This document shows, piece by piece, positions 1-41,013 of a stretch of DNA of 41,013 nt. The translations under genes were made by a program, and so were the position numbers. Under the pieces are notes generated by a model. It did not search any database. It saw only the letters and a program-made list of their open reading frames with translations, and was not told where the DNA came from. This DNA is from an uncultured SAR86 cluster bacterium (GTDB taxonomy: Bacteria > Pseudomonadota > Gammaproteobacteria > Magnimaribacterales > Magnimaribacteraceae): NCBI GenBank assembly GCA_902532015.1, contig CACAGI010000012.1:1-41013 (forward strand), in the 5' to 3' direction. Position 1 is the stretch's first letter; each line of letters begins with the position of its first letter.

Positions 1-339
1 ACCCCAACTGTAAGAAAAATATCTTCAGGAGGAGCTGAACTTATTCCTTTTATTGTTGTCACAAATATTGTTAGAACACTTAATAAATTGCAAGCATCAG
101 GAGTAACTGTTTACGGAACTGATATGGAAGCATCTAAAGCACATAATGAAATAACTTATGACAATAAGTCTGCATTGATAATTGGGTCCGAGGATAAGGG
201 CTTAAAAAGACTAACTCTAGAAAACTGCAATGAAATAATAAAAGTAAGTATGCCTGGCAAAATTGAAAGTCTTAATGCGTCTGTAAGCGCTGGTATTATG
301 TTGTTCCAAATAATCAATCAAAAACAAACAAGAGTTTAA
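1..339 (+). CDS. rlmB: 23S rRNA (guanosine-2'-O-)-methyltransferase RlmB, 3' part
   Basis: This is the C-terminal SpoU/TrmH-type methyltransferase domain of RlmB, which in E. coli 2'-O-methylates G2251 of 23S rRNA using S-adenosylmethionine. The frame is open from base 1 with no start before the window edge, so the 5' end of the gene is missing. The TTG at 88 is an internal codon. All three SpoU motifs are visible: the N-IVRTLNKLQ motif near the edge, GSEDKGL in the middle, and VSMPGKIESLNASVSAG near the end. These form the knotted cofactor site. The gene ends 20 nt before lpxC on the same strand, so the two are probably co-transcribed; that pairing differs from the common ftsZ-lpxC order. 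RlmB is preferred over TrmH because of the motif-3 wording, but without the N-terminal domain the exact paralogue is not proven. Confidence 0.88.
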   Translation, partial: TPTVRKISSGGAELIPFIVVTNIVRTLNKLQASGVTVYGTDMEASKAHNEITYDNKSALIIGSEDKGLKRLTLENCNEIIKVSMPGKIESLNASVSAGIMLFQIINQKQTRV

Positions 340-359
340 TTATTTAGTAAACTACATCT

Positions 360-1280
360 ATGCTTGCTCAAAGAACTCTCTCAAATTCTATAAAAGCATT
401 TGGAATTGGTTTACATAGTGGAGAACCAATAACCCTCAAACTGCTACCTGCTCCTACGGATACGGGAATTATCTTTAGAAGAGTCGATCTTGACCCAGTG
501 GTAGAAATCAAAGCAAGAGCTGAAAATGTTGGCGATACAACCATGTCAACTTCATTAACTTGGAAAGACGTAAAAATTTCTACCGTAGAGCATTTACTCT
601 CTGCTATGGCTGGCCTTGGAATAGATAATGCATATGTCGAAGTAAACGCTGCTGAAATACCTATTATGGATGGAAGTGCAGGGCCATTTGTATTTCTTAT
701 TCAATCAGCAGGATTACATGAACAAGATGCTCCAAAGAAATTTATTAGAATTAAAGAGAAAGTAAGAGTTCCTTATAATGATGCATGGGCTCAAGTTTCT
801 CCTTTTGAAGGCTTTAAAGTTGCATTTACTGGGGTTTGGGATCACCCTGTTCATAAACAACATGGAACTAAGGCTTCTATAAACTTCAATAGTACTTCTT
901 TTGTTAAAGAAGTTAGTAGAGCAAGAACTTTTGGCTTTATGAGTGACTTAGAGGCACTTAAACAAAATGACTTAGCTCTTGGGGCAAGCCAAAAAAATGC
1001 AGTTGCTATAGGAGATGATGCAATATTGAATGAAGATGGGTTGAGACTAGAAAATGAAATGACTAAACACAAAGTACTAGATGCCATAGGTGACCTTTAT
1101 TTACTAGGGCATAATTTAGTTGGTTCATTTGAAGGTTATAAATCAGGCCATACAGTTAATAATGCCCTATTAAGAGAGCTTTTAGCTAGGCCTGAGACTT
1201 GGGAAGTTACAACGTATGACGATCCAGATAACTCACCTATAACTTACCTGGATCCAATCATTGATCCAAGCTCTGGGTAA
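360..1280 (+). CDS. lpxC: UDP-3-O-acyl-N-acetylglucosamine deacetylase LpxC
   Basis: LpxC is the zinc deacetylase that catalyses the committed step of lipid A synthesis, removing the N-acetyl group from UDP-3-O-acyl-GlcNAc in the cytoplasm. The 306-residue length equals the usual ~305. Zinc ligands are visible as H78 (in [17 protein letters not shown]), H237 and D241 (in HKVLDAIGD), with the catalytic E77 beside H78 and the general-acid H264 in HTVNN. The protein starts MLAQRTL, as is typical. It lies between rlmB and secA on the + strand. No strong Shine-Dalgarno precedes the ATG, so translation may be coupled to rlmB 20 nt upstream. Its presence shows an outer membrane containing lipid A. 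Identification is very secure. Confidence 0.98.
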
Positions 1281-1306
1281 AAATTTAAAATTTATTCATT
1301 AATATC

Positions 1307-1342
1307 ATGAAACAAATTGATAGAATCCACCTTATGAGAAGA
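1307..1342 (+). promoter_or_regulatory. Candidate secA promoter (extended -10)
   Basis: In the 64-nt lpxC-secA gap, TGATAGAAT at 1318-1326 reads as an extended -10 element (TG, one base, then TAGAAT, 5 of 6 to consensus). No good -35 is visible at normal spacing, which is tolerable for extended -10 promoters. A start near 1333 would leave a leader of about 12 nt before the secA ATG at 1345. Motif reading only. Confidence 0.3.
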
Positions 1343-1344
1343 TC

Positions 1345-4026
1345 ATGGGTGTATTAGATAAAATATTTGGTTCTAAAAACCAAAAGATATTAAAAAAAGT
1401 TCAGCCTTTAGTTAAAGCCATTAACGAGCTAGAGGATGAATATTCTCACCTGCAAGATGAAGATCTAAAGAATAAGAGAGATGAATTTATCAGCAGATTT
1501 GCTGAAGGTGAGTCTTTGGATGAATTACTTCCAGAAGCTTTTGCCATAGTGAGAGAAGTAAGCAAAAGACAGCTAGGCCTAAGGCACTATGATTGTCAAT
1601 TAGTTGGAGGTGTTGCTTTACATAATTGCCAAATTGCTGAGATGGCAACGGGAGAAGGGAAAACCTTAGTCGCAACGCTTCCAAGCTATTTAAATTCTAT
1701 AACTCAGAGAAAAGTTGTATTGGTCACTGTTAATGATTACTTAGCAAAAAGAGATGCTGAGTGGATGAAACCTATTTATGAGAATTTAGGTATTAAAGTT
1801 TCTTTTATAACTTCGGGACAAGACCTTAATGATAGAAAAGAAGCTTATGAAGCTGACGTGATCTATGCCACAAACAATGAATTGGGTTTTGATTTTTTGA
1901 GAAACAACATGGTTGTTAATACGGAAGATAGGGTAATGAATGATTATTACTTTGCAATCATCGATGAAGTAGACTCTATTCTGATTGACGAAGCCAGGAC
2001 ACCTTTAGTTATTTCTGGACCAACTGAGAATACAGCTGAAGTTTACCAAAAGATCAGCAAATTCGTGCCTCAACTGAAAGAGCAGATCTCTGAGGACAGC
2101 GATGAAGGAGAATTAAAAACAATACAAGAAGGTCATTTCATTGTTGACGAGAAGTCTAAACAGATTGAACTAACTGATTCTGGGCATGACCATATTGAGC
2201 AGTTACTAAAAAACTCCAACATGCTACAACAAGATCAAAGTCTCTATTCTTCAGGCAATCTTAGAATGCTACATTTCATTCAATCCTCTTTAAGAGCTCA
2301 TTTTTTATTCAAGAAAGATGTTGATTATATGGTTCAAGAAAATCAGGTTGTTTTAATTGATGAAAATACCGGAAGAGCTATGCCTGGAAGAAGGCTAGCT
2401 GATGGGTTACATCAAGCTATCGAGCAGAAAGAAAATGTACCTATTCAAATGGAAAGCCAAACTCTTGCTTCCTGTACATTCCAGAACTATTTTAGACAAT
2501 ATGAAAAACTCTCGGGAATGACAGGAACGGCCTCAACGGAGGCTGAGGAGTTTGCTGAGATATACGGGTTGAATGTAGTTGAGATACCTACTAATGAGAA
2601 AATGATTAGAGATGATCAAAACGATCAAGTTTACCTAACTGAAAATGAAAAATACAAAGCCGTAGTCCAAGAAATTGAAATGTACAAGGAGAAAGGTAAT
2701 CCTGTCCTAGTAGGTACAGCATCTCTAGAGAGTTCGGAGATGCTTTCAGATCTTTTAAAAAAAATTAACATTGACCATCAAGTGCTAAATGCAAAGAATC
2801 ATGCGAAAGAAGCACAGATAATTTCTCAGGCAGGAAAACCTGGCGTAGTAACTATTGCAACTAACATGGCTGGAAGAGGAACAGATATTGTTCTGGGAGG
2901 AAATTGGGAAGCGGAATATGAAAAATTAGAGATTGAAGATGAGACCAAAAGGAAAGAACTACAAGGGCATTGGGAAAATTTAAATCAAAAAGTATTATCA
3001 GCTGGGGGCCTGCATGTCATTGGAACAGAAAGAAATGAATCCAGAAGAATGGACAATCAGCTTAGGGGTCGTTCAGGCAGGCAAGGAGATCCAGGCTCTT
3101 CGAGATTCTACATATCTTTGGAAGATAATCTTATGAGAATTTTTGCTTCAGACCAGTTCAAAAATATTATGCAAAGAATTGGATTAGAGGATGGTGAAGC
3201 TATAGAGCACAGGATGTTAAGCGGGGCCATTGAAAGGGCTCAAAAAAGAGTTGAAGGTAGAAATTTTGATATTAGAAAACTTTTACTTGAATACGATGAT
3301 ATGGCAAATGAACAAAGACAAATTATATATTCTCAAAGAAACTCAATCCTTGAATCTGACATAATAACTGATCTTCTCGAATCAATGAGAGAAACAGTTA
3401 TTAGCGATGAAATAGAATCTGTGTCACAAGGGGGGTTAGAGCCTTATGAATGGGATACGGGTTTGCTGGAAGCTTCAATTTTCAATATTTTTGGTCTTCA
3501 GTTGCCTATAAGCCAATGGGTTAAAGAAAATACAAATATTACAAACGAAGAAGTTCAAAATAGATTAATTTCAAATACCACAGAAGCCTATAGTCAAAAG
3601 AGTCAATCGATAGGTCCTGTGATGAGAGATTTCGAGAAACAAATTCTTCTTCAAATCATTGATGCTTCTTGGAAAGATCATTTGTCTGAAGTCGATGCAC
3701 TAAGACAAGGGATAGGGCTAAGAAGCTATGGTGCCAAAAACCCAAAATTGGAGTTCAGAAGAGAATCTTTTGAATTATTTGAAGGCTTGCTTAATAAGAT
3801 AAGATTAGAAGGTATAAGATTTCTCTCTAGAGTAGAGATAGAATTGGAAGATTCTGGAGAGTTGAATCTACCAAAACAGAACCAAAAGCAAACTCTAGAT
3901 CATCAAGATCCACAATCACCTTTGGCAGTACCTCAACAGGAAAACAAGGATGAGGGGTCTTCAGGAAATAGACGATTGAGAAGAGCTGAAGCTAAATTAG
4001 CTAGAAAAAACGCTAAGAAAAAATAA
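1345..4026 (+). CDS. secA: Preprotein translocase ATPase SecA, without the zinc-binding tail
   Basis: SecA is the ATPase motor that pushes unfolded preproteins through SecYEG. The 893 residues hold the full motor: Walker A in MATGEGKT (residues 100-107), DEVDS (207-211) followed by DEARTP, the SGMTGTA motif that begins the second half, NMAGRGTDI, and the arginine-finger region NQLRGRSGRQGD. The helical scaffold and wing region follow, with RSYGAKNPKLEFRRESFELF near residue 800. The end is unusual: after about residue 835 comes a hydrophilic Gln/Pro-rich linker and a basic tail (RRLRRAEAKLARKNAKKK), with no CxCxSG...C-H/C zinc motif of the kind that binds SecB and lipids in E. coli. argJ begins 2 nt after the stop, so the tail is not hidden in another frame. 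The start ATG is preceded by GAGAAG. Confidence 0.98.
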   Translation: MGVLDKIFGSKNQKILKKVQPLVKAINELEDEYSHLQDEDLKNKRDEFISRFAEGESLDELLPEAFAIVREVSKRQLGLRHYDCQLVGGVALHNCQIAEMATGEGKTLVATLPSYLNSITQRKVVLVTVNDYLAKRDAEWMKPIYENLGIKVSFITSGQDLNDRKEAYEADVIYATNNELGFDFLRNNMVVNTEDRVMNDYYFAIIDEVDSILIDEARTPLVISGPTENTAEVYQKISKFVPQLKEQISEDSDEGELKTIQEGHFIVDEKSKQIELTDSGHDHIEQLLKNSNMLQQDQSLYSSGNLRMLHFIQSSLRAHFLFKKDVDYMVQENQVVLIDENTGRAMPGRRLADGLHQAIEQKENVPIQMESQTLASCTFQNYFRQYEKLSGMTGTASTEAEEFAEIYGLNVVEIPTNEKMIRDDQNDQVYLTENEKYKAVVQEIEMYKEKGNPVLVGTASLESSEMLSDLLKKINIDHQVLNAKNHAKEAQIISQAGKPGVVTIATNMAGRGTDIVLGGNWEAEYEKLEIEDETKRKELQGHWENLNQKVLSAGGLHVIGTERNESRRMDNQLRGRSGRQGDPGSSRFYISLEDNLMRIFASDQFKNIMQRIGLEDGEAIEHRMLSGAIERAQKRVEGRNFDIRKLLLEYDDMANEQRQIIYSQRNSILESDIITDLLESMRETVISDEIESVSQGGLEPYEWDTGLLEASIFNIFGLQLPISQWVKENTNITNEEVQNRLISNTTEAYSQKSQSIGPVMRDFEKQILLQIIDASWKDHLSEVDALRQGIGLRSYGAKNPKLEFRRESFELFEGLLNKIRLEGIRFLSRVEIELEDSGELNLPKQNQKQTLDHQDPQSPLAVPQQENKDEGSSGNRRLRRAEAKLARKNAKKK

Positions 4027-4028
4027 AG

Positions 4029-5225
4029 ATGTCCAAAATCTATAATATAGATGGGGTGAAACTTGGTTTCGCTTCAAGCAATACCAGATACGGAAAAAGA
4101 AATGATTCGGTGGTTATCACCTTGGGTGAGAAAAGTAATATAAGTTGTAAATTCACATCCAATAGCTTTAAAGCTGCACCGATAAAAGTTGCTCAGACAA
4201 ACCTTAAGTCATCATTAAGAGGCGAAAAGGCTTTAGTGATAAATGCTGGTAATGCTAATGCTGCAACTGGATTAAAAGGTATTTCTAACGTAAAGAAATA
4301 CTGTAAAGAAATTAGTTCTTTGTTAAAAATAGACGAACGCAATGTAATTCCTTTCTCAACAGGAGTTATTGGAGAACCTTTGCCAACAGATAAATACCTA
4401 AGTGCCTTTAAAAAAGCTATTAACACACTCAATGCAAAGAATTGGAAGCCTGCAGCCCTTTCAATCTTAACAACTGATACTAAACCGAAATTAATATCAA
4501 AGGAAATTAAAGTAGGAAGAAAAAAAATATCCGTTACTGGTTTTGCTAAAGGGTCTGGCATGATAAGACCTGACTTTGCCACCTTACTTAGCTTTGTATT
4601 TATTGATGGAATAATAAATTCAAATAGCCTAGAGAGAATGCACTCAAATGCATTGGCAGGAAGTTTTGAAGCCTTAACGATAGATGGAGACACTTCTCCT
4701 AATGACGCTTCCGTATTAGTTTCCTCTGGCAATGAAAAGAATCTTATAAAAAGAAACTCGGCAGAGGAAAGAAAACTGGAAAATGCTATTACAGATATCT
4801 TTGAAGAATTGGCTTGTTTATTGGCAAAAGATGCTGAGGGAGCTACTAAAAAAATAACCATAAAAGTTTTTCAAGCTAAAAACCAGAAACAAGCAAAATC
4901 AGTTGCTTTTACTGTTGCTGAATCGCCATTGGTCAAAACAGCAATGTTTGGTAATGATGCTAATTGGGGAAGAATACTCTCAGCAATTGGAAGAGATAGT
5001 CAAATTAATAATATAGAAAAGGTCTCCATATCTATTAATGGCCAGCCCATGGTTAAGAAAGGAAACTTGGACCCAAGGCATTCAGAGAAATTAGCAGCAA
5101 AGGCCATTAAAAAGAAAAACATTGAGATTGATATAAATCTTGGACAGGGGAAATCAAATTTTAAAGTGCTTACTTCCGATTTCTCTGAGGACTATGTATT
5201 GATTAACAGCGACTACAGAAGTTAA
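4029..5225 (+). CDS. argJ: Bifunctional glutamate N-acetyltransferase / ornithine acetyltransferase ArgJ
   Basis: ArgJ recycles the acetyl group of N-acetylornithine onto glutamate in arginine synthesis; bifunctional forms also use acetyl-CoA. The 398 residues match the family (~400). The self-cleavage site is visible as KGSGMIRPDFATLL, where T185 becomes the N-terminal nucleophile of the beta chain after cleavage at A184-T185. The common form is ATML, so L replaces M here. Other conserved blocks are INAGNANAATG (71-81), TGVIGEPLP, TIDGDTSPND and MFGNDANWGRI. The start lies 2 nt after the secA stop, so it is probably translationally coupled to secA. The gene converges on yacG with only 12 nt between stops and no hairpin terminator in the gap. 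Whether it is mono- or bifunctional cannot be decided from sequence alone. Confidence 0.96.
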   Translation: MSKIYNIDGVKLGFASSNTRYGKRNDSVVITLGEKSNISCKFTSNSFKAAPIKVAQTNLKSSLRGEKALVINAGNANAATGLKGISNVKKYCKEISSLLKIDERNVIPFSTGVIGEPLPTDKYLSAFKKAINTLNAKNWKPAALSILTTDTKPKLISKEIKVGRKKISVTGFAKGSGMIRPDFATLLSFVFIDGIINSNSLERMHSNALAGSFEALTIDGDTSPNDASVLVSSGNEKNLIKRNSAEERKLENAITDIFEELACLLAKDAEGATKKITIKVFQAKNQKQAKSVAFTVAESPLVKTAMFGNDANWGRILSAIGRDSQINNIEKVSISINGQPMVKKGNLDPRHSEKLAAKAIKKKNIEIDINLGQGKSNFKVLTSDFSEDYVLINSDYRS

Positions 5226-5237
5226 TTAATTTAAATT

Positions 5238-5420
5238 TCAATGCCAAGTTGAGTCTTCATCTAGATCAGAGATTTCTTGTCCTGCTATCTTCCTATCTTC
5301 ACTAGCCCAGGCTCCTAAATCAAGTAGCTGACATCTTCGAGAGCAGAAAGGTCGATACTCATTTTTAGAAGAAAATTCAGCTTCATTACTGCACTCTGGG
5401 CATTTGACTGTTTTATTCAT
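5238..5420 (-). CDS. yacG: DNA gyrase inhibitor / zinc protein YacG
   Basis: YacG is a small zinc-finger protein that binds GyrB and inhibits gyrase in E. coli. The 60 residues show the family signature: four cysteines (C7, C10, C26, C30) as CPEC...FCSRRCQ, followed by LLDLGAWASED and IAG. An acidic, disordered tail (SDLDEDSTWH) completes it. Its ATG overlaps the stop of coaE by 4 nt (ATGA), the usual coaE-yacG coupling seen in gammaproteobacteria. The usual third partner, pilD, is absent upstream; an alpha/beta hydrolase sits there instead. Identification is secure. Confidence 0.95.
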   Translation of the reverse strand: MNKTVKCPECSNEAEFSSKNEYRPFCSRRCQLLDLGAWASEDRKIAGQEISDLDEDSTWH

Positions 5421-6001
5421 GAAGATAAAAATTTTATATGTAGTTTTTTTACTTTATTTTTTAGATCCTGAATTGAGCCATCATTTAGAATCACTTCGTC
5501 TGCCTGTTCGAGTCTAGAATCTCTATCTATTTGAGATGCAATAATGGATTTTATTTGTTCTTCAGAAACATTATCTCTCTCGCTTGTTCTTTGAATTTGC
5601 ATTTCTACAGGAACATCTACTACTAAAACTTTGGTGCAGAAATTCTTTTGCTCCGTCTCTAGCAATAAAGGAGAGACCAAAATTGTATAAAGACTCTTAG
5701 AGGAATCTAATTCCATTTTTATCTGTGCAGCTATCGCAGGGTGTAGCAAAGATTCAAGCCATAGCTTTTCTTCTTCAGAATTAAAAATAATTTCTCTTAA
5801 CTTAGCTCGATCTAATTCTCCTTCTGTAGTAAGGATATCTTGACCAAAGTGATCGGAGATTTTATTTAGCTCCTCTCGACCTTTCTCCACTACTACTCTA
5901 GAGGCTAAATCTGCATCCACGATAGTAATACCAAGATCTTGAAATAAATCTGAAACGGCAGTTTTGCCGCTCCCTATTCCGCCAGTTAAACCAATAATCA
6001 T
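5417..6001 (-). CDS. coaE: Dephospho-CoA kinase CoaE
   Basis: CoaE phosphorylates the ribose 3'-OH of dephospho-CoA with ATP, the last step of coenzyme A synthesis. The N terminus reads MIIGLTGGIGSGKTAV, a perfect P-loop (residues 7-14). It is followed by the conserved VDADLASR block that contacts CoA, the LHP motif of the CoA-binding lid, and LLLET. Length (194 residues) fits the usual ~200. The gene ends overlapping yacG by 4 nt. The upstream hydrolase stop is 26 nt away, so the three genes could form one transcript. The window's many CoA-dependent enzymes make CoA supply relevant, though this gene is housekeeping. Confidence 0.97.
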   Translation of the reverse strand: MIIGLTGGIGSGKTAVSDLFQDLGITIVDADLASRVVVEKGREELNKISDHFGQDILTTEGELDRAKLREIIFNSEEEKLWLESLLHPAIAAQIKMELDSSKSLYTILVSPLLLETEQKNFCTKVLVVDVPVEMQIQRTSERDNVSEEQIKSIIASQIDRDSRLEQADEVILNDGSIQDLKNKVKKLHIKFLSS

Positions 6002-6027
6002 CTTTGTGAATAGTATCAGAAGATAAT

Positions 6028-6876
6028 TTAATTTTCTTTAAGAGGTGAATGATTCTCCAAAAAATCAATAGCTTCAGCTGCAAAGATATCATTCCTATCT
6101 CCAGCTACCATGTGCGCAGCATCTTTTATTTCTACAAATTCTGAGTGTTTGATTATCTCTAGGAAATCTTCTACTTCTTTTGGAGTAAGAATATTACTCA
6201 TGGCACCTTTAATTAATAAAGTAGGAGTTTCAACACCTAGTGCAAAATCCTTTTGTCTCTTCCTGTAATCTTCAGTCATATCTTTTGGTCTTGAATCTAA
6301 AAACCTTGGATCCCAATGCCAATAGTACCTTCCATCATTCTTAAGTCTTAAATTTTTTTCCAAACCTCGGTTATCTCTTGGCCGTTTTCTGTGTGGTAAA
6401 TAACTTGAAACTGCTTCAGCTGCTTCCTCGATAGTCTCAAATCCCTCACTACCGGAATGCATAAAGTCGACAATTTCTTGCGAACCTTCAAGATTTGGAT
6501 AAAGACCTATATCAACCATTACCAAAGACCAACACATTTCTTTTAATTGCTTATCACCAGCTATAGATAAAGATGTCATGCCTCCTAAAGAAGCTCCTAT
6601 GAAAGCTGCTGGTTTATTTAGTTCTTCCAAAATGCATACGATATCTTTTTTGTAGTTATCGATACCGTATTCGCCATTTGGATGCCAATCACTGTCTCCA
6701 TGACCCCTAAGATCAAGAGCTATGACATGGAATCCGCTTTGACTTAACTTCTGACCTGTTTCTCCCCAAGCATGGCGAGTTTGCCCTCCTCCATGTAGAA
6801 GTATCACTAGAGGGTCTGACTCCAAACCCCAGGAACTTGCAGCAATATTTAAACCAGAACTGACTTTAAATTTCAT
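6028..6876 (-). CDS. Alpha/beta-fold hydrolase (epoxide hydrolase / esterase-like)
   Basis: This is a cytoplasmic single-domain alpha/beta hydrolase of about 282 residues. Counted from the preferred ATG, it shows the oxyanion HGGG at 28-31, the strand-4 block ALDLRGHGDSDW, the nucleophile elbow GASLGG with S96, and a late HMVAGDR block with the catalytic His H255. The usual acid position, in a SD-type motif after strand 6, reads GAMSNILTPKE, so Asn 228 replaces Asp; D122 in VMVDIGLY may serve instead. A GTG 42 nt upstream (6918) would add 14 residues, but it has no ribosome site and the domain begins at the ATG. It precedes coaE and is divergent from the Nramp-like gene. The substrate is not predictable. 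Confidence 0.85.
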   Translation of the reverse strand: MKFKVSSGLNIAASSWGLESDPLVILLHGGGQTRHAWGETGQKLSQSGFHVIALDLRGHGDSDWHPNGEYGIDNYKKDIVCILEELNKPAAFIGASLGGMTSLSIAGDKQLKEMCWSLVMVDIGLYPNLEGSQEIVDFMHSGSEGFETIEEAAEAVSSYLPHRKRPRDNRGLEKNLRLKNDGRYYWHWDPRFLDSRPKDMTEDYRKRQKDFALGVETPTLLIKGAMSNILTPKEVEDFLEIIKHSEFVEIKDAAHMVAGDRNDIFAAEAIDFLENHSPLKEN

Positions 6877-6955
6877 GTAATTCTTTATTTTGGGAAAAGA
6901 AGTAAGGAATTGTTCCACAATTAATGAGAAAATCTAGAAAAGAAACAAATTTTTT

Positions 6956-8290
6956 ATGCTAAGCGCACCAAAGACTTTTTTAGAACGACTTAAATACATA
7001 GGTCCTAGTGTCATAGTAACTGGCAGTGTAGTTGGCAGTGGGTCAATAGTGATGACCCCTCTTCTTGGGGCAGCAGCTGGATTCGTATTGCTTTGGTGGC
7101 TCCTTCTAAGCATGTGGAGCAAACCTATCATACAAGCAGAAATCAGCAGGTATATCGTCGTTACTCGAAAAACCTTTCTAGAGGCCTTTGCTGATATGCC
7201 GGGATTTAAAACTACCATCAATGGGAAGACTACTTCTTGGTTAGTTTGGTTTATGTTTATAGGAGTCATTCCATCCGTTGCTGGAATGGGAGGTTTAGCG
7301 GGTGCTGTTGCCGAAGCCGGCAATGCAATGTTACCAAGCATAAGCATAGAAATATGGGTGGTTACTTGTTGTTTATTGACATGGTTAATTCTTTATTGGG
7401 GTTCTTATCAAAGTTTAGAAAAAATATTACTGGCTATGGTCTTATTATTTTCTTTCATAACAATTCTTATAGCTTTTTCAATGCAAACGACAGAATATGA
7501 AGTGAGCATTAGACAAATCTCGCGGGGATTAACTTTTAATTTTCCCACTGAATTCTTGCCCTTAGCTTTAGCTGTATTTGGTTTTACAGGGATAAGTTAT
7601 GGGGAAATCATGGCCTACACTTACTGGTGCCTTGAAAAAGGTTATGCACAAGATACTAATAATGACATAAATGAAACTAAAGCCTGGATTAAGACCATGC
7701 AGACTGATGTATGGGTAACTGTTTTTTTTATCACAATAGGCACATTGCCCTTCTTCTTTTTAGGTGCTGGCGTTCTTCATTATGTGCCTGAATTGCAAGA
7801 GTCTTTAGCTAATAACTCTTTTTGGGATGTGGATGTAATAGGAGCCTTACAAAATATGTTCTCTCTTGTTTTGGGGGGATGGGCTAAATGGCTATTCGTA
7901 GTGCTAGCCTTCTTTGTTTTATTTTCAACTTTATTGTCTGGAACTGCTGCCTTTACTAGGACTATTGCTGATTACCTTATCTCCACTGGACTAATTTTCG
8001 AACAAAAAGAAACAAGGGTCTATTTAATTAAACTGATTGCTTTCTTTATTCCTTTCTTTTCGGGTATCTTTTATTTCATATTACCCAATCCTATAACTTT
8101 GCTCATCATAGCCGGTATATGGGCTGCAATGGGCTTACCCATAGTGAATATAGGTGCTCTCTATCTAATCAGCAAATTAGATAGCGATTTACAGCCAAAA
8201 CAAACAACGAAAAATATTCTATGGTTAAGTTTAATCCTACAAATTACCATGGCTCTTCTAATCATTTATGATATGACCATCGGATTTTAA
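6956..8290 (+). CDS. Nramp-superfamily-like inner-membrane transporter without the canonical metal site
   Basis: This is an integral membrane protein of 444 residues with about 11 hydrophobic helices, ending in a helix (ILWLSLILQITMALLIIYDM). The start resembles Nramp helix 1: GPSVIVTGSVVGSGSI lines up with the family's GP...DPGN block, but D-P-G-N is replaced by G27-S-G-S30. The helix-6 metal motif (M-P-H-N in true Nramps) is also absent; the region reads GFTGISYGEIMAYTYW followed by CLEKGYA. From family knowledge, Asp and Asn of DPGN and Met of MPH bind Mn2+/Fe2+, so the usual substrate is doubtful. It is the first gene of a + strand trio with an aminotransferase (16 nt gap) and a glycosidase. 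It could be a divergent metal transporter, or an importer of an organic solute. The fold call is fairly sure; the substrate is unknown. Confidence 0.75.
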   Translation: MLSAPKTFLERLKYIGPSVIVTGSVVGSGSIVMTPLLGAAAGFVLLWWLLLSMWSKPIIQAEISRYIVVTRKTFLEAFADMPGFKTTINGKTTSWLVWFMFIGVIPSVAGMGGLAGAVAEAGNAMLPSISIEIWVVTCCLLTWLILYWGSYQSLEKILLAMVLLFSFITILIAFSMQTTEYEVSIRQISRGLTFNFPTEFLPLALAVFGFTGISYGEIMAYTYWCLEKGYAQDTNNDINETKAWIKTMQTDVWVTVFFITIGTLPFFFLGAGVLHYVPELQESLANNSFWDVDVIGALQNMFSLVLGGWAKWLFVVLAFFVLFSTLLSGTAAFTRTIADYLISTGLIFEQKETRVYLIKLIAFFIPFFSGIFYFILPNPITLLIIAGIWAAMGLPIVNIGALYLISKLDSDLQPKQTTKNILWLSLILQITMALLIIYDMTIGF

Positions 8291-8306
8291 AAATTAAGGT
8301 ATATAG

Positions 8307-9626
8307 ATGGATTTAATTAAATGGCCCTTTCTAAAACAAAGCTGGGGCATGGAAGTAGTCAGGTCTGAAGGACCATATCTTTACACCAAAGAAGGTCAAA
8401 AAATACTTGATGCAGCTGGAGGTGCCATAGTAAGTAATATAGGTTACGGAAGAGATGAAGTAGCCGAAGCAGTAAAAGAAGCTACTAAAAACAATTCATA
8501 TGTTTTACCTCCTTTTTTAACTCCTGAAAGAGAATCTCTTCTAGATGAGTTAAGAGAGTACTGGCTTCCATCGCACCTTTCTAGGATTCATCTCTCATCG
8601 GGAGGCTCAGAAGCTAACGAATCGGCCGTAAAACTTGCTATTCAATATCAAACCAGCAGAGGAAAACCTGAAAAGAATATTATTTTAACTAGAACCTTGT
8701 CTTACCACGGTACAACTTTAAATATGTCAGGTATATCAGGACACGCTGCAAGAAAAAGAGGACTAGAGGGTTATATTCCTAAAGCTCCCATGATAGAAAC
8801 GCCCTATCCCTTAAGATGCCCTATAGGAAGCTTCCATCCAGATGCTAAAGATTATTACCTCGATAACTTAAAAAAGGTAATAAAGGAAATAAGGCCTGAG
8901 AACATAGCAGGATTGTTAATGGAACCAATAAACGGATCAAGTGGAGGGGCAATAAGTCCTCCAGAGGGATATTGGGAAGAGGCCCAAAAGATTTTAATTG
9001 ATAATGACATACTCCTAATTGCTGATGAAGTCATGACAGGTTTTGGAAGAGTTGGAGAAGACTTTGCTAGTAATCTTTATAATTTAAAACCAGATATTTT
9101 AGTTGCTGGAAAAGGAATGGGAGGAGGCTATGCAGCTATTGGAGGAACCTACAGTACGGATAAAATAGCGGATTCTATAATGGCAGCGGGTTATGAAGTT
9201 ATGTTTCATACTTTCGCAGCCCTACCCCAATCATGCGCTGCCTCTTCAGCAGTTCTTAAAATTCTAAGGGAAGAAGAGCTATGTGATCGAGTCAATCCCC
9301 TCAGTGAAAAAATTATTGATAAGTTAAATTCCGCTATAGGGCAACATCCTAATGTAGCGGAAATAAGAGGAAAAGGCTTACTGATTGGAATAGAGATAGT
9401 GAAAGAAAAGGATGGTTTGGTTTGTTTTGATGAAAAGGAAAAGATAACTTCTCAAATAATGATGAAAGGTTTAGAAGAAGGAGTCTTTCTTTATCCAGGG
9501 GGCACGGGAGAATATAGAGATATTATTTGCTTAGGGCCTGCTTTTACAATTGGGGATGAAGAAATAGAATTAATGATAAATGCAGTTAAAAAATCTCTAC
9601 ACTTTATAGCCGATAAATATTCTTAA
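8307..9626 (+). CDS. Class III PLP-dependent aminotransferase (omega-aminotransferase type)
   Basis: This is a fold-type I PLP enzyme of 439 residues. The PLP site is complete: SSGGSEANESAVKLA (97-111) for phosphate binding, YHG at 133-135, ADEVMTGFGR with D240 and E241 contacting the PLP pyridine nitrogen, and the Schiff-base lysine K269 in AGKGMGGGYAAIGG. The overall layout is that of omega-amino acid:pyruvate or diaminobutyrate-type transaminases. It would move an amino group between an amine or omega-amino acid and a keto acid in the cytoplasm. An AAGG site about 7 nt before the ATG supports the start. It sits between the Nramp-like transporter and a glycosidase that begins 3 nt after its stop, which suggests a shared substrate pathway, but the true amino donor cannot be read from sequence. 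Confidence 0.92.
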   Translation: MDLIKWPFLKQSWGMEVVRSEGPYLYTKEGQKILDAAGGAIVSNIGYGRDEVAEAVKEATKNNSYVLPPFLTPERESLLDELREYWLPSHLSRIHLSSGGSEANESAVKLAIQYQTSRGKPEKNIILTRTLSYHGTTLNMSGISGHAARKRGLEGYIPKAPMIETPYPLRCPIGSFHPDAKDYYLDNLKKVIKEIRPENIAGLLMEPINGSSGGAISPPEGYWEEAQKILIDNDILLIADEVMTGFGRVGEDFASNLYNLKPDILVAGKGMGGGYAAIGGTYSTDKIADSIMAAGYEVMFHTFAALPQSCAASSAVLKILREEELCDRVNPLSEKIIDKLNSAIGQHPNVAEIRGKGLLIGIEIVKEKDGLVCFDEKEKITSQIMMKGLEEGVFLYPGGTGEYRDIICLGPAFTIGDEEIELMINAVKKSLHFIADKYS

Positions 9627-9629
9627 TAA

Positions 9630-10871
9630 ATGAACATTAAAGAAGGGAACTTAGCGAAATTAGAAAAATCAACTCTGAAAATCGCTAAAAAGAAGATAGT
9701 TCCAAGTATCATTTCAGACTCGAAAGGTCAGCCCCTAATGAGAATGGGCACTGGCGGCAGATTTGATAATTTTTTTTTCTGGGATACTGCCTTTACTACA
9801 ATCTGGGGGCGTTACTTTCTTGATTGTTTGCCAATTGAGAATTCTCTGGACAACTTATACGCGGCAAGAACAGAAGAAGGTTTTATATCCCGAGAATATA
9901 ATTCAAAAGGAGAGCCCATATGGCATCATAATCATCCTATTGCATTTTCACCTCCCCTTCTTACTTGGGCAGAACTGTGTTTATTTCAAATAACTCAAGA
10001 TTATTTTAGGCTTCGTAAAATATTTCCTTATTTAAAAACTCACCATGACTTCTGCACAGATCAATACCAGGCATCAGATGGACTCTTTATAGGAGATGCC
10101 TTAGGGAGCGGAATGGATAATCTAAAGAGATATCCAAATTCATGGAATTTTAGTAAAGACGGAATAGAGTTAAAACCTGAATGGGTACATTCAATGTATC
10201 GACCTCATATAAATAAGCTAGGACCAAGCCATCAATTTAGGTGGAATTCTCAAGGTCGTTGGATAGATCTTTCATGTCAAATGGCATTTGATGCTAAATG
10301 CCTAAGCGAAATGGCTGCCTTAATAGATTTGAAACAAGAGTCAGAGCATTATAAAGAAAGACATGAAAGACTAGCAGAGATAATTAATGAAAAATGCTGG
10401 AATGAAGAGCATCAATTTTATTTTGATCTAGGTTATGACAAACAAATCATTAGATACCATATAGGAAGTTATTGGGCTTTGTTATCAGGAGTGGTTCCAA
10501 AATCAAAGCAAGAGGGGTTTGTTTCTCATCTGTCAGATAATAAAAAATTTGATACTCCAGTCCCGGTTCCTAGCTTGTCTGTCAATGATCCAGATTTTTC
10601 CAGTGACGGTAAATATTGGAGAGGGAGTAGTTGGCACCCTACCACCTACATGGTTATCAAGGGACTAGAAGACAATGGTTTCAGAGAAAAAGCTACCGAG
10701 ATATCACTAAAGTGTGTAAATGCAAATCTTATCTTGTATGAGCAAACAAATACTTTATGGGAGAACTTATCACCTCTTAGTCCGGAACCTGGAAACCCTT
10801 CTCAACCTGACTTCTGTGGTTGGGCTGGTCTTAGCAGTGTAGCCATTCCTCGTGAATTTTTAAAAGAATGA
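9630..10871 (+). CDS. (alpha/alpha)6-barrel glycoside hydrolase, GH63/GH37-like (MGH1 type)
   Basis: This 413-residue protein resembles the mannosylglycerate/glucosylglycerate hydrolase branch of GH63 and trehalases of GH37. Visible marks are RFDNFFFWDTAF (44-55), a GSGMDN block with D163 as the likely general acid, GRWIDLSCQMAFDAKCLSEMA, W-RGSSWHPTTYMVIKGL (330-346), and LWENLSP with E378 as the likely base. The closing FCGWAGLSSVAIP is also typical. No signal peptide is present, so it acts in the cytoplasm on an imported or internal glycoside. Residue roles are inferred by analogy with these families. It lies 3 nt after the aminotransferase, as the last gene of the trio. Trehalose, glucosylglycerate or another compatible-solute glycoside are all possible substrates. 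Confidence 0.82.
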   Translation: MNIKEGNLAKLEKSTLKIAKKKIVPSIISDSKGQPLMRMGTGGRFDNFFFWDTAFTTIWGRYFLDCLPIENSLDNLYAARTEEGFISREYNSKGEPIWHHNHPIAFSPPLLTWAELCLFQITQDYFRLRKIFPYLKTHHDFCTDQYQASDGLFIGDALGSGMDNLKRYPNSWNFSKDGIELKPEWVHSMYRPHINKLGPSHQFRWNSQGRWIDLSCQMAFDAKCLSEMAALIDLKQESEHYKERHERLAEIINEKCWNEEHQFYFDLGYDKQIIRYHIGSYWALLSGVVPKSKQEGFVSHLSDNKKFDTPVPVPSLSVNDPDFSSDGKYWRGSSWHPTTYMVIKGLEDNGFREKATEISLKCVNANLILYEQTNTLWENLSPLSPEPGNPSQPDFCGWAGLSSVAIPREFLKE

Positions 10872-10879
10872 ATAGAGAT

Positions 10880-11527
10880 TTACCTAAATCGCTTGAAAGT
10901 ATTAAAAAATAAAGCAATCCCAGAAAGTGAACTTAGCAAAGCCAATACTGAGAAGATCTTCAATAGTATGTTGTTTATATTGTCTCTTTCTCTGTAATCA
11001 ATTATGTGAGCTCCCCAAAGAAAATCCCAAACCCTCCAAGAATCAGATCTAATAGCAACTATTTTCCCTGACATAACATCAACATATACATTGGAATTAT
11101 CTGTTGAGTTAGTTTTGACCTTATAGATGGGTAATTCTCTTCCTCTAAATTCTGACCTTGCTGAGGATTTGTTTATCTTAAATGCATCTATAGGAGAAAG
11201 AGTGGTCTTTGACTTCACAATTTCAATGACCTGATTATTATTTAATGCAATAACTTGATTACCAAATAAATCCTGGTACTTAATTCCACTATCTGTCTCT
11301 ACTTTTACAATCCACTTGTTTAGCCTTTTAAAAATTTCGATATTTTTTGCATTCAAACTAATATTTAAATTTTCTATTTCAATACTGGAAGACTTGTCTG
11401 CAATAATGTACTGCTCACCTCTTACTAGCTCTATTTTATTAAAAGCAAAATAAATTCCAGAGATGGTCCATAACAATAGTTGTATTGAAATGATCAAGCT
11501 TAAATACTTGTGAAATACTCGAACCAT
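10880..11527 (-). CDS. PepSY-domain / PepSY-associated membrane protein
   Basis: The 215-residue protein has a transmembrane helix at each end (about 9-29 and 187-208), with the soluble part between them presumably periplasmic. The N terminus (VFHKYLSLIISIQLLLWTISGIYF) is characteristic of PepSY-associated TM proteins. DVMSGKIVAIRSDSWRVWDFLWGAHIIDYRERDN is split by the family into a PepSY-like strand pair and the W-x-x-D-F-L-W-x-x-H-x-x-D-Y motif before the last helix. Family members often sit beside iron, copper or heme handling genes. Its start lies 8 nt after the stop of the Met/His-rich lipoprotein, so the two form a unit. It converges on the glycosidase with 8 nt between stops. The molecular role is not established. 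Confidence 0.75.
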   Translation of the reverse strand: MVRVFHKYLSLIISIQLLLWTISGIYFAFNKIELVRGEQYIIADKSSSIEIENLNISLNAKNIEIFKRLNKWIVKVETDSGIKYQDLFGNQVIALNNNQVIEIVKSKTTLSPIDAFKINKSSARSEFRGRELPIYKVKTNSTDNSNVYVDVMSGKIVAIRSDSWRVWDFLWGAHIIDYRERDNINNILLKIFSVLALLSSLSGIALFFNTFKRFR

Positions 11528-11535
11528 ATAAACCC

Positions 11536-12618
11536 TTAAATTGACAGTTTGTAAGCAAGGCTAAAGCTATTCTTTATTTCCATTTGAGGTCCATTTAAAT
11601 CTTGTTTCACTGGAACTAAATATTCAAAGCCCAAAGCATTTTTATGATTGATCTGTAAATTCAACCCAAAAGAAAGGTTTGTATATTTTCCACCATAATT
11701 ACTTGGATCAGCTGCTTGAGTAGGAGCATTAATTGTAAGATTCCTTCCTTCAATCTTTTTAATTTTTTTATAATTTAAATTAAGCAATGCAGAAACGTTT
11801 GAAGAAACTTTCTTAGATAACCAAAAACTTAAATCTGAAGTATCACCAAAATTCCAATCTTTCTTTATTAGAGGGGATTTCTTTTTTATCTGACCTCCAA
11901 AATTAATATTATGCCCTTTACTCACAACAGTAAATGCGGTCAACAAACAAGTAGATTGATCTCCAGATTGCATAGCGTAAGGCAGAGTCATATTAGTTTT
12001 CATGTTCATTGCATTGATGACATTCTTAGTAATATCATTTTTTCCCAATGATTTATCTAAACCAATTTCCACATTCATTCTAAAATTATCTCTTTCTTCT
12101 AATTTAATAAATGAGGAAATACTTACGTTAGATAAGTCAGAGGTATCTGAGTTCATGGTTCTTAAAAATTCTCTACTACCCATAGGGCTATACATATTCT
12201 GAGACATTTCCTTACTAGCAAAATTAGCCATCAACATAAAAGTATATCTATCGTTTGGTACGTACATGGACTCAAGCATTGTCATTTTCATATCCATTTT
12301 CTTGGGAACGACTGACAAATAAGGCATTCTTTCACTAAAGCTATAAGGGTTAAGAAAAGAAATTATTTCTTGATCAGATAATGTATCACCCCTATTACTA
12401 TTTCTGTCCATAGACATTTTCATATGTCGCAAGGCGATCATAAAATGACCTGCTTCGTGAGTTCCTGCTTCCATTACGGAAATAGGTACAGTCGATACTT
12501 CATGGTGCATAGAATGATCGCGCATCTTGGAGTGATCGTGACTCATGGGGTCAGATTGATCACAAGCTAAAATTACAAGAGAAGAAGACATTAAAAATGT
12601 AACTAATAATTTTTTCAT
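11536..12618 (-). CDS. Met/His-rich lipoprotein, probable outer-membrane beta-barrel
   Basis: The 360-residue protein begins with a lipoprotein signal: a basic start, a hydrophobic stretch and ILAC with C19 as the acylated residue. Immediately after comes a Met/His-rich segment (MSHDHSKMRDHSMHHEV, residues 25-41), a likely soft-metal-binding stretch. The rest alternates polar and hydrophobic residues and ends in SLAYKLSI, as in outer-membrane barrels. The block M-A-G-THEAGHFMIALRHMKMSMD followed by YMYVPNDRYTFMLMANF-type strands recalls a family found beside copper-resistance genes and annotated as phenol meta-pathway-like transporters. Asp at +2 after the Cys would favour inner-membrane retention by the E. 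coli Lol rule, which conflicts with a barrel. A 26-nt leader without a Shine-Dalgarno separates it from the tRNA. Function is inferred. Confidence 0.72.
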   Translation of the reverse strand: MKKLLVTFLMSSSLVILACDQSDPMSHDHSKMRDHSMHHEVSTVPISVMEAGTHEAGHFMIALRHMKMSMDRNSNRGDTLSDQEIISFLNPYSFSERMPYLSVVPKKMDMKMTMLESMYVPNDRYTFMLMANFASKEMSQNMYSPMGSREFLRTMNSDTSDLSNVSISSFIKLEERDNFRMNVEIGLDKSLGKNDITKNVINAMNMKTNMTLPYAMQSGDQSTCLLTAFTVVSKGHNINFGGQIKKKSPLIKKDWNFGDTSDLSFWLSKKVSSNVSALLNLNYKKIKKIEGRNLTINAPTQAADPSNYGGKYTNLSFGLNLQINHKNALGFEYLVPVKQDLNGPQMEIKNSFSLAYKLSI

Positions 12619-12624
12619 TTGTTT

Positions 12625-12640
12625 ATAAAAATATTTTTAT
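12625..12640. repeat. 16-bp perfect AT palindrome between tRNA-Ala and the lipoprotein gene
   Basis: ATAAAAATATTTTTAT is a perfect inverted repeat (8 + 8, no loop) in the 26-bp space between the tRNA 3' end and the lipoprotein start. It contains only A and T, so an RNA hairpin would be weak. It may be a protein site, part of an AT-rich UP/-10 region, or chance in AT-rich DNA. Confidence 0.5.
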
Positions 12641-12644
12641 GAAA

Positions 12645-12720
12645 TGGTGGAGCCAGTCGGGATCGAACCGACGACCTCATCCGTGCAAGGGATGCGCTCT
12701 CCCAGCTGAGCTATGGCCCC
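12645..12720 (-). tRNA. tRNA-Ala (anticodon UGC)
   Basis: On the minus strand this 76-nt segment folds as a full cloverleaf. The acceptor stem is GGGGCCA paired with TGGCTCC and includes the G3:U70 pair that identifies alanine tRNA. The D arm holds AGCTCAGCTGGGAGAGC, the anticodon stem is CATCC/GGATG around the loop CTTGCAC (anticodon TGC), and the T arm holds GGTTCGATCC. The 3' CCA is encoded in the gene. It stands alone here, not within an rRNA operon, and is followed on the same strand by the lipoprotein gene. Confidence 0.98.
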
Positions 12721-12734
12721 ACTTTGGGTTGCGT

Positions 12735-12763
12735 AGATTAACAAAAACTTGATCAATTTGTAA
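12735..12763 (-). promoter_or_regulatory. Candidate tRNA-Ala promoter
   Basis: On the minus strand TTACAA (12763-12758) and TAATCT (12740-12735) are separated by 17 nt and lie 14 nt before the tRNA 5' end. The bases after the -10 include a CGC, as in stable-RNA discriminators. The match is moderate. Confidence 0.35.
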
Positions 12764-12772
12764 TAAGAGATA

Positions 12773-13447
12773 CTACCCGATTGCGGAATTTATCTTTTCC
12801 AAAGTTTCTTTTTGATCTAAATCTTTTGTTAATTTGTAATGAGGATGACCTAATGTTGCTAAATCTTTTGCAACTTCAATAGCTCTAGAATCAAGTTTAT
12901 CAGCACCCACAATCTCATCCAGATAACCAGCGTCTACTGAATCTGAAAGTTGATATGCTTCAGCACAAAGAATAGCTCTGTACCAATGTGGTTTAGCTAT
13001 TCGAGACTTTGCAATTTGTAATATTGGGGTAGGTATGGACATATTATTTCTAGTTTCATTGGCTTGCACTATAAATTCACCATTAATGCCTATTCTATAA
13101 TCAGCACAACACAGCATGAAAGCACCTAGAGCAATGGCATGGCCTGTACAGGCAGCTATAACCGGTCTAGGAAAACTATATACTCTGGCAAGTAGTTTAA
13201 AACCGCCTGAACCTAGTCTGGCCATAGAATCACTATCTCCACCTTGCATTACTTTTAAATCAAACCCAGCTGAGAAAATTCCTTCTTTACCTTTTATCAA
13301 TAAAGAACCTTTGTCTTCAGGTACTTGATCTAATAGAGCATTTAACTGATCTATCATCTCTAGTGAAAAGACATTAACCTTTCCATCATTTAAAGTGATA
13401 ATAGAAACATCTCCTTCTGTTGTTAGCGTGGCTAAATTATCTGACAT
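12773..13447 (-). CDS. Enoyl-CoA hydratase/isomerase-family (crotonase) protein
   Basis: The short 224-residue crotonase-fold protein binds an acyl-CoA in the cytoplasm. The first oxyanion segment is visible as EGIFSAGFDLKVMQGGD (55-71), and the second as ACTGHAIALGAFMLCCADYRIG. Aligned by eye with rat mitochondrial crotonase, the position of E144 holds Phe while the E164 position falls on the Glu of VQANETR. Loss of one catalytic Glu is typical of isomerases, thioesterase-like or decarboxylase-like members, so hydratase activity is uncertain. An AAGGAG ribosome site 5 nt before the ATG fixes the start. It diverges from the SDR gene over a 72-bp gap. Its CoA substrate is unknown. Confidence 0.88.
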   Translation of the reverse strand: MSDNLATLTTEGDVSIITLNDGKVNVFSLEMIDQLNALLDQVPEDKGSLLIKGKEGIFSAGFDLKVMQGGDSDSMARLGSGGFKLLARVYSFPRPVIAACTGHAIALGAFMLCCADYRIGINGEFIVQANETRNNMSIPTPILQIAKSRIAKPHWYRAILCAEAYQLSDSVDAGYLDEIVGADKLDSRAIEVAKDLATLGHPHYKLTKDLDQKETLEKINSAIG

Positions 13448-13468
13448 ATTTACTCCTTAATATATTTT

Positions 13469-13497
13469 TATATAGATAATAGCATTAAGATTAACAA
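13469..13497 (-). promoter_or_regulatory. Candidate promoter of the crotonase gene
   Basis: In the divergent 72-bp gap, minus-strand TTGTTA (13497-13492) and TATATA (13474-13469) are 17 nt apart, each 4 of 6 to the sigma-70 consensus, about 21 nt before the start codon's AAGGAG-preceded leader. Motif reading only. Confidence 0.35.
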
Positions 13498-13519
13498 TAA
13501 ATAATAAGAAGATTAGAAA

Positions 13520-14299
13520 ATGAGTAAGCCAAGCAAGTTATCAAGATCAATTAAAGGAAGAGTTACATTAATTACAGGAGCAGGAAGCGGAATGGGAAAA
13601 GCAACTGCTCAAGTTTTCGCTAGTGAGGGGGCTAAAGTAATTGTTACCGATGTAAATGAAGAAAATGCTAAAAAAGTAAGTGAACAAATTCAATCTGATG
13701 GTGGTGAGTCTTTAGCAATTTCACTCGACGTTACAAATGAAACTGAAATAAATGAATGTATTTCTAAAACTATAGATTCTTTTGGACAATTAGATCATCT
13801 AATTAATAATGCAGGAATTGCAGCTCCGATAAATATTCACGATGAAAATTATACGGATGTTTGGCAAAAAACAATGGACGTTGTTTTAACTGGACAAACT
13901 AAACTAATCAGATCAGCTTTAAAATATTTACTTGAATCTGATGCTGCTCGCATAGTCAATATTTCTTCAACAGAAGGATTTGGTGCTACTCCTAACCATA
14001 GCCCGTATACTGCAGCTAAACATGGTGTGATTGGTTTAACAAGATCGCTGGCTTTAGAGCTTGGACCTAAAGGAATAACAGTTAACTGCATCTGCCCAGG
14101 GCCAATTAATACCAACATGACTGCTGCAATTAATGAAAAGGACAAAGCAACCTTTGCAAGACGAAGGGTAGGCCTTAAACGATATGGCGAGCCTGATGAG
14201 GTGGCCCATGCAACTTTGAATCTATGCCTACCAGCATCTTCATACATTAATGGAGTTGCACTGCCAGTTGATGGAGGGCTATCAATTCGAAGAGCTTAG
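13520..14299 (+). CDS. Short-chain dehydrogenase/reductase (classical SDR)
   Basis: This classical SDR of 259 residues has the Rossmann motif TGAGSGMG (19-26), the adenine-ring Asp of LDVT, NNAG (96-99), the active serine in NISSTEG (149-150), and Y163-x-x-x-K167. D44 at the end of strand 2 (IVTDVNEEN) favours NAD(H) over NADP(H). The C terminus VDGGLSIRRA is typical of 3-hydroxyacyl-CoA or alcohol dehydrogenase-like members. It would oxidise or reduce a secondary alcohol/ketone in the cytoplasm. It diverges from a crotonase and converges on a carboxylesterase, so an acyl-CoA or ester-derived alcohol is plausible. The substrate itself is not readable. Confidence 0.92.
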   Translation: MSKPSKLSRSIKGRVTLITGAGSGMGKATAQVFASEGAKVIVTDVNEENAKKVSEQIQSDGGESLAISLDVTNETEINECISKTIDSFGQLDHLINNAGIAAPINIHDENYTDVWQKTMDVVLTGQTKLIRSALKYLLESDAARIVNISSTEGFGATPNHSPYTAAKHGVIGLTRSLALELGPKGITVNCICPGPINTNMTAAINEKDKATFARRRVGLKRYGEPDEVAHATLNLCLPASSYINGVALPVDGGLSIRRA

Positions 14300-14311
14300 T
14301 GAGCTTAATAA

Positions 14312-15847
14312 TTAAATAACTTTTTTAAGTAATTCGTATATTTCTAATCTAGAAATATCTTTTTCCCCTATGTATGGTCCAAGCTCATGCCAAACATCTT
14401 TAGTAGATTTCATCTTTTCCCATTTAGGTAAATCAGGATTGTTTGGATCACCTAACTTTGCAAGATTAGTCCAATAGGAAAGCATGCAATCTGATAATTT
14501 TTGATCTTCTATAGGTCCTAGACCACCTACTCCAAAGACATAACCTATCTCATAAGCATGAAATGAGCCTAGAACTTCTCCGGTTTCACCTGAAGGTTTT
14601 TGATTAAAATGATAGAAGTAAATTTCTTCCTCTCTTTCTGCCATTGCTTTTGCTGCAAAATAAGAAGGAGCACCAAATAAGGAATCTCCTAAAAGTCTTT
14701 TACTTGAATTTATCATCTCTTCCTTATTAGTCGCAGGATATATAGAAAGAATCTTTTCTTCATCATCTCCAAATCGTTGTTTAATAATATTTAAATACTT
14801 TTCTACTGTATCTACCGGAGGCGGTTCATCAGGTAAAGGACTACCCCAATAAAGAGCCGTACCTTCATCGGCATTAGTTCCAATGATCGTAGGTACTTTG
14901 TGGTTAATTCCTTCTTCAAATCCTTGAATAACAGGTGATAGCATAGAAATATTATCGACATAAAGAGAAGACGGGAATCCTATACCTTTTTGTATTATTT
15001 CTTGAACAGGTAACTCTCTCATCTTATCTATCTGGTCAGGACTATCCTCAACACCGCAAGCATTACAAAATGATTTACCAACCATACTGCCAGTCATGCC
15101 CATTTCATTTAGTTCATACGCATTTAAAGCCATTCTTGCAAATCCACCACTTTGAACTATAGCTTGATGAAATAATCCCTTAGATAAAGGTGATACTAAA
15201 AGAGCTGCAACCGATAAGCCCCCAGCTGATTCTCCAAAGATAGTTATATTTTCCGGGTCTCCTCCAAAACTTCCTATATTCTTATTCACCCACTCCAAGG
15301 CTTTAATTTGATCTAACAATCCAAAATTTGTAGTGCAATCATCACTTTTATTGTTTAAGGCTGGGTGTGCAAAAAAGCCTAATTCTCCTAATCTATAATT
15401 AATTGTTACTAAAACTATATCTTTGCTTAATATCCCATCTGGGAGGTAGGGATCCCCAGAACCATACCTAAGAGCACCTCCATGTATCCAAAACATTACG
15501 GGTAACTTTTCTTTGGGGCTGACGTCTGGACTAAAAACGTTTAAACGCAAACAATCTTCCGATTCTATAGGGGTTTCTGCTTCAGGAACTTCCGCACCAT
15601 AGGCCTTAGCTATGCTTCCTCGAAAACCACCCTCTCCCATTCTAAATTGCGGACATTGAGGGCCAAAAGAAGAGGCATCAAAAGATTTAGACCAAGGTTC
15701 AGGTTCTTGGGGAGCACGCCATCTATTATCACCTGAAGTATCTGCGCCATAAGGTATGCCTTTAAAGTAAGAACCATTAGATTTTTTTATCCCTGTAATA
15801 TCTCCTAGGTGAGAAGAAATTGTTATTGTTTCCTTTTTATTGTTCAT
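14312..15847 (-). CDS. Type-B carboxylesterase (para-nitrobenzyl esterase family)
   Basis: This 511-residue esterase belongs to the cholinesterase/carboxylesterase branch of alpha/beta hydrolases. Visible features are the N-terminal G-x-x-KGIPYG block, EDCLRLNVF (97-105), the oxyanion hole in FWIHGGAL, the nucleophile elbow GESAGG with S207, the acidic residue in GTNADEG, and the catalytic His in GSFHAYEIGYVFG. No signal peptide is seen, so the enzyme is probably cytoplasmic, unlike many family members that are secreted. It would hydrolyse carboxylic esters. It converges on the SDR gene with 12 nt between stops and is divergent from the nucleoside hydrolase across 50 bp. No Shine-Dalgarno is evident before the ATG, only an A-rich tract. 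Confidence 0.93.
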   Translation of the reverse strand: MNNKKETITISSHLGDITGIKKSNGSYFKGIPYGADTSGDNRWRAPQEPEPWSKSFDASSFGPQCPQFRMGEGGFRGSIAKAYGAEVPEAETPIESEDCLRLNVFSPDVSPKEKLPVMFWIHGGALRYGSGDPYLPDGILSKDIVLVTINYRLGELGFFAHPALNNKSDDCTTNFGLLDQIKALEWVNKNIGSFGGDPENITIFGESAGGLSVAALLVSPLSKGLFHQAIVQSGGFARMALNAYELNEMGMTGSMVGKSFCNACGVEDSPDQIDKMRELPVQEIIQKGIGFPSSLYVDNISMLSPVIQGFEEGINHKVPTIIGTNADEGTALYWGSPLPDEPPPVDTVEKYLNIIKQRFGDDEEKILSIYPATNKEEMINSSKRLLGDSLFGAPSYFAAKAMAEREEEIYFYHFNQKPSGETGEVLGSFHAYEIGYVFGVGGLGPIEDQKLSDCMLSYWTNLAKLGDPNNPDLPKWEKMKSTKDVWHELGPYIGEKDISRLEIYELLKKVI

Positions 15848-15897
15848 CTTTTTTTTCTTTCTTGTTATTGTTATTAATATTACATCAATGATTCAAA

Positions 15898-16878
15898 ATG
15901 ACTAGAAAGATAATCATAGATACAGACCCAGCTATGGGAACAAAAGGAGGAGATCCAGAAGATTGCTTTGCTATTATGCTAGCAATGAATTCTCCTGAGT
16001 TAGAAATTTTGGGAATAACAACCGTTCAGGGCAATGTCCCTGTAGAAAGAGGCTACAGTAATGCTAAATACTTAGTTAATGCATTTCAAAAAGATATACC
16101 AGTTCACACCGGTGTTCCTGGAACTTATGATTCAGAAAGGAATGAAAAAAGAAAATGGCTAAGCGAAAGAAAAGAAATGGTTCAACTGACTCCCATGCTA
16201 GAGCCAGCAGCAGAAGATCTATCTGCGCCATCTTTTATAGCTAAAACATGCAGAGAGCAGACTGGAGAAATAGAGCTGGTTACTATTGGACCTCTAACAA
16301 ATGTAGCAAAAGCTTTAGATGAAGATCCTCAATTATCTAAACATATTAAAAAAATTACCTTGATGGCAGGAGCTGCTAAGGTACCCGGAAATGTTACTCC
16401 AGCAGCAGAATTTAACGTGTGGGCTGATCCAGAATCAGCTGCTAAAGTATTTAGTTCTGGAATAGATTGTACTTTGGTTCCACTGGATGTCTGTCATAAA
16501 ACAAGATTTAGCAGAAAACAGCTTGAGTTGATAGGAGAGAACAAACACCCATTCTGTCAGTTTGTAAATGAGTCTGTCGATCCGTGGCTAAAAATTAATC
16601 CCAATCACAACATCATAGATCAAGGGCTTCATCTATACGACTCACTTGCAATGGCTCTGAGTTTTTGTCCTGAACTAGCTGAGTTTAAGAAAGCTTACGT
16701 GACTGTCGAAACTAAAGGAGAATATACAGATGGGGAGACTGTTTGTGAATTTAATGAATCTATTATGGGTCAAGTATTCAAGCCAAAGCCAAATGCAGAA
16801 GTAGCTTTAGATATTGATGTGGAAGGTTTTAATAAACTTTTTGAAGAAAGGGTTCTAAACTTTTTAATTAACCTTTGA
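15898..16878 (+). CDS. Nucleoside hydrolase (IUNH family)
   Basis: Members hydrolyse the N-glycosidic bond of ribonucleosides, giving ribose and base. The 326 residues fit the family. The calcium-binding start is the longer variant: IIIDTDPAMGTKGGDPEDCF gives D8 and D10, then D19 and D22 after a short insertion relative to DTDPGxDD. LMAGAAKVPGNVTPAAEFNVWADPESA (155-181, read in parts) carries the ribose-binding N and E. In place of the usual catalytic LHDP-type block the sequence reads GLHLYDSLAMAL, with Y247 where His is expected and H245 two residues earlier. That changes the leaving-group acid, so base preference is uncertain. Its stop TGA abuts the stop of the acyl-CoA synthetase (TGATCA). 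Ribokinase lies in the facing gene run. Confidence 0.9.
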   Translation: MTRKIIIDTDPAMGTKGGDPEDCFAIMLAMNSPELEILGITTVQGNVPVERGYSNAKYLVNAFQKDIPVHTGVPGTYDSERNEKRKWLSERKEMVQLTPMLEPAAEDLSAPSFIAKTCREQTGEIELVTIGPLTNVAKALDEDPQLSKHIKKITLMAGAAKVPGNVTPAAEFNVWADPESAAKVFSSGIDCTLVPLDVCHKTRFSRKQLELIGENKHPFCQFVNESVDPWLKINPNHNIIDQGLHLYDSLAMALSFCPELAEFKKAYVTVETKGEYTDGETVCEFNESIMGQVFKPKPNAEVALDIDVEGFNKLFEERVLNFLINL

Positions 16879-18417
16879 TCACCAAAACCTCTTTTTCACT
16901 AAATTTCTTTGTATTTTTCCTGTAGGTAGACGTGGTAATTCTTCTTCCCAGAATTCATAAGATTTAGGCTTTTTAAAACCTGATAATTTTTCCTCCGCCA
17001 TTAGTTGCAATTCCTCTAAGACTTCGTCTTTATTTGCACCTTTCTCTAAATTAATAACTGCTTTAATTTCTTCTCCCCATTCCTCATTTGGTACACCTAC
17101 GCAACAAACTTCGGCTACCTTTTCATTCATTAACAAAATATTGTCAATCTCCTGAGGATATATATTAGTTCCTCCAGAAATAATGGTATCTGCGCTTCTG
17201 CCAGTAAGGAAATAGTATCCATCTTCATCGCAATACCCTATATCTCCCATAGTAAAATAGTCTCCCCAATAAGCTCCAGAAGTTTTTTCTTTGGCCTTGT
17301 AATACTCAAATCGTCCTTTTGCAGGTGCACTAAAATAAATAGTACCTTCTTTGCCTTGGTCAACTTTATTAAACTCTTCATCTAGGATTATGACCTCAGT
17401 ACCTTCATTAGCTTGACCTACGCTACCCGGTTTATTTAACCATTCTTGCGGCTCAATAAAGCACCCTCCACCTTCAGTTGCTGCATAATATTCATAAATA
17501 ATTGGACCAACCCAATCTATCATTGCTTTTTTTACTTCCACAGGACACGGAGCTGCCCCATGCAAAATCCACCTCATTGAGGATAAATCATATTTTGATT
17601 TTATTTCTTCAGGTAATCTCAAAACACGATGAAACATTGTTGCCACCATGTGCGTGTGAGTGCATTTATATCTACTAATTAGCTCTAACATTTTTTCGGC
17701 ATCCCACTTATCCATTAGATAGACGCCTACACCTGCCATTAAAGAAATATTGATATTAAGTCCAAGGGGCGCTGCATGATAAGCAGGACCTGGACAAATA
17801 CTAAAATCAGTTTCTGGATTGAAAGCGGCTGTATCCAAAGTTAGTTGTTCTGTTTTGGAAGGAGGCGGATTTTCATGTCTAAACACTCCTTTGGGTCTGC
17901 CGGTTGTGCCTGAGGTATAGAGCATGGATCTACCTGCTATAGGTTCAGCTATATCTGATTCATCATATTCTTTTAGAGTCTCTAAAAACGGAAGTGCCAG
18001 ATGATGCTCACCATCAGCTGACAAGATAATTACCTCAGGTAGCTGTTGATTAATTGCCTCTATAAATTCAGAAAAAATAGCATCGCAAACTACTACTTTA
18101 GCTTCACAGTTTTCTACTATGTAACATATCTCTTCAGGTGTAAGGTGCCAATTTATTGGAGTTATTCTTAAACCAACTCTTAAAGGTCCGAAAAGAGCTT
18201 CTAAGAATTCTGGTCGATTCTTGCAAACTATGGCAACTCCATCGCCCGGCTGTAAACCTTTATCGGACAAAAAGTTAGCATAGCGATTGCTATTTTCATT
18301 AAGCTCTTTAAATGTCCTCTCTCCGTGCTCACTTACAATGGCTTTTTTGTCTGGAATATTTTTAGCATGGAAAGCTATACCCATTCCTACTAAAGCATGC
18401 TCTTGGAAAGTTTGCAT
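16879..18417 (-). CDS. AMP-forming acyl-CoA synthetase / carboxylate-CoA ligase
   Basis: This ANL-superfamily enzyme activates a carboxylic acid with ATP and then forms the CoA thioester. Counted from the preferred ATG (512 residues) it shows the P-loop-like MLYTSGTTGRPKGV at about 165-178, the adenine motif YEYYAATEGGG, the hinge block GDIGYCDEDGYYFLTGR, and the C-terminal catalytic lysine in LPTGKIQRN. A TTG 9 nt upstream (18426) would overlap the PhyH gene by 8 nt. The ATG, which follows the PhyH stop by 1 nt, is more likely. Medium- or branched-chain fatty acids are plausible substrates, given the PhyH neighbour, but the acyl specificity cannot be read. It is the last gene of the 13-gene run. 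Confidence 0.93.
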   Translation of the reverse strand: MQTFQEHALVGMGIAFHAKNIPDKKAIVSEHGERTFKELNENSNRYANFLSDKGLQPGDGVAIVCKNRPEFLEALFGPLRVGLRITPINWHLTPEEICYIVENCEAKVVVCDAIFSEFIEAINQQLPEVIILSADGEHHLALPFLETLKEYDESDIAEPIAGRSMLYTSGTTGRPKGVFRHENPPPSKTEQLTLDTAAFNPETDFSICPGPAYHAAPLGLNINISLMAGVGVYLMDKWDAEKMLELISRYKCTHTHMVATMFHRVLRLPEEIKSKYDLSSMRWILHGAAPCPVEVKKAMIDWVGPIIYEYYAATEGGGCFIEPQEWLNKPGSVGQANEGTEVIILDEEFNKVDQGKEGTIYFSAPAKGRFEYYKAKEKTSGAYWGDYFTMGDIGYCDEDGYYFLTGRSADTIISGGTNIYPQEIDNILLMNEKVAEVCCVGVPNEEWGEEIKAVINLEKGANKDEVLEELQLMAEEKLSGFKKPKSYEFWEEELPRLPTGKIQRNLVKKRFW

Positions 18418-18418
18418 C

Positions 18419-19414
18419 TTAATCAATTAAAGATTTTTGATACTCGTTAAGGACAGGTTTTTTTGGCCACTTATATTTATCTCTATCTTGAGCTTCTACT
18501 ATAAGAGGGAATTCATCTGCGTTTCTAAATCCATTAGTCCAGTTTGTTGTGGAAATAAGCTTATCCACTGCTTCTCTTCTTTTTTCCAATATGTCTTCAC
18601 TTGTTAAGTGCTTAGGCATCATGCATATTAAAGACGCAGCTCTAATTAAACTGTTAGTGCCTTCTTCCAGTTCAGATCCAGAATTGCTGCAATGTATAGT
18701 TCTTGAGTCCCAAAGAAGCATATCTCCAGGTTCCATGTGACACATTACAGCTTTTTCAGAAGTTAATTTAGGATCATCATTAGGAAAACGAAAATGATCT
18801 ACATCCAAAGGCAATCTAGACAGTCTTTCTTCATACTCATTAGGAATATTCTCAAAAAATTTATGTGATCTAGGTATCACAACATTACCACCAATCTTTT
18901 CTGAGGTAGGCAATAAATTTACTAAACCTTGCACACAATGTTTTCCTGGTTTTGAAATTGGATGTTGATCTATATGAAACCAAGATTGACCACTTTCCGT
19001 TTTCCAATCTAGATCAATATTCCAGGGCCTCCATAAAGAAACACCATCGAAACTTGTTAACAATTCTTCTGTATCCCAAATCTTTGCAAAAGCTTTTTTT
19101 ACATTGGGTATCCCTCTCACATACCACTGAGCTTCTGAATGACCGATACCATAACTCGGCATAATTCCGCCATGGGCACAAGTTGGCCACTTATCGTCTA
19201 CCCAGGTTGTAGGATCTTTTCTATCTATGCCTGTACCTAACTCTTCTAAATAGTCCCACAACAAATCAAGTGTTCTTTGGGCTTCTTTTGTAGTTAGAGC
19301 ATTCTTTATTACAACATAGCCATATTCATCTAAATACTTAATACTTTCTTCTGAACCAGAATCTAGTCTAGGTACATGTCTGTATTCTATTTCAATGTTG
19401 AAATCGCTTGTCAT
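18419..19414 (-). CDS. Phytanoyl-CoA dioxygenase (PhyH)-family Fe(II)/2-oxoglutarate oxygenase
   Basis: The 331-residue protein has the PhyH jelly-roll pattern. The metal triad is H147 and D149 in WFHIDQHP, and H241 in RTIHCSN; preceding GDMLLWDSR is typical. IGGNVVIPRSHKFF is the conserved strand that often follows the first ligand pair. PhyH enzymes hydroxylate acyl-CoAs or small molecules such as ectoine or phosphonates using Fe(II), O2 and 2-oxoglutarate. A short hairpin with the GGGGAG ribosome site in its loop lies directly before the ATG. The adjacent CoA ligase suggests an acyl-CoA or acid substrate, but this is not decisive. It follows ribokinase by 21 nt. Confidence 0.9.
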   Translation of the reverse strand: MTSDFNIEIEYRHVPRLDSGSEESIKYLDEYGYVVIKNALTTKEAQRTLDLLWDYLEELGTGIDRKDPTTWVDDKWPTCAHGGIMPSYGIGHSEAQWYVRGIPNVKKAFAKIWDTEELLTSFDGVSLWRPWNIDLDWKTESGQSWFHIDQHPISKPGKHCVQGLVNLLPTSEKIGGNVVIPRSHKFFENIPNEYEERLSRLPLDVDHFRFPNDDPKLTSEKAVMCHMEPGDMLLWDSRTIHCSNSGSELEEGTNSLIRAASLICMMPKHLTSEDILEKRREAVDKLISTTNWTNGFRNADEFPLIVEAQDRDKYKWPKKPVLNEYQKSLID

Positions 19415-19433
19415 TGTCTCCCCTTTTCAGACA
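19415..19433 (-). promoter_or_regulatory. Hairpin carrying the PhyH ribosome-binding site
   Basis: On the minus strand TGTCT and AGACA form a 5-bp stem around GAAAAGGGG, directly before the ATG. The strong Shine-Dalgarno (AAGGGGAG) lies in the loop and the 3' arm, so initiation could be modulated. A 5-bp stem is weak and could be chance. Confidence 0.3.
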
Positions 19434-19435
19434 GG

Positions 19436-20356
19436 TTAAGTAATTTGGTGAAAATTTACAACTTCTTCCATGCTTGGCATAGAAGCAGAAGCTCCTTTCT
19501 TCATCACGGATAAAGCAGCAGCTTTGTTAGCAAAATTAACCGAATCCAATAAATCTTTACTCTCTAAATATTGACTAGCCAAGGCCCCTATAAAACAATC
19601 ACCAGAACCGGTCGTATCCACAGCTTCAACCTTATGGCCTTCAATCAATTGACCTTTTTGATCGTCATGAACATAAGCCCCTTTTGATCCAAGAGTTACC
19701 ACAACACTTTGGGTTGTACTCAGATTTAAATCCTTTATAGCCTGACCTATAGAGTCAGCATTCTGCCTCTCTAGAGTTCGTTCAGTTAAGTTTTCTAATT
19801 CAGGTTCATTCATGACAAGTAAATCGGTTTCGTGAATAAGATTTTTACTTATTTTCAAAGCTGGGGCTGTATTTAATATTCTATAAGTTCCTGTATTCTT
19901 TGCTTTAATGAACAGATCTTCAATCTCTGAAGACGGAACTTCAAGTTGAGATATTAAAACATCACTCGCGCTTAATTCTTTGTCTGATATTTGATTTGAT
20001 TTAACTTGTTCGTTGGAACCAGAAATAACAATAATCTGATTTTCTGAAGTTTCTTCAAAGACATAAATGAAAGCTATCCCTGAAGAACCTTCGTGTCTTC
20101 CAACCATCGAAGTGTCTACGTGTTCGCTATTAAGGCTTTCTAGTAATTCATCTCCAAAAACATCATTTCCGACTTTACCAATCAATGAAACCGGGAAACC
20201 TAATCTTGAAACGGTCACTGCTTGATTAGCGCCCTTACCTCCTTGGAAAGTTTCGAAACTATTTCCTAAAATAGTTTCTCCTTTGGCAGGTTGTTTATCA
20301 CTGTAAACAATCAGATCCATATTAATGCTTCCAAAAACTATTATTGGAGAAGACAT
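19436..20356 (-). CDS. rbsK: Ribokinase (PfkB family)
   Basis: Ribokinase phosphorylates D-ribose to ribose 5-phosphate with ATP. The 306 residues show both PfkB signatures: the N-terminal ETFQGGKGANQAVTVSRLG (GGKGAN at 39-44) and the C-terminal DTTGSGDCFIGALAS with D253 as catalytic base. ILNTAPA and VMNEPELENLT are close to ribokinase's NPAPA and PNE motifs, which favours ribose over fructose, adenosine or pseudouridine. It follows an ADP-ribosylglycohydrolase-family gene by 5 nt in the same direction. A nucleoside hydrolase lies nearby on the other strand, so the set could channel ribose from nucleosides or ADP-ribosyl compounds into the pentose phosphate pool. No ABC ribose importer is present in the window. 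Confidence 0.9.
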   Translation of the reverse strand: MSSPIIVFGSINMDLIVYSDKQPAKGETILGNSFETFQGGKGANQAVTVSRLGFPVSLIGKVGNDVFGDELLESLNSEHVDTSMVGRHEGSSGIAFIYVFEETSENQIIVISGSNEQVKSNQISDKELSASDVLISQLEVPSSEIEDLFIKAKNTGTYRILNTAPALKISKNLIHETDLLVMNEPELENLTERTLERQNADSIGQAIKDLNLSTTQSVVVTLGSKGAYVHDDQKGQLIEGHKVEAVDTTGSGDCFIGALASQYLESKDLLDSVNFANKAAALSVMKKGASASMPSMEEVVNFHQIT

Positions 20357-20361
20357 AGAAT

Positions 20362-21432
20362 TTAGGGTAAATCAGGAGAGCTGGAAAATTTTTCTACTAA
20401 AGCACATGTTCTATCGACCAAATCATCTAGATTTAACTCGCCTACACCTGATACAGCCGTAAGGACTCTTCCTTGCCAAGGTTCTGTCCAAAGCTCAGGT
20501 ATTGAGCCTTGATCTAATCCAATCAAACCACCAACAGTGGCACCGGTACAGTCCGTATCCCAACCACAGCAAATGGTTTCACCGATCGCTTCATCAAATG
20601 AATCCTGAAAAGATAAAAATGCCCAAACTACTACGGATAAATTATTCAAGCTGTGAACGGGTGACATGTCCCCATAATATTCGTGTAAGTTTGAAGCTGG
20701 TTTACCTGCATTATTTATACCTAATAAAACTGCTTCATAAGCTTCAGAATCTTTATCAATCAGATTTAAAGCTGCGTTAACAGCTTCTTCTCTAGAGTTT
20801 GAGTCAGGTATAAGGGCACACAATCCTGCTATATAAGCCGAGGCTTCTACAGCACAACCTCGATGCGAAAGAATCGCATCTCTTCTAGCTAATTCAGCTG
20901 CAAGTTTAGGTTTACCCGGCAAGACCCAGCCATACATGTCTATTCTTATTTGTGCACCAATCCAATCGTTATATTCACCATCATTAATTTCATTAAGATC
21001 AAAGTTTCTTTTACCACCAAACTGATAAGCCATGTCCAATCTCTCTAGTAATTTTAGATATGAATCCCTTTCTGCAGTAAAAGTTGCGCCAACAGGTAAA
21101 AGATTTATCCAAGACCTAGCAACATCATCAGTATCAATCTCAATGCCATGACGCTCCAACATCATTAAAGCAAGTACAAGATAAGTTATGTCATCATCAA
21201 CCTCAGCTTTATCCATCTTTCCTAAACAACACTTTATATTAGGTCCTCTTAACATCTCATGATCCATGTAATTAACATAATTCCTTAAAGGCAAAGAACC
21301 TGAGTCGGAAAGAAATTTATTAAGACCTTCAGGACCTTCTCTCATAGAAATCATTTCTACTGGCTTTCCTAGCAAACAACCTGAGATTCGTCCTTGCCAA
21401 GCAGCTCTTATGATATCAATTTGATTGGACAT
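20362..21432 (-). CDS. ADP-ribosylglycohydrolase (ARH/DraG)-family protein
   Basis: The 356-residue all-alpha protein carries the family's two metal-binding patches: VDDDITYLVLALMMLER with D79-D80-D81, and CCGWDTDCTGATVGGLIG with D292 and D294, which bind two Mg ions. The start (AWQGRISGCLLGKPVEM) is also typical. DraG removes ADP-ribose from proteins, and relatives act on O-acetyl-ADP-ribose, ADP-ribosyl-DNA or small ribosides. No ADP-ribosyltransferase is in the window. The direct linkage to ribokinase (5 nt) and PDF suggests a catabolic use, release of a ribose moiety, rather than signalling. An AGGAG site 8 nt before the ATG supports the start. Confidence 0.88.
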   Translation of the reverse strand: MSNQIDIIRAAWQGRISGCLLGKPVEMISMREGPEGLNKFLSDSGSLPLRNYVNYMDHEMLRGPNIKCCLGKMDKAEVDDDITYLVLALMMLERHGIEIDTDDVARSWINLLPVGATFTAERDSYLKLLERLDMAYQFGGKRNFDLNEINDGEYNDWIGAQIRIDMYGWVLPGKPKLAAELARRDAILSHRGCAVEASAYIAGLCALIPDSNSREEAVNAALNLIDKDSEAYEAVLLGINNAGKPASNLHEYYGDMSPVHSLNNLSVVVWAFLSFQDSFDEAIGETICCGWDTDCTGATVGGLIGLDQGSIPELWTEPWQGRVLTAVSGVGELNLDDLVDRTCALVEKFSSSPDLP

Positions 21433-21446
21433 AATTTAACTCCTAT

Positions 21447-21998
21447 TTAATCTAGTATTTCTTCTTCGCTGACTTCTTGAAGAATCATTTCATCTTCATA
21501 CATTAAAGTGCTAACGTCTTCCATTCTATCAACATACAACATACCTATAAGATGATCTAGCTCATGTTGAAAAACGGTAGCTAAGAAGTCTTCTACCTCA
21601 ACTGTTCTCTCATCTGCATTTTCATCTAGATAATCTATCCTTACTTTTCTTGGTCTCTCAACGTAGCCCCTTAACCCAGGAACGCTTAAGCACCCTTCCC
21701 AAAAACCTTGGACTTCTTTATCTAACACGGTTATTTGTGGATTGAAGATAACATAAGGTTCTGTAGTCTCCATATCTGGATATCTATACGATTCTTCAGA
21801 AAGTTTAATTACAGCAAGCTGTTTGGAAATGCCAATTTGAGGAGCTGCAAGACCTATACCGCCAGCTTCTTCTAATGAATCCCACATATCTCTCAATAAG
21901 ATCTCTGTTTCTTCAGAAAGAATCTCTTCTAAAGTAAAAGGCTTTGCTTCTACTCGAAGCAAAGGATTACCCATCTTTAAAATCTTCTTAACGCTCAA
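21447..21998 (-). CDS. def: Peptide deformylase
   Basis: Peptide deformylase removes the N-formyl group from new proteins and needs Fe(II) or Zn. All three motifs are present: GGIGLAAPQIG (46-56), EGCLSVPG with metal ligand C103, and QHELDHLIGMLYVDRM with H145, E146 and H149. The 183 residues fit the family. The start is a TTG without a clear ribosome site, but the N terminus it gives (KKILKMGNPLLR) matches the conserved opening, so it is kept; the ATG at residue 9 would delete it. It is set in a run of catabolic genes rather than next to fmt. It may therefore be a second copy, or may deformylate another compound. That cannot be settled without the rest of the genome. Confidence 0.94.
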   Translation of the reverse strand: MSVKKILKMGNPLLRVEAKPFTLEEILSEETEILLRDMWDSLEEAGGIGLAAPQIGISKQLAVIKLSEESYRYPDMETTEPYVIFNPQITVLDKEVQGFWEGCLSVPGLRGYVERPRKVRIDYLDENADERTVEVEDFLATVFQHELDHLIGMLYVDRMEDVSTLMYEDEMILQEVSEEEILD

Positions 21999-22000
21999 TT

Positions 22001-23023
22001 TTATTCAGGCTCTGCAATCTTCAGGAGCTGCTTTCCTTTGTTCTTTCCTGTATAGAGCCTTAAAAGAGTTTCGGGAGCATTCTCAATTCCTTCTTGAATA
22101 TCTTCTTGATAAATAATCTTGCCTTCACTTTCCCATTGCATGAGTTCACCAATGGCTTCAGGAAATTTATCCATATAATCAAGAACGATAAAACCTTCCA
22201 TTCTTGCTCTTTGTATAATCAAAGCCATGTAATTAGAAGGTCCTGGTGCCGGTGTTTCGTTGTTATAGCCTGATATAGCTCCACATATAGCTAGTCTAGC
22301 TCCTTGATTTACAACTGTAAGGGCAGTGTTTAAAAATTCACCCCCAACGTTATCGAATACTACATCTACTCCTTCAGGACAGAGCTCTGGTAGAACCTCG
22401 CTTAAGTTAGCCTTTTTGTAATCTATGGCTGCATCGATCTTTACTTCTTCAGTGAGCCATTTACATTTCTCGGCTCCTCCAGCTACTCCTATCACTCGAC
22501 ACCCTTTTATTTTAGCTATCTGAGCTGCAATAGAGCCTGTTGACCCAGCTGCACCAGACACAAGAACCGTTTCTCCTTCTTTAGGTTTTCCCACGTCAAG
22601 TAGTCCGAAATAAGCTGTTAATCCAGTTATGCCAAAAATACTTAATGGAGCAGTTAAAGAAGCTCCGTCAGGAAGCACGGTAGCATTCAAAATTCCTTCT
22701 CCATTCGATATGGCATACTCTTGCCAACCAAAGGTTCCCTGAACAAAATCACCTTCTTTGTAGCCAGGGTTATTTGATTCGATTACTTGACCTACAGAAC
22801 CAGCTCTCATTACTTCACCGATCCCGACTGGAGGGACATAGCTCTTTCTATCTTCCATCCACCCTCTTTGGGCAGGATCAAAACTAAGATATAAATTCTT
22901 TATCAAAAACTCACCTTCCTTTATATCTTCGACTTCTTCTTCTAAAAATTCAAAGTTATGCTCTCCAACCATTCCGACAGGACGAGCAGATAAAAGCCAT
23001 TTTTTATTTTTTAAGTTTTTCAA
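22001..23023 (-). CDS. Zinc-independent medium-chain reductase (PTGR/CurA-like NADP-dependent oxidoreductase)
   Basis: The 340-residue protein belongs to the MDR family near leukotriene B4 12-hydroxydehydrogenase/prostaglandin reductase and E. coli CurA. LYLSFDPAQRGWM (44-56) matches the family's SLDPYMRGRM block, and VSGAAGSTGSIAAQIAKIKG (155-174) is the nucleotide-binding turn. No catalytic zinc cysteines are present. Members reduce the C=C bond of alpha,beta-unsaturated aldehydes and ketones with NADPH. The start is TTG with a strong AAGGAG site 5 nt before it that lies inside the last codons of the amine oxidase gene (2-nt gap), which suggests translational coupling. A role in detoxifying or processing the aldehyde product of the oxidase is plausible but unproven. 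Confidence 0.92.
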   Translation of the reverse strand: MKNLKNKKWLLSARPVGMVGEHNFEFLEEEVEDIKEGEFLIKNLYLSFDPAQRGWMEDRKSYVPPVGIGEVMRAGSVGQVIESNNPGYKEGDFVQGTFGWQEYAISNGEGILNATVLPDGASLTAPLSIFGITGLTAYFGLLDVGKPKEGETVLVSGAAGSTGSIAAQIAKIKGCRVIGVAGGAEKCKWLTEEVKIDAAIDYKKANLSEVLPELCPEGVDVVFDNVGGEFLNTALTVVNQGARLAICGAISGYNNETPAPGPSNYMALIIQRARMEGFIVLDYMDKFPEAIGELMQWESEGKIIYQEDIQEGIENAPETLLRLYTGKNKGKQLLKIAEPE

Positions 23024-23025
23024 GA

Positions 23026-24927
23026 TTACTCCTTATTAGATTTGCTTTTTGAATTACATGATGGGGGAAGGTTGATTGTTGGGTTCTGATCGAAAAAACC
23101 AACCGGTATTAAATGAAACCCGCAATATTCAACCGGCATTACTGGCCAATCTTCAGGCCTCGGTGTATGAGTCAGTCCAAAAGTGTGCCAAGTTACTAAA
23201 TCGCACTCGCTTATGTCTCTATCTGAAGAAGTAATATCATCTAGCCCGCCTTCTCCAGAATGCATTACAGAAAATTCTCCACCTGCGGCCTGTTCATCTT
23301 TATGAAATGGGGTTGCCCATAGATTATGTTTAGAAAAAGAAGCCCTCTTTCCCGGAGGAGAATCTGGATGAGCAATCAAAGCAGGCGTATTTCCGGGTAG
23401 CAGCTTATAACCAACCGGAAGACCAAAAGAATTAGTTTTATTAGCATTAATTACTTTCCAAACTCGACTTGAAGAAGATGAGACATCTCTTTTAGCTTCA
23501 CTTTCTGTTTTCAAATGTTTAGATACGGCACTGAATTGCATTCCATTAGGGTTTTCATCGCTGACTGGAAGAGCTTCAACATTAGACTCATATAATTGAT
23601 TATTACCGCCTTCCAAATCCCAATCTAGCCTTACGCAAAACAAATGTTGATGAATAGGTGAAACTAGCTCATCTGTAATACGGAAATCTTGATCACTTCT
23701 GTGCGTCTTTTCGTCATAAGCACTGATGCCAACAATACCGGTTAATTTAACTTCGCATTGGATAGTTCCATCAAGATACAGATACCAAAACAATCCATAA
23801 TCATAATTACCTATGGTTGCTATCGAACTGATAACTAACCTTCTTGAGCGCCTAACTTCATTTGCTCCAAGCATATTCATATCATTATGTTTCCATTGAA
23901 TTCCATAATCTTCCTCATGAATACATATAGCGCTTTCAATAGTATTCACAGAACCATCAAACATGAGCATATTTGCATCTAAGTAATGGATCTCACCTAA
24001 ACAATCGCATCCTAAAGTCAAAGAATTAACTAAAGTTCCAAAACCGTATTCTGTGCCATCATGTACAGCCTTCCAACTATGCATTGGATCTGCAGTTCCA
24101 TAAGGAACTACCATATCTGAAAGGGCCACTCTATGAAGAATTGCTCTACCATCTAAAGACAATTGATGAAGTACTGGGCCTTCATCAGGATTAACTGAAA
24201 CTCTAACCTGCCACCCTTCCCAACTAATAAGATTTCCTTCTATATCAAATCCTGGTCCGTCGGGTTGTGTAATGTCTATCTTCTTAGGTTGTTCTCTGAG
24301 TTCTGGTTGCGAGTCTGCATCGTACCTAGCGTGCGCTTTAGGCATTTCAACCACACCATGATCTTCTATATGAGTAACTTGCTGTAGGGTCAAATCTACA
24401 TGGGAAATTACTCCGGTTATTGGTTTGGCATAAGCATTATCTGTCTGATTTTCTCTTAAAAAAGATATGGTCTTAAGTGCTCTGTGTCCTGGCTTAATAC
24501 TCTCATGAATAACACCACCTGCTGGCCAAGGATCTATTTGAACCATGTCCAAATCAGTTATGCCTCTTTTCTTTAGAGCTTCCTGATATCGCTGATCTGC
24601 CTTAGTTAGCTCCGTAGCCATAAACACTTCAGCCAAGCTGTAAGTAACTTGAGCTTTCTCGGAAACTCTATTAAGACTATTAACCTCATTAGATTTCAAA
24701 TCGATAATAGCTACAAAACCACCATCTTCTTTAGAGTCAATTCCTCTAATTTTTAACATCCTAGGGCAGTCATCACCTTGCTTATAGTTCCTAACAAATT
24801 CCTTCTCGGGTTCAACCAAACTAATATTTATGAACAAAGCATTCTCATCAAATCCATCGAATGATCGACATAGGTCAACTGCGATATTTATTTCGTCTGC
24901 ACTTATTAGCTCTAATGGGTGTTTCAT
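23026..24927 (-). CDS. Copper-containing (TPQ) primary amine oxidase, apparently cytoplasmic
   Basis: This enzyme oxidises primary amines to aldehydes, releasing ammonia and hydrogen peroxide. The self-processed cofactor site is T-I-G-N374-Y375-D-Y377 in SIATIGNYDYGLFW, where Y375 becomes topaquinone. D290 in VHDGTEYGFG is the likely catalytic base. Copper ligands are H426 and H428 in SPIHQHLF plus a third His, probably H587 in GLTHTPRPEDWPVMP. Length (633 residues) is that of Arthrobacter-type oxidases without the extra N-terminal domain. No signal peptide is seen at MKHPLELISADE, unlike the periplasmic E. coli TynA. A GGAG site 6 nt before the ATG supports the start. Tyramine, phenylethylamine or another aromatic amine are plausible substrates. 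Confidence 0.95.
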   Translation of the reverse strand: MKHPLELISADEINIAVDLCRSFDGFDENALFINISLVEPEKEFVRNYKQGDDCPRMLKIRGIDSKEDGGFVAIIDLKSNEVNSLNRVSEKAQVTYSLAEVFMATELTKADQRYQEALKKRGITDLDMVQIDPWPAGGVIHESIKPGHRALKTISFLRENQTDNAYAKPITGVISHVDLTLQQVTHIEDHGVVEMPKAHARYDADSQPELREQPKKIDITQPDGPGFDIEGNLISWEGWQVRVSVNPDEGPVLHQLSLDGRAILHRVALSDMVVPYGTADPMHSWKAVHDGTEYGFGTLVNSLTLGCDCLGEIHYLDANMLMFDGSVNTIESAICIHEEDYGIQWKHNDMNMLGANEVRRSRRLVISSIATIGNYDYGLFWYLYLDGTIQCEVKLTGIVGISAYDEKTHRSDQDFRITDELVSPIHQHLFCVRLDWDLEGGNNQLYESNVEALPVSDENPNGMQFSAVSKHLKTESEAKRDVSSSSSRVWKVINANKTNSFGLPVGYKLLPGNTPALIAHPDSPPGKRASFSKHNLWATPFHKDEQAAGGEFSVMHSGEGGLDDITSSDRDISECDLVTWHTFGLTHTPRPEDWPVMPVEYCGFHLIPVGFFDQNPTINLPPSCNSKSKSNKE

Positions 24928-24955
24928 GTAATCTCCAGAAATTGCTTAAATTGAA

Positions 24956-26329
24956 TTATAAATATCCGTCCTCTCTAAGATCTTCAAACGTTTTCTTGAA
25001 AGCATCTATGACTTGATCAATTATCTCAGGCTTGTGTGCAAATGAAATAAAGGCCAGGTGGATACCTGGCACAATCACATTATGACCAAGTAAATGTAGA
25101 TAAAACTCTTTTTCCAAGGAATAGTGGCTATGATCTATATCACGAGAAGACTCTATAGTCTCACTACCAAAAATTAAATGCATCATTGAACCTGCATTCA
25201 TCATCTGAGCTGGAATATTATTAGATCGACAAAATTCGTTGATCTCATTGGCAATTCTATCCCCTTGCTCGTGCAAATAAGGGTAAATAGTCTCTTTATT
25301 TTCCTTGAGATACTCAAGCATGCCAATACCTCCTGCCATAGTTAAAGGATTGCCGCTAAATGTTCCTCCAGCAAAAATAGCTGGTGTTTTGTCAGCCCCA
25401 GAAAAGGAATTCATTACCTTTTTAGATCCGGCAACAACTCCAATCGGAAGTCCTCCACCGGCAGCTTTTCCATAGGTAATTAGGTCTGGTTTGATGTCAT
25501 AGTATTGTTGGCAACCGCCATACTCAATCCTAAAACCAGTAATAACTTCGTCAAACATCAAAAGTACTTCGCATTCTGTACAAACATCCCTTAGGCCCTG
25601 TAAAAACTCCTGATTATCAAGTCGAGGATTTGAGCTTTGTACTGGTTCTATAACAATTAATGCCAGATCATCTTTATGTTTACGAATCAATTCATAAGCA
25701 TTTGTATCTCTATAAGGAAGCATCATCATTAGATCATTGGAAATCTCTTCAGGAATTCCCGCTCCAAGTGTTGCGTTAATTGGGTTTGAGCGGTCACTCT
25801 TTAAATCAGCCCTCATCAGAGCGTAATCATGAACACCATGGTAACAACCATCAAACATTGCTACCTTCCTTTTACCAGTTACTGCTCGAGCTGCACGAAA
25901 TGCAAACATGGTAGCTTCACTACCTGAATTACAAAACATTACCTCATCTACAGCTACAGAAGATTCTTTAATTAGTTCAGCAAGTCGTGCTTGATGACCA
26001 TTTGGAATACCATAATGCCACCCCTTTTCTATTTGCGGGCCAATCATGGCTTCAACAGGCTCAGGTTTATTGCCCAATACATTTGGACCGAAGCCTCCCG
26101 TAAGATCAATATAACGATTTCCATCTAAGTCTGTCAGGTAAGGTCCTTCAGCTGAGTCAATGTAAATTGGATGTGGAAGATCAACAGTTTGAACTACTTC
26201 CTGAGCTAATGCAGCCTGACCACGAAGAGACACTTCTTCACATTGAGAAGTTCTTTCAATCAGCTTGGTTCTTACAGCTTGTGATTTTTTTCCTATTTCT
26301 TGTTCTTTTTTTTCAGTTTTAAGATTCAT
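24956..26329 (-). CDS. Glutamate-1-semialdehyde aminomutase-like class III aminotransferase
   Basis: This 457-residue fold-type I PLP enzyme has about 45 extra hydrophilic residues before the domain. Key blocks are NSGSEATMFAFRAAR (134-148), CYHGVHDY, LMFDEVITGFR with D260 and E261, and the PLP lysine K288 in TYGKAAGGGLPIGVVAG. The GGGLPIG stretch is characteristic of the HemL-like group. True HemL is usually ~426 residues and belongs to heme synthesis, but this gene's amine-oxidase and kinase neighbours make a catabolic transaminase or aminomutase more likely. An AGGAAAAG ribosome site precedes the ATG. The specific substrate is unknown. Confidence 0.9.
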   Translation of the reverse strand: MNLKTEKKEQEIGKKSQAVRTKLIERTSQCEEVSLRGQAALAQEVVQTVDLPHPIYIDSAEGPYLTDLDGNRYIDLTGGFGPNVLGNKPEPVEAMIGPQIEKGWHYGIPNGHQARLAELIKESSVAVDEVMFCNSGSEATMFAFRAARAVTGKRKVAMFDGCYHGVHDYALMRADLKSDRSNPINATLGAGIPEEISNDLMMMLPYRDTNAYELIRKHKDDLALIVIEPVQSSNPRLDNQEFLQGLRDVCTECEVLLMFDEVITGFRIEYGGCQQYYDIKPDLITYGKAAGGGLPIGVVAGSKKVMNSFSGADKTPAIFAGGTFSGNPLTMAGGIGMLEYLKENKETIYPYLHEQGDRIANEINEFCRSNNIPAQMMNAGSMMHLIFGSETIESSRDIDHSHYSLEKEFYLHLLGHNVIVPGIHLAFISFAHKPEIIDQVIDAFKKTFEDLREDGYL

Positions 26330-26377
26330 TTTCTTTTCCTATCTCTCTAGGATAGAAACCTTAAAACCACTAAAGAC

Positions 26378-26578
26378 TTAGGTCAATATAAAACTAACAA
26401 TGAATGTGTATATCAAAACTAAAATGATCCAGGCAACCCAAAAAACTCTAGCTAATTTTCTTAAAAAACTAAAATCTTCCCATTGCTGATCATCTTCATT
26501 CTTTGGTTTAGAGAAAAAATCATAAATAATGGCAATCCAAAAAAGAATAAATAGAGAATATAAGATAACTGAATACAT
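26378..26578 (-). CDS. Small two-helix membrane protein
   Basis: This 66-residue protein has two hydrophobic segments (about 3-21 and 46-65) joined by a charged loop (SKPKNEDDQQWEDFSFLRKLAR). No family is recognised. It lies 4 nt upstream-side of the APH-kinase gene stop and 48 nt before the GSAM-like gene, on the same strand, so it belongs to the run. A loop of acidic then basic residues between the helices suggests a hairpin in the inner membrane. It could be a small subunit or regulator of a transporter, or an unrelated protein. Coding is supported by tight packing, not by homology. Confidence 0.7.
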   Translation of the reverse strand: MYSVILYSLFILFWIAIIYDFFSKPKNEDDQQWEDFSFLRKLARVFWVAWIILVLIYTFIVSFILT

Positions 26579-26582
26579 ATAA

Positions 26583-27581
26583 TTAATTAAGTAATTTTAA
26601 ATCTTTGGCTTGATGTATAGAAGCTTTAATTAAAATAGGAATGAAAGCTTCATAACCGGCTTCCGGTCTATCTTCAATCCAACGAATAATCATCATGGTG
26701 CGCATTAATAAAAACATTGGAATGGTGTTAATTATATCTTGCGAGTTTGGGCACTCTTCCAAGTATCCTGTTATCAGCGCCTCGTAAGCTATATCAAAAT
26801 GGCAGCCCGTAGCTGTGAAATCCAGTCTATCCCAAACAGCAACCGCTAAATCAAACCCATACCAACCAAAGCCAGCGTCATCAAAATCAATAACAGAAAG
26901 TTTATCCTTTTGAATCAATACATTTTGCGAATGCATATCAGCATGAATCATGCCAAAAGAGCTTATATCCTTTGAAAGTTTAGATAAGCTATTTTCTATA
27001 TTCTTTCTTATCAAAGATAACTTTTCTCGTTCTTCATCAGAGGCATTCTTTGCTTCCCAAAACCTTCCCCAAAAGGGTTCACTGCCTACAAATCCATCGA
27101 CATCAAAAGAATGTCTTTTAAAATCTTTGGGTACCTCCCAATTCACAGTTGCTTGGTGAAACTTTGCAATAACCTTGCCTAAAGAGTTATACAAGTCGCT
27201 AACTTCCTTTTCTTTAAGTTCTACAATGAGGTCATTTAATATTACGCCTTCCATCCACTTGACTAATCCTACGTACCTAAATTCATCTGAGTCATTGAAG
27301 AAAACGGTTGCGTAAGCTTCTCCATTAGCAGTTGGTACTGCTTCTGGGACAGATAAGCCTGCTTTTGATAAACACGAAGTCCAGTTATGCTCTGAATTTA
27401 ATTCGTCTAGATCATGATATCCCTTTCTATGAACTCTTAAAGCGTATTCATTCCCATCTTTATCCTCCACTTTGAATACTGTGTTTTCGCTTTGAAGATG
27501 AAGATTGATGCTTTGAACGTCTAAGTCCCATTCTTTTAATGACTTTTGTGCTAGTTCAGTAAGAGCATTTTCATCGATCAT
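26583..27581 (-). CDS. APH-family small-molecule kinase (choline/homoserine/hydroxylysine kinase-like)
   Basis: The 332-residue protein has the aminoglycoside-phosphotransferase fold used by kinases of choline, homoserine and hydroxylysine. Brenner's motif is visible as MIHADMHSQNVLI, with catalytic D215 and N220. The metal-binding VIDFDDAG motif (D232, D234) follows, then WYGFDLAVAVWD. The ATP-binding Lys position falls in YALRVHRKG. It is followed 4 nt later by a phospho-lyase-type class III enzyme transcribed in the same direction upstream. In animals hydroxylysine kinase (AGPHD1) and 5-phosphohydroxylysine phospho-lyase (AGXT2L2) form such a pair, so an amino-alcohol substrate is a reasonable inference. 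Antibiotic resistance is not implied. Confidence 0.88.
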   Translation of the reverse strand: MIDENALTELAQKSLKEWDLDVQSINLHLQSENTVFKVEDKDGNEYALRVHRKGYHDLDELNSEHNWTSCLSKAGLSVPEAVPTANGEAYATVFFNDSDEFRYVGLVKWMEGVILNDLIVELKEKEVSDLYNSLGKVIAKFHQATVNWEVPKDFKRHSFDVDGFVGSEPFWGRFWEAKNASDEEREKLSLIRKNIENSLSKLSKDISSFGMIHADMHSQNVLIQKDKLSVIDFDDAGFGWYGFDLAVAVWDRLDFTATGCHFDIAYEALITGYLEECPNSQDIINTIPMFLLMRTMMIIRWIEDRPEAGYEAFIPILIKASIHQAKDLKLLN

Positions 27582-27585
27582 AATT

Positions 27586-28854
27586 TTAGGTATGAAATTC
27601 GTCTAAAGTTTCCTCGAGAATTTCACAAAGTGAGTCGGCATGTTCTTTTTGAAACACCAAAGGAGGTCTAATTTTCAAAACATTTCTAAATTGCCCTGCG
27701 TTCGAAATCAAAAACCCTTTCTGTTTCATCTTTTCCACAAATTTAATTGCTAACTCTTTATTAGGTTCACTGCTCCCGTCACCTTGAATGCATTCAATAG
27801 CTATAAACAGACCCAGTCCCCTGACGTCTCCGACCATGTGATATTTATCAGCAAAGCCTTGTACTTTATCTTTTAAATAATTGCCAACGGAATGAACGTT
27901 TCCAAGTAAATCTTCTCCCTCAATCACATCAAGAACAGCATTTCCCACCGCTGCCTGTAATGGTGTAGACGCCGTGGTATTGAAGTAATAACTCTTTTCA
28001 TGAAAAATCTTGGCTATTTCAGGACTTGTCCCTACTCCGCTGAGTGGATAACCTGACCCCATTGGCTTTCCCATTGCTACTATATCGGGAACACACTCAT
28101 TAACTTCGTAACCCCACCAGCTGCCTGTTCTACAAAATCCTGCCTGAACTTCATCAAGGATAATCACTCCTCCAGCATCTCTAATCAATTTTGCAGCTTT
28201 AGATAAAAATCCTTCTGGTATGTCTGGAAGACCTTCATTAGCAAATATAGAGCAAAACAACATACCTGCTAATGGGATATTGGCCTCTTGGAATTCACTA
28301 ATAGCTCTTTTAATTTCTTCAAGATATAAATTGCAAAGCTCACTCTCTGATAAACCTTCTTTTATAGGTCTAAACTTCTCTGGAAAAGGAACGCGTATGA
28401 AGTCAGGTTCGAAGGGTCCTATTGTCATTCGAATTGTTTCATGACTATTCCCGTGGTAAGTAGCATTACTACAGATAATGCCTTGCCCCTCAGTCGCAAG
28501 TCTTGCCATCTTAATGGCTACTTCTATGGCTTCAGTTCCACTGCATCCCATTTGTAACACCGAGAGCGGATCAGCATGCAAAGACATTAGTCTTTCTGAA
28601 TAATCAATAACCACTTTACTCAGATAACGACTATGGGTATTTAATTGGCTAGCTTGGTTGCTTAAAGCTTCGATTACTTGAGGATGGCAATGGCCAACGC
28701 AAGGAACGTTGTTATAACAATCCATATATTTATTATTGGAATCGTCATACAACCAGATTCCTTCTCCTTTTACCAGGTGGACAGGGTCTTTATAAAATAG
28801 AGGAGACGAACCCATTGAGAGCGTTCGTCGCTCCAATAATTCCTTATCAGTCAT
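27586..28854 (-). CDS. Class III PLP enzyme of the AGXT2L (amino-alcohol phosphate phospho-lyase) type
   Basis: The 422-residue PLP enzyme is close in wording to AGXT2L1/2, the ethanolamine-phosphate and 5-phosphohydroxylysine phospho-lyases: NVPCVGHCHPQVIEAL, LNTHSRYLSK (71-80), and AMGKPMGSGYPLSGV with PLP lysine K263 recall VGHCHP, LNTNSR and MGKPMGNGHP of those enzymes. D234 and E235 in ILDEVQAGFCRTG complete the site. Such enzymes cleave a phosphorylated amino alcohol to an aldehyde, ammonia and phosphate, rather than transaminating. It is 4 nt from the APH-family kinase and directly follows alkaline phosphatase. A normal aminotransferase remains possible. The comparison is from memory, not an alignment. 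Confidence 0.87.
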   Translation of the reverse strand: MTDKELLERRTLSMGSSPLFYKDPVHLVKGEGIWLYDDSNNKYMDCYNNVPCVGHCHPQVIEALSNQASQLNTHSRYLSKVVIDYSERLMSLHADPLSVLQMGCSGTEAIEVAIKMARLATEGQGIICSNATYHGNSHETIRMTIGPFEPDFIRVPFPEKFRPIKEGLSESELCNLYLEEIKRAISEFQEANIPLAGMLFCSIFANEGLPDIPEGFLSKAAKLIRDAGGVIILDEVQAGFCRTGSWWGYEVNECVPDIVAMGKPMGSGYPLSGVGTSPEIAKIFHEKSYYFNTTASTPLQAAVGNAVLDVIEGEDLLGNVHSVGNYLKDKVQGFADKYHMVGDVRGLGLFIAIECIQGDGSSEPNKELAIKFVEKMKQKGFLISNAGQFRNVLKIRPPLVFQKEHADSLCEILEETLDEFHT

Positions 28855-28871
28855 ATGAGTTTTTTTTGTAA

Positions 28872-30200
28872 CTAATCTCCTATACAGGAGCCAGTCTCAT
28901 AACTTAAATCCAAAGCAGCTACCATCGCCCTATAAACATCCGTGTTATCCATAGTTCCTGTAAAGTTTTCTGAACCAGGCCCATATGCATAGACAGGAAC
29001 TGGGACACCGGTATGAGATCCATATCCTATGCCAGTATTGTATGAAAATTTAACTTCAGGAGCTGTGTATGCAGTAGGTTTTAACGGTTCTATTAGCAAC
29101 CCGCCTGTTTCATGATCGGCAGTAACGATAACCAAAGTTTCATTGTTTTGTTCAGCATAACTTTTCGCCAGTACCACTGCTTCTTCAAAGTCTTCCATTT
29201 CCCTTACAAGATAGTCAATACTGTTGGCATGTCCCGCCCAATCCACTTGAGAACCTTCTACCATAATAAAGGATCCTCTACACCCGTTTTGCATTAAAGA
29301 CTCTGATCTTTTGATAGCAAAATCTAACATATCCTTAGTTGCTGGTTCAGATGAATGGTTATCTGGTTTCTCTATATCTCTTAAATGTTCATCTGCAAAT
29401 AGACCAATTACTTTTTTTGTTGTATTTAAATCAACATCAACTAACTCATCTTTATGGGTAAGTAAAATGTGCGAGGTTTCAACTTGTTCGTATAGATTTA
29501 AACCATCATCTCTTTTTCCACCCATCTCTTCCGGTAAAAAGAAATGCCTACCTCCTCCCAAAATTGTAATAACATTTGAATCCATCATCTGTTTACTTAT
29601 TTCATCTGTTTTCCATCTTAGATCTACATGTGCAGCAAAAGCTGCAGGAGTGGCGTGAGTTATTTCGGAAGTTGATATTAATGAACTGACGTAACCATAC
29701 TGATCAATTTTCTCAGTAAGGTTTTCTAGATAATTCAAGTCTTTATCCAAACCAAGAGCTCCGTTATTGGTCTTATATCCAGTGCTGTAAGCTGTAGCAG
29801 AAGAGGCGGAGTCAGTCACTATGGCATCTACTGAATGCGTGAGAACAATTCCAGAAATAGGAAATTTATCAACCGCTAACCTTTCATTAGGTCCTCCTTT
29901 AATCAACCTATATGAAGAAACCTGACTGATACTCATTCCATCGGCAATTAACAAAATAATATTCTTGGCCTTCTTGTTAACAGAAACAAGTTGCTTTGGT
30001 TCAAGCGTTTTACCTTCAGGTAGATTTTTAATAAAGGCATCTTTGTCAGCAATAGAACCTTCAGGTATTGGAATATTAGCCAGTAAAGCTGCCATACCTA
30101 AAGATTCTAATATTTTGTAACCTGTGTAAGCACCAAGACTAAAGACTAGAGCTATAACAAAAATATTTTTCTTAAGATAACTGAAGATTTGACGCATCAT
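28872..30200 (-). CDS. Alkaline phosphatase (PhoA family), exported
   Basis: This 442-residue PhoA-type phosphatase has a membrane/signal helix at the start (KNIFVIALVFSLGAYTGY). The phosphate-binding core reads NIILLIADGMS (D87), VTDSASSATAYSTG with the nucleophilic serine S131, VDWAGHANS, and VTADHETGG. These are metal ligands of the two-zinc/one-magnesium site. It would release phosphate from phosphomonoesters in the periplasm. It is the second gene of the run, 17 nt before the phospho-lyase gene, and follows an SGNH gene. No Pho box is evident upstream. The co-location suggests a supply of free alcohols or amino alcohols from phosphate esters, but that is inference. Confidence 0.95.
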   Translation of the reverse strand: MMRQIFSYLKKNIFVIALVFSLGAYTGYKILESLGMAALLANIPIPEGSIADKDAFIKNLPEGKTLEPKQLVSVNKKAKNIILLIADGMSISQVSSYRLIKGGPNERLAVDKFPISGIVLTHSVDAIVTDSASSATAYSTGYKTNNGALGLDKDLNYLENLTEKIDQYGYVSSLISTSEITHATPAAFAAHVDLRWKTDEISKQMMDSNVITILGGGRHFFLPEEMGGKRDDGLNLYEQVETSHILLTHKDELVDVDLNTTKKVIGLFADEHLRDIEKPDNHSSEPATKDMLDFAIKRSESLMQNGCRGSFIMVEGSQVDWAGHANSIDYLVREMEDFEEAVVLAKSYAEQNNETLVIVTADHETGGLLIEPLKPTAYTAPEVKFSYNTGIGYGSHTGVPVPVYAYGPGSENFTGTMDNTDVYRAMVAALDLSYETGSCIGD

Positions 30201-30213
30201 AATAATTCTCTAT

Positions 30214-31026
30214 TTATTTGTTCTTATAATAACTTAAAGTTTCCCAAGCAGTCTTCTGTAATCTATTCTGTATATTACGACCTAAACCATAATCATAAGA
30301 GTTTCCAACTGGTGAAACCTTGTAAATAGATGCATAAATCACTGCAGCCATCAAATAAGTTCCAGCCTTGCTGGGGTGTCTTTTATCAGGGGTATATAAT
30401 TCTATATCCGGGTTAGCTTTTTGGGATCTTTGAAAAGCCAAGCCAACTGGAAAAACCATTATTCCATTTCTATTACCAGCAGTTATATAAGCAGAGGCAA
30501 GACTCTTGGTCATTTCGGGTTTATCTTTATAGGCCCAAGTCATCATTAGAGATGGTTCAACTCCATATCTTTTTAATGTATCGCTGTGTTCGTCAACATA
30601 GAAATTAAATAAATCTTTTCTATCCGGATGAATGGGGCACTGACTACAATCCATCAAAATAGCTAGCTGATAGTTTTCGGGATCATATCTTTTGTATTTA
30701 TTCTTTGAAGTTATAGAGAAAGAGCCAATCTTTTCATTGGTTACGTAAGATTCCACATTATGCCATTCTAGTGAAGAGCTATTGATTGTTATGTTCCTAA
30801 ATCTATGACCTTTTCCTAAATCTTTATTAGCTTTTACCATGCCCAATGTAGGTTTATGTATTCCATTGTTGTAATAGAAAAAACTATTACCTATAAAAAC
30901 AACAGATTTAGGGTTCTCGACTTTGGTCTCAATGATATCTGGTATTTCTGAAGCTTGAATATTTAATACAAATGCCAAAAAAAACGTATAGAAAAATATC
31001 TTTGATTGCTTTAAGTTTAATTTCAT
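30214..31026 (-). CDS. Secreted SGNH-like hydrolase-fold protein
   Basis: The 270-residue protein has a cleavable signal peptide (KIFFYTFFLAFVLNIQAS, cut near A25). VVFIGNSFFYYNNG (42-55) resembles the SGNH/GDSL block I with candidate nucleophile S48. The terminal block PDKRHPSKAGTYLMAA gives D214 and H217 in the D-x-x-H spacing of the catalytic dyad. An MDCSQC segment (C127, C130) may form a disulfide in the periplasm. The middle is not similar to familiar esterases, so a carbohydrate or peptidoglycan O-deacetylase is only one option. It is the first gene of the 13-gene run and diverges from a crotonase over 52 bp. Function unknown. Confidence 0.75.
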   Translation of the reverse strand: MKLNLKQSKIFFYTFFLAFVLNIQASEIPDIIETKVENPKSVVFIGNSFFYYNNGIHKPTLGMVKANKDLGKGHRFRNITINSSSLEWHNVESYVTNEKIGSFSITSKNKYKRYDPENYQLAILMDCSQCPIHPDRKDLFNFYVDEHSDTLKRYGVEPSLMMTWAYKDKPEMTKSLASAYITAGNRNGIMVFPVGLAFQRSQKANPDIELYTPDKRHPSKAGTYLMAAVIYASIYKVSPVGNSYDYGLGRNIQNRLQKTAWETLSYYKNK

Positions 31027-31078
31027 CTTTTTGATAATTTAGCTATAGAATAACAAAGATACTTAATGGGGGAAAATT

Positions 31079-31900
31079 ATGAAAAAAATAGATACTGGTA
31101 CAGATCATCTTCTTTTAGAAAAAGGAGATGGAATTGCTGTTCTAACAATGAATAGGCCTGAAGCAAGAAATGCCATGTCAGGTGAAATGAATGAAGCGAT
31201 GCAAAGAATTTTGGCTGAAGTTGAAGTGGATCCCGATGTCAGATGCGTAGTGTTAACTGGAGCAGGAAAAGGTTTTTGTGCAGGAGGAGATGTAAAAGGC
31301 ATGGCTTCTTCTGGAGATGGTACGGTTGGTCAAAATACTATAGATGCTGCAATACACAAACAAAGAGTTCATCAAAGAGCCACTTCGGGGAAGCTTTTTA
31401 AGATGCCTAAGCCAACTATAGCGGCATTGCCTGGGGCAGCTGCAGGAGCCGGACTATCCTATGCATTGGCATGTGATTTAAGAGTAATGTCGAAAACAGC
31501 CATAATGACCACAGCTTTTGCAAGAGTAGGTTTTTCTGGAGATTACGGAGGTAGTTATTTCATGACTCAACTGATTGGTTCAGCTAAAGCAAGAGAATTG
31601 TACATGTTATCCGACAGAGTATCTGCTGAAGAGGCTTTAAAGCTAGGACTAGCTAACTGGGTATGTGAACCAGAAGAATTGATGGATAAAACCATGGAGA
31701 TAGCTAGTAAATTGGCAAATGGACCTGCGGTTGCTTATCGTTATATGAAAGAAAATCTAAATAGAGCCATGAATGGTGAAGTAGATGATTGTTTAGATTT
31801 AGAAGCCACTCATCACATTCATTGCGGACAGACGGAAGATCACAGAAATGCAACTAAGGCTTTTGTAGAAAAAAAAGAGCCGGTGTTCAAAGGTAAGTAG
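31079..31900 (+). CDS. Enoyl-CoA hydratase/isomerase, PaaG-like crotonase
   Basis: This crotonase-fold protein of 273 residues has the oxyanion segments AGKGFCAGGDVKGMA and GAAAGAGLSYALACDLRV. The glutamates of hydratases are not at their usual places (Ser and Gly by eye). Instead the block VGFSGDYGGSYFMTQLIG carries Asp before GG, like PaaG and 4-chlorobenzoyl-CoA dehalogenase, where that Asp is catalytic. Double-bond isomerisation is therefore a fair guess. GGGGGA 6 nt before the ATG is a good ribosome site. It heads a + strand unit with an HSL-type hydrolase 11 nt downstream. Its acyl-CoA substrate is unknown. Confidence 0.92.
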   Translation: MKKIDTGTDHLLLEKGDGIAVLTMNRPEARNAMSGEMNEAMQRILAEVEVDPDVRCVVLTGAGKGFCAGGDVKGMASSGDGTVGQNTIDAAIHKQRVHQRATSGKLFKMPKPTIAALPGAAAGAGLSYALACDLRVMSKTAIMTTAFARVGFSGDYGGSYFMTQLIGSAKARELYMLSDRVSAEEALKLGLANWVCEPEELMDKTMEIASKLANGPAVAYRYMKENLNRAMNGEVDDCLDLEATHHIHCGQTEDHRNATKAFVEKKEPVFKGK

Positions 31901-31911
31901 AGGGTTTAAAA

Positions 31912-32958
31912 ATGAGTAAAATTGCTGAAGATAAGAGGATAGATAAAAGGCTTAAAGGAATGTTCATGGCTGAAATGGAAGCAGTGGACATCATGCAAAA
32001 CGATTTAAAAACTCGCGATCAAATAATGGAGGCACAAGGGACAGATGAAGCCAAAATCGGCCAATCATTATTAGATATGGTGTTCAATTCAACCCATTTC
32101 AAAGAAACCGTATCAGAGGAAGGACTAATAACGACAATAGAAGAATTTGTTTCTCAGCCTGATGGAAATACGGTAAAGATTCAATACATAAGACCTGATA
32201 ACGATGAAACAGTTCCTTGTGTTTATTATATTCATGGAGGAGGCATGATGGTTATGTCAGCTTTAAGCGAAATGTACTCGTGCTGGGGTCGGTGTATTGC
32301 AAGACAAGGTGTGGCCGTAGCAATGGTAGATTTTAGAAATGCAATGTGGCCCTCTTCCGCTCCAGAAGTAGCGCCCTTCCCAGCAGGTTTAAATGATTGC
32401 GTATCAGGATTAAAGTGGGTTAGAGATAACTCAGAAAAGCTTAAAATTGATAAAGAGAAAATAATTGTTGCAGGAGAGAGTGGTGGCGGTAATCTAACTC
32501 TAGCTACTGGTTTAAAGCTAAAACAAGAAGGTAATCTAAACCTAATTAAAGGACTTTACGCACTCTGTCCATACATTGCTGGCTATTGGCCTTTGCCTGA
32601 AAATCCATCTTCGGAAGAGAATGAAGGTATTTTGTTATCTTTGCATAGTAATTCTGAGAACTCTTTTGGAGCTCTTGTATATGGCATCGAAGAATACAAA
32701 AATAAGAATCCTTTAGCTTGGCCAAGTTTTGCAACCGAAGAAGATGTTAAAGGCTTTCCAAAGACTTACATACTCGTAAATGAATGTGATCCCCTTAGAG
32801 ATGAAGGAGTTAACTTTTATAGACTGTTAATGGAGGCTGATGTTGATGCACAGTGTAGGCAAGTCATGGGAACATTGCATGGCAGCGATGTATTTTGTGG
32901 ATTAATGTCAGTAAGCGACGAGACAGCAATGAGTATTGCTAACTTTGTAAAAAATTAA
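31912..32958 (+). CDS. HSL-type alpha/beta hydrolase (esterase/lipase family IV)
   Basis: The 348-residue hydrolase has the family IV oxyanion motif YYIHGGGMM (106-113), the nucleophile elbow AGESGGGNL with S190, the acid D293 in NECDPLRDEG, and H323 in GTLHGSD. No signal peptide is present. An N-terminal helical cap of about 70 residues precedes the domain, as usual in this family. It probably hydrolyses a short- or medium-chain ester in the cytoplasm. AGAGGG 8 nt before the ATG supports the start. It lies 11 nt after a crotonase and is followed 18 nt later by a secreted PHP-domain protein. Confidence 0.92.
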   Translation: MSKIAEDKRIDKRLKGMFMAEMEAVDIMQNDLKTRDQIMEAQGTDEAKIGQSLLDMVFNSTHFKETVSEEGLITTIEEFVSQPDGNTVKIQYIRPDNDETVPCVYYIHGGGMMVMSALSEMYSCWGRCIARQGVAVAMVDFRNAMWPSSAPEVAPFPAGLNDCVSGLKWVRDNSEKLKIDKEKIIVAGESGGGNLTLATGLKLKQEGNLNLIKGLYALCPYIAGYWPLPENPSSEENEGILLSLHSNSENSFGALVYGIEEYKNKNPLAWPSFATEEDVKGFPKTYILVNECDPLRDEGVNFYRLLMEADVDAQCRQVMGTLHGSDVFCGLMSVSDETAMSIANFVKN

Positions 32959-32976
32959 AGTATGCCAAGGCTCGAT

Positions 32977-34221
32977 ATGAAAAAATTTCCTTTTGTTACC
33001 ATGGTTTTGTTTATTTCTTACAATTCCATTTTCGCAGATGGAAAAATAGAGAGTTACAAGTCTGGCTTAGATAGAACTATGTCTTTCCCAGATACCGAAG
33101 AATACTTAACTATTTCTACAGATTTACATACTCATTCTGTATTCTCAGATGGTCATGTATGGCCCAATATAAGAGTAGCTGAGGCACAAAAAGATAATAT
33201 AGATGTTCTAGCAATTACTGAGCATTTAGAGTATCAACCTCATATCATGCATATACCTCATGAAAATAGAAATGCTGCATATATAGAAGCTAAAAGAGCT
33301 GCTTCTGGCACTGATTTGATTGTTATAAATGGTTCTGAAATTACTAGAGAAATGCCTCCGGGACATATAAATGCAATTTTTGTTAAGGATGCCAACAAAC
33401 TTTATAAATTTGATCAAAATTTTCTTCCAGAAGCTAAAGAGCTTATAGAAGAGCGAGCTCAAGGAGCAGAGTTGCCTGAAGAACAAATGCAAGTTCTAGA
33501 GAACTATGCTTTAGGTAATTTGTATCCTGCATTAGAAGCTTTAAAGGAGGCTAAGAACCAAGAAGCTTTTGTATTTTGGAATCATCCAATGTGGGGCTCT
33601 CAAGCATCAGATGGAATTGCAAGATTAGATGATATGCATAGAGAATTTATAACAAAAGATTTGTTACATGGTATCGAGATAGTAAATACAGGAACCTATT
33701 CAGAAGAGGCATTTAACATTGCATTAGAAAATAACTTAGCATTAATTGGCACCTCAGATGTTCATGATTTAATAGAGTGGGATTACGATGCACATAATAA
33801 TGAGCATAGGCCTATTACCTTAGTGTTTGCTAAAGAACGAAACGAGGCATCCATAAAAGAAGCTTTATTTGATAGAAGGACAGTAGTTGTATTTAAAGAT
33901 AGATTTATGGGAAGAAGCCAATACATACTGCCATTATTAAAATCAATTATTAGTATTTCTTCAAATGGATATAGAGAAGGGACGCAAATACTAAAGATAG
34001 AAATTCGAAATAATTCTTCGACATATATGATTTTAGAAAACTTATCTGAATTTAATTTTGCTGATAGCGATGACTTAATTTCCATTCCTAAAAATGGAAA
34101 AGTTACCCTTCAAGTTAAGACTTTAGAAGTTTTAAATAATATAGACTTAAAATTTAAATTCTTGAATGCACTAACTTCACCAAAAGAGCATCCTGTTGTA
34201 AGTTTTAGAGTAAGTACTTAA
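32977..34221 (+). CDS. Secreted PHP-domain (CehA/McbA-type) metallohydrolase
   Basis: This PHP-fold protein has a signal peptide when read from the internal ATG (MKKFPFVTMVLFISYNSIFA). An AAGG site 6 nt before that ATG supports it over the ATG at 32962. Metal ligands, counted from here, are H51 and H53 (DLHTHS), D58, E82 and H83 (AITEHLEY), then WNHPMWGS and GTSDVHD later. PHP enzymes hydrolyse phosphoesters or related bonds with two or three metal ions, and CehA/McbA members act on carbamates or phosphoesters. A beta-rich C-terminal part of about 100 residues follows. It overlaps the convergent TauD gene by 4 nt. Substrate unknown. Confidence 0.88.
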   Translation: MKKFPFVTMVLFISYNSIFADGKIESYKSGLDRTMSFPDTEEYLTISTDLHTHSVFSDGHVWPNIRVAEAQKDNIDVLAITEHLEYQPHIMHIPHENRNAAYIEAKRAASGTDLIVINGSEITREMPPGHINAIFVKDANKLYKFDQNFLPEAKELIEERAQGAELPEEQMQVLENYALGNLYPALEALKEAKNQEAFVFWNHPMWGSQASDGIARLDDMHREFITKDLLHGIEIVNTGTYSEEAFNIALENNLALIGTSDVHDLIEWDYDAHNNEHRPITLVFAKERNEASIKEALFDRRTVVVFKDRFMGRSQYILPLLKSIISISSNGYREGTQILKIEIRNNSSTYMILENLSEFNFADSDDLISIPKNGKVTLQVKTLEVLNNIDLKFKFLNALTSPKEHPVVSFRVST

Positions 34222-35087
34222 GTTAAATTCTTTTCTTTCAGGTGATTGATTAATTGTTTGTCGTGCGTTGTAACAGCTGAAAAACCCTCTCGCAAAGCAG
34301 GTTCCCATCTAGGGTTGGAAGAAGACTCTACCTTGTCTCCCATTATGGTTACCCTCTGGATTACCCTTTCACCTTCAAAATCATTTACAACGTAATGTTG
34401 AGTGGAACGATTATCCCACATAGCAATAGTACCTTCTGACCAATGATATCTGATTGTAAATTGTGGTTTTTGAACCCATTTAGTTAAATAAGCTAGGAGC
34501 ATATCACTTTCGTCTTTACTCATTTCTACAATTCTTCTTGTGAAATGTTCATTAACATACAGAACTTTCTTACCCGTCTCAGGATGCACTCTTACAACAG
34601 GATGTATAGCCGTTTTATCAGGCCTGCCATGAGGTCTTGCATCATGTAATGCAGTAAGGCCTTCACAAAGATCTTTTAAAGGATCTGAAAGAGCTTCGTA
34701 TGCAGCTGATAAATTACTCCACATTGTATCGCCACCCAAGTCTGGACATTTAACCATGTGAAGAACTGACATTAAAGCAGGAGAATCTTGAAAAGTTATA
34801 TCAGTATGCCACTCATCTGCTATTCCCCCCTCGGAAGCAGTTAATTCAAAAACCTTTGGGTGCACATTATTCTTTTTTAAATTGGGGTGTCCTTCTAGCT
34901 CACCAAATTTTGAACCAAACTCAACATGCTCATCAATGGTAATCTTTTGATTTGGAAAAAATAGAACCATGTTTTCGTTTAGATGCTTCTTAATCTCCTT
35001 AACCTGCAAATCAGAAACTTGACTTAAATCAACATCACTAATTTCTGCACCTAAGGCAGTTGAAAGACGGGAAAACTTTAAACTCAT
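34218..35087 (-). CDS. TauD/TfdA-family Fe(II)/2-oxoglutarate dioxygenase
   Basis: The 289-residue enzyme belongs to the taurine dioxygenase group. The facial triad is H94 and D96 in DEWHTDITF and H231 in STQHYVVNDF, with R241 or R245 near the end binding 2-oxoglutarate. Conserved neighbours are NMVLFFPNQ, GEL-EGHP, CPDLGGDTMWSN and AIHPVVRVHPETG. Such enzymes release sulfite from sulfonates or cleave alkyl sulfates and herbicide ethers. The nearby sulfatase makes an organosulfur substrate attractive, but carnitine-type or other substrates are not excluded. It is the last gene of the minus-strand region H and overlaps the PHP gene at its 3' end. Confidence 0.92.
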   Translation of the reverse strand: MSLKFSRLSTALGAEISDVDLSQVSDLQVKEIKKHLNENMVLFFPNQKITIDEHVEFGSKFGELEGHPNLKKNNVHPKVFELTASEGGIADEWHTDITFQDSPALMSVLHMVKCPDLGGDTMWSNLSAAYEALSDPLKDLCEGLTALHDARPHGRPDKTAIHPVVRVHPETGKKVLYVNEHFTRRIVEMSKDESDMLLAYLTKWVQKPQFTIRYHWSEGTIAMWDNRSTQHYVVNDFEGERVIQRVTIMGDKVESSSNPRWEPALREGFSAVTTHDKQLINHLKEKNLT

Positions 35088-35092
35088 AATTT

Positions 35093-35458
35093 TTAAGACT
35101 CTACGTGAAATAATTTATTATAAATTCTCCATTCATCATCTTTTTTTAAAAACGAAAGAGTGTCTACGAAAACATGACCAATGTAACCATCTCTGACCCT
35201 AACGCAGGCAGTCTCACCAGCTATATCGCATGAAATTATTTCTAAAAGAATTTCGTCACCCTTTTCTTTTGGAGAAGGTTGCTGTTCTTCAACGAATTTA
35301 GCAAATTGATCTACTGTCATTTCAGCTAAGCCAGTTTCCATATAGCCCGTGATCATTGCATTTTCATGAAATGCTTGGCGAACTTTTTCTGCACTTGATT
35401 CATACATACTATCGAAATATAACTGAACGCCCTCTTCTATTTTTTGTTTATCCTCCAC
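35093..35458 (-). CDS. NTF2-like (lumazine-binding-type) small protein
   Basis: The 121-residue protein has the cone-shaped NTF2-like fold pattern: a first helix (EEGVQLYFDSMYESSAEKVRQAF), then HENAMITGYMETG, a second helix (MTVDQFAKFVEEQ), and beta strands ending DTLSFLKKDDEWRIYNKLFHVES. It resembles putative lumazine-binding/DUF4440-like domains, which bind or turn over small hydrophobic molecules. No catalytic residues stand out. Its ATG overlaps the 3' end of the desaturase gene by 11 nt, so the two are translationally coupled. It may assist a neighbour, but the function is unknown. Confidence 0.82.
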   Translation of the reverse strand: MEDKQKIEEGVQLYFDSMYESSAEKVRQAFHENAMITGYMETGLAEMTVDQFAKFVEEQQPSPKEKGDEILLEIISCDIAGETACVRVRDGYIGHVFVDTLSFLKKDDEWRIYNKLFHVES

Positions 35459-36377
35459 GATAAGCTCCTTTTATATAAGTTAACGGATTAAAAATAATTC
35501 TTTCAGGGATATATTCAGCCCCTGGCATGCCCCTTTCTATCATATAAGGCTTTAAGGCTTCAATTGCTTTTGGTTCATCATAGTGACAGATGCGTGGATA
35601 CATGTGGTGCATGGTATGGATTTGCATTGAATGATTGAAAAATCTTGGTATTTTATTTGTCCAAAACCTAGTGTCTTTATACCTACCTGATTGAAGTCCT
35701 GCATGAGGTTGGTAAGAAAATACGATTCCTAAATAACAAGTTGCTATTCGCTTGGGTACCCACCAAAGGAGCAACGTTTCCAAAGGAAAAAATATAGCCA
35801 ACACTATATTCGCTACGTAATAGATCAAAATTACAGCGGAGCCTTTTTCTAAAGTTTCTGAGAATTTAGGATCTTCTTCTGAAAGTTTCTCAACAATTCC
35901 AATTATCCTTCCATTAGGGCTATATTGATCATTGATATTTTTAGCACATTCAAACCAATTATTTACGTGGGTATGGAAATAGTCAGGATCTCTTTCAGGA
36001 TCATTGGTGTGAGCATGATGCTTTAAGTGAGTAGCTTTTAGAATGTCATGAGATTGCGCAAGTGGGATTAAAGTTATGTGACCAACTAAAGAATCTAACC
36101 ATTTTAAATTTTTCCTTCCACCTGATAAATGACCATGTTGACCTGCGTGAGAAGGTAAATAAGCGCAACAAGTAGATAAAATCACCGCAATACTTCCAAG
36201 CCATAAAGGGACCAATCCTTGCATGACCAAAACCCAAGTCGTGAGCCATACAGTAAATTGACCAAGGCCAATAAGAATCATCTCCCATTCGATTCTTCCC
36301 ATAAAAGTCCGTGCTAATTTTCTCTCAGCTTCTATAGATAGATCTTTAATGCTAGTATCTAAGTTATCCATCCCCAT
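35448..36377 (-). CDS. Membrane fatty-acid desaturase
   Basis: The 309-residue integral membrane di-iron enzyme has three histidine boxes: HAGQHGH (H77, H81, H83), HLKHHAHT (H117, H120, H121, H123) and HTMHHMYP (H254, H257, H258). Four hydrophobic segments surround them. Such enzymes insert a double bond or hydroxyl in a fatty acyl chain using O2 and reduced electron carriers. The HLKHH-x-HTND-PERD wording is shared with desaturases and also with alkane or beta-carotene hydroxylase-like enzymes, so the substrate is open. It overlaps the NTF2-like gene (11 nt) and the small membrane protein gene (19 nt). The ATG two codons later is an alternative start. Confidence 0.9.
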   Translation of the reverse strand: MGMDNLDTSIKDLSIEAERKLARTFMGRIEWEMILIGLGQFTVWLTTWVLVMQGLVPLWLGSIAVILSTCCAYLPSHAGQHGHLSGGRKNLKWLDSLVGHITLIPLAQSHDILKATHLKHHAHTNDPERDPDYFHTHVNNWFECAKNINDQYSPNGRIIGIVEKLSEEDPKFSETLEKGSAVILIYYVANIVLAIFFPLETLLLWWVPKRIATCYLGIVFSYQPHAGLQSGRYKDTRFWTNKIPRFFNHSMQIHTMHHMYPRICHYDEPKAIEALKPYMIERGMPGAEYIPERIIFNPLTYIKGAYRGG

Positions 36378-36541
36378 CCTTTACGTTTCGCTTGTAAGCC
36401 AAAAAGAAAACCTAATAAATAACCGATAGAAGAAACAAGAAGGCTTGCTCCTAAAGCATAAAATAAACAGGCACCAAATATACTTCCCCAGAACAAAAGT
36501 CCAAAAATAACTAAATACCAATCTTCAAAAAACTTTTCCAT
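36359..36541 (-). CDS. Small membrane protein upstream of the desaturase
   Basis: This 60-residue protein has two hydrophobic helices (about 10-28 and 32-49) ending in a basic tail (LQAKRKGWGWIT). No family is recognised. It overlaps the desaturase start by 19 nt in another frame, which suggests translational coupling and a role in the same unit. It sits 38 nt after the sulfatase start-side gap on the same strand. Coding is supported by its clean overlap and membrane-protein composition, but it could be spurious. A helper subunit of the desaturase is one possibility. Confidence 0.6.
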   Translation of the reverse strand: MEKFFEDWYLVIFGLLFWGSIFGACLFYALGASLLVSSIGYLLGFLFGLQAKRKGWGWIT

Positions 36542-36579
36542 ATATCCTCATTTTAGACCAAAAAAGCTATTAGGTAGGT

Positions 36580-38361
36580 CTATTCTTCAGATTTCTCTGA
36601 TTGGCTGATTAAATACCCAGGTCTCAATTTTAGATTTTCTGGGAAGACTGTTGATCTTAAGGTCTTTTCACCTTCCCAAAATATATCTTTAAAAGGCATT
36701 TTTGGGAAACCTTCTGCTCCATGCTCAGCTGCTTCAATGCCTTGAGGTTTATCTAACACACATGCATCTTCTATCTCTTTATCAGAGGGCATTTGTATCA
36801 TGTCATCTCCATGACCTTTGCCTAGCCTTTTAGGTTCGGGTAAACCTAAGCGGATGTATTGTTCTGAAGGACATTCATTTCTGGCCATTTCTTTGATCAT
36901 TAACTCAATCATTTGTTTTTCTATATTCAAATCACTTAGAGGCTTAGTTTGACCAGGGTCATTCTTAACATCGAACAGTAAGGTTGCTGTTCTACCTCTC
37001 CCCAAAGGATTATCTTTTGCAGAAAAGATAGGAAATGATCTTGTAGGAATCTGCATAACTTTACAGCCCTTCATGAAGCCAAACCCTTCCACTTTCTCCC
37101 ATTCCTGTAATTCTCTTGGAGAAAATCTATTTTTCATGTGGGTTGGCATTAGCGTGTAGTCATAAAGAGGTTTGTTGTCTTCTGTGGTTGTTGCCCTCAT
37201 ATATACATACTGACCGTCTGTGACATTAACTTGCCCTCCCATTACCCCATACAATGAAGCCTTACGTATTGCTATATCATCTTCAACAAAATCAAAAATT
37301 GCCTTTCCTTGCATATCTTCTGTTAATGGAATATCAAAATAATCCAAAATAGTTGGTCCTAAATCTATAGTTTGAGCTAAAACGTCACTTTTCTTATTTA
37401 CTTCCTTTGGTTTACGAGGGTCATATGCCCAAAAAGGAATATGAGCTATCTCTTGAAAGAACGGTGTAACGACCTTAGCCCACCAATCATGCTCACCCAT
37501 TAATAAACCATGATCTGTATTAACCAATAACATGGTATCTTTCCAAAGATCATGTTCGTCAAATGTATCTAAAACTCTTCCAAGCTGTTGATCACAGAAA
37601 GTGATCAAAGAAGCATACATGTATCTAATATGCTCTACCGTTTGATCATCTTCCCTTACTTCGCGGTAAGGAGGCCAATCAAAAGGGGGTCCATCATACT
37701 CATGGGGATATAGCTTTTGAAATTCTTCTTGTGTGAAGAAAGGTTCATGAGGATCAAAAGTCTCAATTTGCAGGTACCATTTATCTACATCTTTATTTCT
37801 ATTTATAAATTCAAGACCAAGATCAAAAGTTTTGTACTGAGGTTGTAGTTCAACCTTATCCATATAATCTCGATTAATGTTATCTTGCTTTTGGTTATTT
37901 AACCTTTGAAGCTCAGACCATCTTTCAGCTCCATAATTGGGGTCTCTAAGTTTTTCTACATCCCCCTTCCACTTATCTCCTTCTTGACCTCTTACTAAGT
38001 CAAAAGTTGTATACCTCTGATGATAGGTTGCTCCTCCATCTTCCCAGTAATGCAAATGATCCGTCACTTTATGAGAATGAACACCATTATCATGAAGAAT
38101 AGAAGGCATAGAATCGTCAAAGGGCTCTAAGGGACCCCATGAACGATGTAAAAAGTTATATCTACCAGTATGCATTTCTCTTCTAGCTGGCATGCAAGGC
38201 ATAGAACCAACATAAAAGTTTTCAAATTGAATTGATTTTTTAGCTAATCTTTCAAAATTAGGAGCAATAACCCACTCATTTCCGAAGTTAGGCAGAAAAT
38301 GACGACATAAAGTATCGTACATAACGACTACGCATCTCTTTCTATCTAGATTTTCAGGCAT
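36580..38361 (-). CDS. Type I sulfatase (arylsulfatase family)
   Basis: The 593-residue alkaline-phosphatase-superfamily enzyme carries the sulfatase signature C56-M-P-A-R60 in SMPCMPARREMHTGR; C56 is to be converted to formylglycine. D16 in VMYDTLCR is a metal ligand, and LVNTDHGLLMGEHDWW holds the second metal site. It would remove sulfate from an aryl or carbohydrate sulfate ester. No signal peptide is seen (MPENLDRKRCVVV), so it seems cytoplasmic, unlike most carbohydrate sulfatases. The formylglycine-generating enzyme is not in the window. It lies 3 nt before the end-side of an alpha/beta hydrolase gene in the same direction, and a TauD-type dioxygenase follows downstream. Confidence 0.93.
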   Translation of the reverse strand: MPENLDRKRCVVVMYDTLCRHFLPNFGNEWVIAPNFERLAKKSIQFENFYVGSMPCMPARREMHTGRYNFLHRSWGPLEPFDDSMPSILHDNGVHSHKVTDHLHYWEDGGATYHQRYTTFDLVRGQEGDKWKGDVEKLRDPNYGAERWSELQRLNNQKQDNINRDYMDKVELQPQYKTFDLGLEFINRNKDVDKWYLQIETFDPHEPFFTQEEFQKLYPHEYDGPPFDWPPYREVREDDQTVEHIRYMYASLITFCDQQLGRVLDTFDEHDLWKDTMLLVNTDHGLLMGEHDWWAKVVTPFFQEIAHIPFWAYDPRKPKEVNKKSDVLAQTIDLGPTILDYFDIPLTEDMQGKAIFDFVEDDIAIRKASLYGVMGGQVNVTDGQYVYMRATTTEDNKPLYDYTLMPTHMKNRFSPRELQEWEKVEGFGFMKGCKVMQIPTRSFPIFSAKDNPLGRGRTATLLFDVKNDPGQTKPLSDLNIEKQMIELMIKEMARNECPSEQYIRLGLPEPKRLGKGHGDDMIQMPSDKEIEDACVLDKPQGIEAAEHGAEGFPKMPFKDIFWEGEKTLRSTVFPENLKLRPGYLISQSEKSEE

Positions 38362-38364
38362 GTT

Positions 38365-39237
38365 TTAATTCTCTTTAAAGAAACTCACCATGTCTTCAAT
38401 AACTAAAGGTAAAACTTCAGGCGGAAGATTATGGCCCATTTTCTTGTATATTTTTAACTTAGAATTTCTTATCAACTCAGCTGTGTGCTCTCCATGATCT
38501 GGAGGAAGTAAGGTATCATTAATTCCATGTTGAACTAGAGTTGGAACTTTGATCGAACGCACTTGTTCCGATCTATCTCCTGCTTTGAAGATGGCAGTAA
38601 GCTGTCTAGGCATTGCTTCAGGGAAGAAACCATAAGAATGGGCTGCCTTTTTATCCCACTCTCCAGCCCCTCTAAAATTTTGTTCATTCCTTTCAGACAT
38701 TTGGGAAAGGTGAGGAGCTCCAGTAGTAGACATAATAGAAACTAAGCTATGAACTCTGTCTGGATATTTAGAAGCAAGTGTTTGTGCAATCATTCCGCCC
38801 ATAGATGCTCCAACTATATGGGCTTTCTCAATTCCTAAATGATCTAAAAGTCCTATTCCATCCAAGGCCATATCTGAAAGCGTATAAGGAGAACTAAAAT
38901 CTACACCTATATATGACATAGCAAATTTCCAATATAGATTTGGTTTTCCTAGTCTATCTAAATTTTCAGATTTTCCAGTGTCTCTGTTATCAAATAGGAT
39001 CACTCTATAACCTGAATCCACTAATCCATTTACTATCTCTTCACCCCAAACCTTATGTGAGGCCATAAGGCCCATAATCATTAAGACTGATGGATTTTCC
39101 TCTTCACCTGCAGTTGTGAAGGCTATTGACACTTCATTGATGTTAATTAATTCAGTTGGCTGATTTACCGTATATTCTGAATAAATGTTTAAAGGCCAAA
39201 GCGAAATTAAGGTAATAAATATTAAATTTTTCATCAT
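38365..39237 (-). CDS. Exported alpha/beta-fold hydrolase
   Basis: Counted from the ATG at 39237, the protein of about 290 residues has a signal peptide (MKNLIFITLISLWPLNIYSE), which supports this start. An AAGAG lies about 6 nt before it. The ATG at 39264 would add nine residues before the signal. The hydrolase core shows FDNRDTGKSE (82-91), the nucleophile elbow GASMGG with S145, PTLVQHGINDTLLPPDHG with the acid, and the catalytic His in MGHNLPPEV. A cap of about 60 residues (KFAMSYIGVDF on) covers the site. A periplasmic ester or lactone hydrolase is likely. It lies between the sulfatase and nitroreductase genes on the same strand. Confidence 0.88.
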   Translation of the reverse strand: MMKNLIFITLISLWPLNIYSEYTVNQPTELININEVSIAFTTAGEEENPSVLMIMGLMASHKVWGEEIVNGLVDSGYRVILFDNRDTGKSENLDRLGKPNLYWKFAMSYIGVDFSSPYTLSDMALDGIGLLDHLGIEKAHIVGASMGGMIAQTLASKYPDRVHSLVSIMSTTGAPHLSQMSERNEQNFRGAGEWDKKAAHSYGFFPEAMPRQLTAIFKAGDRSEQVRSIKVPTLVQHGINDTLLPPDHGEHTAELIRNSKLKIYKKMGHNLPPEVLPLVIEDMVSFFKEN

Positions 39238-39269
39238 GGAACTCTTTTGTAAACCATACATCAAATTGT

Positions 39270-39950
39270 TTATTCTTCAAAACCTACAAATGTAGCTACT
39301 TCCGATATAGGCCTTCGATTAGAGACAACTTCGTTAGCAGCAAAACTTTCATCAGGATAGCCCATAGCGACACAAATCATTATTACTTGATCATCTGGAA
39401 TACCTGTGTGTTCTCTAACGACAGGTGATTGCATTATTCCCTGACTATTAATAACAGCACCTAATCCTTTAGACCAACCTGCGTTTACCAAAGCATTAAC
39501 AATTCCCCCACAATCAAATTTAGAAATATCATCATCAATTAATTCTCTATCGAAAGTAACCACGACACAGAAAGGAGCATCAAACTGCCTGAATCCTCGA
39601 AGCACCCAATCTTGCCTTCCTTCTTTATCATCTCTCTCTATACCCATCTTTTTAAATAATTGAACTGCGATCTCAATTTGTCTTTCTCTATGAGGTCCCT
39701 CGTAGCCTCTGTTAGGGGTTTTTATTTCTCTAGATGGTGGTACCCCGGAAACATTCCTTTCAGTATTTCCTTTTCTTATTTTGTCTAAAACCTCACCAGT
39801 AACGACATATAAATGCCATGGTTGAGTATTCATAGAAGAAGGAGCCCTAACAGCTAGTTCTAGTACTTCCTCTATAACTTGTTTAGAAACAGGTTCTTGC
39901 TTATAACCTCTAATGCTTCTCCTTCCTAATACGACTTCATCAAATTCCAC
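39270..39950 (-). CDS. Nitroreductase-family FMN oxidoreductase
   Basis: The 226-residue FMN enzyme shows RRSIRGYKQEPV (10-21), the FMN phosphate-binding start, and RAPSSMNTQPWHLYVVTG (35-52), which are the two N-terminal nitroreductase motifs. The C-terminal GLGAVINSQGI and VAMGYPDESFAANEVVSNRRP follow, as usual. Family members reduce nitro compounds, quinones or flavins with NAD(P)H, and some act as dehalogenases or cobalamin-type enzymes. The start is preceded by AAGGAGTTAG about 9 nt before the ATG. It is 11 nt from the 5'-nucleotidase gene in the same direction. Substrate not predictable. Confidence 0.92.
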   Translation of the reverse strand: MEFDEVVLGRRSIRGYKQEPVSKQVIEEVLELAVRAPSSMNTQPWHLYVVTGEVLDKIRKGNTERNVSGVPPSREIKTPNRGYEGPHRERQIEIAVQLFKKMGIERDDKEGRQDWVLRGFRQFDAPFCVVVTFDRELIDDDISKFDCGGIVNALVNAGWSKGLGAVINSQGIMQSPVVREHTGIPDDQVIMICVAMGYPDESFAANEVVSNRRPISEVATFVGFEE

Positions 39951-39961
39951 ATCTAACTCCT

Positions 39962-41013
39962 TTATTCGATTACTTGAATCCTTCCTTCATGCTTCGGTTC
40001 ATATGACTTTCTCTCCTTTAGAAAATTTTCAACTTCGTCAATTATCAAAACGCCGCTATCAATATATTCTATTGAATTCAGAAATTCTAAGTACCCATCT
40101 CCACCTCGAGCAACAATATCTGGAGCTGCTACCCAGTAATCTTGATCATCATTTATCAATTCACCTTTGATCCAGATATCAAGAACTTTGTTTCTTGGGC
40201 TAAAAGAATATTTTGCATTTTTTGATACCTGTAATACTCCATTTGTCATGCCAGCAGCATGATCAAAGATTAGTTTTACTTGGGACCCTTTAAGTTTTGT
40301 CATCACTATAGTATTTGGGAAAGGAAAAGCAGAAATTAAATCCCCTTTTGAGATAGACCCTGCATCAATATCTTGCCTAAGACCGCCACTATTCATAACA
40401 GCTATATCTATTCTTTCATCAAAAGCCGCAATGGCATCTGTAAATAAATTACCCATACTCGATTCCTTGCCATATGCTCTAACTAGTTTTTTTGTTAAGG
40501 AGGCTATAGGAACTGAAGCTATTTTTTCTACCTCTTGCTGCCAATAAGTAATTTCCCTGAGCATATCAGTATCATCTTCTACTTCATCATCATAAATTGT
40601 TATCAATTGATTTGAATGCGAAACTATTCTTTTCTTATCTGTATCGTATTTTATTTGTAGCTTTCCAAGCTCTGTTGAAGTCGCATTAGTTGAAACAATA
40701 ATTGTTCCATTAGAAACTAGAGCCTTGTCTGTTCCCTGATGGGCATGTCCAGTTACAATAATATCTACCCCAGGAACATTCTGAGCAAGAAGAATGTCTT
40801 TATAAAGATTCCTTTCGACATCAGTTAATCCAATGGTAGATTGCCTGGCTGGCATTCCTTGATGAACACTAAGTATTATGAGATCTGTAATAGGTTCTAA
40901 TTCCTCGATGTATTGTCTTAAATACTTTTCTTCATCCCTGGCTTCAATACCTTCTGTCATTTTTAAATTGATGGTGTCATAGAAAGCAAATTTTCCATGA
41001 AGCCCAATTATTC
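39962..41013 (-). CDS. 5'-nucleotidase family (UshA-type) metallophosphoesterase, 3' part
   Basis: The gene's 5' end lies beyond the window: the frame stays open past the ATG at 40960 to the edge, adding residues such as IIGLHGKFAFYDT. The visible 349 residues hold the end of the metallophosphoesterase domain (SVHQGMP and VTGHAHQG, with metal ligands) and the substrate-binding domain, marked by GNLFTDAIAAF, NSGGLRQDIDAGSISKGDL and VARGGDGYLEF. UshA-type enzymes hydrolyse 5'-nucleotides and UDP-sugars, usually in the periplasm. With a nucleoside hydrolase and ribokinase elsewhere in the window, nucleotides could be taken down to ribose 5-phosphate. Whether a signal peptide exists cannot be seen. 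Confidence 0.9.
   Translation of the reverse strand, partial: IIGLHGKFAFYDTINLKMTEGIEARDEEKYLRQYIEELEPITDLIILSVHQGMPARQSTIGLTDVERNLYKDILLAQNVPGVDIIVTGHAHQGTDKALVSNGTIIVSTNATSTELGKLQIKYDTDKKRIVSHSNQLITIYDDEVEDDTDMLREITYWQQEVEKIASVPIASLTKKLVRAYGKESSMGNLFTDAIAAFDERIDIAVMNSGGLRQDIDAGSISKGDLISAFPFPNTIVMTKLKGSQVKLIFDHAAGMTNGVLQVSKNAKYSFSPRNKVLDIWIKGELINDDQDYWVAAPDIVARGGDGYLEFLNSIEYIDSGVLIIDEVENFLKERKSYEPKHEGRIQVIE

What the first reader, a model, noticed from the sequence alone, without database searches (positions are those of the whole stretch)
26583..28854. APH-family kinase beside an AGXT2L-type phospho-lyase
The 4-nt-spaced pair mirrors the animal hydroxylysine kinase / phosphohydroxylysine phospho-lyase and ethanolamine-phosphate phospho-lyase logic. 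It would convert an amino alcohol to an aldehyde with release of ammonia and phosphate, giving carbon, nitrogen and phosphate together. The alkaline phosphatase gene lies 17 nt upstream.
Basis: partly seen in the sequence, partly recalled or inferred. Interest (0 to 1): 0.66.

Follow-up and report, generated by a model that had tools for sequence, protein, structure and literature searches.

The report
Amino-alcohol kinase and phospho-lyase gene pair
This uncultured marine SAR86 bacterium carries two neighbouring genes that very probably split a small amino alcohol into an aldehyde and ammonia by first attaching a phosphate; the same two-step scheme is already known in other bacteria and in animals, and what is new here is mainly a distinct branch of it with an altered active-site loop and a still unknown substrate.

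Summary
In detail: on the minus strand an alkaline phosphatase (28872-30200), a class III PLP protein (27586-28854) and an APH-type kinase (26583-27581) follow each other with gaps of 17 and 4 nt. The PLP protein belongs to the AGXT2L/A1RDF1 phospho-lyase clade (100/100 against GABA, ornithine and acetylornithine aminotransferases and PbfA). It has Lys394 where aminotransferases keep Arg398 (89/89 lyases have Lys). The kinase's nearest solved relative, by sequence and by fold, is the (S)-1-amino-2-propanol kinase 6ef6; all 23 family-invariant residues are shared. The kinases paired with the window's lyase subclade form a matching clade (99/93); 71 of 80 named lyase loci have such a kinase within 3 kb or fused; one SAR86 relative lacks exactly these two genes in an otherwise syntenic locus. 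So the mechanism (phosphorylate, then eliminate ammonia and phosphate) is well supported. Substrate is open; a short beta-amino alcohol is favoured. Three corrections: the closest parallel is bacterial, not animal; the released phosphate comes from ATP, so there is no phosphate gain; the alkaline phosphatase is not tied to the pair. A copper amine oxidase is present in every pair-bearing genome searched. New member of a known kind, in a distinct subclade.

The parts
26583..27581 (-). APH-family kinase, aminopropanol-kinase-like; predicted amino-alcohol O-kinase
   Evidence: Pfam APH 4.6e-27; best PDB sequence and fold hit 6ef6; 23/23 family-invariant residues shared with 6ef6; AF2 pLDDT 95.2
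27586..28854 (-). Class III PLP enzyme of the AGXT2L/A1RDF1 phospho-lyase clade; predicted amino-alcohol-phosphate ammonia/phosphate lyase
   Evidence: Tree 100/100; Lys394 for GabT Arg398, NNV and FNT motifs; best PDB 5g4i then 6tor by sequence and fold; AF2 pLDDT 92.3
27949..27990 (-). Diverged active-site loop YYFNTTASTPLQAA (residues 289-302 of the PLP protein); most other lyases read FNTFGGNPVS here
   Evidence: Residue tallies over 90 lyases
28039..28074 (-). Catalytic-lysine motif MGKPMGSGYPLS (residues 261-272, Lys263); His269 of A1RDF1 and ETNPPL is Tyr here
23026..24927 (-). Copper-containing primary amine oxidase (NYD motif of the TPQ site present), linked to the pair in SAR86
   Evidence: NCBIfam PRK11504 742 bits, above cut-off 651; beside the pair in SAR86 loci; present in all pair-bearing genomes searched
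28872..30200 (-). Alkaline phosphatase with an N-terminal hydrophobic segment; loosely associated neighbour, replaced by another phosphoesterase family in genus g2
   Evidence: Pfam Alk_phosphatase 1.8e-79; replaced in L036-L038 and L150
24956..26329 (-). Glutamate-1-semialdehyde-aminomutase-like class III protein lying between kinase and amine oxidase; genus g1 only, not part of the core pair
   Evidence: hemL-type 331 bits, below cut-off 527; absent from L033, L034, L036-L039
30214..31026 (-). DUF4886 protein, first gene of the minus-strand run
   Evidence: conserved position in relatives

Best explanation
The two genes encode consecutive enzymes of an amino-alcohol catabolic pathway. The kinase transfers the gamma-phosphate of ATP to the hydroxyl of a small beta-amino alcohol (1-amino-2-propanol, ethanolamine or a close analogue). 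The lyase binds the primary amine as a PLP external aldimine through Lys263 and eliminates the neighbouring phosphate; the enamine hydrolyses to an aldehyde and ammonia. Net: amino alcohol + ATP + H2O -> aldehyde + NH3 + ADP + Pi, a deamination that needs neither an amino acceptor nor B12. Shown here by sequence: family, clade, intact active sites, pairing, co-evolution. Inferred: the reactions. Not resolved: the substrate.
For: Lyase clade separated from GabT, ArgD, ornithine AT and PbfA at 100/100; it contains both solved phospho-lyases, A1RDF1 (5g4i) and ETNPPL (6tor). GabT Arg398, which holds the co-substrate carboxylate in transamination (established knowledge), is Lys in 89/89 lyases where the column is present, and GabT Glu211 is Asn206. 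Best sequence and fold hits are 5g4i, then 6tor, with a gap to aminotransferases. Kinase nearest to 6ef6, titled 'microcompartment-associated aminopropanol kinase', by phmmer, profile (318 bits) and fold; 23/23 invariant residues shared. Kinase within 3 kb or fused in 71/80 named lyase loci. Kinases paired with the window's lyase subclade form one clade, 99/93. Both genes missing together in syntenic locus L150. An aldehyde dehydrogenase follows the pair directly in Woeseiaceae locus L062.
Against: No activity is known to me to have been measured for any member of this subclade. The loop beside the active-site threonine is changed (FNTFGGNPVS to FNTTASTPLQ) and His269 is Tyr, so the substrate may not be one of the known ones. 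In the kinase tree 6ef6 sits in a different clade from the window's kinase. No aldehyde dehydrogenase is adjacent in SAR86. Two subclade members (L055, L059) have no kinase nearby.
Confidence: 0.82

Rival explanations
1. Substrate version A: (S)-1-amino-2-propanol, giving propionaldehyde, as for the kinase of the mycobacterial RMM microcompartment and its reported non-microcompartment paralogue.
For: Nearest solved kinase is the aminopropanol kinase, all 23 family-invariant residues shared. L074 in Mycolicibacterium groups lyase, kinase, permease and short-chain dehydrogenase, like the RMM gene set without a shell (PMC4207490).
Against: 6ef6 lies in a different kinase clade; no aminopropanol-dehydrogenase-type SDR next to the SAR86 pair; lyase loop diverged.
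Confidence: 0.28
2. Substrate version B: ethanolamine (or phosphoethanolamine directly), giving acetaldehyde.
For: Both solved lyases of the clade are phosphoethanolamine lyases by title or established knowledge. Some relatives sit with sarcosine-oxidase, GcvT or MttB demethylation genes (L070, L055, L061), which would fit N-methylated ethanolamines.
Against: His269 and the GGNPVS/AGNPVS loop of both phosphoethanolamine lyases are not kept in the SAR86 subclade; the demethylation neighbours are in single distant loci.
Confidence: 0.3
3. Substrate version C: a larger hydroxylated amine, for example a beta-hydroxylated version of a substrate of the neighbouring amine oxidase (octopamine or phenylethanolamine type), so that both enzymes feed the same aldehyde.
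For: Copper amine oxidase 5-99 nt after the kinase, or after a GNAT gene, in several SAR86 loci and present in all pair-bearing genomes searched. In Woeseiaceae L062 an amine dehydrogenase (heavy and light chains) and an aldehyde dehydrogenase follow the pair. Diverged lyase loop.
Against: No homogentisate dioxygenase or phenylacetyl-CoA oxygenase in 37 SAR86-order genomes. Amine-oxidase link seen in only two lineages; L062's lyase has the ordinary loop.
Confidence: 0.15
4. Hydroxylysine route as in animals: 5-hydroxylysine kinase plus phosphohydroxylysine lyase.
For: Same reaction logic and protein families (established knowledge of HYKK and AGXT2L2/PHYKPL).
Against: Closest relatives are bacterial amino-alcohol enzymes; nothing in the locus concerns lysine or collagen; no hydroxylysine-enzyme sequence was available here for a direct test.
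Confidence: 0.07
5. The PLP protein is an ordinary omega-aminotransferase and the kinase an unrelated small-molecule or antibiotic kinase; adjacency is incidental.
For: Family-level annotation (Aminotran_3, APH) allows it.
Against: Tree position, loss of Arg398 and Glu211, coupling in 71/80 loci, matching clades, joint absence.
Confidence: 0.03

Closest known systems
(S)-1-amino-2-propanol kinase of Mycolicibacterium smegmatis (PDB 6ef6; Mallette and Kimber 2018, J Biol Chem 293:19909, cited in PMC8007038) with its associated candidate phospho-lyases
   Same: Same APH subfamily, all 23 invariant residues shared; same kinase-then-lyase logic. From memory of the abstract, the authors noted that such kinases are widespread and commonly sit beside a candidate phospho-lyase
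   Different: About 27% identity and a different kinase clade; no microcompartment here; in a Mycolicibacterium RMM locus (L161) the class III partner is only about 23% identical to the window protein and lacks the NNV and Lys394 signatures
PLP-dependent phospho-lyase A1RDF1 of Arthrobacter aurescens TC1 (PDB 5g4i, 5g4j)
   Same: Same clade, 40-41% identity, TM-score 0.94, NNV, GKPMG, FNT and LK.RPPL signatures
   Different: Loop GNPVS versus STPLQ and His versus Tyr269; a different subclade
Human ethanolamine-phosphate phospho-lyase ETNPPL/AGXT2L1 (PDB 6tor)
   Same: Same clade and reaction signatures, 35-38% identity
   Different: A more distant branch whose nearest sampled relative is an archaeal fused kinase-lyase protein (L118)
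Fused kinase-aminotransferase proteins (NCBIfam PRK06148, PRK06149)
   Same: Kinase and lyase homologues joined in one chain
   Different: The window has two separate genes in lyase-kinase order and scores far below the full-length cut-offs
(R)-1-hydroxy-2-aminoethylphosphonate ammonia-lyase PbfA (PMC8154272)
   Same: Class III PLP enzyme that catalyses a 1,2-elimination
   Different: Separate branch, 193 against a cut-off of 525 bits; releases water rather than phosphate at first; no kinase

Membership tests
AGXT2L/A1RDF1 phospho-lyase clade | Groups with solved phospho-lyases and away from GABA, ornithine and acetylornithine aminotransferases | tested here: met
   100/100 support;
AGXT2L/A1RDF1 phospho-lyase clade | Loss of the aminotransferase carboxylate-binding arginine (GabT Arg398) | tested here: met
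   Lys394; Lys in 89/89 lyases, Arg in GabT, ArgD and ornithine AT
AGXT2L/A1RDF1 phospho-lyase clade | Catalytic Lys and PLP-binding Asp intact; clade motifs NNV and FNT | tested here: met
   Lys263, Asp234, Asn48-Asn49-Val50, Phe291-Asn292-Thr293
AGXT2L/A1RDF1 phospho-lyase clade | Active-site loop FNT[FY][GA]GNP[VA] and GNGHP typical of most of the clade | tested here: not met
   FNTTASTPLQ and GSGYP; loop divergence shared by the 18-row subclade, threonine at 294 by the SAR86 and Myxococcales rows. Not universal in the clade, so a subgroup mark rather than a defining feature
AGXT2L/A1RDF1 phospho-lyase clade | Releases phosphate and ammonia from an O-phospho-amino alcohol | not testable with these tools
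   Needs an enzyme assay
Aminopropanol-kinase-like APH subfamily | Closest to 6ef6 among solved structures, family-invariant residues kept | tested here: met
   phmmer 2e-34, profile 318 bits, fold E 2e-18; 23/23 residues
Aminopropanol-kinase-like APH subfamily | Same clade as 6ef6 within the subfamily (would support the same substrate) | tested here: not met
   Window kinase in a 17-row clade, 6ef6 in another
Aminopropanol-kinase-like APH subfamily | Phosphorylates (S)-1-amino-2-propanol | not testable with these tools
   Needs an enzyme assay
Animal-type hydroxylysine kinase (HYKK) | Sequence clade with HYKK and hydroxylysine activity | not tested
Fused PRK06148/PRK06149 | Kinase and lyase in one chain, above NCBIfam cut-off | tested here: not met
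   389 vs 1128 and 332 vs 973 bits; separate ORFs
RMM aminoacetone microcompartment | Shell proteins and RMM-type gene set beside the kinase | tested here: inconclusive
   No shell-protein gene recognised by eye among the window ORFs of 100 aa or more, but shell proteins can be shorter and no shell profile was searched; the RMM class III partner is a different lineage

The most novel reading that the evidence does not exclude
The SAR86-type lyase and kinase form a functionally distinct subfamily, marked by the PLQ loop, that acts on an amino alcohol not handled by any characterised phospho-lyase, working together with a quinone-cofactor amine oxidase so that an amine and its hydroxylated form are both funnelled to the same aldehyde in an abundant, uncultured marine lineage.
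Probability: 0.25. Interest if true: 0.6.

Novelty: new member of a known kind. Interest (0 to 1): 0.36.

Why it matters
SAR86 is a common, uncultured group of surface-ocean bacteria whose nitrogen and carbon sources are poorly known. A conserved kinase-lyase pair beside an amine oxidase points to small amines and amino alcohols as nutrients and gives an assayable prediction. The PLQ subclade is a test case for how substrate choice shifts within phospho-lyases. For annotation, these genes, mostly labelled aspartate or class III aminotransferase in the plasmid records seen here, can be told apart from aminotransferases by Lys instead of Arg at GabT position 398 together with the NNV motif.

Tried and rejected
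Phosphate-starvation control: Pho-box-like matches are no more frequent than in shuffled sequence (3 against 3.5 expected) and none lies at the run's start. Aromatic route: no homogentisate dioxygenase or PaaA/PaaC homologue in 37 SAR86-order genomes. Alkaline phosphatase as a pathway enzyme: replaced by another phosphoesterase in g2, and that one persists without the pair. The nearby 2-oxoglutarate dioxygenase (34218-35087) was considered because TauD-family genes follow the kinase in L060 and probably L067, but in the window it lies more than 6 kb away; left as a lead. The GSAM-like class III gene next door is genus-limited and was rejected as core. Primary papers on A1RDF1, hydroxylysine kinase and aminopropanol kinase are not held in the library, so statements on them rest on PDB titles, citing papers, or my own knowledge where marked.

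Full report
WHAT IS THERE. On the minus strand the window carries, in transcription order, DUF4886 (31026-30214), alkaline phosphatase (30200-28872), a class III PLP protein (28854-27586) and an APH-type kinase (27581-26583); the gaps are 13, 17 and 4 nt. After 253 nt come a glutamate-1-semialdehyde-aminomutase-like class III gene (26329-24956) and a copper amine oxidase (24927-23026). Pfam and NCBIfam agree on the families. The closest identifiable genome records are SAR86-cluster MAGs, among them a 7704-base contig (L054) whose length and sequence match relative G018's locus.

THE PLP PROTEIN IS A PHOSPHO-LYASE BY DESCENT. The best solved relatives are the Arthrobacter phospho-lyase A1RDF1 (319 bits) and human ETNPPL (279), with the next entries, racemases, at 173. 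The AlphaFold model (pLDDT 92.3) gives the same order by fold: E 1e-44 and 7e-39, then 1e-33 for racemases and GABA transaminases. In a tree with E. coli GabT and ArgD, ornithine aminotransferases over the TIGR01885 cut-off and PbfA over the NF049939 cut-off, all AGXT2L-type proteins form one side at 100/100 (quick tree with PatA and further class III proteins). Residues agree: GabT Arg398 is Lys394, as in all 89 lyases where the column is present, against Arg in GabT, ArgD and ornithine aminotransferase; GabT Glu211 is Asn206; the N-N-V and F-N-T motifs are clade-specific; catalytic Lys263 and Asp234 are kept. The meaning of Arg398 and Glu211 in transamination is established knowledge, not tested here.

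THE KINASE IS OF THE AMINOPROPANOL-KINASE SUBFAMILY. 6ef6, titled 'microcompartment-associated aminopropanol kinase', is the best hit by sequence (2e-34), by profile (318 bits, next 141) and by fold (E 2e-18). The enzyme is the (S)-1-amino-2-propanol kinase of M. smegmatis (reference in PMC8007038; that 6ef6 is this enzyme is inferred from the matching title). All 23 residues invariant over 21 diverse paired kinases are also present in 6ef6. Within the subfamily, however, 6ef6 and the window's kinase fall in different clades, so the same substrate is not implied.

THE TWO WORK TOGETHER. Among 80 named lyase loci, 71 have a homologous kinase within 3 kb or fused in the same chain (six fused); in 68 of them it is fused or directly adjacent. 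The window lyase lies in an 18-row subclade (100/100) comprising SAR86, a Myxococcales MAG and MAGs of Gammaproteobacteria and Acidimicrobiia. The kinases adjacent to these lyases form one clade too, 17 rows at 99/93, as expected of co-evolving partners. In SAR86 the two genes occur in the same genomes of family f1 apart from contig breaks. In relative G012 the locus is syntenic but both genes, and only these, are missing between the amine oxidase and the upstream phosphoesterase gene.

WHAT IS DIFFERENT HERE. The subclade changes a loop next to the active-site threonine: most lyases read FNTFGGNPVS, the subclade reads FNT-x-[AGS]-[AS]-[ST]-P-[LV]-Q, with threonine at position 294 in SAR86 and the Myxococcales row; His269 becomes Tyr, Leu, Met, Ile or Val. 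This suggests, but does not show, a different substrate pocket.

NEIGHBOURS. The copper amine oxidase is in all ten pair-bearing genomes of a 37-genome set and in seven others; for at least two of those seven (G013, G016) the contig ends at the point where the pair would be. It follows the kinase, or a GNAT gene after the kinase, at 5-99 nt in several loci. A Woeseiaceae locus independently has an aldehyde dehydrogenase and both methylamine-dehydrogenase-type chains after the pair. The alkaline phosphatase is less steady: it is replaced by an endonuclease/exonuclease/phosphatase-family protein in genus g2, with or without the pair.

MECHANISM AND ENERGY. The kinase phosphorylates the hydroxyl; the lyase forms an aldimine with the primary amine and eliminates phosphate; the enamine product hydrolyses to an aldehyde and ammonia. 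Family, clade, active-site integrity and coupling are shown by sequence; the reactions are inferred; the substrate is open. Phylogenetic bracketing (A1RDF1 and ETNPPL on the lyase side, aminopropanol kinase on the kinase side) favours a short beta-amino alcohol, about 0.6 in sum for aminopropanol or ethanolamine.

KNOWN OR NEW. The two-enzyme amino-alcohol route is known. From memory: enzyme activities in Erwinia and Pseudomonas in the 1970s, the animal hydroxylysine and phosphoethanolamine enzymes (Veiga-da-Cunha 2012), and the aminopropanol kinase paper of 2018. Fused forms are in NCBIfam. [quoted passage not shown] So this is a new member of a known kind in an undescribed subclade (undescribed as far as I could find); interest is moderate and rests on the substrate.

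Noticed in passing
L054 and L038 (SAR86 G018): lyase L038 2090-3349, kinase L038 1089-2084: Mosaic locus: the lyase is of the g2 type (61% to the window) while the kinase groups with the window's genus (75%), suggesting recombination at the boundary between the two genes.
   Followed up: partly
L150 (G012) 8500-12232: Natural locus without the pair: amine oxidase directly followed by the phosphoesterase-family gene and DUF4886, in otherwise syntenic order.
   Followed up: yes
L161 1934-3214 (Mycolicibacterium RMM locus): The class III partner of the 6ef6-type kinase in the microcompartment locus is about 23% identical to AGXT2L-type lyases, lacks NNV and has Gln at the Arg398 position: the same kinase family seems coupled to two distant class III lineages.
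   Followed up: partly
L062 2306-9740: Woeseiaceae cluster: SDR, lyase, kinase, aldehyde dehydrogenase, methylamine-dehydrogenase-type heavy and light chains.
   Followed up: partly
L070 676-7266; L055 1969-12919; L061 1-5155: Lyases near sarcosine-oxidase alpha, GcvT, corrinoid protein or MttB genes, hinting at N-methylated substrates in some lineages.
   Followed up: no
L060 8309-9184, L067 4987-6174, window 34218-35087: TauD-family dioxygenase gene right after the kinase in L060 and probably L067; a TauD gene also lies in the window 6.6 kb from the pair.
   Followed up: no
L040 (G070 contig C31): Contig from a genome of another SAR86-order family with a lyase fragment and amine oxidase 100% and kinase 98% identical to the window; probably a binning error.
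   Followed up: no
window 15898-21432 and 39962-40960: Nucleoside hydrolase, ribokinase-like, ADP-ribosylglycohydrolase and 5'-nucleotidase genes nearby, a possible nucleoside or ADP-ribose salvage set.
   Followed up: no
window 32962-34221: PHP-like protein with a C-terminal DUF5001 domain, beside an alpha/beta hydrolase and an enoyl-CoA hydratase, conserved next to the pair in SAR86.
   Followed up: no
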